Assembly (NCBI RefSeq): GCF_001281385.1
Contig: NZ_CP006911.1
Coordinates: 992,001-1,056,000 of the forward strand
Source of the DNA: Candidatus Pseudothioglobus singularis PS1
Lineage (GTDB): Bacteria; Pseudomonadota; Gammaproteobacteria; PS1; Pseudothioglobaceae
Direction: 5' to 3'
DNA length: 64,000 nt
The position numbers and the translations under genes were made by a program. The notes below the pieces were generated by a model. It saw only the letters and a program-made list of their open reading frames with translations. It made no database searches and was not told the DNA's origin. Positions 1 through 64,000 of this stretch are shown in pieces (the stretch's first letter is position 1; each line of letters begins with the position of its first letter).

Positions 1-6
1 CATAAT

Positions 7-1440
7 TTATTTCATGCCTGTTGAGGCAATTCCTGTTGTAATATATTTTTGAAGAAAAACAAAGACCAGTGTTGTTGGTACCAAGCTTACCACCGTCATT
101 GCAAGAGCATAATGCTCCCTCGCAAGATACTCTCCATTAAAGTCAAGCAAACAAAGCTGAATAGTGTAAGCGGCTTTTGTTGTTGAAACAGCTATCATAG
201 GGAGGATGAGATCATTCCAACGCCATATAATAGAAAGAATTCCAAGCACAGCTATTGCAGGCAGTGCCAATGGAAATATAATTCGCCAATAAATTGTCCA
301 CTCACTAGCTGCATCCATTCTTGCAGCCTCCAAGAGTTCATCTGGAATCGTAAGCATATATTGCCTGAGCATAAAGACCCCAGTAGGTGTCGCTGCTCCC
401 GGAATGATTACCCCCCAAAGAGAGCCAGAGAGACCTGTCATTGTTACCATTTTAAAAATACCCACAATGAGTACCGATGCAGGAACCATTAAAGTTGCCA
501 AAATGATAACAAAAAAGATGACCTGTCCATTAAATCGATACTTAGATAAGGCGAAAGCTGCCATAGAGTTAATCAGCAGTGTTATCAAGGTTGCTACTAT
601 TGTAACGAAGACCGAATTATTGAGACACCTAACCGCATCAAAGCTTTTTAGGGCTTTTTTAGTTAAAGGATCCGTATAGTTGATCCAAGAAGGCTTTAAA
701 TTTTTGTTAATAATAATTTCATTTTGAGGAAGCTTGGTTATGCCTCCTTTGGGATTGGAGACAAGCCTTGCATTGACAGTGTCTTTGGTTGGGTTAATTC
801 GGCTCACAGAGTACTCAACTAATTCTCCCGTTTGAGGATCCATCATGGACACCAAAATTTGCGCTGTAAATCCATTCGGTTTATAGGGCTTGAGTCCTAA
901 ATATTCAGATAACAACCTCGCATCCTCGTCAACAAGGCTGTCCACTATTGCTTGAGGATCATATTCCTTCTTAGCACTCGGAAACATGCTTGGGTACTTG
1001 ATGAGCCAGTCAGGTAGGTTTTGGCTAAGAATTAAATCCTTAGCCATTACGGATACCAGTCCAAAGTGCGATCTTAAAGCGTAGTATTCATTTCCACTAA
1101 AATTTTTGATATAGTTGACAACGTCCTTTTCAGCTCTTTCGTCATCACTCAAATTTTTCCAAAACATGACCCATGGCTCGAGGTCTTTCATAATAAGAAT
1201 ATCTTTACCATCTGGCCCATAGGTTGTGGCTCTTGCAATACGCTCATAGTCCATTGGTAGAAAATTAGTATCATACTTTTGAAGTAAGAATTGTGACTTA
1301 ACTGAGTTCATTACTAGCCACAAAACTGGCAAAAAGATGATCAAAAAGCCAAGAAATAAAAAACCATAAGAGATCCAGTCGGTCAGACTAGCTTTCTTTT
1401 TGCCCTGTCTACGAGTAAAAAATTTAATGACATCTGTCAT
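7..1440 (-). CDS. Sugar ABC transporter inner-membrane permease (MalG type) with a large periplasmic insert
   Basis: This is one of the two membrane subunits of a carbohydrate ABC importer. The C-terminal half is a standard MalG-like permease, with membrane segments from about residue 274 and the EAA coupling loop at about 371-390 (EAARMDAASE), which contacts the ATPase. A hydrophobic segment lies at about residues 24-46. Between it and the core is a hydrophilic stretch of about 225 residues where MalG-type proteins usually have only some tens, so the protein is 477 aa instead of about 280-300. The start overlaps the end of the upstream permease by four bases (ATGA), implying translational coupling. 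An ATG on the same strand at positions 3-1, five bases past the stop, could begin another operon gene outside the window. The substrate is not readable from this protein alone; the context suggests a sugar or sulfosugar glycoside. Confidence 0.9.
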   Translation of the reverse strand: MTDVIKFFTRRQGKKKASLTDWISYGFLFLGFLIIFLPVLWLVMNSVKSQFLLQKYDTNFLPMDYERIARATTYGPDGKDILIMKDLEPWVMFWKNLSDDERAEKDVVNYIKNFSGNEYYALRSHFGLVSVMAKDLILSQNLPDWLIKYPSMFPSAKKEYDPQAIVDSLVDEDARLLSEYLGLKPYKPNGFTAQILVSMMDPQTGELVEYSVSRINPTKDTVNARLVSNPKGGITKLPQNEIIINKNLKPSWINYTDPLTKKALKSFDAVRCLNNSVFVTIVATLITLLINSMAAFALSKYRFNGQVIFFVIILATLMVPASVLIVGIFKMVTMTGLSGSLWGVIIPGAATPTGVFMLRQYMLTIPDELLEAARMDAASEWTIYWRIIFPLALPAIAVLGILSIIWRWNDLILPMIAVSTTKAAYTIQLCLLDFNGEYLAREHYALAMTVVSLVPTTLVFVFLQKYITTGIASTGMK

Positions 1441-2492
1441 AGCTTGACTTGTCTCCTAGTTAAGTAGAATTGAAGCAAAGAAAGAACGATTAATATCAGC
1501 GCAACAATTAGAGAAGCCATTGCCGCAATGCCTAGGCCAAAGAATGTTTTTTGGCCACGTATTCCGGCATTTTCAACAATATAAGAAACAAGTGAGATCC
1601 ACCCAACTTGAAGCGCATAAAGCTCCTCAAATGCCTGAACCGCTTTAATGAGTGACAGTACTGTTACAACTAGTAAGATTGGCATTAATAAGGGCAGTGT
1701 AATGCGCCAAAAAACTCGCCTCTCTGAAGTCCCGTCCATTTGAGCAGCCTCATAAAGGTCTCTAGGAATTGACTGAAGTCCAGCCAACAAGATGAGCATA
1801 TAAAAACCCATATGAGCCCATGTATAGACAAAGATTGACCAGAACATTGTCCAGTTTGGATCCATTAGCCACTGGATCGGCTCACTAATCCAGTTCCAGT
1901 CTATTAGTGTTTGAGACAACATGCCTTGCCTCTTCAGTATAAGAGTCCATAAAAATGCAACAACCACAGGGCTCAGCATGACTGGATAAAAAAATACAGC
2001 CCTCCAAAAACCCCTTCCAATAACCTCCCTATTGAGAACAATTGCAGTAAAAAGAGCTATGAGTATCATAATAGGCACTTGAAGTATCACAAACACAAAT
2101 GTGTCATACAGCGCTGATTTGAATTTGGCATTCTCAACGTTAATACCGCCAGTATCAATTTGAATTTCCTGAGTAATTCTTGCCAGGTTATCAAGCCCTG
2201 AAAACGCTCTATTCTCAAAGTTGATACTTGTTCCATCGGTCACAGAAAAGCCAAAGTTCATGAACAATGGAAGAAACGTAAAGAGTCCAAATATGAGGAT
2301 ATTTGGAAATAAAAATAAGTAAGGAAGAGATTTAGTTCCAAACAGTTTTTGAGTAAACTCGATGGGCCAGCCAATACTTGACATAAGCTTTGGAATAAAG
2401 CCATAGACATCCTTTGCTAATATAAAACCCACCAAAAGATAGAGAGCAAAAAATAGAAACCAACTATTAAGATTTAAAACAGCGTCAAACAT
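1437..2492 (-). CDS. Sugar ABC transporter inner-membrane permease (MalF type)
   Basis: This is the partner membrane subunit of the preceding MalG-type permease. The 351-aa protein has an extra N-terminal hydrophobic helix (about residues 8-27) ahead of the usual six-helix core. The EAA loop is visible near the C-terminal third (YEAAQMDGTSERRVFWR followed by LPLL). It lies between the binding protein gene upstream and the MalG-type gene downstream, overlapping the latter by four bases. The family imports oligosaccharides, glycosides or polyols. The substrate is inferred only from the adjacent divergent sugar-catabolic operon. Confidence 0.9.
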   Translation of the reverse strand: MFDAVLNLNSWFLFFALYLLVGFILAKDVYGFIPKLMSSIGWPIEFTQKLFGTKSLPYLFLFPNILIFGLFTFLPLFMNFGFSVTDGTSINFENRAFSGLDNLARITQEIQIDTGGINVENAKFKSALYDTFVFVILQVPIMILIALFTAIVLNREVIGRGFWRAVFFYPVMLSPVVVAFLWTLILKRQGMLSQTLIDWNWISEPIQWLMDPNWTMFWSIFVYTWAHMGFYMLILLAGLQSIPRDLYEAAQMDGTSERRVFWRITLPLLMPILLVVTVLSLIKAVQAFEELYALQVGWISLVSYIVENAGIRGQKTFFGLGIAAMASLIVALILIVLSLLQFYLTRRQVKL

Positions 2493-2509
2493 TATAAGGA
2501 TTGAATTTT

Positions 2510-2543
2510 AAATAAAATTAAGGCCGCCTCAAGAGACGGCCTT
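2510..2543 (-). terminator. Hairpin plus U-rich tail between binding protein and permease genes
   Basis: The inverted repeat AAGGCCGCCTC / GAGACGGCCTT (one G-U pair on the minus-strand RNA) at 2520-2543 is followed on the minus strand by AATTTTATTT. It sits between the binding-protein gene and its downstream permease gene. It therefore probably acts as a partial terminator or 3' stabiliser, favouring binding-protein mRNA over permease mRNA. Confidence 0.7.
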
Positions 2544-2576
2544 AAAGTTTAGAACTTCAGTATAACTGAATAATAA

Positions 2577-3827
2577 CTATTCAGCTATCTTTGCTGCTAC
2601 GTCAGCATCAATCGCTGCCAAAGCGTCATCAAGGCTCATTTCACCAGTGATCGCTTTAGTTATGTAGTCAGGAACAATACCGTAAATGGCAAAGTTCTTA
2701 TTGTAACCTTGGAACCAATAGGCTTGCGGAGTAGATTCTGCCGCTTTACCTGCATTTGCTGCAAAAGTAGACAGTCCAGCTGAAACTCTCTGGCTTACGC
2801 CTGAGTAATCAATTCCAGCTTTTTGAAGACCTTGGTGTGCAGTAATGTTTGAAGTATTAGATGCAAAGTAACCCGCTCTTCCAGCTTGTGACAAGAAGTC
2901 AATGAACGAAGCTGAAACTTCAGGCTCCTTAGTTGATTTAAATGCAACAACTCCAGAACCTCCTGGCATTGCTCCACAACCACCTGATCCACATGGAATA
3001 GGAACAACTTTCCACTCAAAGTCAGTGATGTTTGCATCATAGTTACCAAGCATCCAAGATCCTGACATGTGCATAGCTACCGTACCATCTAGGAAAAGAG
3101 GTGCTGCATTTTTATAAGCAGTACCGCCACCAGCAGGCCAGCCTTCAGCAGGCATTAAGCCTTCCTCATGCCATCCAACAAACGTTTCAGCAAAAGCTTT
3201 GAATCCATCATCAACTAAAATAGGAACGCCATTCTCATGGAATTTAGCGCCATAAGAAAAAGCTGGTCCAGCCCATCTGTGTGCTGTTCTATCCATTGCA
3301 AGTCCAGCTGTTAGGCCTAGTTCAGACTTGACAACTCTTAGAGCGTCAGCCCAGTCATCCCAGGTAGCGCCTTCTTCAGGCATATCAACACCAGCATCTT
3401 CAAACATCGTTACGTTTACATAAGGACCCGTAACTGTGAGCTGTGCTTGCCAGCCATAAATTCCGTTATCGCCAGATGGTTTTCTATACCATGGCAACGT
3501 TGCACCATAGTTTGTTTCCCATTTTCCAGCATCAACATAAGGCGTAAGATCAAGGTAATACTGATTCAATCCACCTAAATTAGTAACACGAGCAACGTCT
3601 GGAGCAGAGCCAGCTTCAAGTTGATTCTCAAGCTGATCTCTAACTACATCATAGCCCACTTTTTCAAAGTTAACTGTATTTCCAGTTGAGTTTTCCCAAA
3701 CAGAAGACATCTCTTCCAAAACGTCACACTCATTAGCGTCCTGATAGCAAAGAAACTTAATTTCTGCTGCGTTAACACTAAACGAGGAGACGGCAAGAAA
3801 CGATACCAACAAAATACTTTTTTTCAT
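2577..3827 (-). CDS. Periplasmic sugar-binding protein of ABC importer
   Basis: This is a family 1 extracellular solute-binding protein that delivers a sugar to the MalF/MalG-type permeases encoded downstream. I place the start at the ATG at 3827, giving 416 aa, because a GGAGAGAGAT ribosome-binding site lies just upstream and the next residues (MKKSILL) open a clean signal peptide ending near VNA-AEI. A TTG 12 bases further up would add only MERD. The mature protein has the two-lobe pattern of the family, including the AGSAPDVAR segment typical of maltose-type binding proteins. It is expressed divergently from the sugar-catabolic operon at 4057. The ligand could be sulfoquinovosyl-glycerol or another glycoside; this is inference from context. 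Confidence 0.9.
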   Translation of the reverse strand: MKKSILLVSFLAVSSFSVNAAEIKFLCYQDANECDVLEEMSSVWENSTGNTVNFEKVGYDVVRDQLENQLEAGSAPDVARVTNLGGLNQYYLDLTPYVDAGKWETNYGATLPWYRKPSGDNGIYGWQAQLTVTGPYVNVTMFEDAGVDMPEEGATWDDWADALRVVKSELGLTAGLAMDRTAHRWAGPAFSYGAKFHENGVPILVDDGFKAFAETFVGWHEEGLMPAEGWPAGGGTAYKNAAPLFLDGTVAMHMSGSWMLGNYDANITDFEWKVVPIPCGSGGCGAMPGGSGVVAFKSTKEPEVSASFIDFLSQAGRAGYFASNTSNITAHQGLQKAGIDYSGVSQRVSAGLSTFAANAGKAAESTPQAYWFQGYNKNFAIYGIVPDYITKAITGEMSLDDALAAIDADVAAKIAE

Positions 3828-3857
3828 ATCTCTCTCCAATTATTTATATAGACAAAA

Positions 3858-3874
3858 ATTACAATATTTGTAAT
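3858..3874. promoter_or_regulatory. Perfect dyad ATTACAA-N3-TTGTAAT in the 5' leader of the binding-protein gene
   Basis: Seven-base arms ATTACAA and TTGTAAT are separated by TAT. The site lies 31 bases upstream of the binding-protein ATG, downstream of the predicted minus-strand -10 box, so it could be a repressor operator or a weak RNA stem. I find no matching copy at the other promoters examined. Confidence 0.4.
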
Positions 3875-3942
3875 TTGTTTGTTTGATTAATCTCATATAT
3901 AAAAAAGGAAAAGTTAAAAATATATAAAATTATTCAAATTGG

Positions 3943-3972
3943 AGTATACATGAATTCATATATAGCAGTAAA
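3943..3972 (-). promoter_or_regulatory. Predicted promoter of the binding-protein/permease operon
   Basis: On the minus strand a TATACT -10 (3943-3948) is preceded by a weak -35 TTTACT (3967-3972) with 18-bp spacing. The same ATGTATACT string occurs in the promoters of the galactoside operon (24913-24918) and glpK (10959-10964). Confidence 0.5.
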
Positions 3973-3997
3973 ATAATCCTATCGTTTTTGGTACACT

Positions 3998-4014
3998 GTT
4001 CCAATATATGAAAC
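3998..4014. promoter_or_regulatory. Shared 17-bp dyad, copy 1 (candidate IclR operator)
   Basis: The sequence GTTCCAATATATGAAAC is an imperfect palindrome. It differs at one position from the copy at 24967-24983 and closely resembles the copy at 10910-10926. It lies between two divergent operons, 49 bp upstream of the predicted -10 of the binding-protein gene and 42 bp before the aldolase ATG. IclR-family operators are typically dyads of this size, and an IclR gene lies at 11026. Confidence 0.65.
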
Positions 4015-4056
4015 TCTGTATTCTTTAACACTTTATTCTAATCTTATATATCAATA

Positions 4057-5079
4057 ATGAATACTCAAAATTTAGGAAAACTGATCCATCTAAAGAAACT
4101 TTGCACTGAAAATAATCACTTTCAAATGCTTGCTGTAGATCAAAGACCACCAATCTTTAACATCATATCTCAAGCAACAGGAAAAAAGCATACATACTCA
4201 CAAGTAGTTGAATGTAAAAAGCTCATAACCTCTCATATGTCAGAGTTTGCTACAGCCATTCTAATGGATCCTCACTATTCTTTGTCTAATCTTCTTTCGT
4301 TCAATAAGTCAAAAGGCCTTGTGATTACTTTAGAGGAGCACAGTTTTACAGAAACTAAGAAAGGAAGATACTCTAAAAATATCCCTAATTGGAGTGTTGA
4401 AAAAATTAAAAGAGCTGGAGGAGATGCAGTAAAAGTACTTGCTTGGTATAGACCAGATGCAGAGTCTAAATCAATTGAACACCAAAAAAACTACGTTAGA
4501 GAAATCGGTCAAGAGTGTGAAAAGTATAGTATCCCTTTTTTACTTGAGCTTCTTGTATATCCGTTTCAAGATGATGAAAATCATACGACTGAATACCAAG
4601 AACAAAAACAGAAAAAAACCCAACACGTTATTGATAGTGTTAAAGAATTCGCTAAAGACGAATATAAAGTTGATATTTTTAAATTAGAGAGTCCTGTCGA
4701 TAGCAGTCAACTTGAAGGCGAAATAAGTCAAGATACAAAAGCAGCATTCAAAGACCTCTCTTTAGCAACTAATAATAAACCATGGGTTGTGCTTTCCTCT
4801 GGAATGGGCAAGGATTCATTCTATAAGTGTTTAGAGCTTGCCTACAAAAATGGGGCCTCAGGATATCTTGCAGGGAGAACTATCTGGCTTGATGCCTTCA
4901 ACCAATATCCAAATATTAAGCAAGTCGAAGAAGGTTTAAAAAAAGACTCTAGAAGCTATGTTAATAAGTTAAATGAATTAACTGCCTCAAATGCTCAATC
5001 TCTTGAAACTTATTTTAATAATGGATTTAAAATTGAAAGCCCTGAACAATTTACAAAAGAATTTGGAGGTTTTGAATGA
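4057..5079 (+). CDS. Class I aldolase of the LacD/YihT family (candidate sulfofructose-1-phosphate aldolase)
   Basis: This enzyme probably splits a ketohexose phosphate into dihydroxyacetone phosphate and an aldehyde through a Schiff base. The 340-aa sequence follows tagatose-1,6-bisphosphate aldolase LacD throughout: the early DQR motif (28-30), AVKVLAWY with Lys126, and DIFKLESP with Lys209, which matches the Schiff-base lysine region of LacD. The sulfofructosephosphate aldolase YihT belongs to the same superfamily. The neighbours are an isomerase, a YihV-like kinase and a SlcC-like dehydrogenase, so a 6-deoxy-6-sulfofructose-1-phosphate substrate is plausible. Tagatose-bisphosphate aldolase is the main alternative. 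It is first in a five-gene plus-strand operon, and the next gene overlaps by four bases. No Shine-Dalgarno sequence is evident before the ATG. Confidence 0.8.
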   Translation: MNTQNLGKLIHLKKLCTENNHFQMLAVDQRPPIFNIISQATGKKHTYSQVVECKKLITSHMSEFATAILMDPHYSLSNLLSFNKSKGLVITLEEHSFTETKKGRYSKNIPNWSVEKIKRAGGDAVKVLAWYRPDAESKSIEHQKNYVREIGQECEKYSIPFLLELLVYPFQDDENHTTEYQEQKQKKTQHVIDSVKEFAKDEYKVDIFKLESPVDSSQLEGEISQDTKAAFKDLSLATNNKPWVVLSSGMGKDSFYKCLELAYKNGASGYLAGRTIWLDAFNQYPNIKQVEEGLKKDSRSYVNKLNELTASNAQSLETYFNNGFKIESPEQFTKEFGGFE

Positions 5080-6452
5080 TTGGATATTTAGCACTTGCAA
5101 GGGAAACCTTTGATGTTGAGTTTGCTGAGTCAAAATTCAGTAACGCCAAGTCACTTTTATTGTCGCTATCTCCGAGTGCAATTGGCTTTAATGAGCTCAT
5201 TACGAATGATGAAGATGCCAGTAAAGCTTTAACATTTTTTAAAAGTAACCCCTGTGACAAAATTTTTCTCTTTCAAACAACCTTTACAGACGCTAAATTT
5301 CTCTTAAATTTTGCTCAAGAAATCAACAAACCCATTTGCATCGTCTCATTTCCAGAGCCAAGAACGGGTGGAAGATTAAGGCTCAACTCGATTTGTGGCC
5401 TCAACCTGGGTATGCACTCATTAATAAAGAACAGCATTACTCCAGAATTTGTCATCATGGAGTCTGATGAAAAAGTCAATGAGTCCTCATTTCTAGGTTT
5501 TATAAGCGGCACAGCTGAAGTTGATCAACTGTCTTGGAAAGAAGCAACGATTAGTAACAATCACGCTGATTTTGATTACACTATTGACAAGCAAACTATA
5601 GGAATTATTGGAACTAGGCCTGAAGGCTTTGATACCTGTGACTATGACTCCAACGAGGTAACGAGTAAGCTCAATGTGTCCCTGATAGATCTCGAGCTTG
5701 AAGACCTTTTTGATGAAGCCAAAGAAGTTGAAGCAGATACTATTCTTAAAACCAAGAGCACTGTTTCAAGTTATCTTCAAGGAACCGAGGATCTCGTTCA
5801 AGAAGAATTTGATAAAAGCCTTTCAATCTATCATGGTCTTGAGAGTTTAAAAGATAAGCACAATCTTGACGCCTTTGCGATACGATGCTGGCCAGAGACT
5901 TTCACAGAGTATGGATGCGCTTCATGTGGACCGATGGCAATGATGAATGAAAAAAAAGTAAGCTGCGCTTGCGAGGCAGACGTACTTGGAGGAATTAGCT
6001 GCAACATACTTAACCAAATGAATGACAGCCCTTCCCTTCTCGTAGATATTGTTGACGTTGACAAAGCTGACAATTCCTTGGTATTTTGGCATTGTGGTTT
6101 AGCCCCAATCAGTATGGCAAAAAAAGGTACTGCTAAATCTGGAATTCACTCTAATAGAAGAAAACCCCTGCTTCATGATTTCAGTCTTAAGGAGGGTGAA
6201 ATAACTATATTTAGAGTTTCAAAAGCTCGAAACACACTTCAATTTTTCATTATGAAGGGCAAGGTCATTGATAGACCAAACTCTTTTTCTGGAACCTCTG
6301 GAGTAATTAGTCTGGGTGAGAATAGTCCACAAAAATTAGAGGAAATGTTTAAAGGTGGACTTGAGCACCATGTTGCATTTACTTATGGTGATATATCTGA
6401 TCAATTAATTCATTTTGGTCAGCAAATGAATATACCCACATATACGCTATGA
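5076..6452 (+). CDS. L-fucose/arabinose isomerase-like sugar isomerase (candidate sulfoquinovose isomerase)
   Basis: This is probably a metal-dependent aldose-ketose isomerase. The 458-aa protein has the layout of the FucI/AraA-like superfamily: an N-terminal Rossmann-like half and a C-terminal half carrying CWPETF (271-276), the Cys-rich CASCGPMAMM and CACEADVLGG (298-306) region, and FWHCGLAP (338-345), which supply acidic and histidine residues of the type used for Mn2+ binding. It overlaps the aldolase gene before it and the oxidoreductase gene after it by four bases each, so the three are co-translated. It is not related to YihS, the AGE-fold isomerase of classical sulfoglycolysis. As I recall, a variant EMP-type sulfoglycolysis uses a FucI-like isomerase, which would fit. 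The substrate remains inferred. Confidence 0.7.
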   Translation: MIGYLALARETFDVEFAESKFSNAKSLLLSLSPSAIGFNELITNDEDASKALTFFKSNPCDKIFLFQTTFTDAKFLLNFAQEINKPICIVSFPEPRTGGRLRLNSICGLNLGMHSLIKNSITPEFVIMESDEKVNESSFLGFISGTAEVDQLSWKEATISNNHADFDYTIDKQTIGIIGTRPEGFDTCDYDSNEVTSKLNVSLIDLELEDLFDEAKEVEADTILKTKSTVSSYLQGTEDLVQEEFDKSLSIYHGLESLKDKHNLDAFAIRCWPETFTEYGCASCGPMAMMNEKKVSCACEADVLGGISCNILNQMNDSPSLLVDIVDVDKADNSLVFWHCGLAPISMAKKGTAKSGIHSNRRKPLLHDFSLKEGEITIFRVSKARNTLQFFIMKGKVIDRPNSFSGTSGVISLGENSPQKLEEMFKGGLEHHVAFTYGDISDQLIHFGQQMNIPTYTL

Positions 6453-7537
6453 CAGAAAAACTAAAATATGCCATTATTGGTGCAGGGTGTATGGGCCAAG
6501 AGCACATACTTAATATAGATATTATTGATGATGCTGAGGTTGTTGCATTGTGCGATACTAGTGAAAAATCTATCAAGGAATCTCTTGACTTACTTAATAA
6601 TGATGTTGCTATTTTTGATAATTACATTGACCTTGTAGAGGCCAACATTGCAGATGCATTTATCATTGCAACACCCAACTTTACGCACATTGAAGTTTTG
6701 AAAGAAGTAATGAAATCAGAAGCTCATCTGCTGATAGAAAAGCCGCTCTGTACAACTGTTAAGGACTGTCAAGAATTTGAAAAATTGGCAGTAGACTATC
6801 CGGGTGTTATTTGGACTGCGATGGAATATCGCTATATGCCACCTGTCCAAAGAATGATTAAAGAGATTCATAACAAAACTATCGGTGATTTAAAAATGCT
6901 CTCTATTCGTGAGCACCGCTTTCCATTTCTTCATAAAGTTGATGACTGGAACCGCTTCGCTATAAAGACTGGAGGCACTCTGGTTGAAAAGTGTTGCCAC
7001 TTTTTTGACCTAATGAGACTGATTGCTCAAAGTGAACCTCTAAAAGTTTATGCGAGTGGCAATCAAGACGTTAACCATCTAGACGAGTCCTATGACGGAG
7101 AAACACCTGATATTCTTGATAATGCGTTTGTCATTGTTGACTTTGAGAATGGAGTCAGAGCATTCCTAGACTTGTGTATGTTTGCAGAAAACTCCGACTA
7201 TCAAGAGGAGTTGTGCGCAGTAGGTTCTGTAGGAAAAGTAGAAACTGAAGTGCCATCAAATTCCTCCGGAATTACAAACTCGGACATCAGAATTGGACTC
7301 AGAGAAAATCAAACTGCACTCAAAGAAAACATAACTGTTGATGCTAAAATCCATCAGGCAGGACACCATCATGGCTCAACATACTATGAACACACCTCGT
7401 TCATCAGCGCTATTCGCAACAACACCAAACCAGAAGTCTCGCTCAACGATGGCCTCATTGCAGTTGCAATTGGTGAGGCCGCAGAAATCTCTATCAAAGA
7501 AGGAAGGGTTGTCCAGATGAGTGAATTTAACCTCTAG
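6449..7537 (+). CDS. Gfo/Idh/MocA-family NAD-dependent oxidoreductase (candidate NAD+-dependent sulfoquinovosidase)
   Basis: The 362-aa protein has an N-terminal NAD(P)-binding fold with GAGCMG (11-16) and the family EKP motif (97-99). A catalytic-region signature follows: GGTLVEKCCHFFD (175-187) with His184 and Asp187. Members oxidise sugars or, in glycosidase subfamilies, cleave glycosides by a transient NAD+ redox cycle. A Gfo/Idh/MocA family of NAD+-dependent sulfoquinovosidases (GH188) is known from sulfoquinovose loci. No GH31 sulfoquinovosidase is present here, and this gene sits between the isomerase and a YihV-like kinase, so it is my best candidate for releasing sulfoquinovose from its glycoside. 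An ordinary sugar or inositol dehydrogenase is the alternative. Confidence 0.7.
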   Translation: MTEKLKYAIIGAGCMGQEHILNIDIIDDAEVVALCDTSEKSIKESLDLLNNDVAIFDNYIDLVEANIADAFIIATPNFTHIEVLKEVMKSEAHLLIEKPLCTTVKDCQEFEKLAVDYPGVIWTAMEYRYMPPVQRMIKEIHNKTIGDLKMLSIREHRFPFLHKVDDWNRFAIKTGGTLVEKCCHFFDLMRLIAQSEPLKVYASGNQDVNHLDESYDGETPDILDNAFVIVDFENGVRAFLDLCMFAENSDYQEELCAVGSVGKVETEVPSNSSGITNSDIRIGLRENQTALKENITVDAKIHQAGHHHGSTYYEHTSFISAIRNNTKPEVSLNDGLIAVAIGEAAEISIKEGRVVQMSEFNL

Positions 7538-7573
7538 CAACACCCGCCACCTATTTTCATTACAATTGACCCC

Positions 7574-8479
7574 ATGATTACTTGCGTTGGCCCTATTTTT
7601 CTAGACAGAGTTGTCAAAATTGATCGCTTTCCTGAAAAGCCAATCAAAATGGTAGCAAATGGACTAGAGAAGCGCCTCGGTGGGCCTGCTCCTGTTGCGA
7701 GCTTTGCCATTAGTTCTCTTGGCGGTAATGTAGAATTTATTGGCAGATTTGGGAGTGATGATGCCGCTGATTTTTTAAAGTCAGAGTTTATTAAATCTGG
7801 CATCCCAACTCTTAAATCCATCACCGTTCAAGATGCTCAAACGTCACAAAGCCACATCTTTGAAGATAAAAAAGGTGAAAGAATGCTGGCAGTCTTCAAT
7901 GAGGATAAGCTCATCAATGAAAAGACAATGCCTATTTTTGATTTTTCTATTGGACAGTCTTATCTTGTGGACACCAACTGGATTGAAGCAGCCCATTACG
8001 TTGCAGTTCATTGTCAAAATAATAAGCTCAATTGTGTTGTTGATCTTGATAATTTCTCTAATAGCACTCTTCTTGAAGAGGTAGTCAATCTCTCGTCCCA
8101 TCCAATTTTTTCTGAAATTGGCTTGAATCGATACACAAACAACACACCTATCATAGAAGCACTAAAAAGTCTCTATCAAAGTAACCCAAAATTTTATGCG
8201 GTAACCCAAGGATCTAAAGGCGTTTATTGGATCGACAATGGAGAAATTTTTCATTGTGACTCACCCCTCGTTGAAGTAAAAGAAACGAATGGTGCTGGAG
8301 ATGTTTTTCATGGCGCTTTTGCTCATTTCATTACTACTAAACCCATACAAGAGGCAATCGAACTTGCAACAGCCACAGCATCGCTAAAGTGCACAATGAT
8401 AGGCGGCATTAATAATCTGCCCAACTCTAACGACGTGGCAGAGTTTTCAAACAAATTACAACCTTCTAGAAAAATTTAA
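7574..8479 (+). CDS. PfkB-family kinase, YihV-like (candidate sulfofructose kinase)
   Basis: This is a ribokinase/PfkB fold sugar kinase of 301 aa that transfers phosphate from ATP to a ketose. It has the N-terminal glycine pair in RLGGPAP (35-41), FIGRFGSDD (55-63) and the C-terminal anion-hole motif NGAGDVFHGA with catalytic base Asp243. Several stretches follow my memory of E. coli YihV (6-deoxy-6-sulfofructose kinase) rather than generic ribokinases: SQSHIF followed by KGER (91-103), IFSEIGLNR (178-186) and SLKCTMIGG (270-278). It starts 36 bases after the oxidoreductase stop and ends just before the dehydrogenase gene. The kinase product would be the substrate of the aldolase at 4057. 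This is the strongest single indication of sulfoglycolysis in the locus. Confidence 0.8.
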   Translation: MITCVGPIFLDRVVKIDRFPEKPIKMVANGLEKRLGGPAPVASFAISSLGGNVEFIGRFGSDDAADFLKSEFIKSGIPTLKSITVQDAQTSQSHIFEDKKGERMLAVFNEDKLINEKTMPIFDFSIGQSYLVDTNWIEAAHYVAVHCQNNKLNCVVDLDNFSNSTLLEEVVNLSSHPIFSEIGLNRYTNNTPIIEALKSLYQSNPKFYAVTQGSKGVYWIDNGEIFHCDSPLVEVKETNGAGDVFHGAFAHFITTKPIQEAIELATATASLKCTMIGGINNLPNSNDVAEFSNKLQPSRKI

Positions 8480-8480
8480 A

Positions 8481-9407
8481 ATGAAAAAAGTACTCATAAC
8501 AGAATTCATGGAACAGGACAGTGTTGACAAAATGTCTAAACATTTTGAGGTCACTTATGATACAAACCTTCACGAGAATCTTGATAATTTAAGTTCTCTA
8601 ATAGTGGATACAGATGCTGTCATTGTTCGAAATAAGACTCAGCTTAATGAAGCCCTACTTGCTAATGCAAAAAACTTGAGGTTTGTTGGAAGGCTTGGCG
8701 TTGGTTTAGATAATATTGACACTGAGTTCTGCTCTAATAACAATATCTTAGTGCAGCCAGCTTCAGGTATGAATGCAGATTCTGTTGCTGAATACGTCAT
8801 TACATGCGCCCTTTCTCTATTAAAAAATATCCCAATTGCACACAATGGAACCTCGTCGGGTCAATGGCCTAGAACCTCGATCGAGTCAAGGGAGTTAGGT
8901 GGAAAAACTCTTGGGTTACTCGGCTTTGGTGTAATCGGTAAAAAAGTTTCTAAATTAGCTCAAATTTTTGGAGCAGAGGTGATTGCCTATGACCCTTTTG
9001 TTTCTCAAGCGGATGCTAATGAGCATCAAGTTTCATTAGTTAAGCAGGAAGAGCTTTATAGTCTTTCGGATGTCATTTCGATTCATCTCCCACTGACTGA
9101 TGAGACAAGCGATTTAATTAATGAAAATACTTTTAATTTAATGAGAAAAAATCCAATCATTATTAATTCATCTAGAGGAACAATTGTCAACGAGAATGAC
9201 TTACTAGCGGCCTATCATGAAAATGTAATTAGTGGCTTTGCGCTCGATGTTTATAGCTCAGAACCAGTTAAAGCCGAATTCTATGATGAAATCTCTAACT
9301 CAATGAACTGCATCCTTACTCCTCACACTTCGGGAGTTACATCTGAGTCCAACGTGAGAGTCAGTCAATTTATTGCTGAAAAGACGATTAGTTTTCTAGG
9401 AAATTAA
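8481..9407 (+). CDS. D-isomer-specific 2-hydroxyacid dehydrogenase, SlcC-like
   Basis: The 308-aa NAD-dependent dehydrogenase belongs to the phosphoglycerate dehydrogenase superfamily. It has GFGVIG (148-153) for NAD binding and the catalytic set Arg232 (SSRG), Glu261 (SSEP) and His282 (PHTSG). The N-terminal LITEFM and the C-terminal [15 protein letters not shown] resemble, from memory, (S)-sulfolactate dehydrogenase SlcC, which interconverts sulfolactate and sulfopyruvate. It lacks the regulatory ACT domain of serine-biosynthetic SerA. It is the last gene of the plus operon, starting one base after the kinase stop, and its end overlaps the convergent glpK stop by four bases. In a sulfosugar pathway it could process the three-carbon sulfonate, but no sulfopyruvate or sulfolyase gene is in the window, so the fate is open. 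Other 2-hydroxyacids are possible substrates. Confidence 0.75.
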
Positions 9408-10903
9408 TGATTAGACAAAGTTCGCTTGACAGCATTCTTCCATCCAGCGAGTTTTTTATCTCTTTCGTTGTCTGACATCTTTGAATTAAACTGACTCTCA
9501 GATTTCCATGATTTAGCAAAATCTTCCATGGTTGGGTAAAAACCGATTTGCATACCTGCCAAATAAGCAGCTCCAAGTGCTGTTGTCTCTAGGTTCTTTG
9601 GTCTATCAACTGGGAGCTGAAGCAAATCTGAAAGCGTTTGCATTGTCCAGTTTGAAGCTGCCATACCGCCATCCACTCTAATCGCACTCAGCTTATGATC
9701 GCCTAGATCTTTGGAAATTGCATTAAGCAGATCTGAGGTTTGGTAGCAAACAGACTCAAGTGTAGCCTTTGTAATTTCAGCTGGACCCGTACCTCTCGTA
9801 ATGCCATAAAGTGCTCCGCGACAATCTGGATCCCAATAAGGCGCCCCAAGTCCCACGAAAGCTGGTACAAGATAAACGTCTTGAGATAAATCTGCTTGCA
9901 TTGCTAATGAGTCAGACTGATCAGCTGATTCTATGATTTGGAGTCCATCTCGAAGCCATTGAACAGCAGCGCCAGCTACAAATATTGAACCCTCTAGAGC
10001 GTAGCAGGTTTTGCTATTAACTTGGAAAGCTAGGGTAGTCAGCAACTTATTATTAGATTTTATCGGCTGATTCCCTGTATTTATTAATACAAAGCAACCC
10101 GTTCCATACGTAGACTTGACCATTCCAGGCTCAAAACATGCCTGGCCCACAAGAGCAGAGGGCTGATCACCTATCATAGCTGAAATAGGAATTTCAGTTC
10201 CAAAAATTGATTTATGGGCCATAGCAAAGCTTGCTGCATTATCTTTTACTTGGGGAAGCATTGTGATAGGGATATTAAAAAGTTCTAGCATATCCTTATC
10301 CCAACAGCCTTCATGAATATTGTATAAAAGCGTTCGACAGGCATTGGTCGCGTCAGTTGAATGGACCTCTTGATTACTTAATCGCCAAAGCAGAAAACTG
10401 TCAATTGTTCCAAAAAGTAATTCCCCATCATTCGCTTTTCTTCTGGCTCCCTCAACGTTATCTAAAATCCAGGCTATTTTAGTGCCACAAAAATAAGGGT
10501 CAAGCAGAAGACCCGTTTTATTAGTGACAAGATCCTCGTGTCCAAGGTCCCGTAACTTCTGGCACTGATCTGACGTCCTACGATCTTGCCATACAATGGC
10601 ATTATAGATCGCTTTGCCTGTCTTCTTATCCCATACGACTGTGGTCTCTCTTTGGTTAGTGATGCCTATTGCTGCAATCTGAGCGGGGTCAATTTTTGCT
10701 TTTTTAATAGCACTTTTACAGCTCTCAAGCGTTGATTCCCAAATCTCTTCAGGATCATGCTCAACCCATCCTGAATCAGGAAAAATTTGTGTAAATTCTT
10801 TCTGACCAATTCCAGCTATTTCATAGTTACTGTCAAACAGCACTCCCCTAGATGAAGTTGTTCCTTGATCAATAGATAAGATATATTTTTTAGGCTCGCT
10901 CAT
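9404..10903 (-). CDS. glpK: Glycerol kinase
   Basis: The enzyme phosphorylates glycerol to sn-glycerol 3-phosphate in the cytoplasm. The sequence opens with the FGGY/GlpK phosphate-binding motif [11 protein letters not shown], and carries [41 protein letters not shown] and the C-terminal DGGMAASNW, so the assignment is firm. I start it at the ATG at 10903, giving 499 aa, the usual family length. The upstream ATG at 10954 would add 17 unrelated residues and place the conserved 17-bp dyad inside the gene. No glycerol facilitator or glycerol-3-phosphate dehydrogenase is in the window. Its place between two glycoside operons and beside the IclR gene suggests it handles glycerol released from imported glycosyl-glycerols. 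Confidence 0.93.
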
Positions 10904-10909
10904 TCTACT

Positions 10910-10926
10910 TTTCCATATAATGGAAC
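10910..10926. promoter_or_regulatory. Shared 17-bp dyad, copy 2, at glpK/iclR (candidate IclR operator)
   Basis: TTTCCATATAATGGAAC contains perfect six-base arms TTCCAT and ATGGAA. Its reverse complement, GTTCCATTATATGGAAA, matches copy 3 (24967-24983) at 15 of 17 positions, counted by eye. It lies just upstream of the glpK ATG and downstream of the predicted glpK -10, a position suited to repression, and about 100 bp upstream of iclR. Confidence 0.65.
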
Positions 10927-10958
10927 TAGGTTTTACTATTGTAAACTTAATCAAAAAC

Positions 10959-10989
10959 AGTATACATTATCTGATAAAATTTAACTCAA
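10959..10989 (-). promoter_or_regulatory. Possible glpK promoter
   Basis: On the minus strand a TATACT -10 (10959-10964) within ATGTATACT matches the -10 strings of the two binding-protein operons. The best -35 is TTGAGT (10984-10989), but the 19-bp spacing is long, so the call is tentative. Confidence 0.35.
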
Positions 10990-11025
10990 TAATGAGCATT
11001 TAAAAATTAATCAAAAGATTATATT

Positions 11026-11817
11026 ATGACTATTGAAAAGAGAGGAGATGGAACGGTTGGTAAGGCACTAGATGTTTTAAGTGAAGTGGCTGAGATCGGC
11101 TCTCCCGTTAGATTTTCTAGCCTACTTAAAACTAGCAAATATCCAAAAGCAACCCTTTACAGACTTCTCCAAACGCTTCTTAACCAGGACATGCTCAGCT
11201 ACAATGAAGAAGAGCAAACCTATAAATTAGGTCTAAAGCTTGTCAGAATGGCTCATTCTGCCTGGCTGCAAAGCTCGCTAGCACCAGTTGCGGTGCCATT
11301 TATTGATGAACTCTCGGCCAAAGTGGGTGAAACCGTTCACCTAGCTGAACTCGACAACGGTCAAGTCTTATATGTAGATAAACGAAACCCTGCTTCACCT
11401 ATTGAAATGTACTCACAGGCAGGCAAAGTTGGTCCTGCTTACTGTACGGGTGTAGGTAAGGCAATGATGGCCTTTTTAGAGGAGTCTGAACTTAGCAAAG
11501 TTATTTCTAAGCAAGCTTTCTTTAAGTATACAGATCACACAATTACCTCAGAGAAAGCCCTTAGAAAGGAGTTGACTATGATCAAAAAAGAAGGGATATC
11601 ATTTGATCGTCAGGAGCATGAGGAAAAAATTATCTGTATCTCCTCTCCTATCCTTACATCCAATGGAAGAGTAATTGGGGGCCTCTCTATCACAAGCTCA
11701 ACTGATATTCATAGTTTAGAAAGTCTTGAAAAATATAAACCTGAATTACTGGCAACTTCAGAGCAAATTGGCAAAGAGGCAGGCGCCTGGAGTTTCCCAG
11801 AAAAATCAATCAATTAA
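11026..11817 (+). CDS. IclR-family transcriptional regulator
   Basis: The 263-aa protein has an N-terminal winged helix-turn-helix (about residues 8-70: GKALDVLSEV, then KYPKATLYRLLQTLL as recognition region). A C-terminal effector-binding domain follows (LAELDNGQVLYVDKR, YCTGVGKAMMAF). IclR proteins bind small carbon metabolites and repress or activate catabolic operons. It diverges from glpK, is followed by the MalK-type ATPase 11 bases later, and lies between the sulfosugar-like operon and the galactoside operon. A 17-bp IclR-like dyad occurs at three promoters around it, so I infer it controls all three. The effector is unknown; a sugar acid or sugar phosphate from either pathway is likely. 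No Shine-Dalgarno sequence is obvious. Confidence 0.92.
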   Translation: MTIEKRGDGTVGKALDVLSEVAEIGSPVRFSSLLKTSKYPKATLYRLLQTLLNQDMLSYNEEEQTYKLGLKLVRMAHSAWLQSSLAPVAVPFIDELSAKVGETVHLAELDNGQVLYVDKRNPASPIEMYSQAGKVGPAYCTGVGKAMMAFLEESELSKVISKQAFFKYTDHTITSEKALRKELTMIKKEGISFDRQEHEEKIICISSPILTSNGRVIGGLSITSSTDIHSLESLEKYKPELLATSEQIGKEAGAWSFPEKSIN

Positions 11818-11828
11818 TATAAATTACT

Positions 11829-12887
11829 ATGGCATCATTAAAGATAAAAAACGCAACAAAGAAATATGATGATTTAGAGGTTATTCATGGCATCGATTTA
11901 GATATTCAGGATGGTGAATTTTGTGTTTTTGTTGGACCATCAGGTTGTGGTAAGTCTACCTTACTGAGAATGATATCTGGACTAGAGGATGTAACTAGTG
12001 GTGCAATTCATATTGGTGAAAATGATGTCACCTCGATGCACCCTGCCGATAGAGGGATTGCCATGGTGTTTCAGTCTTACGCACTTTATCCTCACATGAC
12101 AGTCAGAGAAAATATGGGATTTGGGCTTAAGATGTCCAAGGTGCCTTCAAATGAAATTGATCAAAAAGTTAATGAGGCTGCAAGTATTCTTCATCTAGAA
12201 GAGTACCTAGACAGAAAACCTAAAACCTTGTCAGGTGGTCAAAGACAAAGAGTTGCCATTGGCAGATCAATTGTTAGAGGCCCTGAAGTGTTTTTATTTG
12301 ATGAACCTTTATCGAACCTTGATGCAGAGCTCAGAGTAGAAATGCGTGTTGAAATTTCACGACTGCATCGTGAGCTTGGAACGACCATCATTTATGTCAC
12401 CCATGATCAGGTTGAGGCGATGACATTAGCAGACAAAATAGTCATCCTTAAGGATGGACTCATCCAACAAGTAGGTTCACCCTTGTCTCTGTATGATGAC
12501 CCAGAAAATGTTTTTGTTGCAGGGTTTATTGGTTCGCCAACTATTAACTTCGTCCAGGGCAGAGTAAACGGCGCAAAAATTATAGTTCCTAGTCTAGAGT
12601 CGCTCAAACTGAATGCCCCTAAAGATATAGATTCAAATCAATCAGAGCTATTAATTGGATTAAGACCTCAACACATTCAGATTTCAGGTTCGGGTGATCT
12701 TGAAGTTGAATTTACTGAGGCTCTAGGTGACGTCTCTTACTTATATCTTAAAACTCCAAATGGAGAAAGAATTGTTGTCGAATCAAGGGACGATAAATTG
12801 CCTAAAACAGCTGCAAAAGTTGGTATCAAGGTCGACACTTCAAGAGCTTTATTGTTTGACCCTAAAACTGAACTCAGAGTCAGATAA
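11829..12887 (+). CDS. Sugar ABC transporter ATPase (MalK/UgpC type)
   Basis: This ATP-binding subunit energises a carbohydrate importer. It has Walker [10 protein letters not shown] (36-44), the signature LSGGQ (134-138), Walker B FLFDEP (155-160) and a C-terminal regulatory TOBE/OB region typical of MalK and UgpC, with total length 352 aa. It is the only MalK-type ATPase in the window, while two sets of MalF/MalG permeases lie on either side (1437-2492 with 7-1440, and 21763-23501). MalK-like ATPases can serve several permease pairs, so it may power both, unless another ATPase starts just left of position 1. It is co-directional with iclR and ends two bases before the convergent beta-galactosidase gene. 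Confidence 0.93.
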
Positions 12888-12889
12888 AA

Positions 12890-14797
12890 CTAACCTTTGA
12901 TTGACTCCCATATAACACCAGATGGCGGAATACAGACTGAGCCCACATTACACTCTTGATTACTGTAGTTAAACCAGAACCGATGCGTTAAGGTTTCGCG
13001 AACCCTGACACAGTCCTCTAATTTTGTTGTTGAAATATCTTTTGATTCGCAAACTCTAGAAAAAATCATTTTTAATGTCATCTGGTCTGCCCATCCAGCA
13101 ATATAGATATTTTTTTCATGCCCAACAACAGCAGCCCTTCCATCTTCAGTCTCTTCAATGATGTTATCGTAATCGATTAATGTCTCCATCCAAGTTTTAA
13201 AGCTTCCAAGACCTTTAATTGAAATAAAAGCATTCGGTCGAAGTGTTTCAGCGCTAGCAACAGTAGCCTTGACTCCTGGAACGATGGGTGGAAGTTGAGA
13301 AGGAATAGACATATTAGTAGTTTTAGAGCCAGCCCTTGGACCCGATATAAGGACACCTTCAAATGACTCAATGGCGTCTTCTAATTCTCTACTAACACGC
13401 ATTAAACCTGGCATAAGAACAACTTTATAGCCTTTGAGATCACTCTGATTTGGAGGCAAAATATCCACCGAAAGGCCAAGACTTCTCAGGGCCCTGTAAT
13501 TGTCATAAACTAGTTCAAAATAATCAAAGCCTTTGCCTTGAGGTTGAATCTCCCATGCCCAACAACTTTCGTAGTCAAAAATAAGTGCGATCTTAGATTG
13601 AACTTGCTCAATATCTTTAAACTCTTTTAATTCAGAAGACACTTGAGAGGCTTGAGTGATTCCTGGGGCATTTTCGCCATCAGGTCTTTGAAGGCCAGCA
13701 TGCATCTGCTCTTGAGCAAAAGGTGCTTGGCGCCATCGAAAGTAACTGACCACCTCTGCGCCATGTGCAATTGCCTCCCATGACCAAAGCCTAACAGCAC
13801 CAGGGGCTGGTTCAGGGTTATATGGCGCCCAATTCACTGGGCCAGGCTGTTGCTCCATTACCCACCATCGACCTTGTCCAACGGTCCTATATAAATCATG
13901 ATGAAAGGCCTGAAAATCAGGATCTCCATGGCGCATAAATCTGAGTTTAAATTCGTCATCTTGAGTTGAACGGTCCTCTAGAAAACCCAATGGATAGCTA
14001 TCCCAGCTAGCTATATCTAGATCTTTACCAACATCGTAGTGATTAAAGTCTGTAATTCGACCCATGTAATTATGAATGAGAGGCATTTTTGTATACTGTC
14101 TCATAACTGACGCCTGACTTCGATTGAAGTTGACAACTTGGTCAGAACTAAACCTTTTAAAGTCAAGTTCATGGATTGGGTTAGGGTCTGTGACGGTCAA
14201 ATTTGGAAGCCCAACCTGATCGAAACTATTGTACTCCATGGACCAAAAAACGTTTTTCCACGCTTTATTAAGCTGGTCAATTGATTCATATTTCTTGGCA
14301 ATCCAATTCCTGAAGGCTTTTAGTGCTGATGGACTATATGATAGAGTAGTGTCGTGACAGCCATATTCATTATCTAACTGCCAGGCTTTGATGAAGGGGT
14401 TATTCCCATAACGTTCTGCAACGGCTTTTGAAATCCTGAGAGATTCTTCAAGGTAGCCTTCATGAGAGAAACAGTAATGCCTCCTTGATCCAAACTGACG
14501 AGACCTTCCTTCTACATCAACAAGAAGCATGTCAGGACATTTATCAACAACCCATCTTGGAGGAGCAGCTGTTGGCGTGCTCATCACTATATTAAGACCC
14601 ACATTTCCAAGAATAGAGATAGCGCGATCTAGCCAATCAAAGTTTTGAACGCCTTGTTCTGGCTCTAAACGGCTCCATGCAAATTCACCGATTCGAACCC
14701 AGGATAAGCCAGCAGCAACCATTTCTTCAGCATCCTTTTGCCAGCGTTCTTCTGGCCAGTGCTCAGGATAATAACAACTTCCTAGTTTAGGTTTCAT
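12890..14797 (-). CDS. GH42 beta-galactosidase
   Basis: This cytoplasmic glycoside hydrolase is predicted to release galactose from beta-galactosides. The 635-aa protein opens with YYPEHWPEERW, characteristic of family GH42. It carries the acid/base Glu144 in WQLDNEYGC and the nucleophile Glu315 in WVMEQQPGPVNW, followed by the TIM-barrel closing region and a trimerisation-like domain. No signal peptide is present. It is the last gene of the minus-strand galactoside operon, seven bases after the lactonase gene. With the GH36 enzyme in the same operon it would allow stepwise removal of both galactoses from a digalactosyl-glycerol. Lactose or arabinogalactan fragments are alternatives. Confidence 0.92.
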   Translation of the reverse strand: MKPKLGSCYYPEHWPEERWQKDAEEMVAAGLSWVRIGEFAWSRLEPEQGVQNFDWLDRAISILGNVGLNIVMSTPTAAPPRWVVDKCPDMLLVDVEGRSRQFGSRRHYCFSHEGYLEESLRISKAVAERYGNNPFIKAWQLDNEYGCHDTTLSYSPSALKAFRNWIAKKYESIDQLNKAWKNVFWSMEYNSFDQVGLPNLTVTDPNPIHELDFKRFSSDQVVNFNRSQASVMRQYTKMPLIHNYMGRITDFNHYDVGKDLDIASWDSYPLGFLEDRSTQDDEFKLRFMRHGDPDFQAFHHDLYRTVGQGRWWVMEQQPGPVNWAPYNPEPAPGAVRLWSWEAIAHGAEVVSYFRWRQAPFAQEQMHAGLQRPDGENAPGITQASQVSSELKEFKDIEQVQSKIALIFDYESCWAWEIQPQGKGFDYFELVYDNYRALRSLGLSVDILPPNQSDLKGYKVVLMPGLMRVSRELEDAIESFEGVLISGPRAGSKTTNMSIPSQLPPIVPGVKATVASAETLRPNAFISIKGLGSFKTWMETLIDYDNIIEETEDGRAAVVGHEKNIYIAGWADQMTLKMIFSRVCESKDISTTKLEDCVRVRETLTHRFWFNYSNQECNVGSVCIPPSGVIWESIKG

Positions 14798-14804
14798 GAC
14801 AGCC

Positions 14805-15668
14805 TCAGATCTTTACCTGATATTCAGCTAGACCAGCTATATCAGTTTTAAAGTGAAATACTTTACCAGCCATAGGCTCAGTTTTCAAATCATTATTATT
14901 TAATCCTTGAGATGCAGAAGTGATATACAAGGTATCAAAAAACTTCCCGCCAAGAGATGGGCATGTAACTTGAGATACTGGAACCTCTTCAACTCGATCC
15001 AGCCACCCTTCAGGACTATATCTCGCAACTCTAGAAGCGCCATACTGAGCATTCCAAATATAACCCTGGCTATCGCAGATAGAGCCATCTGGATGAAGCC
15101 CTTGAGCTTTAAGATTGATTAATATTGAGGGCTCATTGAGGGGCCAACCAGTCAATTGGTCTAGATCCTGCTTTAAGATTTTTTTTTGAGATGTATCAGT
15201 AAAATAAACAAACTTCCTATCAGGTGAAAAACAAATACTATTTGGAATAGTAATACCTTCATGTAATTTTTTTAGCTGACCTTGATGAAACCGATAAATC
15301 GAACCAGCACCTTGCTCTGCCTTAAGGCCCATTGTTCCTATCCAAAAACCGCCCCATGGATCAGCTCGGCCATCATTTGAGCGAGTATGGGGCATGTCAG
15401 CCTCTAAATCAATTAAAGTCTCCCTGGTGTCCTTTGAAATCGAGAACTTTATCAATGCGGATGCACTTGCAATAATGAGATGGTCATCATCAATCCAGCC
15501 TGCCGCTGAAACTGGCTCAGAAAATGTCCAAGTCTTCAGTATGGCATTCTTCCAGTTAAACATCTTGTGAGAGTTGATATCAAACCAGAACAGAGACTCT
15601 AGCCCTGGGTGCCAAAGAGGCCCCTCTCCCAGACTGCAAGGCTCTATTGGTAAGGACTCAGTGATCAT
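14805..15668 (-). CDS. SMP-30/gluconolactonase-family lactonase (probable galactonolactonase)
   Basis: This is a six-bladed beta-propeller sugar lactonase of 287 aa. The opening CSLGEGPLWHP with Glu15, the central SNDGRADPWGGFWIGTM and the FSPDRKFVYFTDT segment are hallmarks of the SMP-30/gluconolactonase/LRE family, whose Glu, Asn and Asp residues bind the catalytic divalent metal. In this operon it should hydrolyse D-galactono-lactone, made by the SDR dehydrogenase, to D-galactonate. Its start overlaps the aldolase gene by one base, and the beta-galactosidase gene follows. Arabinonolactone or related lactones cannot be excluded. Confidence 0.87.
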   Translation of the reverse strand: MITESLPIEPCSLGEGPLWHPGLESLFWFDINSHKMFNWKNAILKTWTFSEPVSAAGWIDDDHLIIASASALIKFSISKDTRETLIDLEADMPHTRSNDGRADPWGGFWIGTMGLKAEQGAGSIYRFHQGQLKKLHEGITIPNSICFSPDRKFVYFTDTSQKKILKQDLDQLTGWPLNEPSILINLKAQGLHPDGSICDSQGYIWNAQYGASRVARYSPEGWLDRVEEVPVSQVTCPSLGGKFFDTLYITSASQGLNNNDLKTEPMAGKVFHFKTDIAGLAEYQVKI

Positions 15669-16273
15669 TATTTAGCTTTATCATAGGATAAAACAATAGC
15701 CTTTGCTTTTTCATAAACAATTTCAGCGCTATCACCAGCTTTGTATAGTCCAGAGCCAATTCCAAAACCAGTTGCACCAGCATCAAACCATGATAAAAAG
15801 TTTTCTGGACCGACTCCTCCAACCATATACAAAGGAATGCCTTGCGGTAAAACTGCTCTCAATGCACTTAAATTAGCCTCCCCTAAAAGGGTAGCTGGAA
15901 AAAACTTTAAGCCATCAGCACCAGATTTCAAAGCTGAAAAACACTCTGTCGGTGAAATGACACCTGGAAAGCTCATCATTCCCATTTTTTTAGTTGCCTC
16001 TACCACCTCTGAGTCAAAATTTGGGGAAACAATAAAGCGAACCCCCCCAATGTCAGAGAGAGTTTCTACTTGTTTTGTATTGGTTACTGTTCCAGCACCA
16101 ATCTGAATATCGTCCCTAAACTCATCACAAAGCAATTTGATGCTGTCAAAAACATCAGGTGAGTTCATAGGGACTTCGATTTGAGTGATTCCTGAATCCG
16201 CAATTGAATGAGCTACAGCCAAGACTTCATTCGGCTTAATTCCTCGAAGAATAGCAATTATCTCTCTTTTCAT
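15668..16273 (-). CDS. dgoA: 2-dehydro-3-deoxy-6-phosphogalactonate aldolase
   Basis: This class I aldolase of the KDPG/KDPGal family (201 aa) cleaves 2-keto-3-deoxy-6-phosphogalactonate to pyruvate and glyceraldehyde 3-phosphate. The family residues are clear: AILRG (7-11), Glu33 in QIEVPMNS, GAGTV (59-63) and the Schiff-base Lys123 in GLKFFPA. The KDPGal rather than KDPG specificity is inferred from the adjacent DgoK kinase and the galactosidases. The gene overlaps the kinase gene and the lactonase gene by one base each, so the order matches the catabolic sequence. Confidence 0.92.
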   Translation of the reverse strand: MKREIIAILRGIKPNEVLAVAHSIADSGITQIEVPMNSPDVFDSIKLLCDEFRDDIQIGAGTVTNTKQVETLSDIGGVRFIVSPNFDSEVVEATKKMGMMSFPGVISPTECFSALKSGADGLKFFPATLLGEANLSALRAVLPQGIPLYMVGGVGPENFLSWFDAGATGFGIGSGLYKAGDSAEIVYEKAKAIVLSYDKAK

Positions 16274-17193
16274 TATTCTGACTCAGAGTTAAGCTCTTTG
16301 TATGCTGAACTTAACCCAGAAAGGGTAGCTGCTTCAAGGCTAAATAATTGACTCTCTCCTCCAAGAATCTTGAGTCCTTGATGGTAATTATTCGACAGAA
16401 GTTCAGATCCAATGAGTGTAACGTTGTTGTTTTTCCAATAGCTTTGAGCGCCATTAAGCTCTAGCCCTAATAGAAGACCTGATAACCGTGATCTGGCTTC
16501 ATCTCTATCTAAATCATTAACAATAGACTCAGATCGTAACGAAAAAAGATCAGAGCCAATTGAGCCTGGGTTTTCAAAGCCTTCATGGATACCTATTTCA
16601 AAGCTGGCTTGATTCCATCCCTTTATTGAGGTGGAATGTCTAATCAGTGTGTGATTTGAAATTACACCAAAAAGTTCTCCAGTCATATAAGTTTTAAAGC
16701 TTGTTATATGTCTATCTTTAATGCTTACCCATTTTGCATGTGTCCCAGGAAGGCAAACAACGCCATTAAAGTTTGGATTTTCATTAATAAATCCTGCAAT
16801 TTGAGTTTCTTCACCTCTCATAATGTCAGCAGGTTGGTGCTGCATTACACCAGGAACTAAATAGACCTTAATGTGCGTATTCTTGGTACTTGCAATAGTT
16901 AACTGGCTATTGTCGATTGGGACACAAGGCACTTTTAAATACGGCGTTTCCACCCAGCCCTGTTTGGCCCCAACCATGCCGCATGCCATCACATTTGTCA
17001 CTTTATTGTCATCGAGCCAGTTTTCGATGAGTCTCAATAGTACGGGCTCAAATTCATTTTGTTGAAGGTCTTTCATTCCTTCATTTGACTCCCTATATGC
17101 CAAAACACTGTCATTATCTCCAATTGCCCAAGCGCGCATATGAGTTGTTCCCCAATCAGCAGCAATCCATTTCGCTTTTATGTCCATCATCAT
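16273..17193 (-). CDS. dgoK: 2-dehydro-3-deoxygalactonokinase
   Basis: The enzyme phosphorylates 2-keto-3-deoxygalactonate at C6 in the De Ley-Doudoroff pathway. The 306-aa protein has the DgoK signature AADWGTTHMRAWAI near the N-terminus, then ACGMVGAKQGW, CLPGTHAKWV and the TGELF motif, a layout specific to the DgoK family within the sugar kinase/ASKHA fold. It sits between the SDR dehydrogenase and the aldolase that consumes its product, with tight or overlapping junctions. I see no odd features. Confidence 0.92.
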   Translation of the reverse strand: MMMDIKAKWIAADWGTTHMRAWAIGDNDSVLAYRESNEGMKDLQQNEFEPVLLRLIENWLDDNKVTNVMACGMVGAKQGWVETPYLKVPCVPIDNSQLTIASTKNTHIKVYLVPGVMQHQPADIMRGEETQIAGFINENPNFNGVVCLPGTHAKWVSIKDRHITSFKTYMTGELFGVISNHTLIRHSTSIKGWNQASFEIGIHEGFENPGSIGSDLFSLRSESIVNDLDRDEARSRLSGLLLGLELNGAQSYWKNNNVTLIGSELLSNNYHQGLKILGGESQLFSLEAATLSGLSSAYKELNSESE

Positions 17194-17199
17194 TCTTTT

Positions 17200-17970
17200 T
17201 TATCCTGTAACTGCAACGCCGCCATCTACCACTAATGCCTGTCCAGTCATCATTCGAGATGCATTGGAAGCCAAGAATAATGCTGAGTCAATTAAATCAT
17301 TAGGCATTAGGTGCTCCTTAATGCATTGTTTTTCCATAGTAACTGCCAAATCTTTTTCATTGGCCCAAAGCTTTAACTGTCTCTCAGTTAGAACCCATCC
17401 AGGAATCAGCGTATTCACTCTAATTCCATCAGGACCAAGCTCTCTCGCTAAACTCCTGGTAAGGCCTGTAATTCCAGCTTTAGAAGTAACATAAGCAGGT
17501 AGCCCAGCATTTCCTGTTAAATAGGAGTTAGATGAAAAATTAATGATGCTACCACCACCCTGAGACTTCATCATTGGAGCTACAGCTTGAGCTGAAAAGA
17601 AATGTGGCTTTAAATTAATATTGATTGCCTCATCCCATTCTGCTGAGGTCATCTCCTCAAGCGTGTGACGAGTATCATTTGCCGCATTATTAATGAGCAC
17701 ATTTATTCCACCGTTGACTTTGCTTGCATGAGCTATTGCGTTCTTTAGATCATCTGTTCGAGTAATATCGCATTTTATAAATAATGGCTTGTACTTATAC
17801 TGTGAAGAAACTTTGCTTAAAAATTCATCACAATCAGACCTTTGAACAAAGGCTACTTTGGCTCCTTGAGATAAAAATCCTTCAGTAATGGAGGCGCCAA
17901 TCCCAGAGCCTCCTCCAGTTATAAAAACAGAAGTATCTTCTAAATCTTTAAAGGTTGCATAATTTTGCAT
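17200..17970 (-). CDS. SDR-family sugar dehydrogenase (probable D-galactose 1-dehydrogenase)
   Basis: This 256-aa short-chain dehydrogenase/reductase has the NAD-binding TGGGSGIG (18-25), NNAA near 94-97 and catalytic Ser147, Tyr160 and Lys164 (YVTSK). The pathway needs an oxidation of galactose to galactonolactone, and this is the only dehydrogenase in the operon, so galactose 1-dehydrogenase is the natural role. Sequence alone cannot separate galactose from arabinose or fucose. The gene overlaps the dehydratase gene by one base and lies six bases before dgoK. Confidence 0.82.
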   Translation of the reverse strand: MQNYATFKDLEDTSVFITGGGSGIGASITEGFLSQGAKVAFVQRSDCDEFLSKVSSQYKYKPLFIKCDITRTDDLKNAIAHASKVNGGINVLINNAANDTRHTLEEMTSAEWDEAININLKPHFFSAQAVAPMMKSQGGGSIINFSSNSYLTGNAGLPAYVTSKAGITGLTRSLARELGPDGIRVNTLIPGWVLTERQLKLWANEKDLAVTMEKQCIKEHLMPNDLIDSALFLASNASRMMTGQALVVDGGVAVTG

Positions 17971-19685
17971 TAGTGTGATTCTCGCGATGGTAGGCGGGTA
18001 TCTTTTCCCACCAGAAAGTCTAAGTCTGCACCTTTGTCAGCCTGCATGACGTTATCAATATAAAGCTTTGCATAGCCGCGAGTGTAGTTCTCTTTTGGCT
18101 GCTTTCTAGATTTTAAGCGCTTTTCAATTTCAGATTCTGGAACGAGAAGCTCAAGCAAGCCTTGACTCACATTAATTTGAATTCGATCGCCAGTCTCAAC
18201 AATTGAAATCGGTCCACCCACATTTGCCTCAGGAGCAACATGAAGAACTATGGTTCCAAATGCTGTGCCTGACATTCGTGCATCTGAAATACGAATCATA
18301 TCCCTCACGCCCTGCTCAACAAGTACCTTAGGGATTGGCATATTGCCAACTTCTGGCATTCCAGGATAGCCCTTGGGGCCACACCCTTTTAGAACTAGAA
18401 TTGTATTTTTTGTAACAGGAAGATCAGGCCTATCAATATTAGCTTTCATATCCTCAATATCTTCAAATACATACGCCAAGCCTTCATGCTTAAGCAAATC
18501 TTCTGTTGCAGCTGCTGGCTTAATGATTGCACCATCTGGCGCTAAGTTTCCTCTAAGAACCTTTAAGCCAGCAGATGCTTTAAGAGGGGCGTTAAAAGTT
18601 TTAATGACATCTTTATTTAATATTTCAGCCTCATCAAAATAATGAGTAATGTCTTTATTGAGAATTGTATTTGCTGGCTTAATATGGCTTCTGATCTGAT
18701 CCATAACAGCTGGGATACCACCTGCATAACAAAAATCTTCCATAAGATATTTGCCTGAAGGCATCAGATTGACTAGCAATGGAATATCTTCAGCCTTTTC
18801 GAAGTCTGCTAAGTTAAGCTCAATTTCTGCCCTTCCTGCTAACGCCAATAAGTGAATAACTGAATTTGTAGATCCACCAATCGCACTGTTAAGGGTGATT
18901 GCGTTTTGGAAGCTTTCTTTGGTTAAAACTTTTGACAAGTTGAGCTCCTCTTCAACCATCTCTACAATTCTTTTTCCAGATAAATGAGCAAGCGTCATTC
19001 TCCTTGCGTCAACTGCTGGAAGTGTGGCATTAGTTGGCAAACTAAGGCCCATTCCTTCAACAAGACTGGCCATCGTAGAAGCTGTTCCCATTGTCATACA
19101 AACTCCAGACGAGCGGCTCATCCCAGTTTCAGCAGCCATAAATTCTTTTAATGTCATATCTCCAGCTCTTACCTCTTCTGAAAAACGCCATACATCGGTA
19201 CCAGAGCCAATATCTTGTCCTTTATATTTGCCATTAAGCATGGGGCCTGAAGAAACAACAATAGTTGGCAAATCGACACTTGCCGCACCCATCAGTTGCC
19301 CAGGTGTCGTTTTATCACAGCCGCCCAATAGAACAACCCCATCTATTCCATATGCTCTAATACTCTCCTCTACATCCATCGATAAAAGATTTCTAAATAA
19401 CATAGCGGTAGGTTTCATTTGAGTCTCACCTAAAGACATCACTGGAAACTCTAGAGGCACACCCCCTGCCTCCCAAACACCTCGCTTTACTCCTTCTGCT
19501 AGTTTTCTTAAGCCAGCATTGCAAGGGGTAAGCTCTGACCAGGTATTACATATTCCGATAATTGGTCGACCGTCGAAAACATGGTCTGGAAGGCCTTGAC
19601 TCTTCATCCAGCTGCGATGAATAAAGCCATCTTTATCCATTTTTCCGTACCAGTTTGATGAGCGTCGTTTGTTAGTTTTACTCAT
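17970..19685 (-). CDS. IlvD/Edd-family sugar-acid dehydratase (probable galactonate dehydratase)
   Basis: This [2Fe-2S]-dependent aldonic acid dehydratase (571 aa) is predicted to make 2-keto-3-deoxygalactonate. Cys55 (TPCN), Cys123 (GGCDKTTPGQ) and Cys196 (SGVCMTMG) have the spacing of the cluster ligands in characterised arabinonate dehydratases. It replaces the enolase-fold DgoD usual in enteric galactonate pathways. The neighbouring dgoK and KDPGal aldolase genes point to galactonate; related IlvD-type enzymes also take arabinonate, xylonate or fuconate. It overlaps the alpha-galactosidase gene by four bases. Confidence 0.87.
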   Translation of the reverse strand: MSKTNKRRSSNWYGKMDKDGFIHRSWMKSQGLPDHVFDGRPIIGICNTWSELTPCNAGLRKLAEGVKRGVWEAGGVPLEFPVMSLGETQMKPTAMLFRNLLSMDVEESIRAYGIDGVVLLGGCDKTTPGQLMGAASVDLPTIVVSSGPMLNGKYKGQDIGSGTDVWRFSEEVRAGDMTLKEFMAAETGMSRSSGVCMTMGTASTMASLVEGMGLSLPTNATLPAVDARRMTLAHLSGKRIVEMVEEELNLSKVLTKESFQNAITLNSAIGGSTNSVIHLLALAGRAEIELNLADFEKAEDIPLLVNLMPSGKYLMEDFCYAGGIPAVMDQIRSHIKPANTILNKDITHYFDEAEILNKDVIKTFNAPLKASAGLKVLRGNLAPDGAIIKPAAATEDLLKHEGLAYVFEDIEDMKANIDRPDLPVTKNTILVLKGCGPKGYPGMPEVGNMPIPKVLVEQGVRDMIRISDARMSGTAFGTIVLHVAPEANVGGPISIVETGDRIQINVSQGLLELLVPESEIEKRLKSRKQPKENYTRGYAKLYIDNVMQADKGADLDFLVGKDTRLPSRESH

Positions 19686-21763
19686 GCAGCTATATCTCCC
19701 TCAATGACCAACATATTTGCAGGAAAAACTTTAGGAAGTTGTATACCTTGAGTCATCAAAAATTGACCACTTAGCTTTAATGTTTTGGTTAAAAGACCCT
19801 CTTCCAATTTACTCAACGAATTAATTTCTTTTTTGTTAACAAGAGAAACATTATACATCGTCATTGGGTTTAACCCCTCAAGCAACAAAGGAGTTGGAGA
19901 GCTAAATTTTGATGAAATACTTTGGCCCACAAAAACTACAAAATGATCTAGGCTAGCGTTAACTTGAATTTCAGCCATCACACTTTCATCAATACTGGGT
20001 AAACGGAAAATACTCGCCTCTACCATCCATTGGCGGTTGGCCTTCCACCAGGTAGTTACTGATTTAAGTAAGTCTTTGTCTTGTGAGTTCAATTCACGAG
20101 GATCCATTTCAAAACCCATGTGTCTTTGGGCGGCAACCCAAGCCCTAAATGACATAGATAATTCGCGTCCAGAGGTGTGGCAAATCTTAGGACCTACATG
20201 ACTTCCAGTTACAGATATAGGAAGCCACAACAAAGCTTCATGTTGAATACGTAGCCTTTCTAGAGCATCATTACTGTCTGACAGCCAAACCCTTTGAGCA
20301 TATCTCAAAATACCATAATCAATGCGGCCACCGCCTGAGGAACAAGACTCAATCTCAACCTCTGGGTGTGAGTCACGAATCCGGTTCAGAAGCAGGTAAA
20401 GAGATCGTGTTTGGGACGCATCTGGATAGGGCAAAACTCGATTATGATCCCACTTAATATATTCAATTGGATAAACTTCAAGCAAAGCGCTGACCCTCTC
20501 AAAGAGATAATCTTGAACCTCTTTCAATGAGATATCAAGAACTAACTGGCCTCTTCCAAGCAATTGATCCTCATCTCCCATGATCCAATTTGGATGCTGA
20601 CGATACAAGTCGCTATCAGGACTCACCATTTCTGGCTCAAACCATAACCCAAAAGTCATACCCAGAGACTGAATATGATTAACCAATGGGCTTAGCCCAT
20701 GTGGATATTTAATTTCATCAACAGTCCAGTCGCCAAGGCTAGAATGGGCATTATGGCGACCCTTAAACCATCCATCATCCAGTACAAATCTCTCAGCTCC
20801 AATATCAAAAGCGAGGCTTGCTATTTCTTTTAATTGGTCAACATTATGGTCAAAATAGATAGCCTCCCAGCAATTGTAATGGACAGGTCTCAATTTATCC
20901 TTAGAAAAATTAACAATAGATTCTGCTACATGCGATCTAAATGCCTTACCAATTCCACTTAATCCCTCTGAAGAGTGACTAATAAATAATTCTGCCGTTT
21001 CAAAACTCTTACCCGGACTAAGCTCACTATTTTCAGTATTACCAAATTGAATCTGTCTTCGTCCATCTGGAAGCTGCTCTGCTATCATTCGATGCCCGCC
21101 AGACCAGCCATAATGAAAACCATAGCAAGAACCTAAATTTTCTGAGCAAGCCTTAGAAGGAATGATTAAACCAGGGAAATTAGCGTGGCTCGTTGTGCCA
21201 GATCTTGACTCCCTCATGTGCACTCCTGTGACCCACGGTGTTAATTGTTTTCTGAATTCTCCGCCCCACTGTCCTCCATAATCAATCATCTCATTACTGC
21301 TCTGAGAAGCAGCAATAACAGGGGTAGACAACCACTCCATATTGATTGGATTGTCACTTTCAATCTTGGCACTCAAAGCAAAAATATCATTACTTGAATA
21401 GGCAGTTATTGAAGCTATATAGGTTAAGCCTAGTGCTTTGTCAATATAGGTCAAAGCTAGTAGGTTATTATTAACCACTTCACTTTGAAAAATAAAATGA
21501 GGCGATAGGATTTGACCATTAATATCTCTTATCTTGCATCCAAGCTGTCCAGTAAAGTTAGCAGACTGTTCAGGAAGGATTGATAGATCAGGAACCTTAT
21601 CTAATAAGTTATCACCCCAATCTTTTTTGGAGGCTTCAATTAGATCTTCTAAACTTTCATCGCCCGGTAATTTCTGACCCCAATAAATTAGGCACGGAAC
21701 CCTATTGTCCAAAGATGACAATACTAGCGTTTGGTTATCAGTATCTAGGCGCCAGTGTTTCAT
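19682..21763 (-). CDS. GH36 alpha-galactosidase
   Basis: This retaining alpha-galactosidase (693 aa) has the complete family architecture: an N-terminal beta-sandwich, a catalytic barrel with FVLDDGWFKGR and GLWFEPEMV, the nucleophile Asp439 in KWDHNR, the SCSSGGGR substrate loop (473-480) and acid/base Asp496 in WLSDSNDA. No signal peptide is visible, so it acts on sugars after import. It follows the permease genes directly (one-base overlap) and precedes the dehydratase. Candidate substrates are alpha-galactosyl-glycerol (floridoside), the terminal alpha-1,6-galactose of digalactosyl-glycerol, or raffinose-type sugars; the context does not decide, though nearby glpK favours glycerol glycosides. 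Confidence 0.93.
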   Translation of the reverse strand: MKHWRLDTDNQTLVLSSLDNRVPCLIYWGQKLPGDESLEDLIEASKKDWGDNLLDKVPDLSILPEQSANFTGQLGCKIRDINGQILSPHFIFQSEVVNNNLLALTYIDKALGLTYIASITAYSSNDIFALSAKIESDNPINMEWLSTPVIAASQSSNEMIDYGGQWGGEFRKQLTPWVTGVHMRESRSGTTSHANFPGLIIPSKACSENLGSCYGFHYGWSGGHRMIAEQLPDGRRQIQFGNTENSELSPGKSFETAELFISHSSEGLSGIGKAFRSHVAESIVNFSKDKLRPVHYNCWEAIYFDHNVDQLKEIASLAFDIGAERFVLDDGWFKGRHNAHSSLGDWTVDEIKYPHGLSPLVNHIQSLGMTFGLWFEPEMVSPDSDLYRQHPNWIMGDEDQLLGRGQLVLDISLKEVQDYLFERVSALLEVYPIEYIKWDHNRVLPYPDASQTRSLYLLLNRIRDSHPEVEIESCSSGGGRIDYGILRYAQRVWLSDSNDALERLRIQHEALLWLPISVTGSHVGPKICHTSGRELSMSFRAWVAAQRHMGFEMDPRELNSQDKDLLKSVTTWWKANRQWMVEASIFRLPSIDESVMAEIQVNASLDHFVVFVGQSISSKFSSPTPLLLEGLNPMTMYNVSLVNKKEINSLSKLEEGLLTKTLKLSGQFLMTQGIQLPKVFPANMLVIEGDIAA

Positions 21764-22611
21764 TACTTCACAGCTCCTAAAGTTAAACCAGCAATAAAAT
21801 GCTTCTGCATTAAAAAGAACATTAGTACTGGAGGTAGGGCTGCTATTATCGAGCCAGCCGATACAAGATGCTGATTATAAACCCATTGTCCATTAAGAGA
21901 GTTTAAGCCTGCTGTAACAGGCATTGCATCTGCACCCTGAGTTAACACAAGAGCCCAAAAATAATCATTCCAAATAAATGTAAAAATAAGAACTGACAAA
22001 GCCGCCATGGCTGGTCGCATCAATGGAAGAACGACATACCAAAAAATTTTAAACTCCGACACGCCTTCAACCCTAGCTGCCTCAATTAGCTCAAATGGAA
22101 GAGCGCGAATAAAGTTGCGCATGAAAAAGGTACAAAAGCCAGTCTGAAATGCAATATGAAAAACAACCAGCCCCCAAACTGAGTTATACAATCCAAGAGA
22201 GAGTGATAGGTCTCTTACGGGAACCATGAGTATTTGAAAAGGAATAAAGTTGCCAGCAACAAACATAAAAAAGACAAATAGGTTCAGTTTGAAACGGTAA
22301 ACACCCAGTGCAAAACCTGTAAGGCTTGATAAAACTAATGCGCCAATCACGGTTGGAATAGTTATTTTAAAACTATTTAAAATGTAGTAACCAAGGGGAG
22401 AATCTGTAAAAACAGCGGTGTAGTTTTCAATAAAGTTAATTGAAGTTGGCATTCCCCAGTAGTTTCCTGAATTAATATCTGCTCCAGAGCGTATCGAAGT
22501 TAAAGCGACAGCTATGAGCGGAAGAAGCCAAATAATAATAGATAGAGGAAGTGCTATCTTGTAGATCAGTTGAGTTGATGGCTTGGTTCTCTCAATGGGT
22601 GTTGGAAACAT
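21763..22611 (-). CDS. Galactoside ABC transporter permease (MalG type)
   Basis: This inner-membrane permease of 282 aa, a normal family length, has six predicted helices. Its EAA loop reads IEAARVEGVSEFKIFWYVVL. The C-terminal membrane segment ends in GLTLGAVK, as in many MalG-type proteins. It pairs with the upstream MalF-type permease (gap of two bases) and overlaps the alpha-galactosidase gene by one base. It is predicted to import the galactoside degraded by the operon. Confidence 0.92.
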   Translation of the reverse strand: MFPTPIERTKPSTQLIYKIALPLSIIIWLLPLIAVALTSIRSGADINSGNYWGMPTSINFIENYTAVFTDSPLGYYILNSFKITIPTVIGALVLSSLTGFALGVYRFKLNLFVFFMFVAGNFIPFQILMVPVRDLSLSLGLYNSVWGLVVFHIAFQTGFCTFFMRNFIRALPFELIEAARVEGVSEFKIFWYVVLPLMRPAMAALSVLIFTFIWNDYFWALVLTQGADAMPVTAGLNSLNGQWVYNQHLVSAGSIIAALPPVLMFFLMQKHFIAGLTLGAVK

Positions 22612-22613
22612 AA

Positions 22614-23501
22614 CTAACCGCCCTTCTCATCTTTATAGAGTCTGTAAAGTATCATGGCAATATAAATCATCATAATTAACAACAAAACAACGGCAATAGC
22701 AGCGCCATATCCCATTCGAAATCCATATTCTGAGAAAGCCTTCTCATACATATAGTAAGCAAGAACCCTACTGGATCCCCACGGGCCACCACCAGTCATA
22801 ATATCAATTAAATCAAATGACCTTAATGCGCCTATTATTGTTACAACAACTGCAATAAAGGTTGCAGGTTTGAGCTGCGGTAATATGACGTACCACAACA
22901 TTCTCCAGCCTCTCGCGTTATCGATTCGACCGGCCTCAATTTGTTCTGGATCAACAGAGTTTAGACCCGTTAAGTAGAGAATCATACAATATGCTGTTTG
23001 AGGCCATAAACCGGCAGCAATAATGCCGTAAGTCACATAATCCTCTTCAGCAAGAATAGCGATGGTGTCAAAACCAAAAAATTCTAAGATAATATTTAAA
23101 AGGCCATTTGAAGGGTCATAAAACCAACTAAAAACTAATCCAACAACTACCTGAGAAATAACAAATGGAAAGAAGAATATAGATTTATAGATTCTAATGC
23201 CTCTGACTGTTTGATTAAGAAATAAGGCTGCAAAAAGGCCTGCAGGAACCGCTAATAAGTATAAAACAAGCCAAATAACGTTATTTTTTAATGAAACAAA
23301 AAAGTACTCATCATCCATCAACTCAATATAGTTTTCAACACCAATATAGGTCTTTGTTCCAAGGCCATTCCATTGATAGAAGCTTAAACTGATTGATTGG
23401 AAAATTGGGAAAATAACATACAGAGAAAACATGAATATCCCTGGAGCTAAAAAAATCCAAGGCGCTATCTTCAGTTGGTTATTTTTCCAGTAAGAATACA
23501 T
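22614..23501 (-). CDS. Galactoside ABC transporter permease (MalF type)
   Basis: The 295-aa partner permease has six hydrophobic helices and the EAA-type loop EAGRIDNARGWRMLWYVILP followed by QLKPA. The loop has Gly in place of the second Ala, a variation seen in this family. A hairpin separates it from the upstream binding-protein gene, so its expression is probably lower than that of the binding protein. Substrate as inferred for the operon. Confidence 0.92.
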   Translation of the reverse strand: MYSYWKNNQLKIAPWIFLAPGIFMFSLYVIFPIFQSISLSFYQWNGLGTKTYIGVENYIELMDDEYFFVSLKNNVIWLVLYLLAVPAGLFAALFLNQTVRGIRIYKSIFFFPFVISQVVVGLVFSWFYDPSNGLLNIILEFFGFDTIAILAEEDYVTYGIIAAGLWPQTAYCMILYLTGLNSVDPEQIEAGRIDNARGWRMLWYVILPQLKPATFIAVVVTIIGALRSFDLIDIMTGGGPWGSSRVLAYYMYEKAFSEYGFRMGYGAAIAVVLLLIMMIYIAMILYRLYKDEKGG

Positions 23502-23524
23502 GCAGATTCAATATTAAAAATATT

Positions 23525-23564
23525 AAAAAAAAAGTCCCGTGTCAAGAATACTTGAACACGGGAC
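23525..23564 (-). terminator. Strong hairpin with U-tract between binding protein and permease genes
   Basis: The arms GTCCCGTGT (23534-23542) and ACACGGGAC (23556-23564) are perfect, extended by CAAG/CTTG. They are followed on the minus strand by an uninterrupted run of about nine T. This has the full form of an intrinsic terminator. It lies inside the operon, so partial read-through must supply the permeases and enzymes unless another promoter exists. Confidence 0.85.
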
Positions 23565-23582
23565 ATAGTAAAACCTTATTGA

Positions 23583-24821
23583 TTAATAAAGTTTTTGACG
23601 AGCTTTTTCTAGACGCTCTAGAATTTTCTCTAAACGCTCTGGCTTAACCATGAACTCTTGAAAAGCTTCCATACCAATTGAAGCCATTTCTGCTTTTGTG
23701 TCACGATCATAGAACTGAGCAACACCACCAGGTGCGTCATTATTAAGCATATTGAACGCTTGGTTTAGGAACTTGTCATCAGTCACACCTGCGCCAGAAT
23801 TTGTAGGCAGCTGACCTAACGCTTTATTCCAAGCCGTCTGAACATCAGGACGTGCAGCATATGCTAGGAAACGCTTAGCATCAACTGGGTTTTTAGCGCC
23901 AGCAGTTAGATGAATCGTATCAGTAGGTGCTTCCTCAGCCATTGGAACTCCCGGAGTAATTGCAGGGAACTGGAATAAACCTAGAGAGCTGTCATCTAGA
24001 CCTAACTCTTTTAATGGAGCAACAGCAAAGTTACCCATTACATACATAGCGGCCTCACCATTAGCCATTGGAGCTAAAGCTTCCTGCCAGCTAAGTGCAG
24101 CATGATTCTCAAGGAAGAAACCACCATCAATTAGCTGTTGATAGTTTGCCATTGTTGCGCGCACTCTATCATCAGTCCAAGCAATGTCACCACTCGTTAA
24201 TGCCATATGAAATTCATAACCGTTTGTACGAAGGTTTAAGTAGTCAAATACTCCACCCGCAGTCCAAAGATACTTGGTTCCAATAGTAATTGGGGTAATG
24301 CCGTTAGCTTTTAAAGTTTCACCAGCAGCCATAAACTCATCCCAATTAGTAGGAACAGCAATACCTAGGTTTTCGAAGATATCTTGACGGTAGTAGACTC
24401 CCCAGTTGTAGTAAGTGTAAGGGATACCCCATTTCTGGCCATCCATAGTCATACCTGGAGCTGAAGAAGCCATCAATGAATATAGACCTTGGTCAGCCCA
24501 TACATCATCAATTGGAGCAAAAAGACCAGCTTCAACAAATGGAGCCATTCTATTTCCTGCATACCAGAAAGCAATATCAGGTGCATCAGCACTAAGGAAG
24601 TTACGTATTGCAGCCTTGTAACCTTCATGATCAAAAAGGTTATAAACAACATCTACGTCCGGGTTTTCAGCTTCAAATCCATCAATAACAGCCTGGAAAG
24701 CAGCTTTTGGTGCTGGATCTGACGTGTCACCATTGATGACGAGTGTTCCAGCAACAGCAGAAGTACCAGCCAGGATTCCAGCTAGCGCTAAAGCTATTTG
24801 ATTTTTAAAAATTTTTTTCAC
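23583..24821 (-). CDS. Periplasmic galactoside-binding protein of ABC importer
   Basis: This family 1 solute-binding protein has 412 aa with a clear signal peptide (MKKIFKNQIALALAGILAG, cleavage near AVA-GTL). The mature part carries the lobe features of glycoside-binding proteins (LSADAPDIAFWYAGNRM, NWDEFMAAGETLKANGI, GEAAMYVMGNF). It heads the minus-strand galactoside operon and is followed by a terminator-like hairpin. The start is supported by the signal peptide and an upstream AGGAGAT ribosome-binding site. The ligand is probably a galactosyl-glycerol or an oligogalactoside. Confidence 0.92.
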   Translation of the reverse strand: MKKIFKNQIALALAGILAGTSAVAGTLVINGDTSDPAPKAAFQAVIDGFEAENPDVDVVYNLFDHEGYKAAIRNFLSADAPDIAFWYAGNRMAPFVEAGLFAPIDDVWADQGLYSLMASSAPGMTMDGQKWGIPYTYYNWGVYYRQDIFENLGIAVPTNWDEFMAAGETLKANGITPITIGTKYLWTAGGVFDYLNLRTNGYEFHMALTSGDIAWTDDRVRATMANYQQLIDGGFFLENHAALSWQEALAPMANGEAAMYVMGNFAVAPLKELGLDDSSLGLFQFPAITPGVPMAEEAPTDTIHLTAGAKNPVDAKRFLAYAARPDVQTAWNKALGQLPTNSGAGVTDDKFLNQAFNMLNNDAPGGVAQFYDRDTKAEMASIGMEAFQEFMVKPERLEKILERLEKARQKLY

Positions 24822-24912
24822 TTTTTATCTCCTATTATTTAAAAAAGTAAACTTCTTATTGATTACATACTTGTTGTGATGAAATTCACCTAAATATGAC
24901 AAATCAATAGTT

Positions 24913-24940
24913 AGTATACATAAATATGAATACATGTGAA
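24913..24940 (-). promoter_or_regulatory. Predicted promoter of the galactoside operon
   Basis: On the minus strand TTCACA (24935-24940) and TATACT (24913-24918) are 16 bp apart, about 95 bp upstream of the binding-protein ATG. The -10 sits in ATGTATACT, shared with the promoters near 3943 and 10959. The 17-bp dyad lies 48 bp upstream of this -10. Confidence 0.55.
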
Positions 24941-24966
24941 TATATTTGTCCAACTATTAGTACCTT

Positions 24967-24983
24967 GTTCCATTATATGAAAC
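24967..24983. promoter_or_regulatory. Shared 17-bp dyad, copy 3 (candidate IclR operator)
   Basis: GTTCCATTATATGAAAC differs from copy 1 (3998-4014) at one base. The similarity extends outward (GTAC a few bases before, T after). Its distance to the -10 of the downstream binding-protein gene, 48 bp, is almost the same as in copy 1 (49 bp). This position above the promoter suits activation. Confidence 0.65.
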
Positions 24984-25083
24984 TTATCAAAAAAAACATA
25001 GTAAATTCAACAATATCACCTTCTAAAAAAAATAATCGATTAAAGTGTAAAATGGCAATATTGATTTATAGGAGATAAATATC

Positions 25084-25293
25084 ATGGGCATGCCAGGACC
25101 ATTCGAACTCATTATTATTCTAGTCATTGTGCTTCTTATTTTTGGTGGTAAAAGGCTAAAAAATATCGGTAACGAACTTGGAGGCGCTATTAAAGGCTTC
25201 AAATCATCTATGAAAGAATCTGAAAAAGATGACAAAGAAGACATCATTGAAGCAAAGGTAGAAGCTGAAGATGACTCGTCTGATAAAAAATAA
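25084..25293 (+). CDS. tatA: Twin-arginine translocase subunit TatA
   Basis: This small membrane protein (69 aa) forms the protein-conducting part of the Tat system, which exports folded proteins. It has one N-terminal transmembrane segment ([19 protein letters not shown]), the FGGKRL hinge typical of TatA, an amphipathic helix ([15 protein letters not shown]) and an acidic tail. A GGAGATAAATATC ribosome-binding region precedes the ATG. It is the first gene of tatABC, divergent from the galactoside operon. Confidence 0.95.
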
Positions 25294-25317
25294 ACATTTT
25301 CTAAAGTATAAACTAGG

Positions 25318-25617
25318 ATGTTTGATTTTGGCTTCTGGGAAATTGCAATAATTGGGATCATCACTCTAATTGTTGTAGGTCCAGAGAAAATGCCCTCACT
25401 TGCTCGAAAAGCAGGTCTCTACTTTGGTAAATTTAATAAATTTTTAAATAAAATTAAATCTGACATCAATGAAGAGCTAAAAGTGGATGAGTTCAAAGAG
25501 CAAGTCTCAATGGATCAAGAAAAAATATCGCTTTCAGAAGTGGCGGAGGAAGTGCGTTCCAGCATTCATTCTCTTGAAGAAGATAATTTTCTCTCGAAAG
25601 AAGACTTAAAAAAATAA
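25318..25617 (+). CDS. tatB: Twin-arginine translocase subunit TatB
   Basis: This Tat receptor subunit (99 aa) binds the signal peptide together with TatC. It begins MFDFGFWEIAIIGIITLIVVGPEKMP, split here as a membrane segment of about 18 residues followed by the TatB-specific GPEKMP hinge and an amphipathic helix. A charged tail follows. It lies 24 bases after tatA, and the tatC ATG follows its stop directly. Confidence 0.95.
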   Translation: MFDFGFWEIAIIGIITLIVVGPEKMPSLARKAGLYFGKFNKFLNKIKSDINEELKVDEFKEQVSMDQEKISLSEVAEEVRSSIHSLEEDNFLSKEDLKK

Positions 25618-26478
25618 ATGTCTCAGCAAAAAAATCCTTCTGAAAAACTTCCACTTGTTCAGCATCTGATTGAGCTTAGAAGATCACTACTTAGATCGGT
25701 AATAGCGATTGCTATTTTCTTTTTGATACTATTTCCTTTTGCAGATGAAATCTATAACTTTATTGCTGCGCCTATTGTCCAAGCAATACCTGGCTCTAAT
25801 TTGATTGCAATTGGGGTTATCTCCCCCTTTTTAACGCCTTTAAAAATGTCCTTGATATTAGCCATCTATATTGCAATGCCCTTCCTGCTTTATCAACTCT
25901 GGATGTTTGTGGCGCCAGCACTTTATCGTCATGAAAAGAGGCTGATATTGCCGCTTGTCATTTCTTCAACAATCCTATTTTATGTGGGGCTGGTATTCTC
26001 TTTCTATGTTGTTTTCCCAGTCATCTTTGGTTTTTTAGCTGGAGTCGGCCCTGAGTCTGTTAATTTTGCGCCTGATATTCAATATTATTTAGATTTTATT
26101 CTTAAAGTGTCTTTCGCTTTTGGTGTCGCCTTCGAGGTTCCAGTTGTAACAATTCTTCTTATTATCTTTGGCATTACCACAGCTGAAAAACTTAAAAAGA
26201 ATCGCTCGTATATTATTATTGGTTCGTTTGTTCTTGGAATGATATTAACGCCTCCAGACGTCATATCACAATTCCTTATCGCTATTCCTATCTGGCTTCT
26301 ATTTGAAGCTGGCCTAGTCTTTTCTGGTTTCTTTAAGATTCGTAATAACCAAAAACCTGTATCTCAGACCCCTTTTGACAAACCAAAAGACTGGGGGAGT
26401 AAATCTCACAATGAAATGATGGACCAAATAGAAGATGAAATGAACGAAAGTGTTGTTGGGAAACAGGATAAAAAATAA
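25618..26478 (+). CDS. tatC: Twin-arginine translocase subunit TatC
   Basis: This six-helix membrane protein (286 aa) is the primary recognition site for twin-arginine signal peptides. The N-terminal LVQHLIELRRSLLRSV contains the conserved HLxELRxRL-type motif. FVAPALYRHEKRLILP and the conserved Glu in FGVAFEVPV are also present. A hydrophilic tail beyond about residue 245 is longer than in E. coli TatC. It ends 16 bases before the convergent adenine deaminase gene, with no obvious terminator between. Confidence 0.95.
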   Translation: MSQQKNPSEKLPLVQHLIELRRSLLRSVIAIAIFFLILFPFADEIYNFIAAPIVQAIPGSNLIAIGVISPFLTPLKMSLILAIYIAMPFLLYQLWMFVAPALYRHEKRLILPLVISSTILFYVGLVFSFYVVFPVIFGFLAGVGPESVNFAPDIQYYLDFILKVSFAFGVAFEVPVVTILLIIFGITTAEKLKKNRSYIIIGSFVLGMILTPPDVISQFLIAIPIWLLFEAGLVFSGFFKIRNNQKPVSQTPFDKPKDWGSKSHNEMMDQIEDEMNESVVGKQDKK

Positions 26479-26494
26479 ATAGAAATTTTTTTAG

Positions 26495-27514
<1,020 letters not shown>

Positions 27515-27573
27515 TCAAATAAAAATAATTCTATAGATATTACTATAAAGGATTAATACTAACAAAAATATTT

Positions 27574-28650
27574 TTAATTTGGGAATTGGCTTTCAATACC
27601 TTCAACATAAAACTGCATTCCCATTAAGTCAGCAATTGGAGCAGTCTCACCTGCTCCTAGCCATGGCGTTCCATCTTGTTTATTAATTGGCCCAGTAAAT
27701 GGATCAACTTTTTCCATAGCAAAATCAATGATTGCTTTCATTGCGTCATTCTTAATGTCAGTAGGTATTTTTTGATTCATCGGTGCAAACTTAACCATCC
27801 CTTGTTTAATCCCTTCAAAAGAATCTGCTGAAGTCCAAGTACCATCCCTAACAGCCTTTACTCGCTCAACATAATAAGGACCCCAATCATTAATAATGCC
27901 TGTCAGTTGTGCATTTGGGCCCCATTTACGCATATCAGAAGCCTGGCCAAATGCAAATACTCCCTTATCTTCTGCAGTTGTCATTACAGCAGTCGAAGCG
28001 GTATGCTGAAAAAGTACATCTGCGCCTTGAGCAATGAGAGCATTTGCAGCATTTGATTCCTTACCTGGGTCAAACCATGTATAGACCCATATAATCTTCA
28101 TCTCAATATTAGGATTAACGGACTTAGCAGCTAGAAAAGCAGAATTAATATCTCGAATTACCTCTGGAATTGGAAATGATGCAACCCATCCAATAATATT
28201 ATTCTTTGTCATCCCACCCGCAATTCTCCCTAGAACGTGCCTTCCTTCATAAAATTTAGCTTGGTAGTTCGCCACATTCTTAGAAGGCATATAACCAGTT
28301 GCATGCTCAAACTTAACATTAGGATAACGCTTTGCAACATTTGCAGTAGGATTCATGTAACCGAATGATGTTGTAAAAACTATGTCATTTTTTCGAGCAA
28401 GACTTGTAATAACGCGTTCAGAGTCTGAATCTTCAGGAACATTCTCTACTTCAGTTATGATCACATCATCACCCAAAACTTTTTTTAAGTGGATAACTCC
28501 ATTGTGATGAGCATATGTCCATCCATGATCACCAATTGGGGTTACGTAGACAAAAGCTGCCTTGACCGGAGTTGCGAAGATATTTGTTGAAATTGACATG
28601 AGGGAGGTTAATAGAGAAAACATCAAAGTTCTAATTATTATTTTAGACAT
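27574..28650 (-). CDS. BMP-family periplasmic binding protein, second tandem copy
   Basis: This basic membrane protein (BMP/Med) family substrate-binding protein has 358 aa and an N-terminal signal peptide (cleavage near IFA-TPV). It is clearly a paralogue of the next protein upstream: the segments VKAAFVY, ERVITSLARKNDI, FTTSFGYMNPT, QGMVKFAPMNQ and GPINKQDG are shared. It lies after a terminator-like hairpin, so it may be expressed less than its neighbour. Family members bind nucleosides or purine bases; the surrounding enzymes suggest a purine base or related compound. Differences between the copies may give different ligand ranges. Confidence 0.87.
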   Translation of the reverse strand: MSKIIIRTLMFSLLTSLMSISTNIFATPVKAAFVYVTPIGDHGWTYAHHNGVIHLKKVLGDDVIITEVENVPEDSDSERVITSLARKNDIVFTTSFGYMNPTANVAKRYPNVKFEHATGYMPSKNVANYQAKFYEGRHVLGRIAGGMTKNNIIGWVASFPIPEVIRDINSAFLAAKSVNPNIEMKIIWVYTWFDPGKESNAANALIAQGADVLFQHTASTAVMTTAEDKGVFAFGQASDMRKWGPNAQLTGIINDWGPYYVERVKAVRDGTWTSADSFEGIKQGMVKFAPMNQKIPTDIKNDAMKAIIDFAMEKVDPFTGPINKQDGTPWLGAGETAPIADLMGMQFYVEGIESQFPN

Positions 28651-28676
28651 ATAAATTTTTTTGTTACGTTATTGAT

Positions 28677-28718
28677 AAAAAAAATCGCGCCTCAAGTATA
28701 CCCTTGAGACGCGATTTT
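28677..28718. terminator. Bidirectional hairpin between the two tandem binding-protein genes
   Basis: AAATCGCG and CGCGATTT flank a near-complementary CTCAAG/CTTGAG extension with a short loop. T-runs lie on both sides, including seven T after the stem on the minus strand. It follows the first binding-protein gene and precedes the second copy, consistent with an attenuator. Confidence 0.8.
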
Positions 28719-28742
28719 TATTTTAATTAAATGGACTTTTTC

Positions 28743-29825
28743 TTAGTTCGGGTACTTACTGTCAATACCTTCTACATAGAAATCCATAGTTAGTAGATCT
28801 GGGTAGTTTGGAGGAGTTTCACCTTCAGCTAACCATGGAGAACCATCTTGCTTATTAATTGGTCCTGTAAATGGATGAATAGCACCCATAGACAAGTCAA
28901 TAATTGTTTTCATAGCTTCATTTTTAACATCAATAGGCATATTTTGGTTCATTGGAGCAAATTTAACCATACCTTGCTTCACGCCATCAAATACGTCAAC
29001 TGACTCCCAAGTCCCATCTTTTACAGCTTGAACTCTATCAAGGTAGTAAGGACCCCAGTCATCAATGATTCCAGTTAACTGAGCGTTCATACCCCATTCA
29101 CGCATATCAGATGCTTGACCAAATGCATGAATACCTTTCTCCTCAGCAACCGTCATTGGAGCAGTAGAGTCAGTATGCTGCATTAAGATATCAGCGCCTT
29201 GTGCGATTAGAGCATTTGCTGCGTCCGCCTCTTTGCCTGGATCGTACCAAGTGTATACCCAAACGATTTTCATTGTTACATCAGGGTTAACAGATTTAGC
29301 CGCTAAATATGCTGAATTAATACCTCTAATTACTTCAGGAATTGGGAAAGAAGCAATGTAACCAATTACATTATTCTTTGTCATTCTTCCAGCAATCTTG
29401 CCAATAACATGTCTACCCTCATAAAATCTTGCTGAGTAAACTGAAACGTTATCTTCACGCATATATCCTGTTGCATGCTCAAACTTTACATTTGGATAGC
29501 GTTTAGCAACTTTAATAGTTGGATTCATGTAACCAAATGACGTTGTAAAAATAATATCATTTTTACGTGCAAGGCTAGTAATAACACGCTCAGAGTCAGA
29601 GTTCTCTTCAACACTCTCCACTGTTGTTATGATTACATCATCACCCATCTTTTCTTTTACATATTTTGCACCTTGGTCATGTGCAAAAGTCCATCCATGA
29701 TCTCCTGTTGGACCAATATATACAAAAGCGGCTTTAACAGGATCAGCAGAGACACTCCCAGTGAATGCGAGAACCACGCTTAAAATCGAGAGCTTTAAGA
29801 CACTCGAAAATCTTCGATTAGACAT
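28743..29825 (-). CDS. BMP-family periplasmic binding protein, first tandem copy
   Basis: This 360-aa BMP-family binding protein has a signal peptide (cleavage near VSA-DPV) and a strong upstream AAGGAG ribosome-binding site. It carries the family segments FVYIGPTGDHGW, GYMNPTIKVAKRYPNV and FYEGRHVIGKIAG. It follows the two permease genes and ATPase gene of the same importer. The BMP group binds nucleosides, purine bases or other ligands. In this operon purine bases such as xanthine or guanine are the most likely cargo. Confidence 0.9.
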   Translation of the reverse strand: MSNRRFSSVLKLSILSVVLAFTGSVSADPVKAAFVYIGPTGDHGWTFAHDQGAKYVKEKMGDDVIITTVESVEENSDSERVITSLARKNDIIFTTSFGYMNPTIKVAKRYPNVKFEHATGYMREDNVSVYSARFYEGRHVIGKIAGRMTKNNVIGYIASFPIPEVIRGINSAYLAAKSVNPDVTMKIVWVYTWYDPGKEADAANALIAQGADILMQHTDSTAPMTVAEEKGIHAFGQASDMREWGMNAQLTGIIDDWGPYYLDRVQAVKDGTWESVDVFDGVKQGMVKFAPMNQNMPIDVKNEAMKTIIDLSMGAIHPFTGPINKQDGSPWLAEGETPPNYPDLLTMDFYVEGIDSKYPN

Positions 29826-29897
29826 ACTTTTTCTCCTTTTAGTTATTTAACAAATTTTCTTACTTCTTCTTACTTTTTTACAAATAAATTCAGCAAA

Positions 29898-30827
29898 CTA
29901 AGTTGTTGAATGAAATATTCTACCCAAACAATTAGGAACTGTGCGATTTGTTTTATTTTTTAACCTCATTCTTAAACTAACCAGAATAACAATGGTAGCC
30001 AGGTAAGGTAGCATCGATAAGTATTGGGCACTAATCCTAATATCAAAACCCTGTGCATGAAGCTGAAGAACTGTAATTCCACCAAATAATACTGCACCTA
30101 AGATTACTCTAAACGGCTGCCATGAAGCAAAAACAACCAATCCTATTGCAATCCAACCTCTTCCAGCAGTCATCCCTTCACCCCAAATAGGTACCTGAAC
30201 AAGGGACAAGAAAGCTCCACCAAGTCCAGCCATTGCACCTCCAAATAAAATCGCCATAAAACGATAAAGAACAACATTATGGCCAATAGCATGAGCAGCA
30301 TCATGGTTATCACCTATCGCACGCAAAATTAAACCTTGTTTAGTTTTAAATAAAAACCACCAAACTATATAAACCATAAAAAATGCAAGGTAAATAAGTG
30401 GATTAAGCGAAAAAAGCGATGGCCCTATATACGGTATTTCAGACAGTATTGGAATATAGATTGGACCAATAAGGTCGATTGTTACCTCGGTGTACTCTCT
30501 TCCGGCAAATGCAGCAAAACCTAATCCAAAAAGGGTTAGTGCTAGTCCAGTTGCTACCTGGTTGGTTAGTAAAAATTGAGTTAAAAAAGCGAAAATTGAG
30601 GCAATTACCATTCCAGCTACAAGTGCTGCAAGAACAGCTAAATAAGCATTATTAGTATGAGATATAACAACGAAACCAAGAAGAGCTCCGACAATCATCA
30701 TACCCTCAACACCTAGGTTTAAAACTCCTGAACGCTCAACCAATAGTGCTCCTATAGCCGCAAAAATAAGGGGCGCTGAAGCAACCATTATTCCAATAAA
30801 TATTTCAATTAACAAGTTTTCAATCAT
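29898..30827 (-). CDS. Purine/nucleoside ABC transporter permease (second subunit)
   Basis: This 309-aa multi-spanning permease belongs to the BPD_transp_2 group (YufQ/NupQ-like). The N-terminal GALLVERSGVLNLGVEGMM is the typical signature of this half of BMP-linked importers, and RAIGDNHDAAHAIG marks the cytoplasmic coupling loop. It starts five bases after the partner permease stop. It is predicted to work with the ATPase at 31900 and the BMP binding proteins downstream. Confidence 0.9.
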   Translation of the reverse strand: MIENLLIEIFIGIMVASAPLIFAAIGALLVERSGVLNLGVEGMMIVGALLGFVVISHTNNAYLAVLAALVAGMVIASIFAFLTQFLLTNQVATGLALTLFGLGFAAFAGREYTEVTIDLIGPIYIPILSEIPYIGPSLFSLNPLIYLAFFMVYIVWWFLFKTKQGLILRAIGDNHDAAHAIGHNVVLYRFMAILFGGAMAGLGGAFLSLVQVPIWGEGMTAGRGWIAIGLVVFASWQPFRVILGAVLFGGITVLQLHAQGFDIRISAQYLSMLPYLATIVILVSLRMRLKNKTNRTVPNCLGRIFHSTT

Positions 30828-30832
30828 AGTCT

Positions 30833-31903
30833 TTAATTATTTTTTTTAAAAAGGACAACTTTGTATTTAATTAATATGTCGCATGCTAGAAAATAAAAAA
30901 GAAGCATGCCTTGAAAAATTTGAGTTATTGAGCTCGGTAAATTGTAATCTATTTGAACATTTTCACCTCCCACATAGCTCAGTGCAATAAGTAGTGCTGA
31001 AAACAATATCCCAACGGGATGAAGCCGTGCTAGAAAGGCTACAATAATTGCAGTGAAGCCATAAAATTGAGGCAGACCCGGAGTGAGCTGCCCTGCTGGA
31101 CCTGATGCTTCAAATAAGCCAGCGAGTCCCGCCAAACCTCCAGAGATCAATAAGGAGTACCATACAGTCTTATTATCATCAAAACCTGCAAATTTAGCTG
31201 CTCGAGGTGCACTTCCAGAGATTTTAATTTGCATTCCAAACATATGCTTCTTTATTCCAAACCATGCTAAGAATGAGAGAAGAATTGCAACAATCAAGCC
31301 AATATGTAAGCGGGTGCTTTCCCAGATGATAGGCAGCATTGCGCTATCATGAAACATTCGACTTTCTGGAAAATTAAAACCTGATGGATTTCTTAAGGGT
31401 CCTTGGAGCATAGCTTGTAAAAACAATACAGCAACATAAGTCAACATTAAGGTTACAAGAATTTCATTAACCTGATATTTGATACGAAGGAAAGCAGCGA
31501 TACTTGCATAAAGCATTCCACCAAGAATGCCAGCTATAGCCATCAATGGTAAAAGCCAAAAGCCTTCAACATTATAGAAATACAGTCCAACGGTGCCACC
31601 CGCAATACCGCCCATTACAAATTGACCTTCTGCTCCAATATTCCAAATTCCGGCTCTAAAGCCGATCGACAAACCAAGTCCAATAATCATCAATGGAGTT
31701 GCTTTGACTAGGAGCTCAGAGAAATAGTATGAATCCAGAAGGGGCTCAGCAAATAATGTGAAAAATACGCTAGAAACTGGAATATCTTCTAAGATAAAAA
31801 GGAAGATGACTAATGCAGAGAGTGCAGTAAGTGTAAGCGCAATGATTGGTGATAATATGATCATCGCTTTTGAGTTTTCTGCTCTTGGAATTAGTTTGAT
31901 CAT
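30833..31903 (-). CDS. Purine/nucleoside ABC transporter permease (first subunit)
   Basis: This 356-aa permease of the BPD_transp_2 family (YufP/NupP-like) has SIGFRAGIWNIGAEGQFVMGG, split as GFRAGIWNIGAEGQ plus the following helix, the signature of this subunit type. ISGSAPRAAKFAGFD forms the coupling loop. It overlaps the ATPase gene by four bases and precedes the second permease. Confidence 0.9.
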   Translation of the reverse strand: MIKLIPRAENSKAMIILSPIIALTLTALSALVIFLFILEDIPVSSVFFTLFAEPLLDSYYFSELLVKATPLMIIGLGLSIGFRAGIWNIGAEGQFVMGGIAGGTVGLYFYNVEGFWLLPLMAIAGILGGMLYASIAAFLRIKYQVNEILVTLMLTYVAVLFLQAMLQGPLRNPSGFNFPESRMFHDSAMLPIIWESTRLHIGLIVAILLSFLAWFGIKKHMFGMQIKISGSAPRAAKFAGFDDNKTVWYSLLISGGLAGLAGLFEASGPAGQLTPGLPQFYGFTAIIVAFLARLHPVGILFSALLIALSYVGGENVQIDYNLPSSITQIFQGMLLFYFLACDILIKYKVVLFKKNN

Positions 31904-33399
31904 GATTTATGACCTCCTACCATCAGCTGTGAAATTTTCTCTAAGCCACCTTTTTTCATATCGACTGCTTCTGAAAGACTACCCTCTGAAAGAACATGAA
32001 TTTGTTCACATAGACTTAAAATTTCATCCAAATCTTGGGAGATAATTAAAACTGCAGACCCTTGATCTGCCAGGGATATTAAAGATTGATGAATGTTGTT
32101 GGCTGACCCTGCGTCAACGCCCCATGTTGGCTGAGCAACTATTATTAGTTTTGGTTTTCTAATGAGCTCCCTTCCCACCATAAATTTCTGTAAATTTCCC
32201 CCAGATAAGGATTTGGCAAGCATTCTACTTGAGGGAGTTTGGACATCAAAGTCACTTATCACTTGATCTGAAAAACGCGTAACAGCCTTCCAATCAATAA
32301 CACCATTCGATGTCATTCCTTCAGACTCTGGTCGACTCAATAACATATTCTCATCAAGTGTCATATCTGGAACGGCGCCATGACCTAGTCGCTCCTCAGG
32401 AACAAAAAACATCGAAAGTTGTCTTCTTTCGTGCGAGTTTAGTGAACCAATGTCTTCACCATCAAAAGTCAAAACATTATCTGCAGATGACTTTTCACCT
32501 ATGAGAAGCTCCATTAATTCGTCTTGCCCATTTCCCGCAACTCCTGCAATTCCAACGATACTTCCTTGTTTCATTGTTAAAGAGATATCATGCAAGTGAA
32601 CGCCATACATGTCGTCACTTTTACGACTTAAATTTTTAATTGAGAAGATATCTGAACCAATATTAATATTAGTTCTGGCCAATTCTGTTAGTTTTTTTCC
32701 AATCATCATTTCAGCGAGCTCTTTTTGAGTGTGCTCTTGTGGAATGCAGCTTTGGACTAACTTTCCTCCTCTTAAGATTGTAGCTTCAATACAGATCTCG
32801 CGAACCTCTTCAAGTTTGTGAGAAATATATAAAATAGCACAGCCATCGTCAGCAAGTTTATTAAGTGTCAAAAAGAGATCGGAAACTTCCTGTGGGGTTA
32901 AAACAGAAGTGGGTTCATCCATAATAAGAAGCTTCGGATTTTGAATTAAACATCGAATAATTTCTACTCTCTGGCGCTCACCTACAGAGAGGTCTCCAAC
33001 AACTTGTTGGGGATTAACATCGAGGCCATATTGCTTTGAGTATTTTAAGATCTCATCTGTAAAGTTTTCATTTAGACCGACTTTATCAAGGCCCAAGATA
33101 ATGTTTTCTTCAACCGTCAGAGACTCAAATAAAGAGAAATGCTGGAACACCATTGCAATACCATTCTCTCTGGCCTCAAAAGGACTCTTTGGACTGTACT
33201 TCTCACCAGCCCATTTCATCTGACCTGCATCTGGCATCAAGGAGCCATAGATAATCTTTACTAGGGTGGATTTGCCTGCACCATTCTCCCCAAGCAGTGC
33301 GTGAATGGATGAACTCTTAATACTTAAAGAGACATCGTCATTCGCCTTAAGGTCTCCATAAGATTTAGTGATATTTGAAATTTCTAATTGATACTTCAT
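31900..33399 (-). CDS. Purine/nucleoside ABC transporter ATPase, two nucleotide-binding domains
   Basis: This 499-aa ATPase has tandem ABC domains, as in ribose- and BMP-type importers. The first domain has Walker A GENGAGKST, signature LSVGERQRVEI and Walker B LLIMDEPTS. The second domain has the degenerate GVAGNGQDEL in place of a canonical Walker A, and the signature LSGGNLQK, the usual asymmetry in this family. It overlaps xdhC by four bases at its start, tying transport to xanthine dehydrogenase maturation in one transcript. Confidence 0.92.
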   Translation of the reverse strand: MKYQLEISNITKSYGDLKANDDVSLSIKSSSIHALLGENGAGKSTLVKIIYGSLMPDAGQMKWAGEKYSPKSPFEARENGIAMVFQHFSLFESLTVEENIILGLDKVGLNENFTDEILKYSKQYGLDVNPQQVVGDLSVGERQRVEIIRCLIQNPKLLIMDEPTSVLTPQEVSDLFLTLNKLADDGCAILYISHKLEEVREICIEATILRGGKLVQSCIPQEHTQKELAEMMIGKKLTELARTNINIGSDIFSIKNLSRKSDDMYGVHLHDISLTMKQGSIVGIAGVAGNGQDELMELLIGEKSSADNVLTFDGEDIGSLNSHERRQLSMFFVPEERLGHGAVPDMTLDENMLLSRPESEGMTSNGVIDWKAVTRFSDQVISDFDVQTPSSRMLAKSLSGGNLQKFMVGRELIRKPKLIIVAQPTWGVDAGSANNIHQSLISLADQGSAVLIISQDLDEILSLCEQIHVLSEGSLSEAVDMKKGGLEKISQLMVGGHKS

Positions 33400-34490
33400 G
33401 ATAATTCAGATTGTTTTTTATTTTCAATAAAATTAATCAAATCCATTGCTATTGTTATGGCAATAGAGGTGGGTGATTTTAAAAGTTTCTGTTTTTCACC
33501 AATCGGACAAGTAAATTTATCAATTACATCCTTTGAATAATTTTTTTGAGCAAAGCGATCTCTAAATTTTCTCCCCTTAATCGATGAACCAATCATACCC
33601 AAATAACTAAAGTTATTTTGAATAATCATCTTCTCACAAATTTCAAAATCAATTTGATGGCTATAAGTAATAACCAAAGTATAAATCTCATTTGGTAAAT
33701 CCGCCATACTAGTCAGAAAGTCATCACAAATAATATTAATTTGAGAGGTATCACCAACATATTGATCAAACTGCTCCTGTCTATCATCGATCCAATACAG
33801 CTTAATTGGAAGGTTGATTATTATGGGCATCAACGCTCTAGAGATATGACCCGCCCCAAAGACTACCACGGGCAAAACCTCGCTCGAGTTAACTTTCTCA
33901 AGTAAAACTTGAGCCTTAGTCTCTGAGTCATCCTCAAATTCAACGATAGTTGGGCTTTGAGCGCTCTGCATCAAATTTGAAGCGCTTTCCTCTATAAAGT
34001 TTGATAATTTTTTATTACCAAGAGAGGAGTAAAAATTGTTGTTTGTGTAAATACACTTTTGAGTACTTGAGTGATTTTTTTTATCAATATCAATGATTGT
34101 TGCCAAAATAAAATCTTCGCCCTTTTTATAGAGAGCTGATACTTGTTCAATCCACGAATTATTATGACTTAAGCCTTCATCATCGTCTATAAAGCTTTCA
34201 AATAACACCTTAACATAGCCGCCACAACATTGCCCCAATGTTGCGCCTAGTGGATACTTGACGAGTTGCCGAGTATTCATTTTTTGACCTAACATCTCTT
34301 TAGCAAATGCAAGCGATTTAAACTCTAGATTGCCACCACCAATACTCCCAAATGAATTCTCATTCTTCGTGAAAACAATCTTGTCTCCATTCCTACATGG
34401 CGTTGAACCTTTTGTAGCAATAATGGTCAATAAAACAAACCCATTATTCAATGAAATTTCTGTTTTTACAGGGTCAAGCCAACTATCCAT
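33396..34490 (-). CDS. xdhC: Xanthine dehydrogenase accessory protein XdhC
   Basis: XdhC proteins bind, sulfurate and insert the molybdenum cofactor into xanthine dehydrogenase. This 364-aa protein has the XdhC/CoxI N-terminal features TKGSTPCRNGDKI and GSIGGGNLE, the Cys pair LGQCCGGYV, and a C-terminal Rossmann part with VVFGAGHISRAL and YLGMIGSSIKGR. It follows xdhB by ten bases and overlaps the transporter ATPase gene by four. Confidence 0.92.
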   Translation of the reverse strand: MDSWLDPVKTEISLNNGFVLLTIIATKGSTPCRNGDKIVFTKNENSFGSIGGGNLEFKSLAFAKEMLGQKMNTRQLVKYPLGATLGQCCGGYVKVLFESFIDDDEGLSHNNSWIEQVSALYKKGEDFILATIIDIDKKNHSSTQKCIYTNNNFYSSLGNKKLSNFIEESASNLMQSAQSPTIVEFEDDSETKAQVLLEKVNSSEVLPVVVFGAGHISRALMPIIINLPIKLYWIDDRQEQFDQYVGDTSQINIICDDFLTSMADLPNEIYTLVITYSHQIDFEICEKMIIQNNFSYLGMIGSSIKGRKFRDRFAQKNYSKDVIDKFTCPIGEKQKLLKSPTSIAITIAMDLINFIENKKQSELS

Positions 34491-34500
34491 ATCTTTCTAC

Positions 34501-36813
34501 TTATGACCGCTTATTCAGACTAAAAAATACTTCCTCAAAATTTGCAGGTGCATTTAGCCCTGTTTTATTTGTTTCATCTGCATTATAAATAGCATTTTTT
34601 AACGCAAGCCAGGTTGAGATAGCAAGCATAAGTGGGGGCTCACCAACTGCTTTTGATTTATGAATTGTATTTTCATGATTTGAAATATTTGGTTTAATTT
34701 TGACCTCAAAGTGTTCAGGAGTATCTCCTATTGCAGGTATTTTATAAGTTGAGGCGCCCATTGTTAGCAATGCTCCGGAATCATTCCATTTCAGTTCCTC
34801 AGAGCAAAGCCAGCCCATGCCTTGAATAAACCCTCCAACTATTTGTCCCATATCAATTGCAGGATTAAGCGAGGCACCAACATCATGCAAAATATCTACT
34901 GCTAAAAGTTTGTATTCACCAGTCAAACAGTCGACTATAACCTCGCTAACGCATGCACCATATGAATAATAAAAAAAAGGACGACCTTTTTGTTTAATAG
35001 CATCGAAATAAATCTTTGGGGTTTTATAGAAGCCATTACTAAATAGCTCAACTCTATTTAAATATGCTGTTAATACAAATTCGTCAAATGCTATCCTTTT
35101 CTTACCAACAGTAACAAAAGAGTCTTTAAACTCAATGTCATCATTACCTTCACCATAGAAATCTTGGGCAAAGACAGTTAAATTTTTCTTAATACGAAGG
35201 CAAGCCTCTCTAGCGGCCATTCCATTTAAATCTGAACCTGAAGAAGCAGCTGTTGGAGATGTATTGGGTACCTTTGCAGTCGAGGTTGCTGAAACCTTTA
35301 CACGTTCTAAATTAACTCCAAACTCATTAGCAACAACCTGAGCAACCTTAATAAATAGACCTTGACCCATTTCAGTTCCGCCATGATTTATATATATACT
35401 GCCATCTTTATAGATATTTACCAATGCCCCTGCTTGATTCAATAACTGAGTAGTAAAAGAAATACCAAATTTAACAGGAGAGAAAGCCAATCCCTTTTTG
35501 AGATATGTATTATTCTTATTAAAATTCTTAATACTCTCTCTTCTAGCCAAATACTGACTATCATCTATGAGTTCACTTGTAATCTCGTTAACAATATTAT
35601 CTTCAACAACTTGATCATATGGCGTTACATTATTTGTTTCCTTTTGATAATAGTTTAATTGTCTAATCTCAAGTGGATCGACACCAATATTCATAGCTAT
35701 TTCTTCAATAATATTTTCTATAGCAAGCATGCCTTGAGGTCCACCAAATCCTCTAAATGCGGTATTTGAAGCAGTATTTGTTTTGCATAGGAAGCCCCTA
35801 AAAGTAGCATTTGGTAAGAAATATGCATTATCAGCATGGAATAGGGCTCTAGAGACTATTGCTTTTGAGAGATCGAGTGAGTATCCACATCTTGCAGCAA
35901 GATCAACTTCAATTCCTAAAATCCTACCATCATCATCATAGCCAACTTTATAGTTCGCTTTGAAATCATGTCTCTTTCCAGTCATCAAAATATCATCTTT
36001 CCTTGAAAGCCTAGCCTTTATTGGGAGCTTAGTCTGGTTTGCAAAAATTGCACAAACGCATGCTAGCTGAGATGAATCAGTCTCTTTACCACCAAAGCCA
36101 CCTCCCATTCTTCGAGTAACTACTTCAATTGCATTCTGTGGAACATCCAGAACATGTGCTACTAAATGCTGAACTTCAGTTGGATTTTGAGTAGAAGAGT
36201 GAACTACCATTTCATTATCCTCTGTTGGAATTGCAAAGGCGACCTGCCCCTCAAGGTAATAATGCTCTTGGCCTCCAATAGAAATGCTGCCATCTAGCTT
36301 ATTTTTTGATGAGTCAATAGCTTTATTTGAGTCTCCTGTAGAGACAATTATTGGCTCATCAAGAAAGCTTTTTTTAGCCATTGCCTGATCAATAGTCACA
36401 ACTGCCTCAAGCTCTTTTACATCTGTGGTAATTAGCAGTGCCGCTGCTCTTGCATTTTCATGACTATCAGCCAAGACAGCAGCGATTGCTTGACCATAAA
36501 ATAAAACCTCTTCATCAGCTAAAATAGGCTCATCATGTTTAATTGCCCCTATGTAAAGATTTTCTATGTCTTTTGCCAAGAGAATACTATGAACGCCCTC
36601 AGCCTCCTTAGCGCTTGAAATATCAATCTTATTTATTTTTCCATGAGCGACCTCACTTAATGCAAAGGCGACATGAAGAGTACCTTTTGGAGCTGGCATA
36701 TCATCAATATAAGCCGCACTTCCTTGGACATGCATATGAGCACTATCATGAGCAATAGATTCGCCAATTATTGAGCTTTTAAGCTGAGAAGAATTTTTGG
36801 TGCTTTTATTAAT
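34501..36813 (-). CDS. xdhB: Xanthine dehydrogenase molybdopterin-binding subunit
   Basis: This large subunit oxidises hypoxanthine and xanthine to urate at the molybdenum site. Mo-pterin binding and catalytic elements are present: GQEHYYLEGQ, RRMGGGFGGKE, FRGFGGPQG and the C-terminal active-site Glu in AVGEPPLMLAIS. The first ATG on the strand (36735) falls inside a conserved region: in-frame translation upstream reads IIGESIAHDSAHMHVQGSAAY when joined across that ATG, matching the N-terminus expected of XdhB. No ATG, GTG or TTG exists between the upstream in-frame stop (36820-36822) and 36735, so I place the start at an ATT at 36813, nine bases after AGGGAG, giving about 770 aa. A sequencing error is the alternative. 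Confidence 0.88.
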   Translation of the reverse strand: MNKSTKNSSQLKSSIIGESIAHDSAHMHVQGSAAYIDDMPAPKGTLHVAFALSEVAHGKINKIDISSAKEAEGVHSILLAKDIENLYIGAIKHDEPILADEEVLFYGQAIAAVLADSHENARAAALLITTDVKELEAVVTIDQAMAKKSFLDEPIIVSTGDSNKAIDSSKNKLDGSISIGGQEHYYLEGQVAFAIPTEDNEMVVHSSTQNPTEVQHLVAHVLDVPQNAIEVVTRRMGGGFGGKETDSSQLACVCAIFANQTKLPIKARLSRKDDILMTGKRHDFKANYKVGYDDDGRILGIEVDLAARCGYSLDLSKAIVSRALFHADNAYFLPNATFRGFLCKTNTASNTAFRGFGGPQGMLAIENIIEEIAMNIGVDPLEIRQLNYYQKETNNVTPYDQVVEDNIVNEITSELIDDSQYLARRESIKNFNKNNTYLKKGLAFSPVKFGISFTTQLLNQAGALVNIYKDGSIYINHGGTEMGQGLFIKVAQVVANEFGVNLERVKVSATSTAKVPNTSPTAASSGSDLNGMAAREACLRIKKNLTVFAQDFYGEGNDDIEFKDSFVTVGKKRIAFDEFVLTAYLNRVELFSNGFYKTPKIYFDAIKQKGRPFFYYSYGACVSEVIVDCLTGEYKLLAVDILHDVGASLNPAIDMGQIVGGFIQGMGWLCSEELKWNDSGALLTMGASTYKIPAIGDTPEHFEVKIKPNISNHENTIHKSKAVGEPPLMLAISTWLALKNAIYNADETNKTGLNAPANFEEVFFSLNKRS

Positions 36814-36828
36814 TTGTCCTTACTCCCT
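36811..36828 (-). promoter_or_regulatory. xdhB: Ribosome-binding site and apparent ATT start of xdhB
   Basis: Reading the minus strand, AGGGAG (36828-36823) is followed by nine bases and then ATT (36813-36811). It comes right after the xdhA stop codon. The good Shine-Dalgarno spacing and the conserved peptide encoded downstream favour initiation here despite the rare start codon. Confidence 0.5.
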
Positions 36829-36831
36829 AAA

Positions 36832-38310
36832 TTAATTTAAATGAGTATATTCAGCAAGATTTTCGATTGACTCACCTAAATACATCAAAATAGTTTTTTT
36901 AACTAAGTTTGCAGAAACTTGCAATCGATATTCTGAAGACGCCCTTACATCAGTAAAAGGAGAAAATTCTTCATTTAAAACCTTATAAGATAATGAAGCT
37001 ATATCGTCATTTTGCCAATGCTTTAATAAAAAATCTTCAAGTTTTTTTGATCTTTGAGGGATACCTGACATACCGCCAAAGGCTATCTTAAATGATTCTG
37101 GCTTATTGTTCTTAGATGAAATATTGATTGCCATACATACAGCTGAAATATCATCCTCATATCTTTTCGACATTTTATGAGTTATGAGTTGCTGATTACC
37201 ATTTGGCTTAGGAATGATAATACTTTCAATAAATTCACCTTGTTGAATAACTGTTTTTTTATATGTAATAAAAAAATCTTCTAGATTAATTATTCGGCTA
37301 TCAGCACCCTTTCTAAGCTTTAATTTTGCATCTAAAGCAATCAAAACTGGAGGCATATCTCCAATAGGTGAAGCATTAGCTATATTACCTCCAATAGTGG
37401 CCCAATTCTTAATTGGTAACGAAGCAAAACGCTGCAAAAAAGCGGCTAAGTCAGGCCAATTACTTATGAGACAAGAAGCGGCATCTTCATAACTAACTGC
37501 AGCTCCAATTTCTATCTCATTTGCACCATCTTTAATCTCTTTCAATTCAATAACCTTGTTAACGCTTACAATATGAGAGAATTCTTTCATTGACTGGGTA
37601 ATTTCAAGGCTAAGGTCAGTTCCAGCAGCAATAATATTAGTCGATGTATTATTAATAAGGATATTAGAGAGCTCATCTATTGTTGAAGGAGCATCATATT
37701 TAATTGTTTTATTGCTCTTTTTAAAACTTAGACTTAAATGCTCAGGATTATTTAATTTCCCTAAGATATCAGTAATTTTCTTCTTATTTTTTTTATAGTA
37801 GTCTAGAGGCTCATCATTTTTGTTTTCAAACATTGAAAATGCTGCTGCAATTATTGGCTTGTAGCCTGTACATCTGCACAAATTGCCTGATAGTGCTTCG
37901 TTTATTTGATGAAGATTTACAGAATTTTTATTTTGATATAAAGCAAATAAGGACATGACAAATCCAGGTGTACAAAAACCGCACTGTGAACCATTTTCTA
38001 GAACCATAGCCTTTTGAGAGGGGTGGAGCTTATCATCCTCCATTAAGCCCTCAACAGTAACTAAATGCTTACCAACCAAACCATAGGCTAGCGCCATACA
38101 TGTGTTTATACTCTTGTACTCGATCTTGTTAGTCTTATTATTTGTAACAATTTCACCAATAACAGCAGTACAAGCCCCACAATCTCCTGAACCACAGCCT
38201 TCCTTTGTGCCTACAAGCTGATTAGCTCTTAACCACTCCAGAACAGTTGTATTGGGATTAATTACACCAAGATCAGTTGGTGAAGAGTTTTGATTAAGCA
38301 AAAAATACAT
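36832..38310 (-). CDS. xdhA: Xanthine dehydrogenase FAD/[2Fe-2S] subunit
   Basis: This 492-aa subunit passes electrons from the Mo site to NAD+ through two iron-sulfur clusters and FAD. The N-terminal ferredoxin cluster uses Cys39, Cys44 and Cys47 (CGSGDCGAC). The second cluster uses CGFC (110-113) and CRC (145-147). The FAD-binding region follows from about residue 200, with IAAGTDLSLE and NWATIGGNIANASPIGD. It overlaps the HIU hydrolase gene by one base (TAATG) and precedes xdhB by 18 bases. Confidence 0.94.
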   Translation of the reverse strand: MYFLLNQNSSPTDLGVINPNTTVLEWLRANQLVGTKEGCGSGDCGACTAVIGEIVTNNKTNKIEYKSINTCMALAYGLVGKHLVTVEGLMEDDKLHPSQKAMVLENGSQCGFCTPGFVMSLFALYQNKNSVNLHQINEALSGNLCRCTGYKPIIAAAFSMFENKNDEPLDYYKKNKKKITDILGKLNNPEHLSLSFKKSNKTIKYDAPSTIDELSNILINNTSTNIIAAGTDLSLEITQSMKEFSHIVSVNKVIELKEIKDGANEIEIGAAVSYEDAASCLISNWPDLAAFLQRFASLPIKNWATIGGNIANASPIGDMPPVLIALDAKLKLRKGADSRIINLEDFFITYKKTVIQQGEFIESIIIPKPNGNQQLITHKMSKRYEDDISAVCMAINISSKNNKPESFKIAFGGMSGIPQRSKKLEDFLLKHWQNDDIASLSYKVLNEEFSPFTDVRASSEYRLQVSANLVKKTILMYLGESIENLAEYTHLN

Positions 38311-38654
38311 TAGCTTCCTCGATATGTTGAATAACTATAAGGAGAAATTAAAAGTGGCACATGGTAATTTTCACTTTTTTCACTAATACTAAAACGAATA
38401 ATGACATCTTTTAAAAAAGGACAATTTATATTTTTTGCTTCAAAATAATCATTAACTATAAATTCAAGCTCATAACAGCCCTCATCAAACTCTTCTTCTG
38501 ACAGCAAGGGTTTGTCACATCGACCATCTGTATTAGTTTTTGTTGATTTAATATGGGTTGAGCTTGTGCCATCTCTTCGATATAAATTTATAACCACATC
38601 ACTTGCAGGGATGCCTGCCGAAGTATCTAATATATGAGTTGTTAGTTGTCCCAT
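38310..38654 (-). CDS. 5-hydroxyisourate hydrolase (transthyretin-like)
   Basis: The enzyme opens 5-hydroxyisourate, the unstable product of urate oxidase, to OHCU. The 114-aa sequence has the full active-site set of the transthyretin-like hydrolases: His7 in THILD, Arg45 in TDGR, the YHVPLLISPYSYSTYRGS C-terminus with its His, and the diagnostic final YRGS. It sits between guanine deaminase and xdhA with one-base overlaps on each side, so it is part of the same transcript. Confidence 0.95.
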   Translation of the reverse strand: MGQLTTHILDTSAGIPASDVVINLYRRDGTSSTHIKSTKTNTDGRCDKPLLSEEEFDEGCYELEFIVNDYFEAKNINCPFLKDVIIRFSISEKSENYHVPLLISPYSYSTYRGS

Positions 38655-39976
38655 TATGCTTCCTTTTTTTTGTAAATATTTTGACCCAGAATATAGACCT
38701 CTTTGATTAGTCTATCATCTCCAAGGGTCATCAAATTAAACAATATATCGCTAATATTATTTGAGGTTTCAAGTTTGTTCTTTATTAATTCTGTGGCCTT
38801 TAAATCAATGACAATAAAATCTGCCTCCTTATTAGAATCAAAATTACCAATATGATCTTCCATATTAAGTACTTTAGCAGCAGCTAGTGTTGTCAGATAA
38901 AAGGCTTTAACAGGATCTAAGTTATAGTCATTTAACCGACATATTTTGTAAGCTTCATTCATAACCTGAAACATTGAAAAGCTATCACCCCCTCCAACAT
39001 CTGAAGCGAGTGCAAAATCTATTCCAAAGGCTTCTAATTTATCAACCTCAAATAAACCACTCCCAAGAAATAAATTGGATCTTGGGCATAGCGAAACTTT
39101 AGAACCCGAATCAGCAATACGTTTATATTCTTCATCAGTATTATAAATACAATGACCAAAAACTGAATTAGTGCCAGATAAATTAAAGCTGTCGTAGACA
39201 TCAAAATAGTTTTTTGAATCTGGGAAGAGTTCTTTTACCCACTCAATTTCGTCAATATTTTCATTCAAATGTGTTTGCATGAGCAAACCTTTATTTCCAT
39301 TAGTATCTGAATACTCATCTAACAATTTAGCTGCCTGCTTAAGTTGTTCAGAAGAAGATGTAGGAGCAAATCTAGGGGTAACTGCATAACTCATTCGTCC
39401 CTTATTGTGCCATTTTTCAATAAGCTCTTTTGAATCAAAATAACTATCATCTGAATTGTCGCAAAGGCCTTCTGGAGCATTTCTATCCATCATCACTTTA
39501 CCAGCAATCATTCTGAGATTTTTCTTTTCAGCAGCAGTAAAAAAAATGTCTACAGATTGCTTGTATGAAGTACAGAAAGTCATTGCTGTAGTGGTACCAT
39601 TTTTAATGAGTTCATCAAGAAATAAATCTGCAACTTTAGACGCATAAGCCTCATCACAAAATTTTTGTTCTTCAATGAAAGTGTATTTATTAAGCCAGTC
39701 TAAAAGACTCGTTCCATATGAAGCTATGACTTTGTACTGAGGGTAATGCACATGAGTATCAATGAAGCCAGGCATTATTAAACTATCCTTAAAATGATTT
39801 GATGAATTTGCATTTGGCCACTTAGAAAAAAGTTCATTAAAGGCACCAACTTCAACAATTTTTCCCGAATCAACATCAACAACCATTAGGCCATCCTCTA
39901 TATAGATTGGCTCTACCTCTCCCCCACTCTCAAAACAGTGGTAAATTGACCCTCGATAGTGATTGTATTCAATCAT
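38654..39976 (-). CDS. guaD: Guanine deaminase
   Basis: This amidohydrolase converts guanine to xanthine. The 440-aa protein has the metal-binding PGFIDTHVHYPQY, then YGTSLLDWLNKYTF, a segment characteristic of guanine deaminases, a HLNE motif and the late ASDVGGGDSFSM metal/proton-transfer region. It gives the operon an entry for guanine in parallel with the adenine deaminase at 26495. Junctions overlap by one base on both sides. Confidence 0.93.
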   Translation of the reverse strand: MIEYNHYRGSIYHCFESGGEVEPIYIEDGLMVVDVDSGKIVEVGAFNELFSKWPNANSSNHFKDSLIMPGFIDTHVHYPQYKVIASYGTSLLDWLNKYTFIEEQKFCDEAYASKVADLFLDELIKNGTTTAMTFCTSYKQSVDIFFTAAEKKNLRMIAGKVMMDRNAPEGLCDNSDDSYFDSKELIEKWHNKGRMSYAVTPRFAPTSSSEQLKQAAKLLDEYSDTNGNKGLLMQTHLNENIDEIEWVKELFPDSKNYFDVYDSFNLSGTNSVFGHCIYNTDEEYKRIADSGSKVSLCPRSNLFLGSGLFEVDKLEAFGIDFALASDVGGGDSFSMFQVMNEAYKICRLNDYNLDPVKAFYLTTLAAAKVLNMEDHIGNFDSNKEADFIVIDLKATELIKNKLETSNNISDILFNLMTLGDDRLIKEVYILGQNIYKKKEA

Positions 39977-41151
39977 TAATTTGCCTCAATCCAAATCCCT
40001 AATTTCTCTCTCTCTTCATCGGTCATATTTGTAGTGTTAATTATTGGCATAGCTTTAGATAAAACTGCTTGCTTATATATCTGATTCTTATGGGTAATAA
40101 TATTTTCTTGAGTATCAAGCATTATGCCATTTGGCGCAATTGCAAATGCCTTGTTTGAAGGTTCTGCAGCGTGACAACTTACGCAGTGTTTTTCAATAAT
40201 GATTTGAGCTTCAGCAATAGTTACTATTTCTTTATTTTGCTTTTGATCTTTACTTTGTGATGGAGCCAAAACATAAATTAAAGCTAATGTTGATAATACA
40301 ATTATGGCAATTAAGCTATTTTTTGCTTTACCAACTCCCCTTAAATTAAAGTAATGACGTACCATCACTAAAATCCCAATGACAGCGATTAATACCAACC
40401 AACCATAATCACCACTATAAATCGTTGGATAATGTCCACTAATCATCATAAATAAAACTGGCAAGGTGAAATAGTTATTATGTCGAGAGCGAAGATATCC
40501 TGTTTTTCCAAGCTCTAAACTAACTTCTGTGGCGTTTTCACAAGCATCAACCAGCTTTTTTTGAACTGGAATAATCACAAAAAAAACATTTGCGACCATA
40601 ACCGTTCCAACCATAGCGCCAATTTGCATGTAAACCGCTCTGGGATTAAAAATATTACTGTAGAAATATGAAAAAAATGAAATCACTATAAATATGATTG
40701 CTATAAAAATTGCTGACTTATTAACCAATCTTGACTTACATAAGATGTCATATATAAGCCAAAAAAGTAACAAGCCTAATAAGCTCAACCCAATGCCATT
40801 TATTGCAGATATTGAGCTATCAGTAGCTAATAAATAGGTACTAGCATTAAAATAATATATAACTGAGAGAAGCGAAATTCCTGATAGCCAAGTAACGTAC
40901 GCTTCCCACTTAAACCAATGCAATGGCTCTGGAAGGGTTTGAGGATATTTCTTGTATTTTTCTAGATGATAAAAGCCACCACCATGAACTGCCCATAGAT
41001 TTCCAGCTATTTCATCTCTATTATTTAATCGATCAAGTTTATTTTCAAGCCAGTTAAAATAGAATGACGCCCCAATCCAAGCTATACCAGCAATTACATG
41101 GAGAAGTTTTAAAGCTAAATTAAGCCAATCCATTAGATATATTTGCATCAT
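39976..41151 (-). CDS. puuD: Membrane urate oxidase with C-terminal cytochrome c domain
   Basis: This PuuD-type urate oxidase (391 aa) has about eight transmembrane helices beginning LLHVIAGIAWIGASFYFNW and ends in a cytochrome c domain with the haem-binding CVSCH motif at about residues 335-339. Unlike soluble uricase it is thought to pass electrons to the respiratory chain rather than make hydrogen peroxide. Xanthine dehydrogenase upstream and HIU hydrolase next door bracket this step exactly. The gene overlaps allA by four bases. Confidence 0.9.
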   Translation of the reverse strand: MMQIYLMDWLNLALKLLHVIAGIAWIGASFYFNWLENKLDRLNNRDEIAGNLWAVHGGGFYHLEKYKKYPQTLPEPLHWFKWEAYVTWLSGISLLSVIYYFNASTYLLATDSSISAINGIGLSLLGLLLFWLIYDILCKSRLVNKSAIFIAIIFIVISFFSYFYSNIFNPRAVYMQIGAMVGTVMVANVFFVIIPVQKKLVDACENATEVSLELGKTGYLRSRHNNYFTLPVLFMMISGHYPTIYSGDYGWLVLIAVIGILVMVRHYFNLRGVGKAKNSLIAIIVLSTLALIYVLAPSQSKDQKQNKEIVTIAEAQIIIEKHCVSCHAAEPSNKAFAIAPNGIMLDTQENIITHKNQIYKQAVLSKAMPIINTTNMTDEEREKLGIWIEAN

Positions 41152-41669
41152 AAGTTAAACTCCAACACCACATTAATGTCATCAATAGAGACTTCTTCGC
41201 ACTGCTCAATAGTATCAAATTCCTCATTATGTTTTCTGTCAATCACAATAAATTGTGAATTATCATTAATACTTATGAGTGGAAAATGCCAAACACCTCG
41301 TGAATAATTTATTCCTTGCTGCCCATTCGTAATAAAGGCCCTCAAGTTTTCAATGATAGGGCTCTGCGAAGGTGGCGCAACAACTACTATAAAAGGAGAA
41401 GAGTGCCTAGGTATGAAAGTTTGGCTAAAGTAAGGATGTTTTTCTAACATTGAAATATGCAGCGGAAATCTCCTACTCTTTGCGACAAATATATGAACAC
41501 TCGTTTGACCTTTTTCCTCTAAAGTATCAAGAGTTGCGATATCTGAAAATTTTTGAGCAAAGCCATCATTGATTGTTCTGGACTCTTTACTTTCAATTGA
41601 AACGACCTCTCCAAAATCGGAAAAATTTTCAGAAGTTAATTTTTCTGGAATAAGTTTTATATTTTGCAT
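41148..41669 (-). CDS. allA: Ureidoglycolate lyase
   Basis: This cupin-like enzyme (173 aa) splits ureidoglycolate into glyoxylate and urea. Family features include LTSENFSDFGEVV near the N-terminus, HPYFSQTFIPRHSSPFIVVV, split here as HPYFSQTFIP and the following strand, and NYSRGVWHFPL in the cupin core. It completes the route begun by the allantoicase encoded two bases upstream. Confidence 0.93.
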   Translation of the reverse strand: MQNIKLIPEKLTSENFSDFGEVVSIESKESRTINDGFAQKFSDIATLDTLEEKGQTSVHIFVAKSRRFPLHISMLEKHPYFSQTFIPRHSSPFIVVVAPPSQSPIIENLRAFITNGQQGINYSRGVWHFPLISINDNSQFIVIDRKHNEEFDTIEQCEEVSIDDINVVLEFNL

Positions 41670-41671
41670 AG

Positions 41672-42670
41672 TTAAATAAATTTACCAATAAATTTTAATC
41701 GAGCGATTCCACCATCCGGATAGATATCAACTCGGACATGTGTAAAGGGTTCGTTGTGCAAAATGTCTTTCATACCAAAAGTATGGATTTGATTCATCCC
41801 TAGTTTTTTTCTTTCAAGTAGCTTGGTCCAAGACTTACTACTTTCTATAATGCTAGCGTCTTCTTGATCAGAAATATTCGCTGTGGAAAGAGAAAATGTA
41901 TGTGGAAAGTTACCCTTAAAAAATTTAGTGTCTACAATGATTTCCTCGACCTGAGCAGGCTTTGAAAGTGCGAGAACACCCCAGTCGTTACCTGGCTTTC
42001 TTCTCCTTCTAGTTTCCCAGCCATCAGCCATGCTTAATGGCTCATGTTTTTCTAATACATTGCTTAAGCAGCCAAAGTGCTCATCGTTTGCATATAAAGC
42101 TTTAGCACCACTCTCTTTAGACAGAACGTTAATACCCTCAAAATTTGAGTCTCTCTCATCCTCCCAGAACTCACCATAAACTCTGAGTCTTGCAATACCT
42201 CCATCAGGGTGAAGTGTAATTTTTAAATGGGTAATTGGATTACTTGCTGCACATTCAAAACGGTTATGAGAATCACCCTTAATTTCTTTTTTGCCTAGAA
42301 GATCAAACCATTCTGTGACTGCACTACTGTCTACAACGAGATCATCGGTTGTACCGCCAGGAACAGAGCATCCCTGAATTGAAATTCCTGGAGCAAAATT
42401 TCCCGTGAAGTGGGTTGTATCAACATTAAAACCTTTGACAGATGCTTTCTTACCTAAACGAATAAAGCAAAAGTCATCCTTACCATCCCTTCTTCTTCGA
42501 CTTTCCCATCCGTCCATCCATTTGCCATTGTCATCATACTTATCATCAATCCAAACTGGGTCGCTCGGTTGGAGCATGCGAGAAGAGTCAGCAAAGAATT
42601 CATCACTACAATAAATGACTTTAGCCCCAGTATCTGAGCAAGCAACATCGATGAGTTCTTTATATTCCAT
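41672..42670 (-). CDS. alc: Allantoicase
   Basis: The enzyme hydrolyses allantoate to ureidoglycolate and urea. The 332-aa protein consists of two repeated jelly-roll domains: the first carries KWMDGWESRRRRDG and the second ADGWETRRRRKPG, and each ends with a HPDGGIARLRVYG-type or YPDGGIARLKFIG-type motif. This double repeat is diagnostic of allantoicase. It overlaps uraD by 11 bases and precedes allA. Confidence 0.95.
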   Translation of the reverse strand: MEYKELIDVACSDTGAKVIYCSDEFFADSSRMLQPSDPVWIDDKYDDNGKWMDGWESRRRRDGKDDFCFIRLGKKASVKGFNVDTTHFTGNFAPGISIQGCSVPGGTTDDLVVDSSAVTEWFDLLGKKEIKGDSHNRFECAASNPITHLKITLHPDGGIARLRVYGEFWEDERDSNFEGINVLSKESGAKALYANDEHFGCLSNVLEKHEPLSMADGWETRRRRKPGNDWGVLALSKPAQVEEIIVDTKFFKGNFPHTFSLSTANISDQEDASIIESSKSWTKLLERKKLGMNQIHTFGMKDILHNEPFTHVRVDIYPDGGIARLKFIGKFI

Positions 42671-43181
42671 AAATCTCCTTAATTCTAAGCCAAGCTATCT
42701 TATTAATTTCAACTAAAGCATTTGTCCTTTCTTCATCTCTAGAGTTATTCTTGCGCCCCAAAAAGGTCGAGATAATTTCGGATTTATTTTTTTCTTTAAC
42801 AGCCATAATAAAAGGAAAGTCGAACTTTGAAAAATACTCCTCATTGAGCTTTTCAAAAAGTTTAATTTCATCATCAGTGCAGTCACTGAGTCCTGCAGAT
42901 TTTTGCTCAGTTGTAGAGAAATCTGTCAGCTCATTGTTTTGCGCTTTTTTACCGGCCAATAGTGGATGTGCAGCAATAAGTTCGTCCTGCATATTGTTAT
43001 CCGATGAGAGCATAATTTCAGACAATGTAGCATGAAATTTTTCAAGGTTGTTATATTTCTCATTCAAAGCTACGAGCTCTAAAGACTGCTCTACAAACCA
43101 AGGCGAATGCTCGTAAAGGTTTTTAAAAGTCTTTAGGTACTTTTCTGAGGAGTATGACGCTAAATCAGATGGTAGTTTCAT
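42660..43181 (-). CDS. uraD: OHCU decarboxylase
   Basis: The enzyme decarboxylates 2-oxo-4-hydroxy-4-carboxy-5-ureidoimidazoline to S-allantoin. I start it at the ATG at 43181, giving 173 aa, the usual family size. The earlier ATG at 43253 would add 24 residues lying within the allantoinase gene. Conserved motifs are LYEHSPWFVEQ, AHPLLAGKKAQ with the catalytic His, and FPFIMAVKEKNKSEI. It lies ten bases after puuE. Confidence 0.93.
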   Translation of the reverse strand: MKLPSDLASYSSEKYLKTFKNLYEHSPWFVEQSLELVALNEKYNNLEKFHATLSEIMLSSDNNMQDELIAAHPLLAGKKAQNNELTDFSTTEQKSAGLSDCTDDEIKLFEKLNEEYFSKFDFPFIMAVKEKNKSEIISTFLGRKNNSRDEERTNALVEINKIAWLRIKEIYGI

Positions 43182-43191
43182 AATCTTAAAT

Positions 43192-44118
43192 CTAAAAATT
43201 GTTATACCAATGGTCTGCAATATCTCTTCTAGAGCATAACCAAACATTATCAAAAGTTTTAATATATTCTAAAAATCTTCTCATGGCCATAATCCTCCCA
43301 GGCCTTCCCAGTATTCTTGCATGCATCCCAACCGACATCATTTTAGGGCTAGTCTCTCCTTCTTTATATAAAGCATCAAAGCTATCTTTCAAATAATTAA
43401 AAAATTGATCACCTGAATTAAAGCCTTGGGGCGAAGCAAACCTCATATCATTTACATCTAAGGTATATGGAATGATTAAGTGCTTCTTTTCAGTGTCAAA
43501 GCTATTTGCCCAATAAGGTAAATCATCGTCATAAGAGTCGCTGTCATAGAGAAATCCACCCTCTTCAATAATTAGCCTCCTTGTATTTGGGCTATTTCTT
43601 CCTGTATACCATCCTTCGGGTCTCTTTCCTAAGAACTCTGTCAGCATTGAAATACAATCTTTGATGTGATCTCGTTCAGTATTTTCATCAACATACTGGT
43701 AGTCTATCCAGCGAAAACCATGAGCACAAATATCATAATTATGCTCAACTAAATAATTAGCTAATTCTTTATTTCTAGCTATCGCAATAGCCACAGCAAA
43801 AACAGTAATTGGGATATCAAACTCTTTAAAAAGACGAAGTATCCTCCAAACTCCCACCCTTGATCCGTATTCATAGATCGATTCCATACTCATATGTCTC
43901 ACACCTTCATATGGCTTTGCGCCAACGATTTCAGAGAGAAAGGCTTCGGAAGCATTATCACCATGAAGTATGCAATTTTCACCACCCTCCTCATAGTTAA
44001 GAACAAACTGAACGGCTACTTTTGCATTATTAGGCCACTTTGGGTTGATAGAGTTTTGCCCATATCCAGTCATATCGCGTGGATAACTATTAAGACTCTG
44101 AATGATCTTTTTATTCAT
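43192..44118 (-). CDS. puuE: PuuE-type allantoinase
   Basis: This metal-independent allantoinase of the polysaccharide deacetylase (NodB) superfamily (308 aa) hydrolyses allantoin to allantoate. YPRDMTGYGQ, FVLNYEEGGEN, SMESIYEYGSRVGVWRILR and YDICAHGFRWIDYQ are typical of the PuuE group and differ from amidohydrolase-type AllB. It is the first gene of the long minus-strand purine transcript, divergent from the nucleoside importer at 44467. Confidence 0.94.
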   Translation of the reverse strand: MNKKIIQSLNSYPRDMTGYGQNSINPKWPNNAKVAVQFVLNYEEGGENCILHGDNASEAFLSEIVGAKPYEGVRHMSMESIYEYGSRVGVWRILRLFKEFDIPITVFAVAIAIARNKELANYLVEHNYDICAHGFRWIDYQYVDENTERDHIKDCISMLTEFLGKRPEGWYTGRNSPNTRRLIIEEGGFLYDSDSYDDDLPYWANSFDTEKKHLIIPYTLDVNDMRFASPQGFNSGDQFFNYLKDSFDALYKEGETSPKMMSVGMHARILGRPGRIMAMRRFLEYIKTFDNVWLCSRRDIADHWYNNF

Positions 44119-44297
44119 AATAATTTTAACTATAAATGACTATATAAGCTTCAAAATGCATTAATTATATGCCTAAATTTGATATCGATTATTGTAAACA
44201 TTCATTTATTAGAATTCAAATAATTGATAAAAAATAATTAACAAACATGGCTGAAAGATACTAAAGATCAAAGAATAAAAAATATATCAATTTTTTT

Positions 44298-44326
44298 TTG
44301 ACAAAGACCTCCTTCCAGAATAGAAT
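44298..44326 (+). promoter_or_regulatory. Promoter P1 of nucleoside importer operon
   Basis: TTGACA (44298-44303) and TAGAAT (44321-44326) are separated by exactly 17 bp, a near-consensus sigma-70 promoter. The leader to the ATG at 44467 would be about 130 bases. Confidence 0.75.
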
Positions 44327-44327
44327 A

Positions 44328-44357
44328 TTGACAACTCGGGAATTTATTTTCTATATA
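44328..44357 (+). promoter_or_regulatory. Promoter P2 of nucleoside importer operon
   Basis: A second TTGACA (44328-44333) is followed after 18 bp by TATATA (44352-44357). It lies directly downstream of P1, so the two promoters are in tandem. Confidence 0.6.
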
Positions 44358-44466
44358 CTTTAAACTAAACTTGAGTTAAATATTAAAGATGTCTTAGCTG
44401 TCTTTTTTTTAATGACGGTTTTTCTTTCTATTTATAAATGAGATTAATAACTAAGGAGAGTACACA

Positions 44467-45489
44467 ATGAAAAACATGAAACGTTCACATTTTAGTGGAT
44501 TGATCAAAAAAACTGGCTTAGCGGTCATTGCTTCTACGTTTCTTTTAGCAGCACCGATAGCTCAAGCTGATGGACATGTTAAACCAGCGGTTGTTTATGA
44601 TACTGCCGGTAAGAATGACAAGTCTTTTAACGAGGCTGTTTTTAATGGTATTACTAGATTCATGAATGATACTGGTATTGCTGTTACTGAACTTGAGCCA
44701 ACTAACGAAGCCATGATGGAGCAAAGTCTTAAGAAATTTGCTCAACGTGGTTATTCACCAGTTGTTGCTGTAGGTTTTACTATGGCTAATGCGGTTGCTG
44801 CTGCAGCTGCTGAATATCCGGATACTCAGTTCACTATTATTGATGGTGTCGTTGATGCTCCAAATGTTCAAAACGTTATCTATAAAGAACACGAAGGCTC
44901 TTTCCTAGTTGGTGTTATGGCTGCTATGGCTTCAAACTCAGGAACTGTTGGATTTGTTGGTGGAATGGACATTCCATTAATTAGTCGTTTTGAGTGTGGC
45001 TATAAGCAAGGTGTTGCACATGCTGACAGCTCAATGAATGTTTTAGCTCAGATGACTGGCTCTACACCTGCTGCTTGGGGTAACCCAACTAAGGGTGGTG
45101 AAATTACTCGTAGCCAAGTTGAAAATGGCGCTGACGTAGTTTATGCTGCTGCTGGTGGAACTGGTATTGGTGTATATCAAACTGCTGCAGATATGGGTGT
45201 TTTAGCGATTGGTGTTGACTCAAACCAAAACTATATGCAACCAGGAACTATGCTTACTTCTATGTATAAGAAGGTAGGATTAGCTGCTTATAACAGTTTT
45301 GCAGCTGCTGTTGCTGGTAACTGGGAAGCTGGTTTTAGTGTAAACGGTGTTGGTGCTGCAATGGACGAGTATAACGCAGACCTAGTTTCTGCTGATATGC
45401 TTGCTGCTGTTGATGCTGCTAGAGCCGCAATTATTTCTGGTGACATCGTAGTTCATGACTACATGAGTGATAATAGCTGCCCTCTATAA
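44467..45489 (+). CDS. BMP-family nucleoside-binding protein
   Basis: This periplasmic binding protein (340 aa) of the basic membrane protein family has a signal peptide ending near AQA-DGH. The mature part shows PAVVYDTAGKNDKSFNEAV, a hallmark of nucleoside-binding Med/PnrA-like proteins, followed by EGSFLVGVMAA and GFVGGMDIPLI. A strong ribosome-binding site (AAGGAG) and two promoters precede it, and an intrinsic terminator follows, consistent with high expression. It is first in an operon with ATPase, two permeases and nucleoside-degrading enzymes, so nucleosides or deoxynucleosides are the expected ligands. It differs from the tandem BMP proteins at 27574-29825. Confidence 0.93.
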   Translation: MKNMKRSHFSGLIKKTGLAVIASTFLLAAPIAQADGHVKPAVVYDTAGKNDKSFNEAVFNGITRFMNDTGIAVTELEPTNEAMMEQSLKKFAQRGYSPVVAVGFTMANAVAAAAAEYPDTQFTIIDGVVDAPNVQNVIYKEHEGSFLVGVMAAMASNSGTVGFVGGMDIPLISRFECGYKQGVAHADSSMNVLAQMTGSTPAAWGNPTKGGEITRSQVENGADVVYAAAGGTGIGVYQTAADMGVLAIGVDSNQNYMQPGTMLTSMYKKVGLAAYNSFAAAVAGNWEAGFSVNGVGAAMDEYNADLVSADMLAAVDAARAAIISGDIVVHDYMSDNSCPL

Positions 45490-45512
45490 AGAGTAGCTTT
45501 TTTATCCTATAA

Positions 45513-45545
45513 ACATCCGGCCCAAAAGGCCGGATGTTTTTTTTT
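45513..45545 (+). terminator. Intrinsic terminator/attenuator after binding-protein gene
   Basis: The perfect ten-base arms ACATCCGGCC and GGCCGGATGT enclose a CAAAA loop and are followed by eight further T (nine counting the last base of the right arm). It lies between the binding-protein gene and the ATPase gene of the same importer, so it likely limits expression of the downstream genes. Confidence 0.9.
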
Positions 45546-45586
45546 AACTTTAATATGTGATTTTTGTAAGACTATATATTAAAGTT
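45546..45586. repeat. Inverted repeat AACTTTAATAT / ATATTAAAGTT with 19-base spacer
   Basis: Perfect 11-base arms (45546-45556 and 45576-45586) lie just after the terminator and 49 bases before the ATPase ATG. This could be an operator for an internal promoter or a weak RNA stem. Chance is possible in such AT-rich DNA. Confidence 0.45.
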
Positions 45587-45635
45587 TTAAACGCTTACAA
45601 CTATAATGAATCTATTTATCGGTTAAAAAATATCT

Positions 45636-47192
45636 ATGGCTAAGTCAAATATTGCTATTGAACTTATAAATGTAGATAAACATTTCGGAGCTGTTCACGC
45701 TAACGATAAGGTTAACTTGAGCGTTGAATCTGGCTCAATTCATGGAATTGTGGGAGAGAACGGTGCCGGTAAATCTACACTGATGAGCATCCTATATGGT
45801 TTCTATCAGGCAGACTCTGGCCAAATTAAAGTCTTTGACAAAGACTTTAGAGCTACAAGCTCAAAGCAATCTATCGAAGCAGGAATTGGGATGGTCCATC
45901 AGCACTTTATGCTTGTGGATAACTTTACGGTACTAGAGAATGTAGTTCTTGGTAGTGAAGGTGGCGCCCTAATAACTGAAAGTCTCTCCAATGCTAGAAT
46001 TGAGTTGACTAGGCTAGCTAAGGAATATGGATTGGAAGTTGAACTTGATATTGCTGTAGAAGAGCTCTCAGTTGGAATGCAGCAACGAGTTGAAATACTT
46101 AAAGGGCTTTATAAGGGTGCTAAAGTACTCATTTTGGATGAGCCGACTGGTGTTTTAACGCCTCAAGAGTCTGATGAATTATTCCGAATATTTGAGGCAC
46201 TCAAAAATCAAGGCGTCACTATCATATTGATCACTCATAAGTTGCGTGAAATAATGAGCATTACTGATCACGTTTCAGTCATGCGTGCAGGAAAAATGGT
46301 TGCACATCGCGAAACAAATAAAACCAACCCTGAAGAACTTGCAGAGCTAATGATTGGCAGAAAAGTTTTACTTAATATTGAGAAATCTAAAGCCAAAATA
46401 GGCAGCCCTGTCCTCACAGCAAAGAACCTTGAAATTAAAAATGAGCAAGGCTTAAAACGTGTATCCAATATTAGCTTTGAAGCTCGTTCCGGTGAAATAT
46501 TAGGCATTGCTGGTGTTACTGGCAACGGCCAGGGAACACTTTTAAAAGCTTTAGCGGGAATTCTTCCGATCTCTAAAGGTTCAATTGAAATTATGGGGGA
46601 GACGATCTCCTCTAGTAATAAACTAAACCCTGAACAACTTCGAAATTTAGGTGTTGCGCATGTTCCTGAAGATCGTCAAAGAATGGGAATGATATCTGAA
46701 TTCACTGCAAGTGAAACTGCTCTTTTGGGCTACCATAATGACAAAAATATTAACCAGGGAGTTTGGTTGAAACGAGCCTCAGTTAAAGCAAACTGCGAAT
46801 CCTTGATGAAGGCCTTTGATGTGAGACCGAGCAATCCAAACCTTATGTCTTCAAATTTCTCAGGTGGAAACCAGCAAAAACTCATTTTAGCCAGAGAGTT
46901 TGAGAGAGACCCTGAAGTTCTAATTATTGGTCAACCTACGAGGGGTGTTGACATTGGTGCCATTGAATTTATTAGAAAACGAATCATCGAAATGAGAGAT
47001 GCTGGAAAAGCTATTATCTTAATCTCTGTTGAGTTAGAAGAAATCATGTCGCTCAGTGATCGAATTATTGTGATGTGTGATGGAGAAATTACTGGGACAG
47101 TTAACGGTGCAGATGCTGATGAAGCGACGCTAGGCATGATGATGGCTAATGCCCTTGAAACTGAAGAAGAAATGAAAGGAGCTCAGCTATGA
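45636..47192 (+). CDS. Nucleoside ABC transporter ATPase, two nucleotide-binding domains
   Basis: This 518-aa duplicated ABC ATPase has Walker A GENGAGKST, signature LSVGMQQRVEI and VLILDEPTG in domain one. Domain two has GVTGNGQGTL and SGGNQQKLILAREF. It has the same design as the purine-base importer ATPase at 31900 and is probably a paralogue. It overlaps the next permease gene by four bases. Confidence 0.93.
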   Translation: MAKSNIAIELINVDKHFGAVHANDKVNLSVESGSIHGIVGENGAGKSTLMSILYGFYQADSGQIKVFDKDFRATSSKQSIEAGIGMVHQHFMLVDNFTVLENVVLGSEGGALITESLSNARIELTRLAKEYGLEVELDIAVEELSVGMQQRVEILKGLYKGAKVLILDEPTGVLTPQESDELFRIFEALKNQGVTIILITHKLREIMSITDHVSVMRAGKMVAHRETNKTNPEELAELMIGRKVLLNIEKSKAKIGSPVLTAKNLEIKNEQGLKRVSNISFEARSGEILGIAGVTGNGQGTLLKALAGILPISKGSIEIMGETISSSNKLNPEQLRNLGVAHVPEDRQRMGMISEFTASETALLGYHNDKNINQGVWLKRASVKANCESLMKAFDVRPSNPNLMSSNFSGGNQQKLILAREFERDPEVLIIGQPTRGVDIGAIEFIRKRIIEMRDAGKAIILISVELEEIMSLSDRIIVMCDGEITGTVNGADADEATLGMMMANALETEEEMKGAQL

Positions 47193-48289
47193 ATCGTGAG
47201 AGACGCCTGTCATGGATTAATGGCCTCCTACTGCCACTACTCAATGTCTTGACGGCCTTTTTAGCAACTGCCGTGGTATTTCTTTTAATCGGAGTTGATC
47301 CAATCGAGGCAACTAAGATATTAATTTATGGAGCGCTTGGCTACGATGAAGGTTTAGGTTATACGCTTTATTATGCTACCAATTTTGTTTTTACTGGTTT
47401 AGCTGTTGCTGTTGCTTTTCATGCTGGATTGTTTAATATTGGTGGTGAGGGCCAAGCCTATGTTGGAGGTCTTGGAACTGCTTTAGTAGCGCTTTATCTT
47501 AATCCAGCCTTAAGTGCCTGGATTGTCATCCCTTTAGCGATATCTGGTGGCTTATTATTTGGCGCCCTATGGGCTATTATTCCAGCTTATTTGCAGGCGT
47601 ATCGTGGTAGTCATATTGTTATTACAACAATTATGTTTAACTTTTTAGCTTCAGCGTTGATGGTCTATGTTCTTGTCAATGTTTTAAGAGAAGTTGGAGA
47701 AATGTCACCTGAAAGTGGTGACTTTATTAAAGCTTCATGGCTCCCTTTTGTTCATGATATTTTTGCTAGTTTTGGTTACAAGATTGCTAAATCCCCCCTT
47801 AATTTATCGATTCTTGTTGCTTTATTTTTCTCAGGGTTGGTTTGGTTTTTTCTTTGGCATACTCGCTGGGGTTTTGCAATTCGTGCTGTCGGCAAAAGTA
47901 ATGATGCGGCGATCTATGGCGGTATAAACCCAAAGAAAATAATTATTGTAACAATGTGCATCTCCGGGGCCCTAGCTGGCTTAGTTGGAATCAATGAACT
48001 TATGGGTGTTCAGCATCGGTTGTTCTTGAACTTTAATTATGGCTATGGTTTTGGTGGAATTGCAGTTGCACTTATGGGTCGCAACCATCCTATTGGAATA
48101 CTTATTGCTGCATTCTTGTTTGGGATCCTTTATCAAGGTGGTGCGGAACTTGACTTTGAACTTCAAAACGTTTCTAGGGATATTGTTGTGGTCATGCAGG
48201 GTCTTGTTATTTTGTTTTGTGGTGGCCTAGAATATCTTTATCGACCTGTTTTAATTCGCTTTTTAGCCCCTATTGAGGTAACAGAATGA
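47189..48289 (+). CDS. Nucleoside ABC transporter permease (first subunit)
   Basis: This 366-aa membrane permease of the BPD_transp_2 family (NupP/YufP-like) has AFHAGLFNIGGEGQAYVGGL, the signature of this subunit, and the coupling-loop segment RAVGKSNDAAIYGGI. It overlaps the ATPase gene and the next permease by four bases each. Confidence 0.93.
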   Translation: MNRERRLSWINGLLLPLLNVLTAFLATAVVFLLIGVDPIEATKILIYGALGYDEGLGYTLYYATNFVFTGLAVAVAFHAGLFNIGGEGQAYVGGLGTALVALYLNPALSAWIVIPLAISGGLLFGALWAIIPAYLQAYRGSHIVITTIMFNFLASALMVYVLVNVLREVGEMSPESGDFIKASWLPFVHDIFASFGYKIAKSPLNLSILVALFFSGLVWFFLWHTRWGFAIRAVGKSNDAAIYGGINPKKIIIVTMCISGALAGLVGINELMGVQHRLFLNFNYGYGFGGIAVALMGRNHPIGILIAAFLFGILYQGGAELDFELQNVSRDIVVVMQGLVILFCGGLEYLYRPVLIRFLAPIEVTE

Positions 48290-49260
48290 GTGATTTTTTC
48301 TTAAGCACTGTATTGACATTAGATGCATCTGTTCGAGTTTGTGTTCCCCTAATTTTTGCATCCATGGCTGGTCTTTTTGCTGAACGATCAGGTGTCGTTG
48401 ATATTGGACTTGAGGGTAAGCTCTTAATGTCTGCCTTTATTGCTGCAAGTGCCGCTGCAATTTTTGGCTCTCCATGGATTGGGTTGCTAGCTGGTATTTT
48501 CGCATCCGCTGCTCTAGCAATGATTCATGGCTTCGCATCCATTACCTACAAAGGAAATCAGATTGTGAGTGGAGTTGCAATTAATATCTTGGCGGCTGGA
48601 CTCACAATGATCCTAAGCCTGGCATGGTTTAAGAAAGCTGGAATTACTCCAACCCTTAAAAATGACCAAAGGTTTCTATCGATTGACTTGCCAGGTCTTG
48701 AACTAGTCGATCATATACCCGTTTTAGGAGTTATTTATAGAGAGCTTATCAGTGGACATAACATTTTGGTTTACCTTGCTTTTGCAATTGTTCCTATGGT
48801 TTGGTGGGTTGTGTTTCGCACTCGATTTGGTCTTCGACTTCGAGCTGTAGGAGAGAACCCAAAGGCGGTTGATACTGCCGGAATTTCTGTTGAAGCTCTT
48901 AGATATAAAGCACTTTTAATAGGCGGAATTTTATGTGGAATTGGGGGTGTATATCTTGCTACAGCCTATAATGCACAGTTTGTCAAAGACATGACTGCTG
49001 GTAGTGGGTTTATTGCTCTTGCTGCCCTTATTTTTGGAAAATGGCACCCCTATAAAGTACTCGCAGCGTGCTTTCTATTTGCTTTTTTAGATGCTATCTC
49101 GATAAGGCTTCAGGGTATAGCTATCCCTGGTGTTGGCGAAATTCCTGTTCAACTCATTGAAGCAACACCTTATATTCTAACAATTATTCTGCTAGCTGGG
49201 TTTATTGGAAAAGCTGTCCCACCTAAAGCTTCTGCACAGCCTTACATTAAGGAGTTATAG
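48286..49260 (+). CDS. Nucleoside ABC transporter permease (second subunit)
   Basis: This 324-aa permease of the NupQ/YufQ-like half has GLFAERSGVVDIGLEGKLLM near the N-terminus and RAVGENPKAVDTAGI in the coupling loop. It is followed by cdd after two bases. Transport and degradation genes are therefore in one operon. Confidence 0.93.
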   Translation: MSDFFLSTVLTLDASVRVCVPLIFASMAGLFAERSGVVDIGLEGKLLMSAFIAASAAAIFGSPWIGLLAGIFASAALAMIHGFASITYKGNQIVSGVAINILAAGLTMILSLAWFKKAGITPTLKNDQRFLSIDLPGLELVDHIPVLGVIYRELISGHNILVYLAFAIVPMVWWVVFRTRFGLRLRAVGENPKAVDTAGISVEALRYKALLIGGILCGIGGVYLATAYNAQFVKDMTAGSGFIALAALIFGKWHPYKVLAACFLFAFLDAISIRLQGIAIPGVGEIPVQLIEATPYILTIILLAGFIGKAVPPKASAQPYIKEL

Positions 49261-49262
49261 AA

Positions 49263-49655
49263 ATGAATGAAGAGAGCAACATCAAAGCTACTAAGGAAGC
49301 TATGAGCAAAGCATACGTTCCCTATTCAAACTATCCAGTTGGTGTCTTAATTATTACAGACAAAGGCAATAAGTTCACTGGATGTAATGTTGAAAATGCA
49401 AGCTATCCCCTTGGAAATTGTGCAGAAGCGTCTGCTATTGCAGCAATGGTTATGGGTGGAGAGAGAAAAATAAATCAAATTTATGTAATGACAAAAAATG
49501 ACGAAGGTGGAATACCTTGTGGTGGCTGTAGACAAAGAATTAGAGAGTTCTCAGATTCGACTACGCAGATTATTATGTGCTCGCCAGACGGAATTCAAAA
49601 TCGAATGAATCTATCTGAGCTTCTCCCTCAATCATTTGGACCGGAGCACCTCTAA
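49263..49655 (+). CDS. cdd: Cytidine deaminase
   Basis: This zinc enzyme (130 aa, the homotetrameric size class) deaminates cytidine and deoxycytidine. Catalytic motifs are NCAEASAI with the zinc Cys and proton-shuttle Glu, and PCGGCRQ with the other two zinc Cys. It feeds uridine or deoxyuridine to the pyrimidine phosphorylase DeoA encoded downstream. The pnp-type gene overlaps its stop by one base. Confidence 0.95.
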   Translation: MNEESNIKATKEAMSKAYVPYSNYPVGVLIITDKGNKFTGCNVENASYPLGNCAEASAIAAMVMGGERKINQIYVMTKNDEGGIPCGGCRQRIREFSDSTTQIIMCSPDGIQNRMNLSELLPQSFGPEHL

Positions 49656-50458
49656 TGAGTCAAGTGCAAGATTGTGTTGATGTTATTCATCAACATACTA
49701 AGGGCTTTAAGCCTCAAATTGGACTTATCCTAGGTTCAGGATTAGGGCAATTTTGTGACAACATGAAAACAGAGTCTAGCCTTGACTTTAAGGACTTGCC
49801 AGGCTTTCCTATGGCTGGTGTTGGGGGTCATGCTGGGAAGCTTTTGTTTGGTGAAATTAAAGAGACTAAGGTTGTTATCATGCAGGGCCGCGCTCATTAT
49901 TATGAACAGGGTCAGGCCAGTATTATGGCAGTAGCTATTCAAACTTTATGTGCAATCGGCTGTGAAAGCTTAGTTTTAACTAATGCTGCAGGAAGCACAG
50001 TCAAGGAAGCCTCACCTGGAAGTGTTATGCTAATAACGGACCATATTAACATGACAGGCGTTTCCCCACTTTTTGGAGCTGAAGGAAATGAGCGGTTTGT
50101 TGATATGGTTAACGCATATGATCCAAAATTAAATGATGATATGCGCTTATCAGCAGCTCAAAATAACATAAGTTTACATGAAGGCGTATATGCTTGGTTT
50201 AGTGGACCTCAATTTGAAACTCCTGCTGAAATTAATGCAGTTAAAGTGCTAGGTGCCCATGCTGTAGGGATGTCAACTGTTCCAGAAGTCATTTTAGCTC
50301 GCCATCAGGGTATTCGGCTATGTGCTCTCTCAGTGATAACAAATTATGCAGCAGGAATGGGTGATACTAAAATAAGCCACGAACAAACAATTGCTTTTGC
50401 AAATAAAGCTGCAGAGACAGTTGAAAAAATATTAATTTCTTATCTAAAAAATCAGTAA
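49655..50458 (+). CDS. Purine nucleoside phosphorylase (trimeric, PNP-I type)
   Basis: The enzyme phosphorolyses inosine, guanosine and their deoxy forms to base plus (deoxy)ribose 1-phosphate. The 267-aa sequence has LILGSGLGQF, MQGRAHYYEQG, LVLTNAAGS and GMSTVPEVILA, all typical of the mammalian-like trimeric PNP family rather than hexameric DeoD. The sugar phosphate goes to DeoB and, if deoxy, DeoC. Free bases can enter the purine catabolic block at 26.5-44.1 kb. Confidence 0.93.
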   Translation: MSQVQDCVDVIHQHTKGFKPQIGLILGSGLGQFCDNMKTESSLDFKDLPGFPMAGVGGHAGKLLFGEIKETKVVIMQGRAHYYEQGQASIMAVAIQTLCAIGCESLVLTNAAGSTVKEASPGSVMLITDHINMTGVSPLFGAEGNERFVDMVNAYDPKLNDDMRLSAAQNNISLHEGVYAWFSGPQFETPAEINAVKVLGAHAVGMSTVPEVILARHQGIRLCALSVITNYAAGMGDTKISHEQTIAFANKAAETVEKILISYLKNQ

Positions 50459-50479
50459 TATGAATTGAGCATAAAGACT

Positions 50480-51526
50480 ATGAATACTAAAAAAAACTCA
50501 ACTAATAATCTTGATTCTTTAGAGGATAACAAAATCATTAATTTGGTCGATTCGCACCCAATTGAAGAGTATAAAGATAATATAAGAAACCCTGGTATAG
50601 ATTTCAGACTTGATGAAATCTCCAGCATATCAATTAACAAAAGTGCTGTAGAGAGGCGTTGTAGTAATTATGGGACTCGTCGAAGTATTAAAAAAGACAA
50701 GCAAGCTGCTTGGCTTCTTAAGGCGATCAGTTTAATGGACTTAACTACACTTTCTGGTGACGATACAGATGCCCGTGTTAAGCGCCTTTGTCGCAAAGCA
50801 AAGCAGCCTATTAGTTCGAATCTTGAAAAGCAGCTAGGTGTTCAATCCTTAAACTTAAGTGTCGCTGCCGTCTGCGTTTATCACGATATGCTTAGTGCAG
50901 CTAAAAATATAATAAAGGACACCAATATTCATCTTGCTGCAGTTTCTACTGGCTTTCCTGCAGGCCTTTCTCCACTTCCTCTCAGACTTCAAGAAATTCA
51001 ATACTCGGTAGATTCTGGTGCTAATGAAATTGATATCGTTATCAGCAGAAGACATGTCTTAGATGGAAACTGGGAAGCATTATATGAAGAAGTTAAGCTT
51101 TTTAGAGAAAAGTGTGGTGATGCCCATATGAAAACAATAATAGCTACTGGTGAGCTAGGAAACCTTACAAACATTGCAAAAGCTTCGCAAATTTGTATGA
51201 TGGCTGGTGCGGACTTTATAAAAACATCGACTGGAAAAGAGCCTACTAATGCAACTCTTCCTGTCAGTCTTGTAATGACTAGAATGATTAGAGATTTTTA
51301 TACTGAGACTGGCATTAAAATTGGCTTTAAAGCTGCTGGTGGAATTAGTGATACCAAGACTGCACTTTTGTATATGACAATGATTAGAGAAGAATTAGGT
51401 CGACGTTGGTTGGAGCCTGATTTATTTAGATTTGGTGCATCTAGTCTTTTGGGAGATATTGAACGTCAGTTAGATCACTTTTCGTCAGGATTCTATTCAG
51501 CCCCTTATCGTCATCCAATCGCATAG
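50480..51526 (+). CDS. deoC: Deoxyribose-phosphate aldolase
   Basis: This class I aldolase cleaves 2-deoxyribose 5-phosphate to glyceraldehyde 3-phosphate and acetaldehyde. The Schiff-base region ADFIKTSTGKE and the second lysine in GFKAAGG are clear. I start at the ATG at 50480 (348 aa); an earlier TTG at 50465 would add five residues. The N-terminal extension of about 80 residues makes it longer than the E. coli enzyme and similar to the long subgroup that includes animal DERA. The next gene encodes an aldehyde dehydrogenase suited to acetaldehyde. Confidence 0.93.
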   Translation: MNTKKNSTNNLDSLEDNKIINLVDSHPIEEYKDNIRNPGIDFRLDEISSISINKSAVERRCSNYGTRRSIKKDKQAAWLLKAISLMDLTTLSGDDTDARVKRLCRKAKQPISSNLEKQLGVQSLNLSVAAVCVYHDMLSAAKNIIKDTNIHLAAVSTGFPAGLSPLPLRLQEIQYSVDSGANEIDIVISRRHVLDGNWEALYEEVKLFREKCGDAHMKTIIATGELGNLTNIAKASQICMMAGADFIKTSTGKEPTNATLPVSLVMTRMIRDFYTETGIKIGFKAAGGISDTKTALLYMTMIREELGRRWLEPDLFRFGASSLLGDIERQLDHFSSGFYSAPYRHPIA

Positions 51527-51535
51527 GACTTATAT

Positions 51536-53899
51536 ATGACACTTTTAAAATCTTTTGAAGACCTTGATTATAGTGAAGCGCTTGAAAGCAATAAGGAGGC
51601 ACAGGATTGGCTTGAAAGTAATAATCGCAGATTTGGTCAACTAATTAATGGCAAATTTGTCACCGTTAAAAATGCTAAGTTAATTGAGAGTCTAAACCCA
51701 TCCACTAGTGAATTATTGGCTCATATAGAAATTGCAAACTCTGAGCAGCTAGAATCTGCAGTAAAGTCAGCTAGAAAAGCTCAGCCCTCTTGGGAAAAAC
51801 TTGGAGGACATGGACGTGCAAAAGCTCTTTACGCCCTAGCGAGGTTAATGCAAAAACATGCTAGAATCATATCTGTTCTCGAAACACTCGATAATGGTAA
51901 ACCCATTCGAGAAAGTCGAGATATCGATATTCCTCTTGCTATTCGACATTTTTATCACCATGCCGGATGGGCCCAGCTTCAAGAAAAAGATTTTTCTAGT
52001 TATCAGTCGATTGGAGTTGTTGCACAAATCGTACCCTGGAATTTTCCATTATTAATGCTCTCTTGGAAGATTGCGCCTGCCCTTGCCATGGGGAATACAA
52101 TTGTCTTTAAGGCGGCAGAACAAACCCCGATTACTGCGATGTTCTTTGCACAGCTATGCAACGAGGCTGGGATTCCTCCTGGCGTCATTAATATGATCAA
52201 TGGAGATGGGGTCATTGGCGCGGAACTTGCTGCACATAAGGGTGTAGATAAAGTTGCATTTACCGGTTCAACTGCTGTGGGTCAGTCCATCAGAAAGAGC
52301 ACTGCTGGCCAAGGAAAAAAACTTACTCTGGAGCTGGGTGGAAAGTCAGCTTTCATTGTCTTCGAAGATGCAGATCTTGATGCTGCAGTTGAAGGTTTAG
52401 TTGACTCCATTTGGTTTAATCAGGGTGAGGTTTGTTGTGCTGGCTCAAGGTTACTCGTTCAGGCTGAAGTGGCTAAAGAGCTTCACCTAAAAATTAAGAG
52501 AAGAATTAAACAATTAAGGCTGGGTAAACCTTTAGATAAGTCGACAGATTTAGGAAGCCTTGTAAGTAAAACTCAATTTAATAGAGTTAGTGAAATGGTT
52601 CAAGAGGGTTTGAATCATGGTGGTGAAATCTATCAAGCTTGTGATATTGATGCAAAAGGAAATTATTATCCCCCCACTCTCATTACCGACGTAGACTCAA
52701 GTCACCCTCTAGTTCAGGAGGAAATTTTTGGTCCTGTACTTGTCTCTATGACATTCAGAACTCAATCTGAAGCAGTAGAGCTAGCAAATAATAGTCGGTA
52801 TGGTCTAGCAGCCAGTGTCTGGAGCGAAAATATAAACCGGGCTATGGACGTAGCCCCTAAAGTCAAAGCTGGGGTTATCTGGATTAATTGTCACAACCAG
52901 TTTGATGCATCATGTGGTTTTGGCGGTGTAAGAGAGTCAGGATTTGGAAGAGAAGGTGGAAAAGAGGGTCTGTATGAATACCTTAAGCCCATTGGACTGG
53001 AGTTACCAGACAAAACATCTCTAATCTCCGCATCACTCAAACCAAAAGACAATGTTATTGATCGCACTCTGAAGTTTTACATTGGCGGCAAGCAAGTTAG
53101 GCCTGATGGTGGCCATAGCCTTGCTAATTTCAATGCAGATGGAACTCATGCTGTTTATGTAGGATCTGGCAATAGAAAAGATATACGGAATGCGGTCAGT
53201 GCCGCCTCCAAGGCTTCATCTTGGGGCTCCCAAAGTGGCCATGCAAGAGCTCAAATCATTTATTTCATTGCAGAAAACTTATCGGTTAGAGAGTCTGAAT
53301 GGATTCAACGATTGGTGACTTTGTGTGGCGTTTCAAAAAAACAAGCTAAAGCAGAATTTGATCAGAGTATTAGTAGACTATTTAGCTACGCAGCTTGGGC
53401 TGATAAATATGATGGTGCTGTCCATAGTGCGCCATATCGAGGCGTTACTATGGCGCTTCCTGAGCCAATTGGAGTTCTTTCTCAAATTGCTCCAGAGGAA
53501 ACACCTCTTCTTTCAACAATTTCATTGATTGCTCCCGCAATAGCCATGGGCAATAGAGTTGTACTTATTCCTAGTGAGAGGTTTGCTAGCGTTGCCCTAG
53601 AGTTGGTGCAAGTGTTTGAAACCTCAGATGTCCCTGGCGGTGTCATCAATATTGTCAGTGGCAACAAACGAGAACTCGCAGAGCAGCTTGCAGGTCATGC
53701 TGAAGTCGACGCTATGTGGTGTTGGGCTAATCAAGAAACAGTCACGTCAATAGAGACTATTAGTGCAACAGACCTAAAAAGGCTATGGGTCCATCATGAT
53801 GGAGATAGAGACTGGCTAGATCCAGAACAAGGTGAAAGCTCAGAATTTCTTAGAAACGCAACAGAAGTGAAAAATATTTGGACACCATACGGCGACTAA
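51536..53899 (+). CDS. ALDH16-type aldehyde dehydrogenase with a second, non-catalytic ALDH domain
   Basis: The N-terminal 500 residues form a complete aldehyde dehydrogenase: VPWNF with Asn169, the NAD-binding TGSTAVG (243-249), general base Glu266 in LELGGKS and catalytic Cys300 in FNQGEVCCAGSR. Residues of about 520-787 form a second, shortened ALDH-like domain without a catalytic Cys motif. This arrangement is that of family ALDH16, and here the first domain keeps its catalytic residues. Located between deoC and deoA, it most likely oxidises acetaldehyde from DeoC to acetate with NAD+. Its start lies nine bases after deoC. Confidence 0.9.
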   Translation: MTLLKSFEDLDYSEALESNKEAQDWLESNNRRFGQLINGKFVTVKNAKLIESLNPSTSELLAHIEIANSEQLESAVKSARKAQPSWEKLGGHGRAKALYALARLMQKHARIISVLETLDNGKPIRESRDIDIPLAIRHFYHHAGWAQLQEKDFSSYQSIGVVAQIVPWNFPLLMLSWKIAPALAMGNTIVFKAAEQTPITAMFFAQLCNEAGIPPGVINMINGDGVIGAELAAHKGVDKVAFTGSTAVGQSIRKSTAGQGKKLTLELGGKSAFIVFEDADLDAAVEGLVDSIWFNQGEVCCAGSRLLVQAEVAKELHLKIKRRIKQLRLGKPLDKSTDLGSLVSKTQFNRVSEMVQEGLNHGGEIYQACDIDAKGNYYPPTLITDVDSSHPLVQEEIFGPVLVSMTFRTQSEAVELANNSRYGLAASVWSENINRAMDVAPKVKAGVIWINCHNQFDASCGFGGVRESGFGREGGKEGLYEYLKPIGLELPDKTSLISASLKPKDNVIDRTLKFYIGGKQVRPDGGHSLANFNADGTHAVYVGSGNRKDIRNAVSAASKASSWGSQSGHARAQIIYFIAENLSVRESEWIQRLVTLCGVSKKQAKAEFDQSISRLFSYAAWADKYDGAVHSAPYRGVTMALPEPIGVLSQIAPEETPLLSTISLIAPAIAMGNRVVLIPSERFASVALELVQVFETSDVPGGVINIVSGNKRELAEQLAGHAEVDAMWCWANQETVTSIETISATDLKRLWVHHDGDRDWLDPEQGESSEFLRNATEVKNIWTPYGD

Positions 53900-53909
53900 G
53901 ACTAGACCA

Positions 53910-55265
53910 ATGAGCGAATTATTCCTACCCCAAGAGTTAATCAGAAAAAAACGTGACGGTATTACTCTAACTGATCCTGAAATCGGCTTTCTTGTTCAGG
54001 GCATTAGTGATGGAAGTTTGACTGATGCGCAGCTTGGTGCATTTGCAATGGCTGTATTTAAGTGCGGCATGTCTTTGGATGAGCGTGTTGATTTGACTCG
54101 ACATATGATGAACTCAGGCGAAACACTTCAATGGGGTCAGCTTGAGCTGGATGGTCCAGTCGTTGACAAACATTCAACGGGAGGTGTTGGAGACAAAATA
54201 AGCTTAATGCTTGCGCCAATTGTTGCTTCTTGCGGAGGTTATGTTCCTATGATTTCAGGTCGTGGACTGGGACATACAGGTGGGACATTAGATAAACTCG
54301 AGAGCATTCCTGGTTATGATGGAACACCTAATAATTCTAAGTTTCAATCTCTTGTTAAGGAGGTGGGTTGCGCTATTATTGGACAAACTGCCAATTTAGC
54401 GCCAGCGGATCAGCGCTTTTATGCAACCAGAGACGTTACGGCGACTGTTGAATCGATTGATTTAATTACTGCATCAATTTTATCTAAGAAGCTTGCTTCT
54501 GGACTCGATGCATTAGTTATGGATATCAAGACAGGTAATGGTGCTTTCGCAGCAGACTTCAAGATGGCTCAAGAGCTAGCCCAAAGCATTGCGAATGTAT
54601 CAAGTCAATCTGGGGTTCCTACTAGTTGTTTGATTACAGATATGAATCAAGTTCTTGGACATAGTGTAGGAAATGCTACCGAAGTCAGTGAGTGTCTTGA
54701 TTTTTTAATTAACCCTAATGAAGCAAATACTAGGCTATTAAATCTAACAATTGAATTGGCTGCCTATATGCTTCAATTAAGTGGTCTAGAAAAAGATTTA
54801 GTTGCGGCCAGACAGAAATCCCTAGAGGCGCTTAATTCTGGCAAGGCTGCCTCTGTATTTGGAAAAATGATATTTGAACTTGGTGGGCCAATAGATTTAT
54901 TAGAAAATCCATTAAAACACCTACCCTCAATGCCAGTGATTAGCTCAGTAAAGTCTCCATCTTCAGGTTATATCTCAGAGATTGATGTTCGTGCGGTTGG
55001 CCTTAGTATGATTCATTTAAAAGCTGGAAGAACGAAGTCTACTGATCCAATAGACCATGGTGTTGGACTGAGCGAAATTGTCAGTATCGGGCAATGGGTT
55101 AACAAGGGAGACACTCTTGCAATGGCGCATTGTAGAGATAAAGATCAATTGAGCTATCTTGAAAAAACGCTTCCATCCTTAATCACTCTGAATGAGAATC
55201 AAAATGAAAGTCTTGTTTTAATCCACGAAGTGCTCAGCTCAACAACGGACTCTTCTCATGAATAG
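53910..55265 (+). CDS. deoA: Thymidine phosphorylase
   Basis: The enzyme phosphorolyses thymidine and deoxyuridine to the base and deoxyribose 1-phosphate. The 451-aa protein has DKHSTGGVGDKISLMLAPIV, the phosphate-binding signature of the family, followed by MISGRGLGHTGGTLDKLE, TANLAPADQRFYATRDVT and LDALVMDIKTGNGAF. It overlaps deoB by eight bases. Confidence 0.95.
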   Translation: MSELFLPQELIRKKRDGITLTDPEIGFLVQGISDGSLTDAQLGAFAMAVFKCGMSLDERVDLTRHMMNSGETLQWGQLELDGPVVDKHSTGGVGDKISLMLAPIVASCGGYVPMISGRGLGHTGGTLDKLESIPGYDGTPNNSKFQSLVKEVGCAIIGQTANLAPADQRFYATRDVTATVESIDLITASILSKKLASGLDALVMDIKTGNGAFAADFKMAQELAQSIANVSSQSGVPTSCLITDMNQVLGHSVGNATEVSECLDFLINPNEANTRLLNLTIELAAYMLQLSGLEKDLVAARQKSLEALNSGKAASVFGKMIFELGGPIDLLENPLKHLPSMPVISSVKSPSSGYISEIDVRAVGLSMIHLKAGRTKSTDPIDHGVGLSEIVSIGQWVNKGDTLAMAHCRDKDQLSYLEKTLPSLITLNENQNESLVLIHEVLSSTTDSSHE

Positions 55266-56472
55266 AGCAATCATCCTAGTATTGGACTCGCTTGGACTCG
55301 GCTCTAGTGATGACGCGCATCTTTATGGTGATGAGGGATCTGATACATTAGGACATATTATCGAAGAATGTGCTTCTGGAAATGCGAATAGTGATAAACG
55401 AACTGGACCCCTAGTCATTCCAAATTTAATTAGATGGGGGCTTGGAGAAGCGGCTATAGCAAGCCGAAAAGCAACCCTTCCAATTGATAGAGTAACCCCA
55501 GAAGGTTCTTTTGGATATGCTAAAGAAGTTAGTGCAGGGAAAGATACGCCTAGTGGGCATTGGGAAATTTGTGGACTGCCCGTTCCATTTGAATGGGGCG
55601 TATTTCCAAAGACCAAAAACTGCTTCCCGGAAACACTGATTAATGAACTTATGAAGGAAGGTGATATTCTTGGCACCTTAGCCAATAAGCACGCCTCAGG
55701 CACTAAAGTTATCGAAGAATTTGGTGAAGAGCATATCCGCTCTGGATTGCCAATCTGCTATACCTCTGCAGACTCAGTATTTCAAATTGCAGCTCACGAA
55801 GAGCACTTTGGTCTTGAGAGACTTTACGAATTATGTGAAGTTGCTAAACGACTCGTCGACCCTCTTAACATTACTCGAGTTATTGCAAGACCTTTTATTG
55901 GAAATTCAAAAGATGGATTTAAAAGAACTTCTAATCGAAGAGATATAACAACACCACCAAGTGACTTGACATTACTTGATAACATTATTGAGGCTAAAGG
56001 GCAGGTTGTCTCAGTAGGCAAGATTGGTGATATTTTCTCCAATCAAGGCGTCAGCTATACTGTCAAAGCCCCTAATAACATGGGTCTAGTAGATCAGCTC
56101 CTCTCAGAAATGAAAAAAGTTAATGAAGGCTTAATCTTTGTTAATCTTGTAGACTTTGATACTAATTTTGGCCACCGCAGAGATCTTTCAGGATATGCAT
56201 CGGCGCTTGAAGAGTTTGACAATAGAATTCCTGAAATTGAGTCCAATCTTCAAAAAAATGATCTTGTTCTCATTACTGCTGATCATGGCTGTGACCCATC
56301 ATGGCCTGGGAGTGACCATACACGTGAGCATGTTCCAGTAGTATTCTATGGAAAGACAATCAAAAATAACAACCTAGGCAAAAGAGATACTTTTGCAGAC
56401 ATGGGCCAGACCATTGCTCATCACCTTCAAATTAAGTCACTTAAAAATGGAACAGCTTGCAATCTTCAGTAA
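55258..56472 (+). CDS. deoB: Phosphopentomutase
   Basis: This metal-dependent mutase converts (deoxy)ribose 1-phosphate to the 5-phosphate. The 404-aa alkaline-phosphatase-fold protein has the N-terminal metal site VLDSLGLGSSDDA, the catalytic GKDTPSGHWEICG region with the phospho-Thr, and the C-terminal LITADHGCDPSWPGSDHTRE metal site. It links DeoA and the PNP to DeoC. The adenosine deaminase ATG follows immediately after its stop. Confidence 0.95.
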   Translation: MNRAIILVLDSLGLGSSDDAHLYGDEGSDTLGHIIEECASGNANSDKRTGPLVIPNLIRWGLGEAAIASRKATLPIDRVTPEGSFGYAKEVSAGKDTPSGHWEICGLPVPFEWGVFPKTKNCFPETLINELMKEGDILGTLANKHASGTKVIEEFGEEHIRSGLPICYTSADSVFQIAAHEEHFGLERLYELCEVAKRLVDPLNITRVIARPFIGNSKDGFKRTSNRRDITTPPSDLTLLDNIIEAKGQVVSVGKIGDIFSNQGVSYTVKAPNNMGLVDQLLSEMKKVNEGLIFVNLVDFDTNFGHRRDLSGYASALEEFDNRIPEIESNLQKNDLVLITADHGCDPSWPGSDHTREHVPVVFYGKTIKNNNLGKRDTFADMGQTIAHHLQIKSLKNGTACNLQ

Positions 56473-57465
56473 ATGTTAAGCCAGATATCACAACTTCCAA
56501 AAATCGAACTTCATAGTCATCTTGAAGGTACTCTCAAACCAGAACTTGTTAATGTCATTGCTAAAAGAAATGGTATTCATGTTGACCAAAATCTTTTCAA
56601 TAGTCAAGGTGAGTATGCCTGGACAGATTTTGCTAGCTTTCTTTCTGCCTATGATGCGGCAAGCTCTTGTCTAAAAAATGGTAATGACTATAGGGACATT
56701 ACTTACGAATACTTTAAGTCTTGTGCCTCAGAAAACGTCATCTATGCTGAAACATTTATCTCTCCGGATCACGCTGCTGATTGCGGAATTACTTACGATG
56801 ACATGATTTATGGATGTGTTCAAGGAATTGACGATGCTAAGAGGGATTTTGGGATTATTGGTCGCATTATTGTTACTTGCGTTAGGCATCTAGGACCTCA
56901 GCAAGGAGTTAATGTCGCCAAACAGATGGTAGACAATCCTCACCCATATATTGTTGGCTTCGGAATGGGTGGTGATGAAAATGCCTTCACTCTTGAAGAC
57001 TATGCCCCAGCATTTAATATTGCTGCAGAGGCTGGATATCCTTGCACTGTTCATGCTGGAGAGCTATGCGGCCCAGAGAGCGTTTGGGATGCAATTAATT
57101 TCCTACCTATTCGACGCATAGGGCATGGCGTCAATAGTATTCTGGATGCAAAATTACTTGATGAACTTGTCAAACGCAATATTCATTTAGAGATTTGTCC
57201 GGGAAGTAATTTATCTTTGTCCATTTTTGCAGACTGGGATAGTCACCCTCTCCCATCTTTTATTTCTAAGGGAATCAGTGTTAGCCTTAATTCTGACGAT
57301 CCACCCTTTTTTCATACCTCTGTAGGATTAGAGTATATCAATAGTGCCAAACATATGAACATTAGTCTTGAAAAACTAAAAAATATCTCTCTAATGGCGA
57401 TGGATGCTTCATTTGCTGACGCTGATACAAAATCACGCCTAATGAACAAAATTATTGAATTCTAA
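56473..57465 (+). CDS. add: Adenosine deaminase
   Basis: This 330-aa TIM-barrel zinc enzyme converts (deoxy)adenosine to (deoxy)inosine for the PNP encoded upstream. The metal ligands lie in HSHLEGTL (His14, His16), TVHAGELCGPESVW and NSDDPPFFHT; IGHGV is also present. It lacks the adenine-deaminase segments seen in the paralogue at 26495, so the two deaminases probably split nucleoside and base substrates. Confidence 0.9.
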   Translation: MLSQISQLPKIELHSHLEGTLKPELVNVIAKRNGIHVDQNLFNSQGEYAWTDFASFLSAYDAASSCLKNGNDYRDITYEYFKSCASENVIYAETFISPDHAADCGITYDDMIYGCVQGIDDAKRDFGIIGRIIVTCVRHLGPQQGVNVAKQMVDNPHPYIVGFGMGGDENAFTLEDYAPAFNIAAEAGYPCTVHAGELCGPESVWDAINFLPIRRIGHGVNSILDAKLLDELVKRNIHLEICPGSNLSLSIFADWDSHPLPSFISKGISVSLNSDDPPFFHTSVGLEYINSAKHMNISLEKLKNISLMAMDASFADADTKSRLMNKIIEF

Positions 57466-57533
57466 ATAGCAATTTTATAAATCAAAAGTTAAAAACCCTA
57501 TAAAATTTATGTATTAATTTTCGGAATCTTAAA

Positions 57534-58097
57534 ATGTCTATTGCAAAAAAATATATAACAGCAGATGAGCTTCTTCATGACTCTTTTAAGCTCGGTGTTC
57601 AAATTCATAATAGTGGCTTCAAGCCTGACTTTATTGTCGGTGTCTGGAGAGGTGGAACCCCTGTAGGAATAGCTATCCAAGAGATACTTGCCTACCTAGG
57701 AAATGATTCAGATCACATCGCAATAAGAACTTCTTCCTACTTCGGCATTAATCAACAATCTAAAGAGGTTAGAGTTCACGGTATAGATTATCTGATTAGC
57801 CACATGAATGCTGAAGATAAATTACTCATTGTTGATGATGTATTTGACTCTGGCAGAAGCATAAAAGCAATACTCGATACTCTTCATGATAAATCACGAA
57901 AAAACATTCCACATGACATTCGTATGGCAATGCCATGGTATAAGCCTGAGAGAAATATTATAGATGTAGAGCCTGATTATTTTGTTCATGAGACTGATGA
58001 TTGGCTAGTTTTTCCTCACGAAATGGATGGACTTTCTGAAAAAGAAATCTTCAAAAATAAAGAAGGAATGAAGGAAATTTTATCTCAGGTTAAATAG
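57534..58097 (+). CDS. Purine-type phosphoribosyltransferase
   Basis: This 187-aa type I phosphoribosyltransferase has the PRPP-binding motif LLIVDDVFDSGRSI and an N-terminal FIVGVWRGGTPVG. The overall pattern matches the hypoxanthine phosphoribosyltransferase-like COG2236 group. It could salvage hypoxanthine, guanine or xanthine released by the upstream enzymes, as a counterpart to catabolism. It is 68 bases after add and may have its own promoter. The base specificity cannot be read. Confidence 0.82.
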   Translation: MSIAKKYITADELLHDSFKLGVQIHNSGFKPDFIVGVWRGGTPVGIAIQEILAYLGNDSDHIAIRTSSYFGINQQSKEVRVHGIDYLISHMNAEDKLLIVDDVFDSGRSIKAILDTLHDKSRKNIPHDIRMAMPWYKPERNIIDVEPDYFVHETDDWLVFPHEMDGLSEKEIFKNKEGMKEILSQVK

Positions 58098-58104
58098 TAA
58101 GGCA

Positions 58105-58245
58105 CTAACTCACTGAACCTTTAATTACGTCCCAAAGACCATAAAAAATAGCGAGCCAAATCAGCCCTTTTATGAGAAAAAAAAGAAAAGGCAGGCCAAT
58201 CAATAGCCATTTATTTTTAATGCGCTTTTTAAGGAATTTAATCAC
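58105..58245 (-). CDS. Small membrane protein overlapping the end of oppF
   Basis: This 46-residue ORF starts with GTG inside the end of oppF (eight-base overlap, GTGATTAA) and ends with TAG. The peptide has a basic N-terminus (MIKFLKKRIKNKW) followed by one long hydrophobic stretch (LLIGLPFLFFLIKGLIWLAI) and a short tail, so a single-pass inner-membrane protein is likely. The PFLFFLIKGLIWL pattern recalls small conserved hypotheticals of proteobacteria, but I cannot name a family. It would be the last gene of the opp operon. It could be an accessory small protein or a chance ORF in AT-rich DNA. Confidence 0.5.
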   Translation of the reverse strand: MIKFLKKRIKNKWLLIGLPFLFFLIKGLIWLAIFYGLWDVIKGSVS

Positions 58246-59224
58246 TAAAGTGGCAGGCTACGCTATGGCTTGATGAGGATTCGCTAAACTCTGGCTTTTC
58301 AATTGAACAAACCTCTTGCGCTTTATGGCATCTCGTCCTAAATACACAGCCTGAAGGTGGATTGATTGGTGAGGGTAAGTCGCCCTCTATTAAAATTAAT
58401 TTCTTGTTTTTTTCAATACTAGGGTCAGGAATCGGGACTGCAGAAATCAGCGCTTGAGTATAGGGGTGACTTGGATTTTGATAAATCTCATTACTGTTTG
58501 CAAGTTCCACTATATTTCCCAAATAGAGTACCATAATTTTTGTACTGATATGTTTCACAACACTTAAATCGTGGGCAATAAATATCAGCGCCAAATCCAT
58601 CTCTTTCTGTAAATCCATCAGCAAATTGACAACTTGCGCCTGTATCGAAACATCTAGAGCTGAAACTGGCTCATCACAAATAATCAGCTTTGGTTTTAAT
58701 ATTAAAGCGCGAGCTATACCGATTCTTTGGCATTGCCCCCCTGAGAATTCATGAGGATATCTATTAACTAGATTATCAAGAAGTCCTACTTTATTCATTA
58801 CATCACTCACTCTTGCTTGCACATCAGATTCAGCCGTTTTGGGATAGTGCGTTCTTAAAGGTTCAGCAATAATTTCTCCAATATTCATTCTTGGATTTAG
58901 GCTTGCCAAAGGGTCTTGAAAAATCATTTGGATTTGTTTGCGATATTGCCTTGTTTCAGAATTACTGAGGCTTAGAAGATCATTTCCAAGCCATAGAACC
59001 TTGCCAGCTTCAGCTGGAACCATTTTAACAATGGCCCTTGCCAAGGTAGATTTACCGCAGCCTGACTCCCCAACAATGCCTAATGTCTCTCCTGAATTTA
59101 AAGTGAACGAAATATCATTAACTGCTTGAAGTTTTTTTGGCTTCGTCCAGGGCATATCACCTTCAGAACTAACATCAAAGTTTACCTTTAAGTTTTCTAC
59201 CTGAAGAATTGTTTGTTTACTCAT
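58238..59224 (-). CDS. oppF: Oligopeptide ABC transporter ATPase OppF
   Basis: This 328-aa ATPase has Walker A GESGCGKST, signature FSGGQCQRIGIARAL and Walker B KLIICDEPVSALD. The C-terminal oligopeptide/dipeptide extension with CVFRTRC and CS cysteines is typical of OppF/DppF. It overlaps oppD by four bases. Confidence 0.93.
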   Translation of the reverse strand: MSKQTILQVENLKVNFDVSSEGDMPWTKPKKLQAVNDISFTLNSGETLGIVGESGCGKSTLARAIVKMVPAEAGKVLWLGNDLLSLSNSETRQYRKQIQMIFQDPLASLNPRMNIGEIIAEPLRTHYPKTAESDVQARVSDVMNKVGLLDNLVNRYPHEFSGGQCQRIGIARALILKPKLIICDEPVSALDVSIQAQVVNLLMDLQKEMDLALIFIAHDLSVVKHISTKIMVLYLGNIVELANSNEIYQNPSHPYTQALISAVPIPDPSIEKNKKLILIEGDLPSPINPPSGCVFRTRCHKAQEVCSIEKPEFSESSSSHSVACHFSD

Positions 59225-60192
59225 ACTATTCTCTCAACCTCGACGTGACAAGCCCTGTAATGACGACTCTTGTCTACACTAGACAAAATTGGAGATACCT
59301 TTGTGCATTTATCATTAGAGTAATTACATCGTGGTGAAAATGGACAGCCTTCAGGGGGCTTCATCATGTTCGGAGGGTTGCCCGGAATTGTGATTAATCT
59401 CTCCTCTGAATCATTCAGTCTAGGAACAGCGCTCATTAAACCCTGAGTGTATGGATGTGTTGGCTTTGAATATAGGCTTTCTGTTTTCCCAATTTCCATG
59501 ATTTCACCGCCATACATAACCAGCATATCATCACTGTTACCTGCAACAACGCCTAGATCATGAGTAATTAAAATAATAGACATCCCAAAGTCTTTCTGAA
59601 GGTCAGCCAGAAGCTGCATTATTTGTGCCTGAACTGTAACGTCAAGCGCAGTAGTAGGCTCATCAGCGATCAGTAGCTTTGGTCGGCATAATAGAGAAAT
59701 AGCAATCATTACGCGCTGCCTCATCCCTCCTGAGAATTCATGCGGATACATTCTGATCCGGTTACTTGGATCAGGAATCCTTACAGCATCCAGCATGCTA
59801 ATTGACTGTTTAAGTGCGTCTGATTTTGAGAGTCCTTGATGGTGAACTAGTACTTCAGTCATTTGGTCAGAGACTCTAACATAGGGATTAAGGCTCGTCA
59901 TCGGGTCTTGAAAAATCATGGCGATTTTTTCTGCTCGAATCTTGTTTAGTTGCCTGTTAGAAAGATTAAGAATCTCTTCGCCTTGAAATTTAACACTTCC
60001 AGTTGCGCTTCCATTGTGATCCAAAAGACCAGTCATAGCAAATACAGTTTGACTTTTGCCACTACCTGACTCACCAACAATAGCTAAAATCTTCCCTTCA
60101 TCTAATGAAAAGTTGACATTATTAACAGCGTTGACTTCACCATCAGCAGTTTCAAACCTGACCTTTAGATTGCTGACTTCTAATAAACTCAT
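59221..60192 (-). CDS. oppD: Oligopeptide ABC transporter ATPase OppD
   Basis: This 323-aa ATPase has GESGSGKSQTVFAMTGLL (Walker A), FSGGMRQRVMIAISLLCRP (signature) and LIADEPTTALDVTVQ (Walker B). The C-terminal GCPFSPRCNYSNDKC holds the conserved cysteines of the OppD/DppD type. It lies six bases after oppC. Confidence 0.93.
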   Translation of the reverse strand: MSLLEVSNLKVRFETADGEVNAVNNVNFSLDEGKILAIVGESGSGKSQTVFAMTGLLDHNGSATGSVKFQGEEILNLSNRQLNKIRAEKIAMIFQDPMTSLNPYVRVSDQMTEVLVHHQGLSKSDALKQSISMLDAVRIPDPSNRIRMYPHEFSGGMRQRVMIAISLLCRPKLLIADEPTTALDVTVQAQIMQLLADLQKDFGMSIILITHDLGVVAGNSDDMLVMYGGEIMEIGKTESLYSKPTHPYTQGLMSAVPRLNDSEERLITIPGNPPNMMKPPEGCPFSPRCNYSNDKCTKVSPILSSVDKSRHYRACHVEVERIV

Positions 60193-60198
60193 TTAGAA

Positions 60199-61125
60199 CT
60201 ACCTTTCCTTTGGATCGAGCGCATCGCGAAGACCATCCCCAATAAAATAAAAACAAAAAAGACTGACAACAAAAAAAGCTAGTGGAAAGAGTAGTTGCCA
60301 CTCGGTGTCATAACTGATCGTTCCTGCCCCTTCCTTGATTAAAGCGCCCCAACTGGTTGAAGGCTCCTGAACTCCCAAACCTAGGAACGAAATAAAACTC
60401 TCCGCAAGAATAATTCCAGGGACCAATAAGGTTGCGTAGACTGCTACAATACCCAAAAGATTAGGAACAATATGACGCGTTATAATCTTAAAATCACTCA
60501 CTCCGGTAACCTTAGCTGCCTCAATAAACTCTTTATTCTTTAGGTTAAGTGTTTGACCTCGAACAATCCTGCTCATATCAAGCCAAGATAAAAGTCCAAT
60601 TCCAATAAACAGCATCCCAATTGATCGGCCGAATACCACAAGTAGAAGAATTAAAACAAACATATAGGGAATTGACATTAATATATCGACAATTCGCATC
60701 ATGATTTGATCTGTCTTGCCTCCTAAATATCCTGATGTGGCGCCATATAACGTTCCAACAATCACTGCGACTGTTGCACCTAAAACTCCTACCATTAATG
60801 AAATCTGTGTGCCCTGAATAACTCTTGAATAGAGATCACGTCCTAAGTCATCCGTTCCAAAATAATGGCCACTCTCAATAGAGGGCATTCCAACTCTAGC
60901 AGCAGAGCCCATCGCATTCCAATCGATCTGTTCATAGCTCCAGACAGCAAAGTAAGGACCTACAAAGGAAAAAGAAACAATTAGGATTAATACAAATAGA
61001 CTCAAAGTTGCAGCCTTATTTTGAATAAAGCGCAACCTGGCATCTTTCCAGAGAGAGCGACCAGCTCCAGACTCAGAAAGATTCTGTGCCATATTTTTAA
61101 TTTTATTTTTATTGGCTACTACCAT
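60199..61125 (-). CDS. oppC: Oligopeptide ABC transporter permease OppC
   Basis: This 308-aa inner-membrane permease has an N-terminal cytoplasmic GRSLWKDARLRFIQNKAA, close to OppC of enteric bacteria, then FGTDDLGRDLYSRVIQGTQIS and an EAA loop (EAAKVTGVSDFKIITRHI). It starts four bases after the oppB stop. Confidence 0.93.
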   Translation of the reverse strand: MVVANKNKIKNMAQNLSESGAGRSLWKDARLRFIQNKAATLSLFVLILIVSFSFVGPYFAVWSYEQIDWNAMGSAARVGMPSIESGHYFGTDDLGRDLYSRVIQGTQISLMVGVLGATVAVIVGTLYGATSGYLGGKTDQIMMRIVDILMSIPYMFVLILLLVVFGRSIGMLFIGIGLLSWLDMSRIVRGQTLNLKNKEFIEAAKVTGVSDFKIITRHIVPNLLGIVAVYATLLVPGIILAESFISFLGLGVQEPSTSWGALIKEGAGTISYDTEWQLLFPLAFFVVSLFCFYFIGDGLRDALDPKER

Positions 61126-61129
61126 TGAA

Positions 61130-62053
61130 TTAATACCTTATTTTTGGGTCTATCCAGGCATATAGCAGATCTGCAATCAAGCTAAATAAAATAGTAAGTC
61201 CACCCACAACAATAGTAATTCCCATCATGACTGAGTAGTCACGATTAAAAGCAGCATTAACAAAAAAGTAACCCATTCCCCCTGTTGAAAAATAAATATC
61301 AATAATAACTGAACCCGTAATCAGTCCAACGAATGCTGGACCTAAATAAGAAATAACTGGAAGAAGGGATGGTTTGAGAACATGTCTAAAGAAAATCACC
61401 TTAGTTGGGAGACCTTTAGATTTAGCTGTTCTAATATAGTTAGTGTGTAATACTTCGAGCATAGATGATCTTGTTATACGAGCTATTGAGGCCATATAGC
61501 TTGTAGAGAGTGCAATCACTGGCATAACCAGGTACTCCCATGACCCTCCATTCCAGCCACCCCCAGGAAGCCAATCTAACCAGAGTGTAAAAACAATAAT
61601 CAAAAGAGGCGCCATTACAAAATTTGGTAAAACTTGCGCTCCAATTGAGACTCCTACAGCCAGGTAATCTATCCAAGTATTTTTTCGAATAGCTGCGATA
61701 GCCCCCAAAGGGATTCCAACACCAACAGCGGCAATAAATGACCAAAAACCGTACTTTAAAGTAATTGGAAAACCATGTCCAATAATCTCATTAACAGTTC
61801 TGTCATGGTATTTGTAGGACGGTCCGAAGTCAAATTCAGTGACAACACCCCACAAATAATTAATCATTTGACGCCAGATGGGCTGGTCTAGGCCATACTT
61901 GGCTTCAATATTAGCAAGAACTTGAGCGGGAAGTGGCCTCTCGGATGTAAAGGGGCCTCCTGGTGCAGCGTGCATCAGATAAAAACTCACTGCAATTAAG
62001 ATTAGAAGTGTGGGTATTGCAATTCCAATCCGCTTTATTATGTAGTTGATCAT
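61130..62053 (-). CDS. oppB: Oligopeptide ABC transporter permease OppB
   Basis: I start this permease at the ATG at 62053 (307 aa), which gives the standard OppB N-terminus MINYIIKRIGIAIPTLLILI. The upstream ATG at 62119 would run through the terminator hairpin. Family features include MHAAPGGPFTSERPLP, EAKYGLDQPIW, FDFGPSYKY and the EAA-like RTAKSKGLPTKVIFFRHVL. It follows oppA with a hairpin between them. Confidence 0.92.
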   Translation of the reverse strand: MINYIIKRIGIAIPTLLILIAVSFYLMHAAPGGPFTSERPLPAQVLANIEAKYGLDQPIWRQMINYLWGVVTEFDFGPSYKYHDRTVNEIIGHGFPITLKYGFWSFIAAVGVGIPLGAIAAIRKNTWIDYLAVGVSIGAQVLPNFVMAPLLIIVFTLWLDWLPGGGWNGGSWEYLVMPVIALSTSYMASIARITRSSMLEVLHTNYIRTAKSKGLPTKVIFFRHVLKPSLLPVISYLGPAFVGLITGSVIIDIYFSTGGMGYFFVNAAFNRDYSVMMGITIVVGGLTILFSLIADLLYAWIDPKIRY

Positions 62054-62102
62054 TTCAGAAATAGACCAGTAAATATTTAAAGAATTATTGTACCGTACAA
62101 AC

Positions 62103-62147
62103 AAAAAAAAGCACCACACAATAACTGTGTGGTGCTTTATTTTTTTA
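62103..62147. terminator. Bidirectional hairpin between oppA and oppB
   Basis: The perfect ten-base arms GCACCACACA (62111-62120) and TGTGTGGTGC (62126-62135) enclose a five-base loop. An A-run on the left gives eight U on the minus-strand RNA, and a T-rich run lies on the right. It is a strong intrinsic terminator after oppA, probably leaky so that oppBCDF are still expressed. Confidence 0.88.
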
Positions 62148-62157
62148 GAACTAAAGG

Positions 62158-63783
62158 TTACTTCGCAACTTTATAAAGGTTACGAGAGTATACGTTCTGT
62201 TCTACGTTGTTATAAGGCCAACCTTTAACATCAGTCTTAAGCATAAATACACCTGCATAGTGATAAATTGGAATCACTGGCATTTCATTTGCCAAGATCT
62301 CTTCAACACGAGTGTAATTAGATGATGCATCATCCATAGTTCTAGCATCTAACATTAGAGCGTCTACTTCAGCATTACTGAATTTACCATCATTGTAGCC
62401 AGATGGTGAAGTTAGTAGATCTAGGAATGTTGAAGCTTCGTTATAGTCACCACACCATGCGCCACGAGCTAACTCAAAACCTTGAGCACCACGTGTTTTC
62501 AAGAATGTTTTCCATTCTTGATTCGCCAAAGTAACTTGAGCACCAAGCACTTCCTTCCACATTTGTTGAGCTGCAATTGCGATCTTCTTATGTCCTTCAG
62601 AAGTATTGTAGATGTACTCAAAGCTCAGTGGATTATCAGCACCATAGCCTGCTTCGGCAAGAAGCTCTTTTGCTTTAGCTTCACGCTCATCTTGAGACAT
62701 TTGGCCAAATGCTACAGGAGGAACTTCAAAACCAGCAGTTGCACCAGGTGTGAATGTGAACGCATTAATTTGCCCTGCTTGCAAGATTTTTTCAGTAATT
62801 ACTGAACGATCAATTGCATGTGCAAGAGCTTGACGAACTCTAACATCTTTAAAAGCCTCTGGACCACTATCAGACAAGTTAAAAGTCATGTAGTAGTTAC
62901 AAAGTCTTGGGAATGATGTTGCTTCATCAGGATAGTCCTGCTTCAAGCGAATGTATTGACCTGAAGGCACTGTACCTTTGTCAAGTTCATTAGCTAAATA
63001 ACGAGTAAAGTCAACATTTTCGTCATTAATCACAAGAGCGACAACCTTTTCTAGAATTGTATCATCATTATTCCAATACATTGGATTACGCTCACGAACT
63101 GAACGTTCATTAGGAATATGCTCTGTTAAAACGTAAGCACCATTAGACACAATATTTTCTGGCTTAGTCCAGTCATTTCCTGAAGTTCTAACTATCCATT
63201 CAGGTGAAGGAAAGGTAGAAGAGTGAGTCGTCATTGCTGCAAAATATGGCAATGATGAAGTCAATCTTACCTCAAGCGTGTGATTATCTAATGCAGTAAC
63301 ACCTAGAGTCTCAGGTGCAGCATCGCCCGACATTACGTCACCAACATTTTCAAGTGCCATAATTTCTGCAAACCATGAATATGGTGAAGCGGTAGCAGGA
63401 TCAGCAAGACGTCTCCAAGCATAAACAAAGTCATGTGCAGTTACAGGGTTACCATCTGACCACATCGCGTTATCACGAAGTGTAAATGTATAAACATCCT
63501 TTGCATCATTAGTTGAATAACCAGTAGCAACACCCGGAACAAGATTTCCATCAGCGTCTTGATTCATTAGACCTTCAAAAAGGTCACGAACAATGTCAGC
63601 ACCTGACACGTCTTCAACAATTTGTGGGTCTACCGAAGTAAATTCGTCCAACAAACTATAAGTAAATGTCTGGTCTTCGGCAAGAGTTTCTCCTGTTACT
63701 GGATGTGTCGCTGCAAATACTGCTGATGAAGCAAACAAAGCCAATACGAAACCCGTAGCCAAAGATTTTGGCAAATAGTTCAT
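62158..63783 (-). CDS. oppA: Oligopeptide-binding periplasmic protein OppA
   Basis: This family 5 extracellular solute-binding protein (541 aa) has a signal peptide (cleavage near VFA-ATH) and a strong AAGGAG ribosome-binding site. Family segments include LLDEFTSVDPQIVEDVSG, RDLFEGL, DNAMWSDGNPVTAHDFVYAW, split as WSDGNPVTAHDFVYAWRRL, and RQALAHAIDRSVI. It delivers peptides to OppBC. The downstream hairpin would keep it in excess over the membrane parts. Confidence 0.94.
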   Translation of the reverse strand: MNYLPKSLATGFVLALFASSAVFAATHPVTGETLAEDQTFTYSLLDEFTSVDPQIVEDVSGADIVRDLFEGLMNQDADGNLVPGVATGYSTNDAKDVYTFTLRDNAMWSDGNPVTAHDFVYAWRRLADPATASPYSWFAEIMALENVGDVMSGDAAPETLGVTALDNHTLEVRLTSSLPYFAAMTTHSSTFPSPEWIVRTSGNDWTKPENIVSNGAYVLTEHIPNERSVRERNPMYWNNDDTILEKVVALVINDENVDFTRYLANELDKGTVPSGQYIRLKQDYPDEATSFPRLCNYYMTFNLSDSGPEAFKDVRVRQALAHAIDRSVITEKILQAGQINAFTFTPGATAGFEVPPVAFGQMSQDEREAKAKELLAEAGYGADNPLSFEYIYNTSEGHKKIAIAAQQMWKEVLGAQVTLANQEWKTFLKTRGAQGFELARGAWCGDYNEASTFLDLLTSPSGYNDGKFSNAEVDALMLDARTMDDASSNYTRVEEILANEMPVIPIYHYAGVFMLKTDVKGWPYNNVEQNVYSRNLYKVAK

Positions 63784-63895
63784 ATTTCTCTCCTTAATAT
63801 TAAAAAAAACAAAAACCCTTCATATTTAAATGAGGATAAAAGAAGTTTATACTTTTTTTATAGACTAAGGTTATTTTTTGAAGAATTTCAGAGAC

Positions 63896-63919
63896 AAAAA
63901 AGCCTGAATTAGTTCAGGC
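63896..63919 (-). terminator. Intrinsic terminator of tRNA-Lys
   Basis: GCCTGAA (63902-63908) and TTCAGGC (63913-63919) form a perfect seven-base stem with a TTAG loop. Six U follow on the minus strand. It lies 13 bases beyond the tRNA 3' end. Confidence 0.85.
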
Positions 63920-63931
63920 CTTTAAATAATA

Positions 63932-64000
63932 TGGTGGGGCGTGAGCGACTTGAACGCTCGACCAGCGGATTAAAAGTCCGATGCTCTACCAACTGAGCTA
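63932..64000 (-). tRNA. tRNA-Lys(UUU), 5' end outside the window
   Basis: Read on the minus strand the sequence has the D-arm TAGCTCAGTTGGTAGAGC, anticodon loop CTTTTAA (anticodon TTT), variable loop TGGTC, T-arm GAGCG-TTCAAGT-CGCTC, acceptor strand ACGCCCC, discriminator A and an encoded CCA (63934-63932). About eight bases of the 5' acceptor strand and junction lie beyond 64000. The first anticodon-stem pair is a U-C mismatch. Confidence 0.93.

Follow-up and report, generated by a model that had tools for sequence, protein, structure and literature searches.

What does the operon at the left end of this stretch of the Candidatus Pseudothioglobus singularis PS1 genome break down, and where do the products go? 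The window is the whole stretch of DNA analysed, 64,000 nucleotides from a small, free-living marine gammaproteobacterium of the SUP05 clade. A preliminary description had proposed five co-directional genes with two 4-base overlaps and a divergent sugar importer, together forming a full EMP-type scheme for sulfoquinovose (SQ) glycosides. All of these genes and overlaps are present. Gene content, families, conserved residues and linkage were established directly. The operon very probably serves the uptake and breakdown of the algal and cyanobacterial sulfolipid sugar, and it mixes enzymes of two known versions of the pathway. The features are:

7..1440, minus strand: ABC importer permease, MalG/UgpE type, 477 amino acids (PF00528)
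1437..2492, minus strand: ABC importer permease, UgpA type (PF00528)
2577..3839, minus strand: ABC solute-binding protein, probable sulfoquinovoside or sulfoquinovose binder (PF01547/PF13416)
4057..5079, plus strand: class I LacD-like aldolase with Schiff-base Lys209, candidate 6-deoxy-6-sulfofructose-1-phosphate aldolase (PF01791)
5076..6452, plus strand: FucI/AraA-fold isomerase, SqvD/SftI-like, candidate sulfoquinovose-sulfofructose isomerase (NF048012, PF02952, fold model)
6449..7537, plus strand: putative GH188 NAD-dependent sulfoquinovosidase, SqgA type (PDB matches, conserved residues)
7574..8479, plus strand: putative YihV-type sulfofructose kinase of the PfkB family (PDB match, tree)
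8481..9407, plus strand: predicted SlcC-like (S)-sulfolactate dehydrogenase, D-2-hydroxyacid dehydrogenase superfamily (similarity, linkage)
9404..10954, minus strand: glycerol kinase GlpK (TIGR01311, 691.5 bits, cut-off 590.35)
11026..11817, plus strand: IclR-family regulator (PF01614/PF09339)
11829..12887, plus strand: UgpC-type ABC ATPase (PRK11650, 471.3 bits, cut-off 432)
12890..24821, minus strand: galactoside locus (GH42, lactonase, KDPGal aldolase, DgoK, SDR, IlvD/EDD dehydratase, GH36, ABC permeases and binding protein)

The two overlaps join the aldolase gene to the isomerase gene and the latter to the GH188 gene; a third 4-base overlap, convergent, lies between the dehydrogenase and GlpK genes. 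A UgpC-type ATPase gene straddles the left edge of the window (G000:C1:990987-992003).

With the isomerase as the sole query we retrieved 35 loci from relatives. These are two related sets, 13 gammaproteobacterial and 22 alphaproteobacterial (hereafter gamma and alpha), and are not independent. Since only the isomerase was used as query and GH188 is found in all 35 loci and the kinase and dehydrogenase in 34, the co-occurrence of the operon genes is more than chance. The ATPase adjoins the importer permease pair in 11 of the 13 gamma and 13 of the 22 alpha loci, and the solute-binding protein is kept in 11/13 and 13/22, respectively; PDB matches to this protein are weak and its structure model has a pLDDT of 39. 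The MalG/UgpE-type permease shares 49-99% identity with the permease in the same place in most relatives' loci and 29-30% in one alpha subgroup. GlpK, which may serve for glycerol freed from glyceryl glycosides, occurs in seven gamma loci and no alpha locus, and GH42 in six gamma loci, one of which (L077) is without kinase, dehydrogenase and GlpK.

By its sequence, the oxidoreductase (6449-7537) is a GH188 protein in which the predicted SQ- and sulfonate-binding residues are retained, in agreement with its earlier designation as a GH188 candidate. Its best PDB matches are two SqgA structure sequences (8qc2, 372 bits, and 8qc3, 360.5 bits) and an unnamed oxidoreductase (8zn9, 329.9 bits); the next score, outside this group, is 83.5. 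Among the 30 best of 1161 plasmid records, 22 show 44-50% identity and the other eight 30% or less. Inositol dehydrogenase was ruled out as an assignment (123 bits, cut-off 355). K98, Y127, R157, L161, K163, E180 and H184 correspond by motif to ArSqgA Lys107, Tyr136, Arg166, Leu170, Lys172, Glu189 and His193, and H307 corresponds by alignment to His321. The SQ contacts are assigned to His, Tyr, Lys and Glu residues and the sulfonate site to Arg, Leu and Lys (PMC10755693). The R, L, K sulfonate motif is kept in the GH188 of all 35 relatives.

The kinase, a PF00294 protein and not a SqiK (PfkA family), scores 150.7 bits with YihV (7ag6), against 52.2 for the best ribokinase, and contains the YihV-like blocks IFSEIGLNR and SLKCTMIGG that had been pointed out. 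Its proposed YihV-like nature is borne out by the tree, where it groups with YihV and with kinases of Zymomonas, Cereibacter and Neorhizobium (support 100/98). The LacC, FruK, PfkB and RbsK types were also considered and are all placed apart from it. At the position aligned with the Arg of the YihV motif DVRW, which we take to be sulfonate-binding, there is Asn or His in 12/12 gamma kinases and Arg in 22/22 alpha kinases.

As expected of the FucI-like enzyme originally suggested, the fold model of the isomerase (pLDDT 82) is closest to L-arabinose isomerase (Z 32.8), followed by FucI (Z 29.4); the next unrelated entry scores 11.3. The L-arabinose isomerase family acts also on galactose. The sole NCBIfam match is the sulfoquinovose isomerase SftI (NF048012), with 301.9 bits far under the cut-off of 700. 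The Pfam family is PF02952 and not that of YihS-type isomerases (PF07221), and BLAST to YihS gave no match. Homologues adjoin GH188 on Zymomonas plasmid pZZM402 and lie beside a PFP-type kinase in Chlorohelix.

The aldolase had been placed in a LacD/YihT class. Membership of the LacD-like tagatose-bisphosphate aldolase subfamily stands (PRK12858, 325 bits, cut-off 184), although the LacD equivalog itself is rejected (TIGR01232, 144.2, under the cut-off of 432.2). The enzyme is no closer to YihT than to LacD: in an alignment of 11 sequences identity is 24% to YihT and 28% to LacD, and the tree split has a support of only 70/91. Lys209 (VDIFKLESPV), already named as the Schiff-base residue, is invariant in this alignment, which includes both LacD and YihT. 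The best PDB match is 8tnf (282.7 bits), LacD-type entries score 118-141 and YihT about 66. The Pfam family is PF01791 and not that of the class II SqiA. The aldolase is not found in 21 of the 22 alpha loci, three of which (L088-L090) start inside the isomerase gene and could not show one; a match of any kind is found in 16 of 29 host genomes, at full length and over 50% in six.

For the dehydrogenase, the best eight of 2,699 plasmid records (39.5-41.9% identity) are all SuyB-linked, within about 14 kb, which favours the SlcC-like assignment made at the outset; the next listed record has 36.5%. The enzyme is 39.5% identical to a hydroxyacid dehydrogenase of Paracoccus seriniphilus whose gene has neighbours of the Ldh family and the SuyAB type. 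In the tree the enzyme joins SlcC-context proteins without clear support. ComDE-type (sulfopyruvate decarboxylase) homologues lie beside the kinase and dehydrogenase in all 22 alpha loci and in none of the 13 gamma loci. The ComD model (cut-off 147.95) was passed in the three loci scored (161.1, 156.2 and 160.5) and the ComE model (cut-off 221.5) in one of the three (222.6), with 218.4 and 217.9 just under. No ComD match was found in PS1.

Genes for proteins of the SuyAB, ComC, Xsc and AprA types lie elsewhere in the PS1 genome. Xsc scores 1017.7 (cut-off 676.4) and AprA 1000.7 (cut-off 641.75; controls over the cut-off, 0/14); among 29 host genomes, 26 have an Xsc that passes, and none of the 14 controls does. 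A separate locus of the HpsOPN-SuyAB-TRAP (DHPS) type encodes two proteins that resemble Cupriavidus products, one sharing 74% identity with a UxaA-family (SuyB-type) protein and the other 69% with that of hpsN. A SuyB-type gene is present in 8/8 isomerase-bearing members of the genus (at least 89% complete, PS1 counted) and in 3/6 without the isomerase. The SuyAB-, HpsOP- and ComC-type genes are unlinked to the operon, and these labels derive from homology and context, there being no curated model named SuyAB; the sulfolactate dehydrogenase model scores 240.5 in PS1 (cut-off 500). The preliminary reading is supported on the whole. Of the three groupings that would have spoken against it, the kinase with tagatose-6-phosphate or fructose kinases and the oxidoreductase with inositol dehydrogenases were not observed, and the aldolase with LacD was observed in part. 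The scheme first proposed was not 'full': the step from sulfolactaldehyde (SLA) to sulfolactate is not encoded in the operon, and neither an SLA reductase YihU nor an SLA dehydrogenase is found among the genes at 7-12887 of the window. The best candidate for this step, a GabD-type enzyme (G000:C1:485905-487287), scores best to succinate-semialdehyde dehydrogenases and has a homoserine dehydrogenase and two PALP-family genes as neighbours. No aldehyde dehydrogenase with at least 45% identity to it occurs in the 35 loci; two of them (L065 and L070) have one at 36-37% at the far end.

We consider it likely that the operon encodes a hybrid sulfo-EMP pathway for sulfoquinovosides such as sulfoquinovosyl glycerol, a substrate suggested by homology. 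We infer from sequence what each protein acts on and which reaction it catalyses, which aldehyde dehydrogenase takes part, and that downstream genes unlinked to the operon work together with it. Points against this reading are the lack of a close aldehyde dehydrogenase in the loci and the neighbours and best scores of the GabD-type candidate, the low SftI score of the isomerase, the tagatose-type score of the aldolase and its patchy occurrence, the Asn or His of the gamma kinases, the dehydrogenase tree, the two ComE scores under the cut-off, and the unlinked downstream genes with labels taken from homology and context. The ABC system would import the glycoside and GH188, by transient NAD-dependent oxidation at C3, would release SQ and glycerol, the latter to be phosphorylated by GlpK. 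The isomerase would convert SQ to sulfofructose, the kinase would yield sulfofructose-1-phosphate and the aldolase would cleave this to DHAP and (S)-sulfolactaldehyde. The unlinked aldehyde dehydrogenase would give (S)-sulfolactate, which the SlcC-like enzyme would oxidise to sulfopyruvate. PS1 may then use a ComC-type enzyme (L043) to form (R)-sulfolactate, to be split into pyruvate and sulfite by the lyase of SuyAB type encoded at the DHPS locus, and the sulfite may be oxidised by the AprA-type pathway. In the alpha relatives, ComDE would convert sulfopyruvate to sulfoacetaldehyde for Xsc. Given the ComDE-type genes of the alpha loci and the SuyAB-, ComC-, Xsc- and AprA-type proteins of PS1, SQ is probably mineralised to sulfite inside the cell, with sulfur release in the same cell.

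The same five genes could act otherwise if the dehydrogenase reduced (S)-sulfolactaldehyde to (S)-DHPS, leaving HpsO/HpsP/HpsN- and SuyAB-type enzymes to finish. This requires no aldehyde dehydrogenase, and it draws on the DHPS-type locus and on the lack of a close aldehyde dehydrogenase linked to the operon. We judge it unlikely, as the dehydrogenase is closest in sequence to SuyB-linked SlcC-context proteins, its position beside ComDE-type genes in all alpha loci fits sulfopyruvate production, and BLAST gave no match between it and YihU, the known SLA reductase.

The sugar itself could also differ. With sulfofucose or its glycoside as substrate, the isomerase would form sulfotagatose, the kinase sulfotagatose-1-phosphate, and the LacD-like aldolase would cleave the latter. 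The tagatose-bisphosphate aldolase-like score, an isomerase fold closest to L-arabinose isomerase and the adjoining galactoside locus all suit this idea, and parts of a study of Paracoccus wurundjeri consider an EMP-like sulfofucose route, whose proteins were not induced (PMC12421959). The same source terms sulfofucose rare, GH188 is reported to act on sulfoquinovosides (PMC10755693), sulfoquinovose isomerase is the sole curated isomerase match and the kinase clusters with YihV, so that we regard sulfofucose as quite improbable. It is very improbable that this is an ordinary operon for an unsulfonated sugar, with enzymes merely resembling those for sulfosugars: the poorly matched and poorly modelled importer, the isomerase score under the SftI cut-off and the LacD-like aldolase would permit it, but the sulfonate-binding triad of GH188, the SlcC-like and ComDE-type partners and the kinase grouping argue against it.

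Beyond the sulfo-EMP operon, the presence of the galactoside (GH42/GH36) locus and glycerol kinase beside it suggests, tentatively and with some doubt on our part, that 1-24.8 kb of the window is an island dedicated to three thylakoid glycolipid headgroups. The operon would take sulfoquinovosyl glycerol (from SQDG), GH42, GH36 and the galactonate route would take galactosyl- and digalactosyl-glycerol (from MGDG and DGDG), and GlpK, between both, would take the common glycerol. PS1 would fully mineralise the SQ sulfur within the cell, with Apr sulfite oxidation for energy, and the uncultured alpha relatives would share its carbon steps but proceed via ComDE and Xsc to acetyl phosphate. If true, phytoplankton sulfolipid would be both food and electron donor for a sulfur oxidiser of the SUP05 clade.

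Roseobacter (by sulfo-SMO), Oceanospirillaceae/Alteromonadaceae (by sulfo-SDO) and Vibrio are among the taxa already named as sulfoquinovose users, along with several others. A sulfoglycolytic operon in Pseudothioglobus, as well as in SAG/MAG genomes of 22 uncultured alphaproteobacteria, would extend the list to streamlined plankton. It offers a route for mineralising the sulfonate in the same cell instead of shedding sulfolactate or DHPS, and the predicted ComDE branch leads from the sugar straight into the sulfoacetaldehyde/Xsc pathway; in the literature searched, sulfopyruvate decarboxylase and sulfoquinovose came up together in a single paper, where ComDE is one item of a list of enzymes. 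Since PS1 is in culture (PMC4616169), the pathway idea can be tested.

Compared with sulfo-EMP in Escherichia coli and Arthrobacter sp. AK01, as far as the sections on it in PMC8873060 and PMC10755693 describe it, PS1 has in common the YihV-type kinase, a PF01791 class I aldolase and the predicted intermediates, and GH188 is shared with AK01 (PMC10755693). Its isomerase is of the FucI/AraA fold instead of YihS (PF07221), its aldolase cannot be placed firmly in the YihT branch, and its cluster has neither YihU nor an SLA dehydrogenase. With the sulfo-EMP2 of Bacillus urumqiensis it shares a FucI-family (SqvD) isomerase and predicted intermediates, whereas its kinase is PfkB/YihV-type, not SqiK, and its aldolase class I, not the class II SqiA; the relevant part of that article reports EMP/EMP2 hybrids (PMC9594981). 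The Zymomonas mobilis ZM4 cluster (L092, L130) carries on one plasmid, pZZM402, an isomerase (35%), GH188 (48%) and YihV-type kinase (34.5%). Its aldolase, unlike that of PS1, is of class II, a dehydrogenase of SSADH type is linked to the cluster, and transport is of the MFS and TonB kinds; nucleotides 1-11448 and 28000-33915 of its 33915 have no annotated SlcC-like gene.

For the steps after (S)-sulfolactaldehyde, the sulfolactate route of Paracoccus wurundjeri, in the portion of the article devoted to it (PMC12421959), is a precedent for SlcC/ComC-SuyAB. SlcC-, ComC- and SuyAB-type homologues are common to both organisms, and there too the SLA dehydrogenase is without an assigned gene; in PS1, unlike P. 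wurundjeri, the slcC-like gene lies inside the sulfoquinovose operon and the comC- and suyAB-type genes lie elsewhere. Closest to the PS1 operon are the GH188 'Y160' clusters, for example that of Actinobacteria bacterium IMCC26103, for which Backlund and Higgins (2024, PMC11465081) list GH188, a fucose-isomerase-like protein, SF kinase, SFP aldolase, a D-3-phosphoglycerate-dehydrogenase-like protein, an ABC transporter and a regulator, all shared with PS1, and where the pathway is likewise predicted. PS1 differs in having Leu instead of Tyr at the sulfonate-loop position of GH188 and in a cluster without SLA dehydrogenase and SuyAB, in place of which the alpha relatives have ComDE-type genes.

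The five genes of the operon lie on the forward strand between 4057 and 9407 of the window, which covers 992001-1056000 in a genome of 1,714,148 bases carried on one contig. The source of the organism, as Ca. Thioglobus singularis PS1, a cultured gammaproteobacterium of the SUP05 clade, is Puget Sound surface water (PMC4616169). The gene products, and two further loci considered below, are as follows.

4057-5079, +, class I aldolase, LacD-like
5076-6452, +, SqvD-like candidate sulfoquinovose isomerase
6449-7537, +, GH188 candidate sulfoquinovosidase
7574-8479, +, YihV-type kinase
8481-9407, +, SlcC-like dehydrogenase
12890-24821, predicted galactoside locus: GH42, lactonase, KDPGal aldolase (over its cut-off), DgoK, SDR, sugar-acid dehydratase, GH36 and ABC importer
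G000:C1:218000-237000 (1248-9885 of this PS1 locus), DHPS/sulfolactate-type locus, identified from homology and context

The two four-base overlaps announced in the preliminary description are both present and join the first three genes. The kinase and dehydrogenase genes are preceded by gaps of 36 bases and 1 base, respectively. The genes of an ABC importer diverge from the operon, and the left edge of the window cuts through a UgpC-type ATPase gene; the predicted model of the solute-binding protein has a pLDDT of 39, too low for structural comparison. At the far end, a GlpK gene is convergent with the operon and overlaps it by 4 bases. Scans for promoters (26 sites against 20.4 expected, sd 4.8) and terminators (4 against 5.3) gave counts near expectation and thus no signal.

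The isomerase was found in 15 of the 58 genomes searched, all of them among the 29 genomes of the genus (PS1 included). Its relatives at 76-96% identity carry the record titles Pseudothioglobus, Thioglobus, SUP05, Thiotrichales, gamma proteobacterium and, once, PS1 clade bacterium. The last was placed among the gammaproteobacterial loci because it is 83% identical. Gene presence was tallied over 35 isomerase-bearing loci, 13 gamma- and 22 alphaproteobacterial, using identity cut-offs of 30-50% and a coverage of 30%. The importer ATPase occurs in 11 of the 13 gamma loci; this count excludes L077, whose only ATPase is of another kind and which begins at a contig edge and apparently lacks kinase and dehydrogenase.

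The GH188 assignment had been proposed with inositol dehydrogenase as its rival. Among PDB sequences the protein scores 372 bits with the FlSqgA structure, 360.5 with ArSqgA and 329.9 with 8zn9 (an unnamed oxidoreductase), against 83.5 beyond this group; together with the profile scores, these matches rule out inositol dehydrogenase. The residues of ArSqgA that contact sulfoquinovose and its sulfonate (defined in PMC10755693) have counterparts in the window protein. All 35 GH188 proteins of the relatives keep the Arg-Leu-Lys sulfonate motif, and three of them lack the EKCCH motif as written for the scan. A mutarotase-like gene is found in 21 of the 22 alpha loci, and a GH31-family gene resembling L066:2638-5019 adjoins GH188 in ten. 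Since GH188 and GH31 sulfoquinovosidases are described as complementary (PMC10755693, in part), the GH31 of these alpha loci may do something other than the job of GH188.

The kinase is of the YihV type, as had been supposed. Its best PDB match is YihV (150.7 bits), followed by the sugar kinase 2rbc (101) and ribokinases (52), and in the tree it groups with YihV (100/98). LacC, FruK, PfkB, RbsK and six paralogues from the same genome (those longer than 380 residues being shortened to 380) fall outside the YihV group; inside it, the ten marine kinases of this 26-row tree cluster together with support of 100/99. Scores and tree together exclude a tagatose-6-phosphate kinase, a fructose kinase and a ribokinase. 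At the position aligned with the Arg of the YihV DVRW motif, which we take to be sulfonate-binding, all 12 gamma kinases carry Asn or His (the window kinase has Asn, in DTNW), and all 22 alpha kinases carry Arg.

The isomerase gave no match to PDB sequences, either with phmmer or in a profile search with the isomerase alignment. Its only NCBIfam match is the sulfoquinovose isomerase model, at 301.9 bits and under the cut-off of 700. Its predicted structure (pLDDT 82), from about residue 160 onward, matches L-arabinose isomerase with a Z of 32.8 (2.3 A over 294 residues) and FucI with a Z of 29.4, and the first unrelated entry after these reaches 11.3. Below the isomerase families, Foldseek returned two periplasmic binding proteins (6e-4 and 9e-4), which we read as probable partial Rossmann-like similarity. 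Three genomes of the same genus (those of L039, L040 and L041) contain, in addition to the first isomerase, a second family match that is 27-30% identical to the window isomerase; one of these is partial and includes a stop.

The aldolase is a class I enzyme with Lys209 invariant in the alignment. It scores 325 bits (cut-off 184) with PRK12858, a tagatose-bisphosphate-aldolase-like subfamily, and 144 (cut-off 432) with the lacD model itself. The closest structure, 8tnf, is titled only DUF2090 domain-containing protein, and a literature search for it found no relevant paper. Neorhizobium (44%) and Microvirga (39%) are the closest plasmid relatives among 40 matches spread across 433 records. In the trees of both the aldolase and the dehydrogenase the deep forks are weak or open and the branches long. 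The aldolase is present in 10 of the 13 gamma loci and one of the 22 alpha loci (L077 and L088-L090 start inside the isomerase). Across 29 host genomes a close relative was found in six, a weak or partial one in ten and none in 13; with so few close copies, most of the alpha relatives must use another aldolase. One alpha genome has a 36-residue aldolase match directly upstream of the isomerase (G068:C1:142013-142120, locus L078). This is its sole aldolase match, and it suggests loss of the LacD-like enzyme.

For the dehydrogenase, one alternative to SlcC is a housekeeping phosphoglycerate dehydrogenase. The corresponding model, TIGR01327, gives 262.9 bits against a cut-off of 454, and linkage favours SlcC; we reject this alternative. 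The eight top plasmid matches (39.5-41.9% identity, the best-ranked of 2,699 records; the next listed is at 36.5%) are in NZ_CP090580, NZ_CP041241, CP038201, NZ_CP035286, NC_010510, NZ_CP090350, NZ_CP067170 and NZ_CP067132. A SuyB-type match of at least 60% occurs in 13 records, and these include all eight, with the SuyB-type gene 1 to 14 kb from the dehydrogenase gene; the remaining five are absent among the dehydrogenase matches listed. In three records inspected, the dehydrogenase gene adjoins an Ldh-family (ComC-type) gene, with both SuyAB-type genes nearby. One top record is from Sinorhizobium mexicanum, for which SlcC, ComC and SuyAB homologues have been named (PMC12421959, in part).

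Two small TPP-enzyme genes adjoin the kinase and dehydrogenase genes in all 22 alpha loci, which were collected with the isomerase as sole query, and in none of the 13 gamma loci. In three loci scored with sulfopyruvate decarboxylase models, the alpha subunit is over the cut-off of 147.95 (161.1, 156.2 and 160.5) and the beta subunit once over 221.5 (222.6) and twice just under (218.4 and 217.9); a phosphonopyruvate decarboxylase model reaches at most 133.6 against 312.5. A predicted sulfopyruvate-making dehydrogenase beside a predicted sulfopyruvate decarboxylase is a coherent pair. The SuyB linkage, the S. mexicanum homologues and the ComDE-type neighbours thus agree on a putative SlcC role. 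Against this reading, an 18-sequence tree fails to resolve how the enzyme joins the SlcC-context proteins, and the 22 alpha loci are related and do not represent 22 independent events.

No gene for a sulfolactaldehyde dehydrogenase was found linked to the operon. Of about 13 aldehyde-dehydrogenase genes in PS1 (15 matches, some within one gene), nine were scanned (E up to 1e-80, best 25 families each), with no sulfolactaldehyde-named model among the families listed. Of 30 genomes, 27 encode a full-length GabD-type protein with 45-49% identity to the Zymomonas sulfoquinovose-cluster enzyme. Its PS1 gene has amino-acid genes as neighbours, and homologues at 45% or more to the PS1 protein are absent from all 35 loci. 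The same gap between sulfolactaldehyde and sulfolactate is reported for P. wurundjeri (PMC12421959, in part).

The PS1 genome has no match to ComD (TIGR03845), and none of the 58 genomes has one over the cut-off; 27 of them have weak matches, mostly of about 19-28 bits and set within longer frames, some 580 codons in length. The DHPS/sulfolactate-type locus of PS1 encodes a protein that is 74% identical to the UxaA-family protein downstream of hpsN/hpsO in Cupriavidus pinatubonensis and is taken as SuyB, together with a small partner (49%) taken as SuyA. These labels come from homology and context; none of the curated models identified the SuyAB pair. The locus also encodes a TRAP transporter, an HpsN homologue (69%) and two proteins resembling HpsO and HpsP, each at 46%. 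A ComC-like enzyme at another PS1 locus is 54% identical to a Paracoccus Ldh-family protein and scores 240.5 bits with the sulfolactate dehydrogenase model (cut-off 500). Both Xsc and AprA are over their cut-offs in PS1, and Xsc is so in 26 of the 29 host genomes reached via the loci. The SuyB-type gene occurs in 11 of the 15 isomerase-bearing genus members, the other four being 57-82% complete. Among members at least 89% complete it is present in 8/8 with the isomerase and 3/6 without, kinship being ignored.

The neighbouring gene set at 12890-24821 is, by its predicted functions, a galactoside route, separated from the operon by GlpK, IclR and an ATPase. GH42 is found in six and GlpK in seven of the 13 gamma loci, several of which are too short to show them, and both in none of the 22 alpha loci; the downstream region of one locus (L057) differs. 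We guess that the galactosides are galactosyl glycerols, and the two loci could possibly share in the use of thylakoid glycolipid headgroups. Taurine, sulfoquinovose, GH36 and GH42 functions are among those enriched in low-ice Arctic communities (PMC10504371, in part), which is no more than a hint.

Searches of the open-access literature found Thioglobus and sulfoquinovose together in one paper, which treats each in a different place. Neither Pseudothioglobus nor ARCTIC96BD-19 is named among the matches listed for sulfonates or sulfoquinovose, and HIMB59, AEGEAN-169 and sulfoquinovose were not found together in the literature searched. For sulfopyruvate decarboxylase with sulfoquinovose, these searches yielded a single paper, in which ComDE appears within an enzyme list.

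Two other plasmids carry related sets. That of Zymomonas mobilis ZM4 (pZZM402; L092, L130) encodes an isomerase, GH188, an aldose-epimerase-type mutarotase, a class II aldolase, an SSADH-type dehydrogenase and a YihV-type kinase, an apparent hybrid sulfo-EMP set. That of Ca. Chlorohelix allophototropha (Chloroflexota; L093) encodes an SqvD-like isomerase, a PFP-type kinase, SSADH, a nitrite/sulfite reductase, an ABC importer and a PGDH-like gene. Among described systems, the one nearest in gene content belongs to Actinobacteria bacterium IMCC26103, a GH188 cluster of the 'Y160' kind whose pathway is itself predicted (PMC11465081, in part). Since this cluster and EMP/EMP2 hybrids (PMC9594981 and PMC13372026, both in part) have already been described, the PS1 operon is a variant among known pathways. 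What counts as new is the combination of GH188, SqvD-like isomerase, YihV-type kinase, LacD-like aldolase and SlcC-like enzyme, together with its ComDE version.
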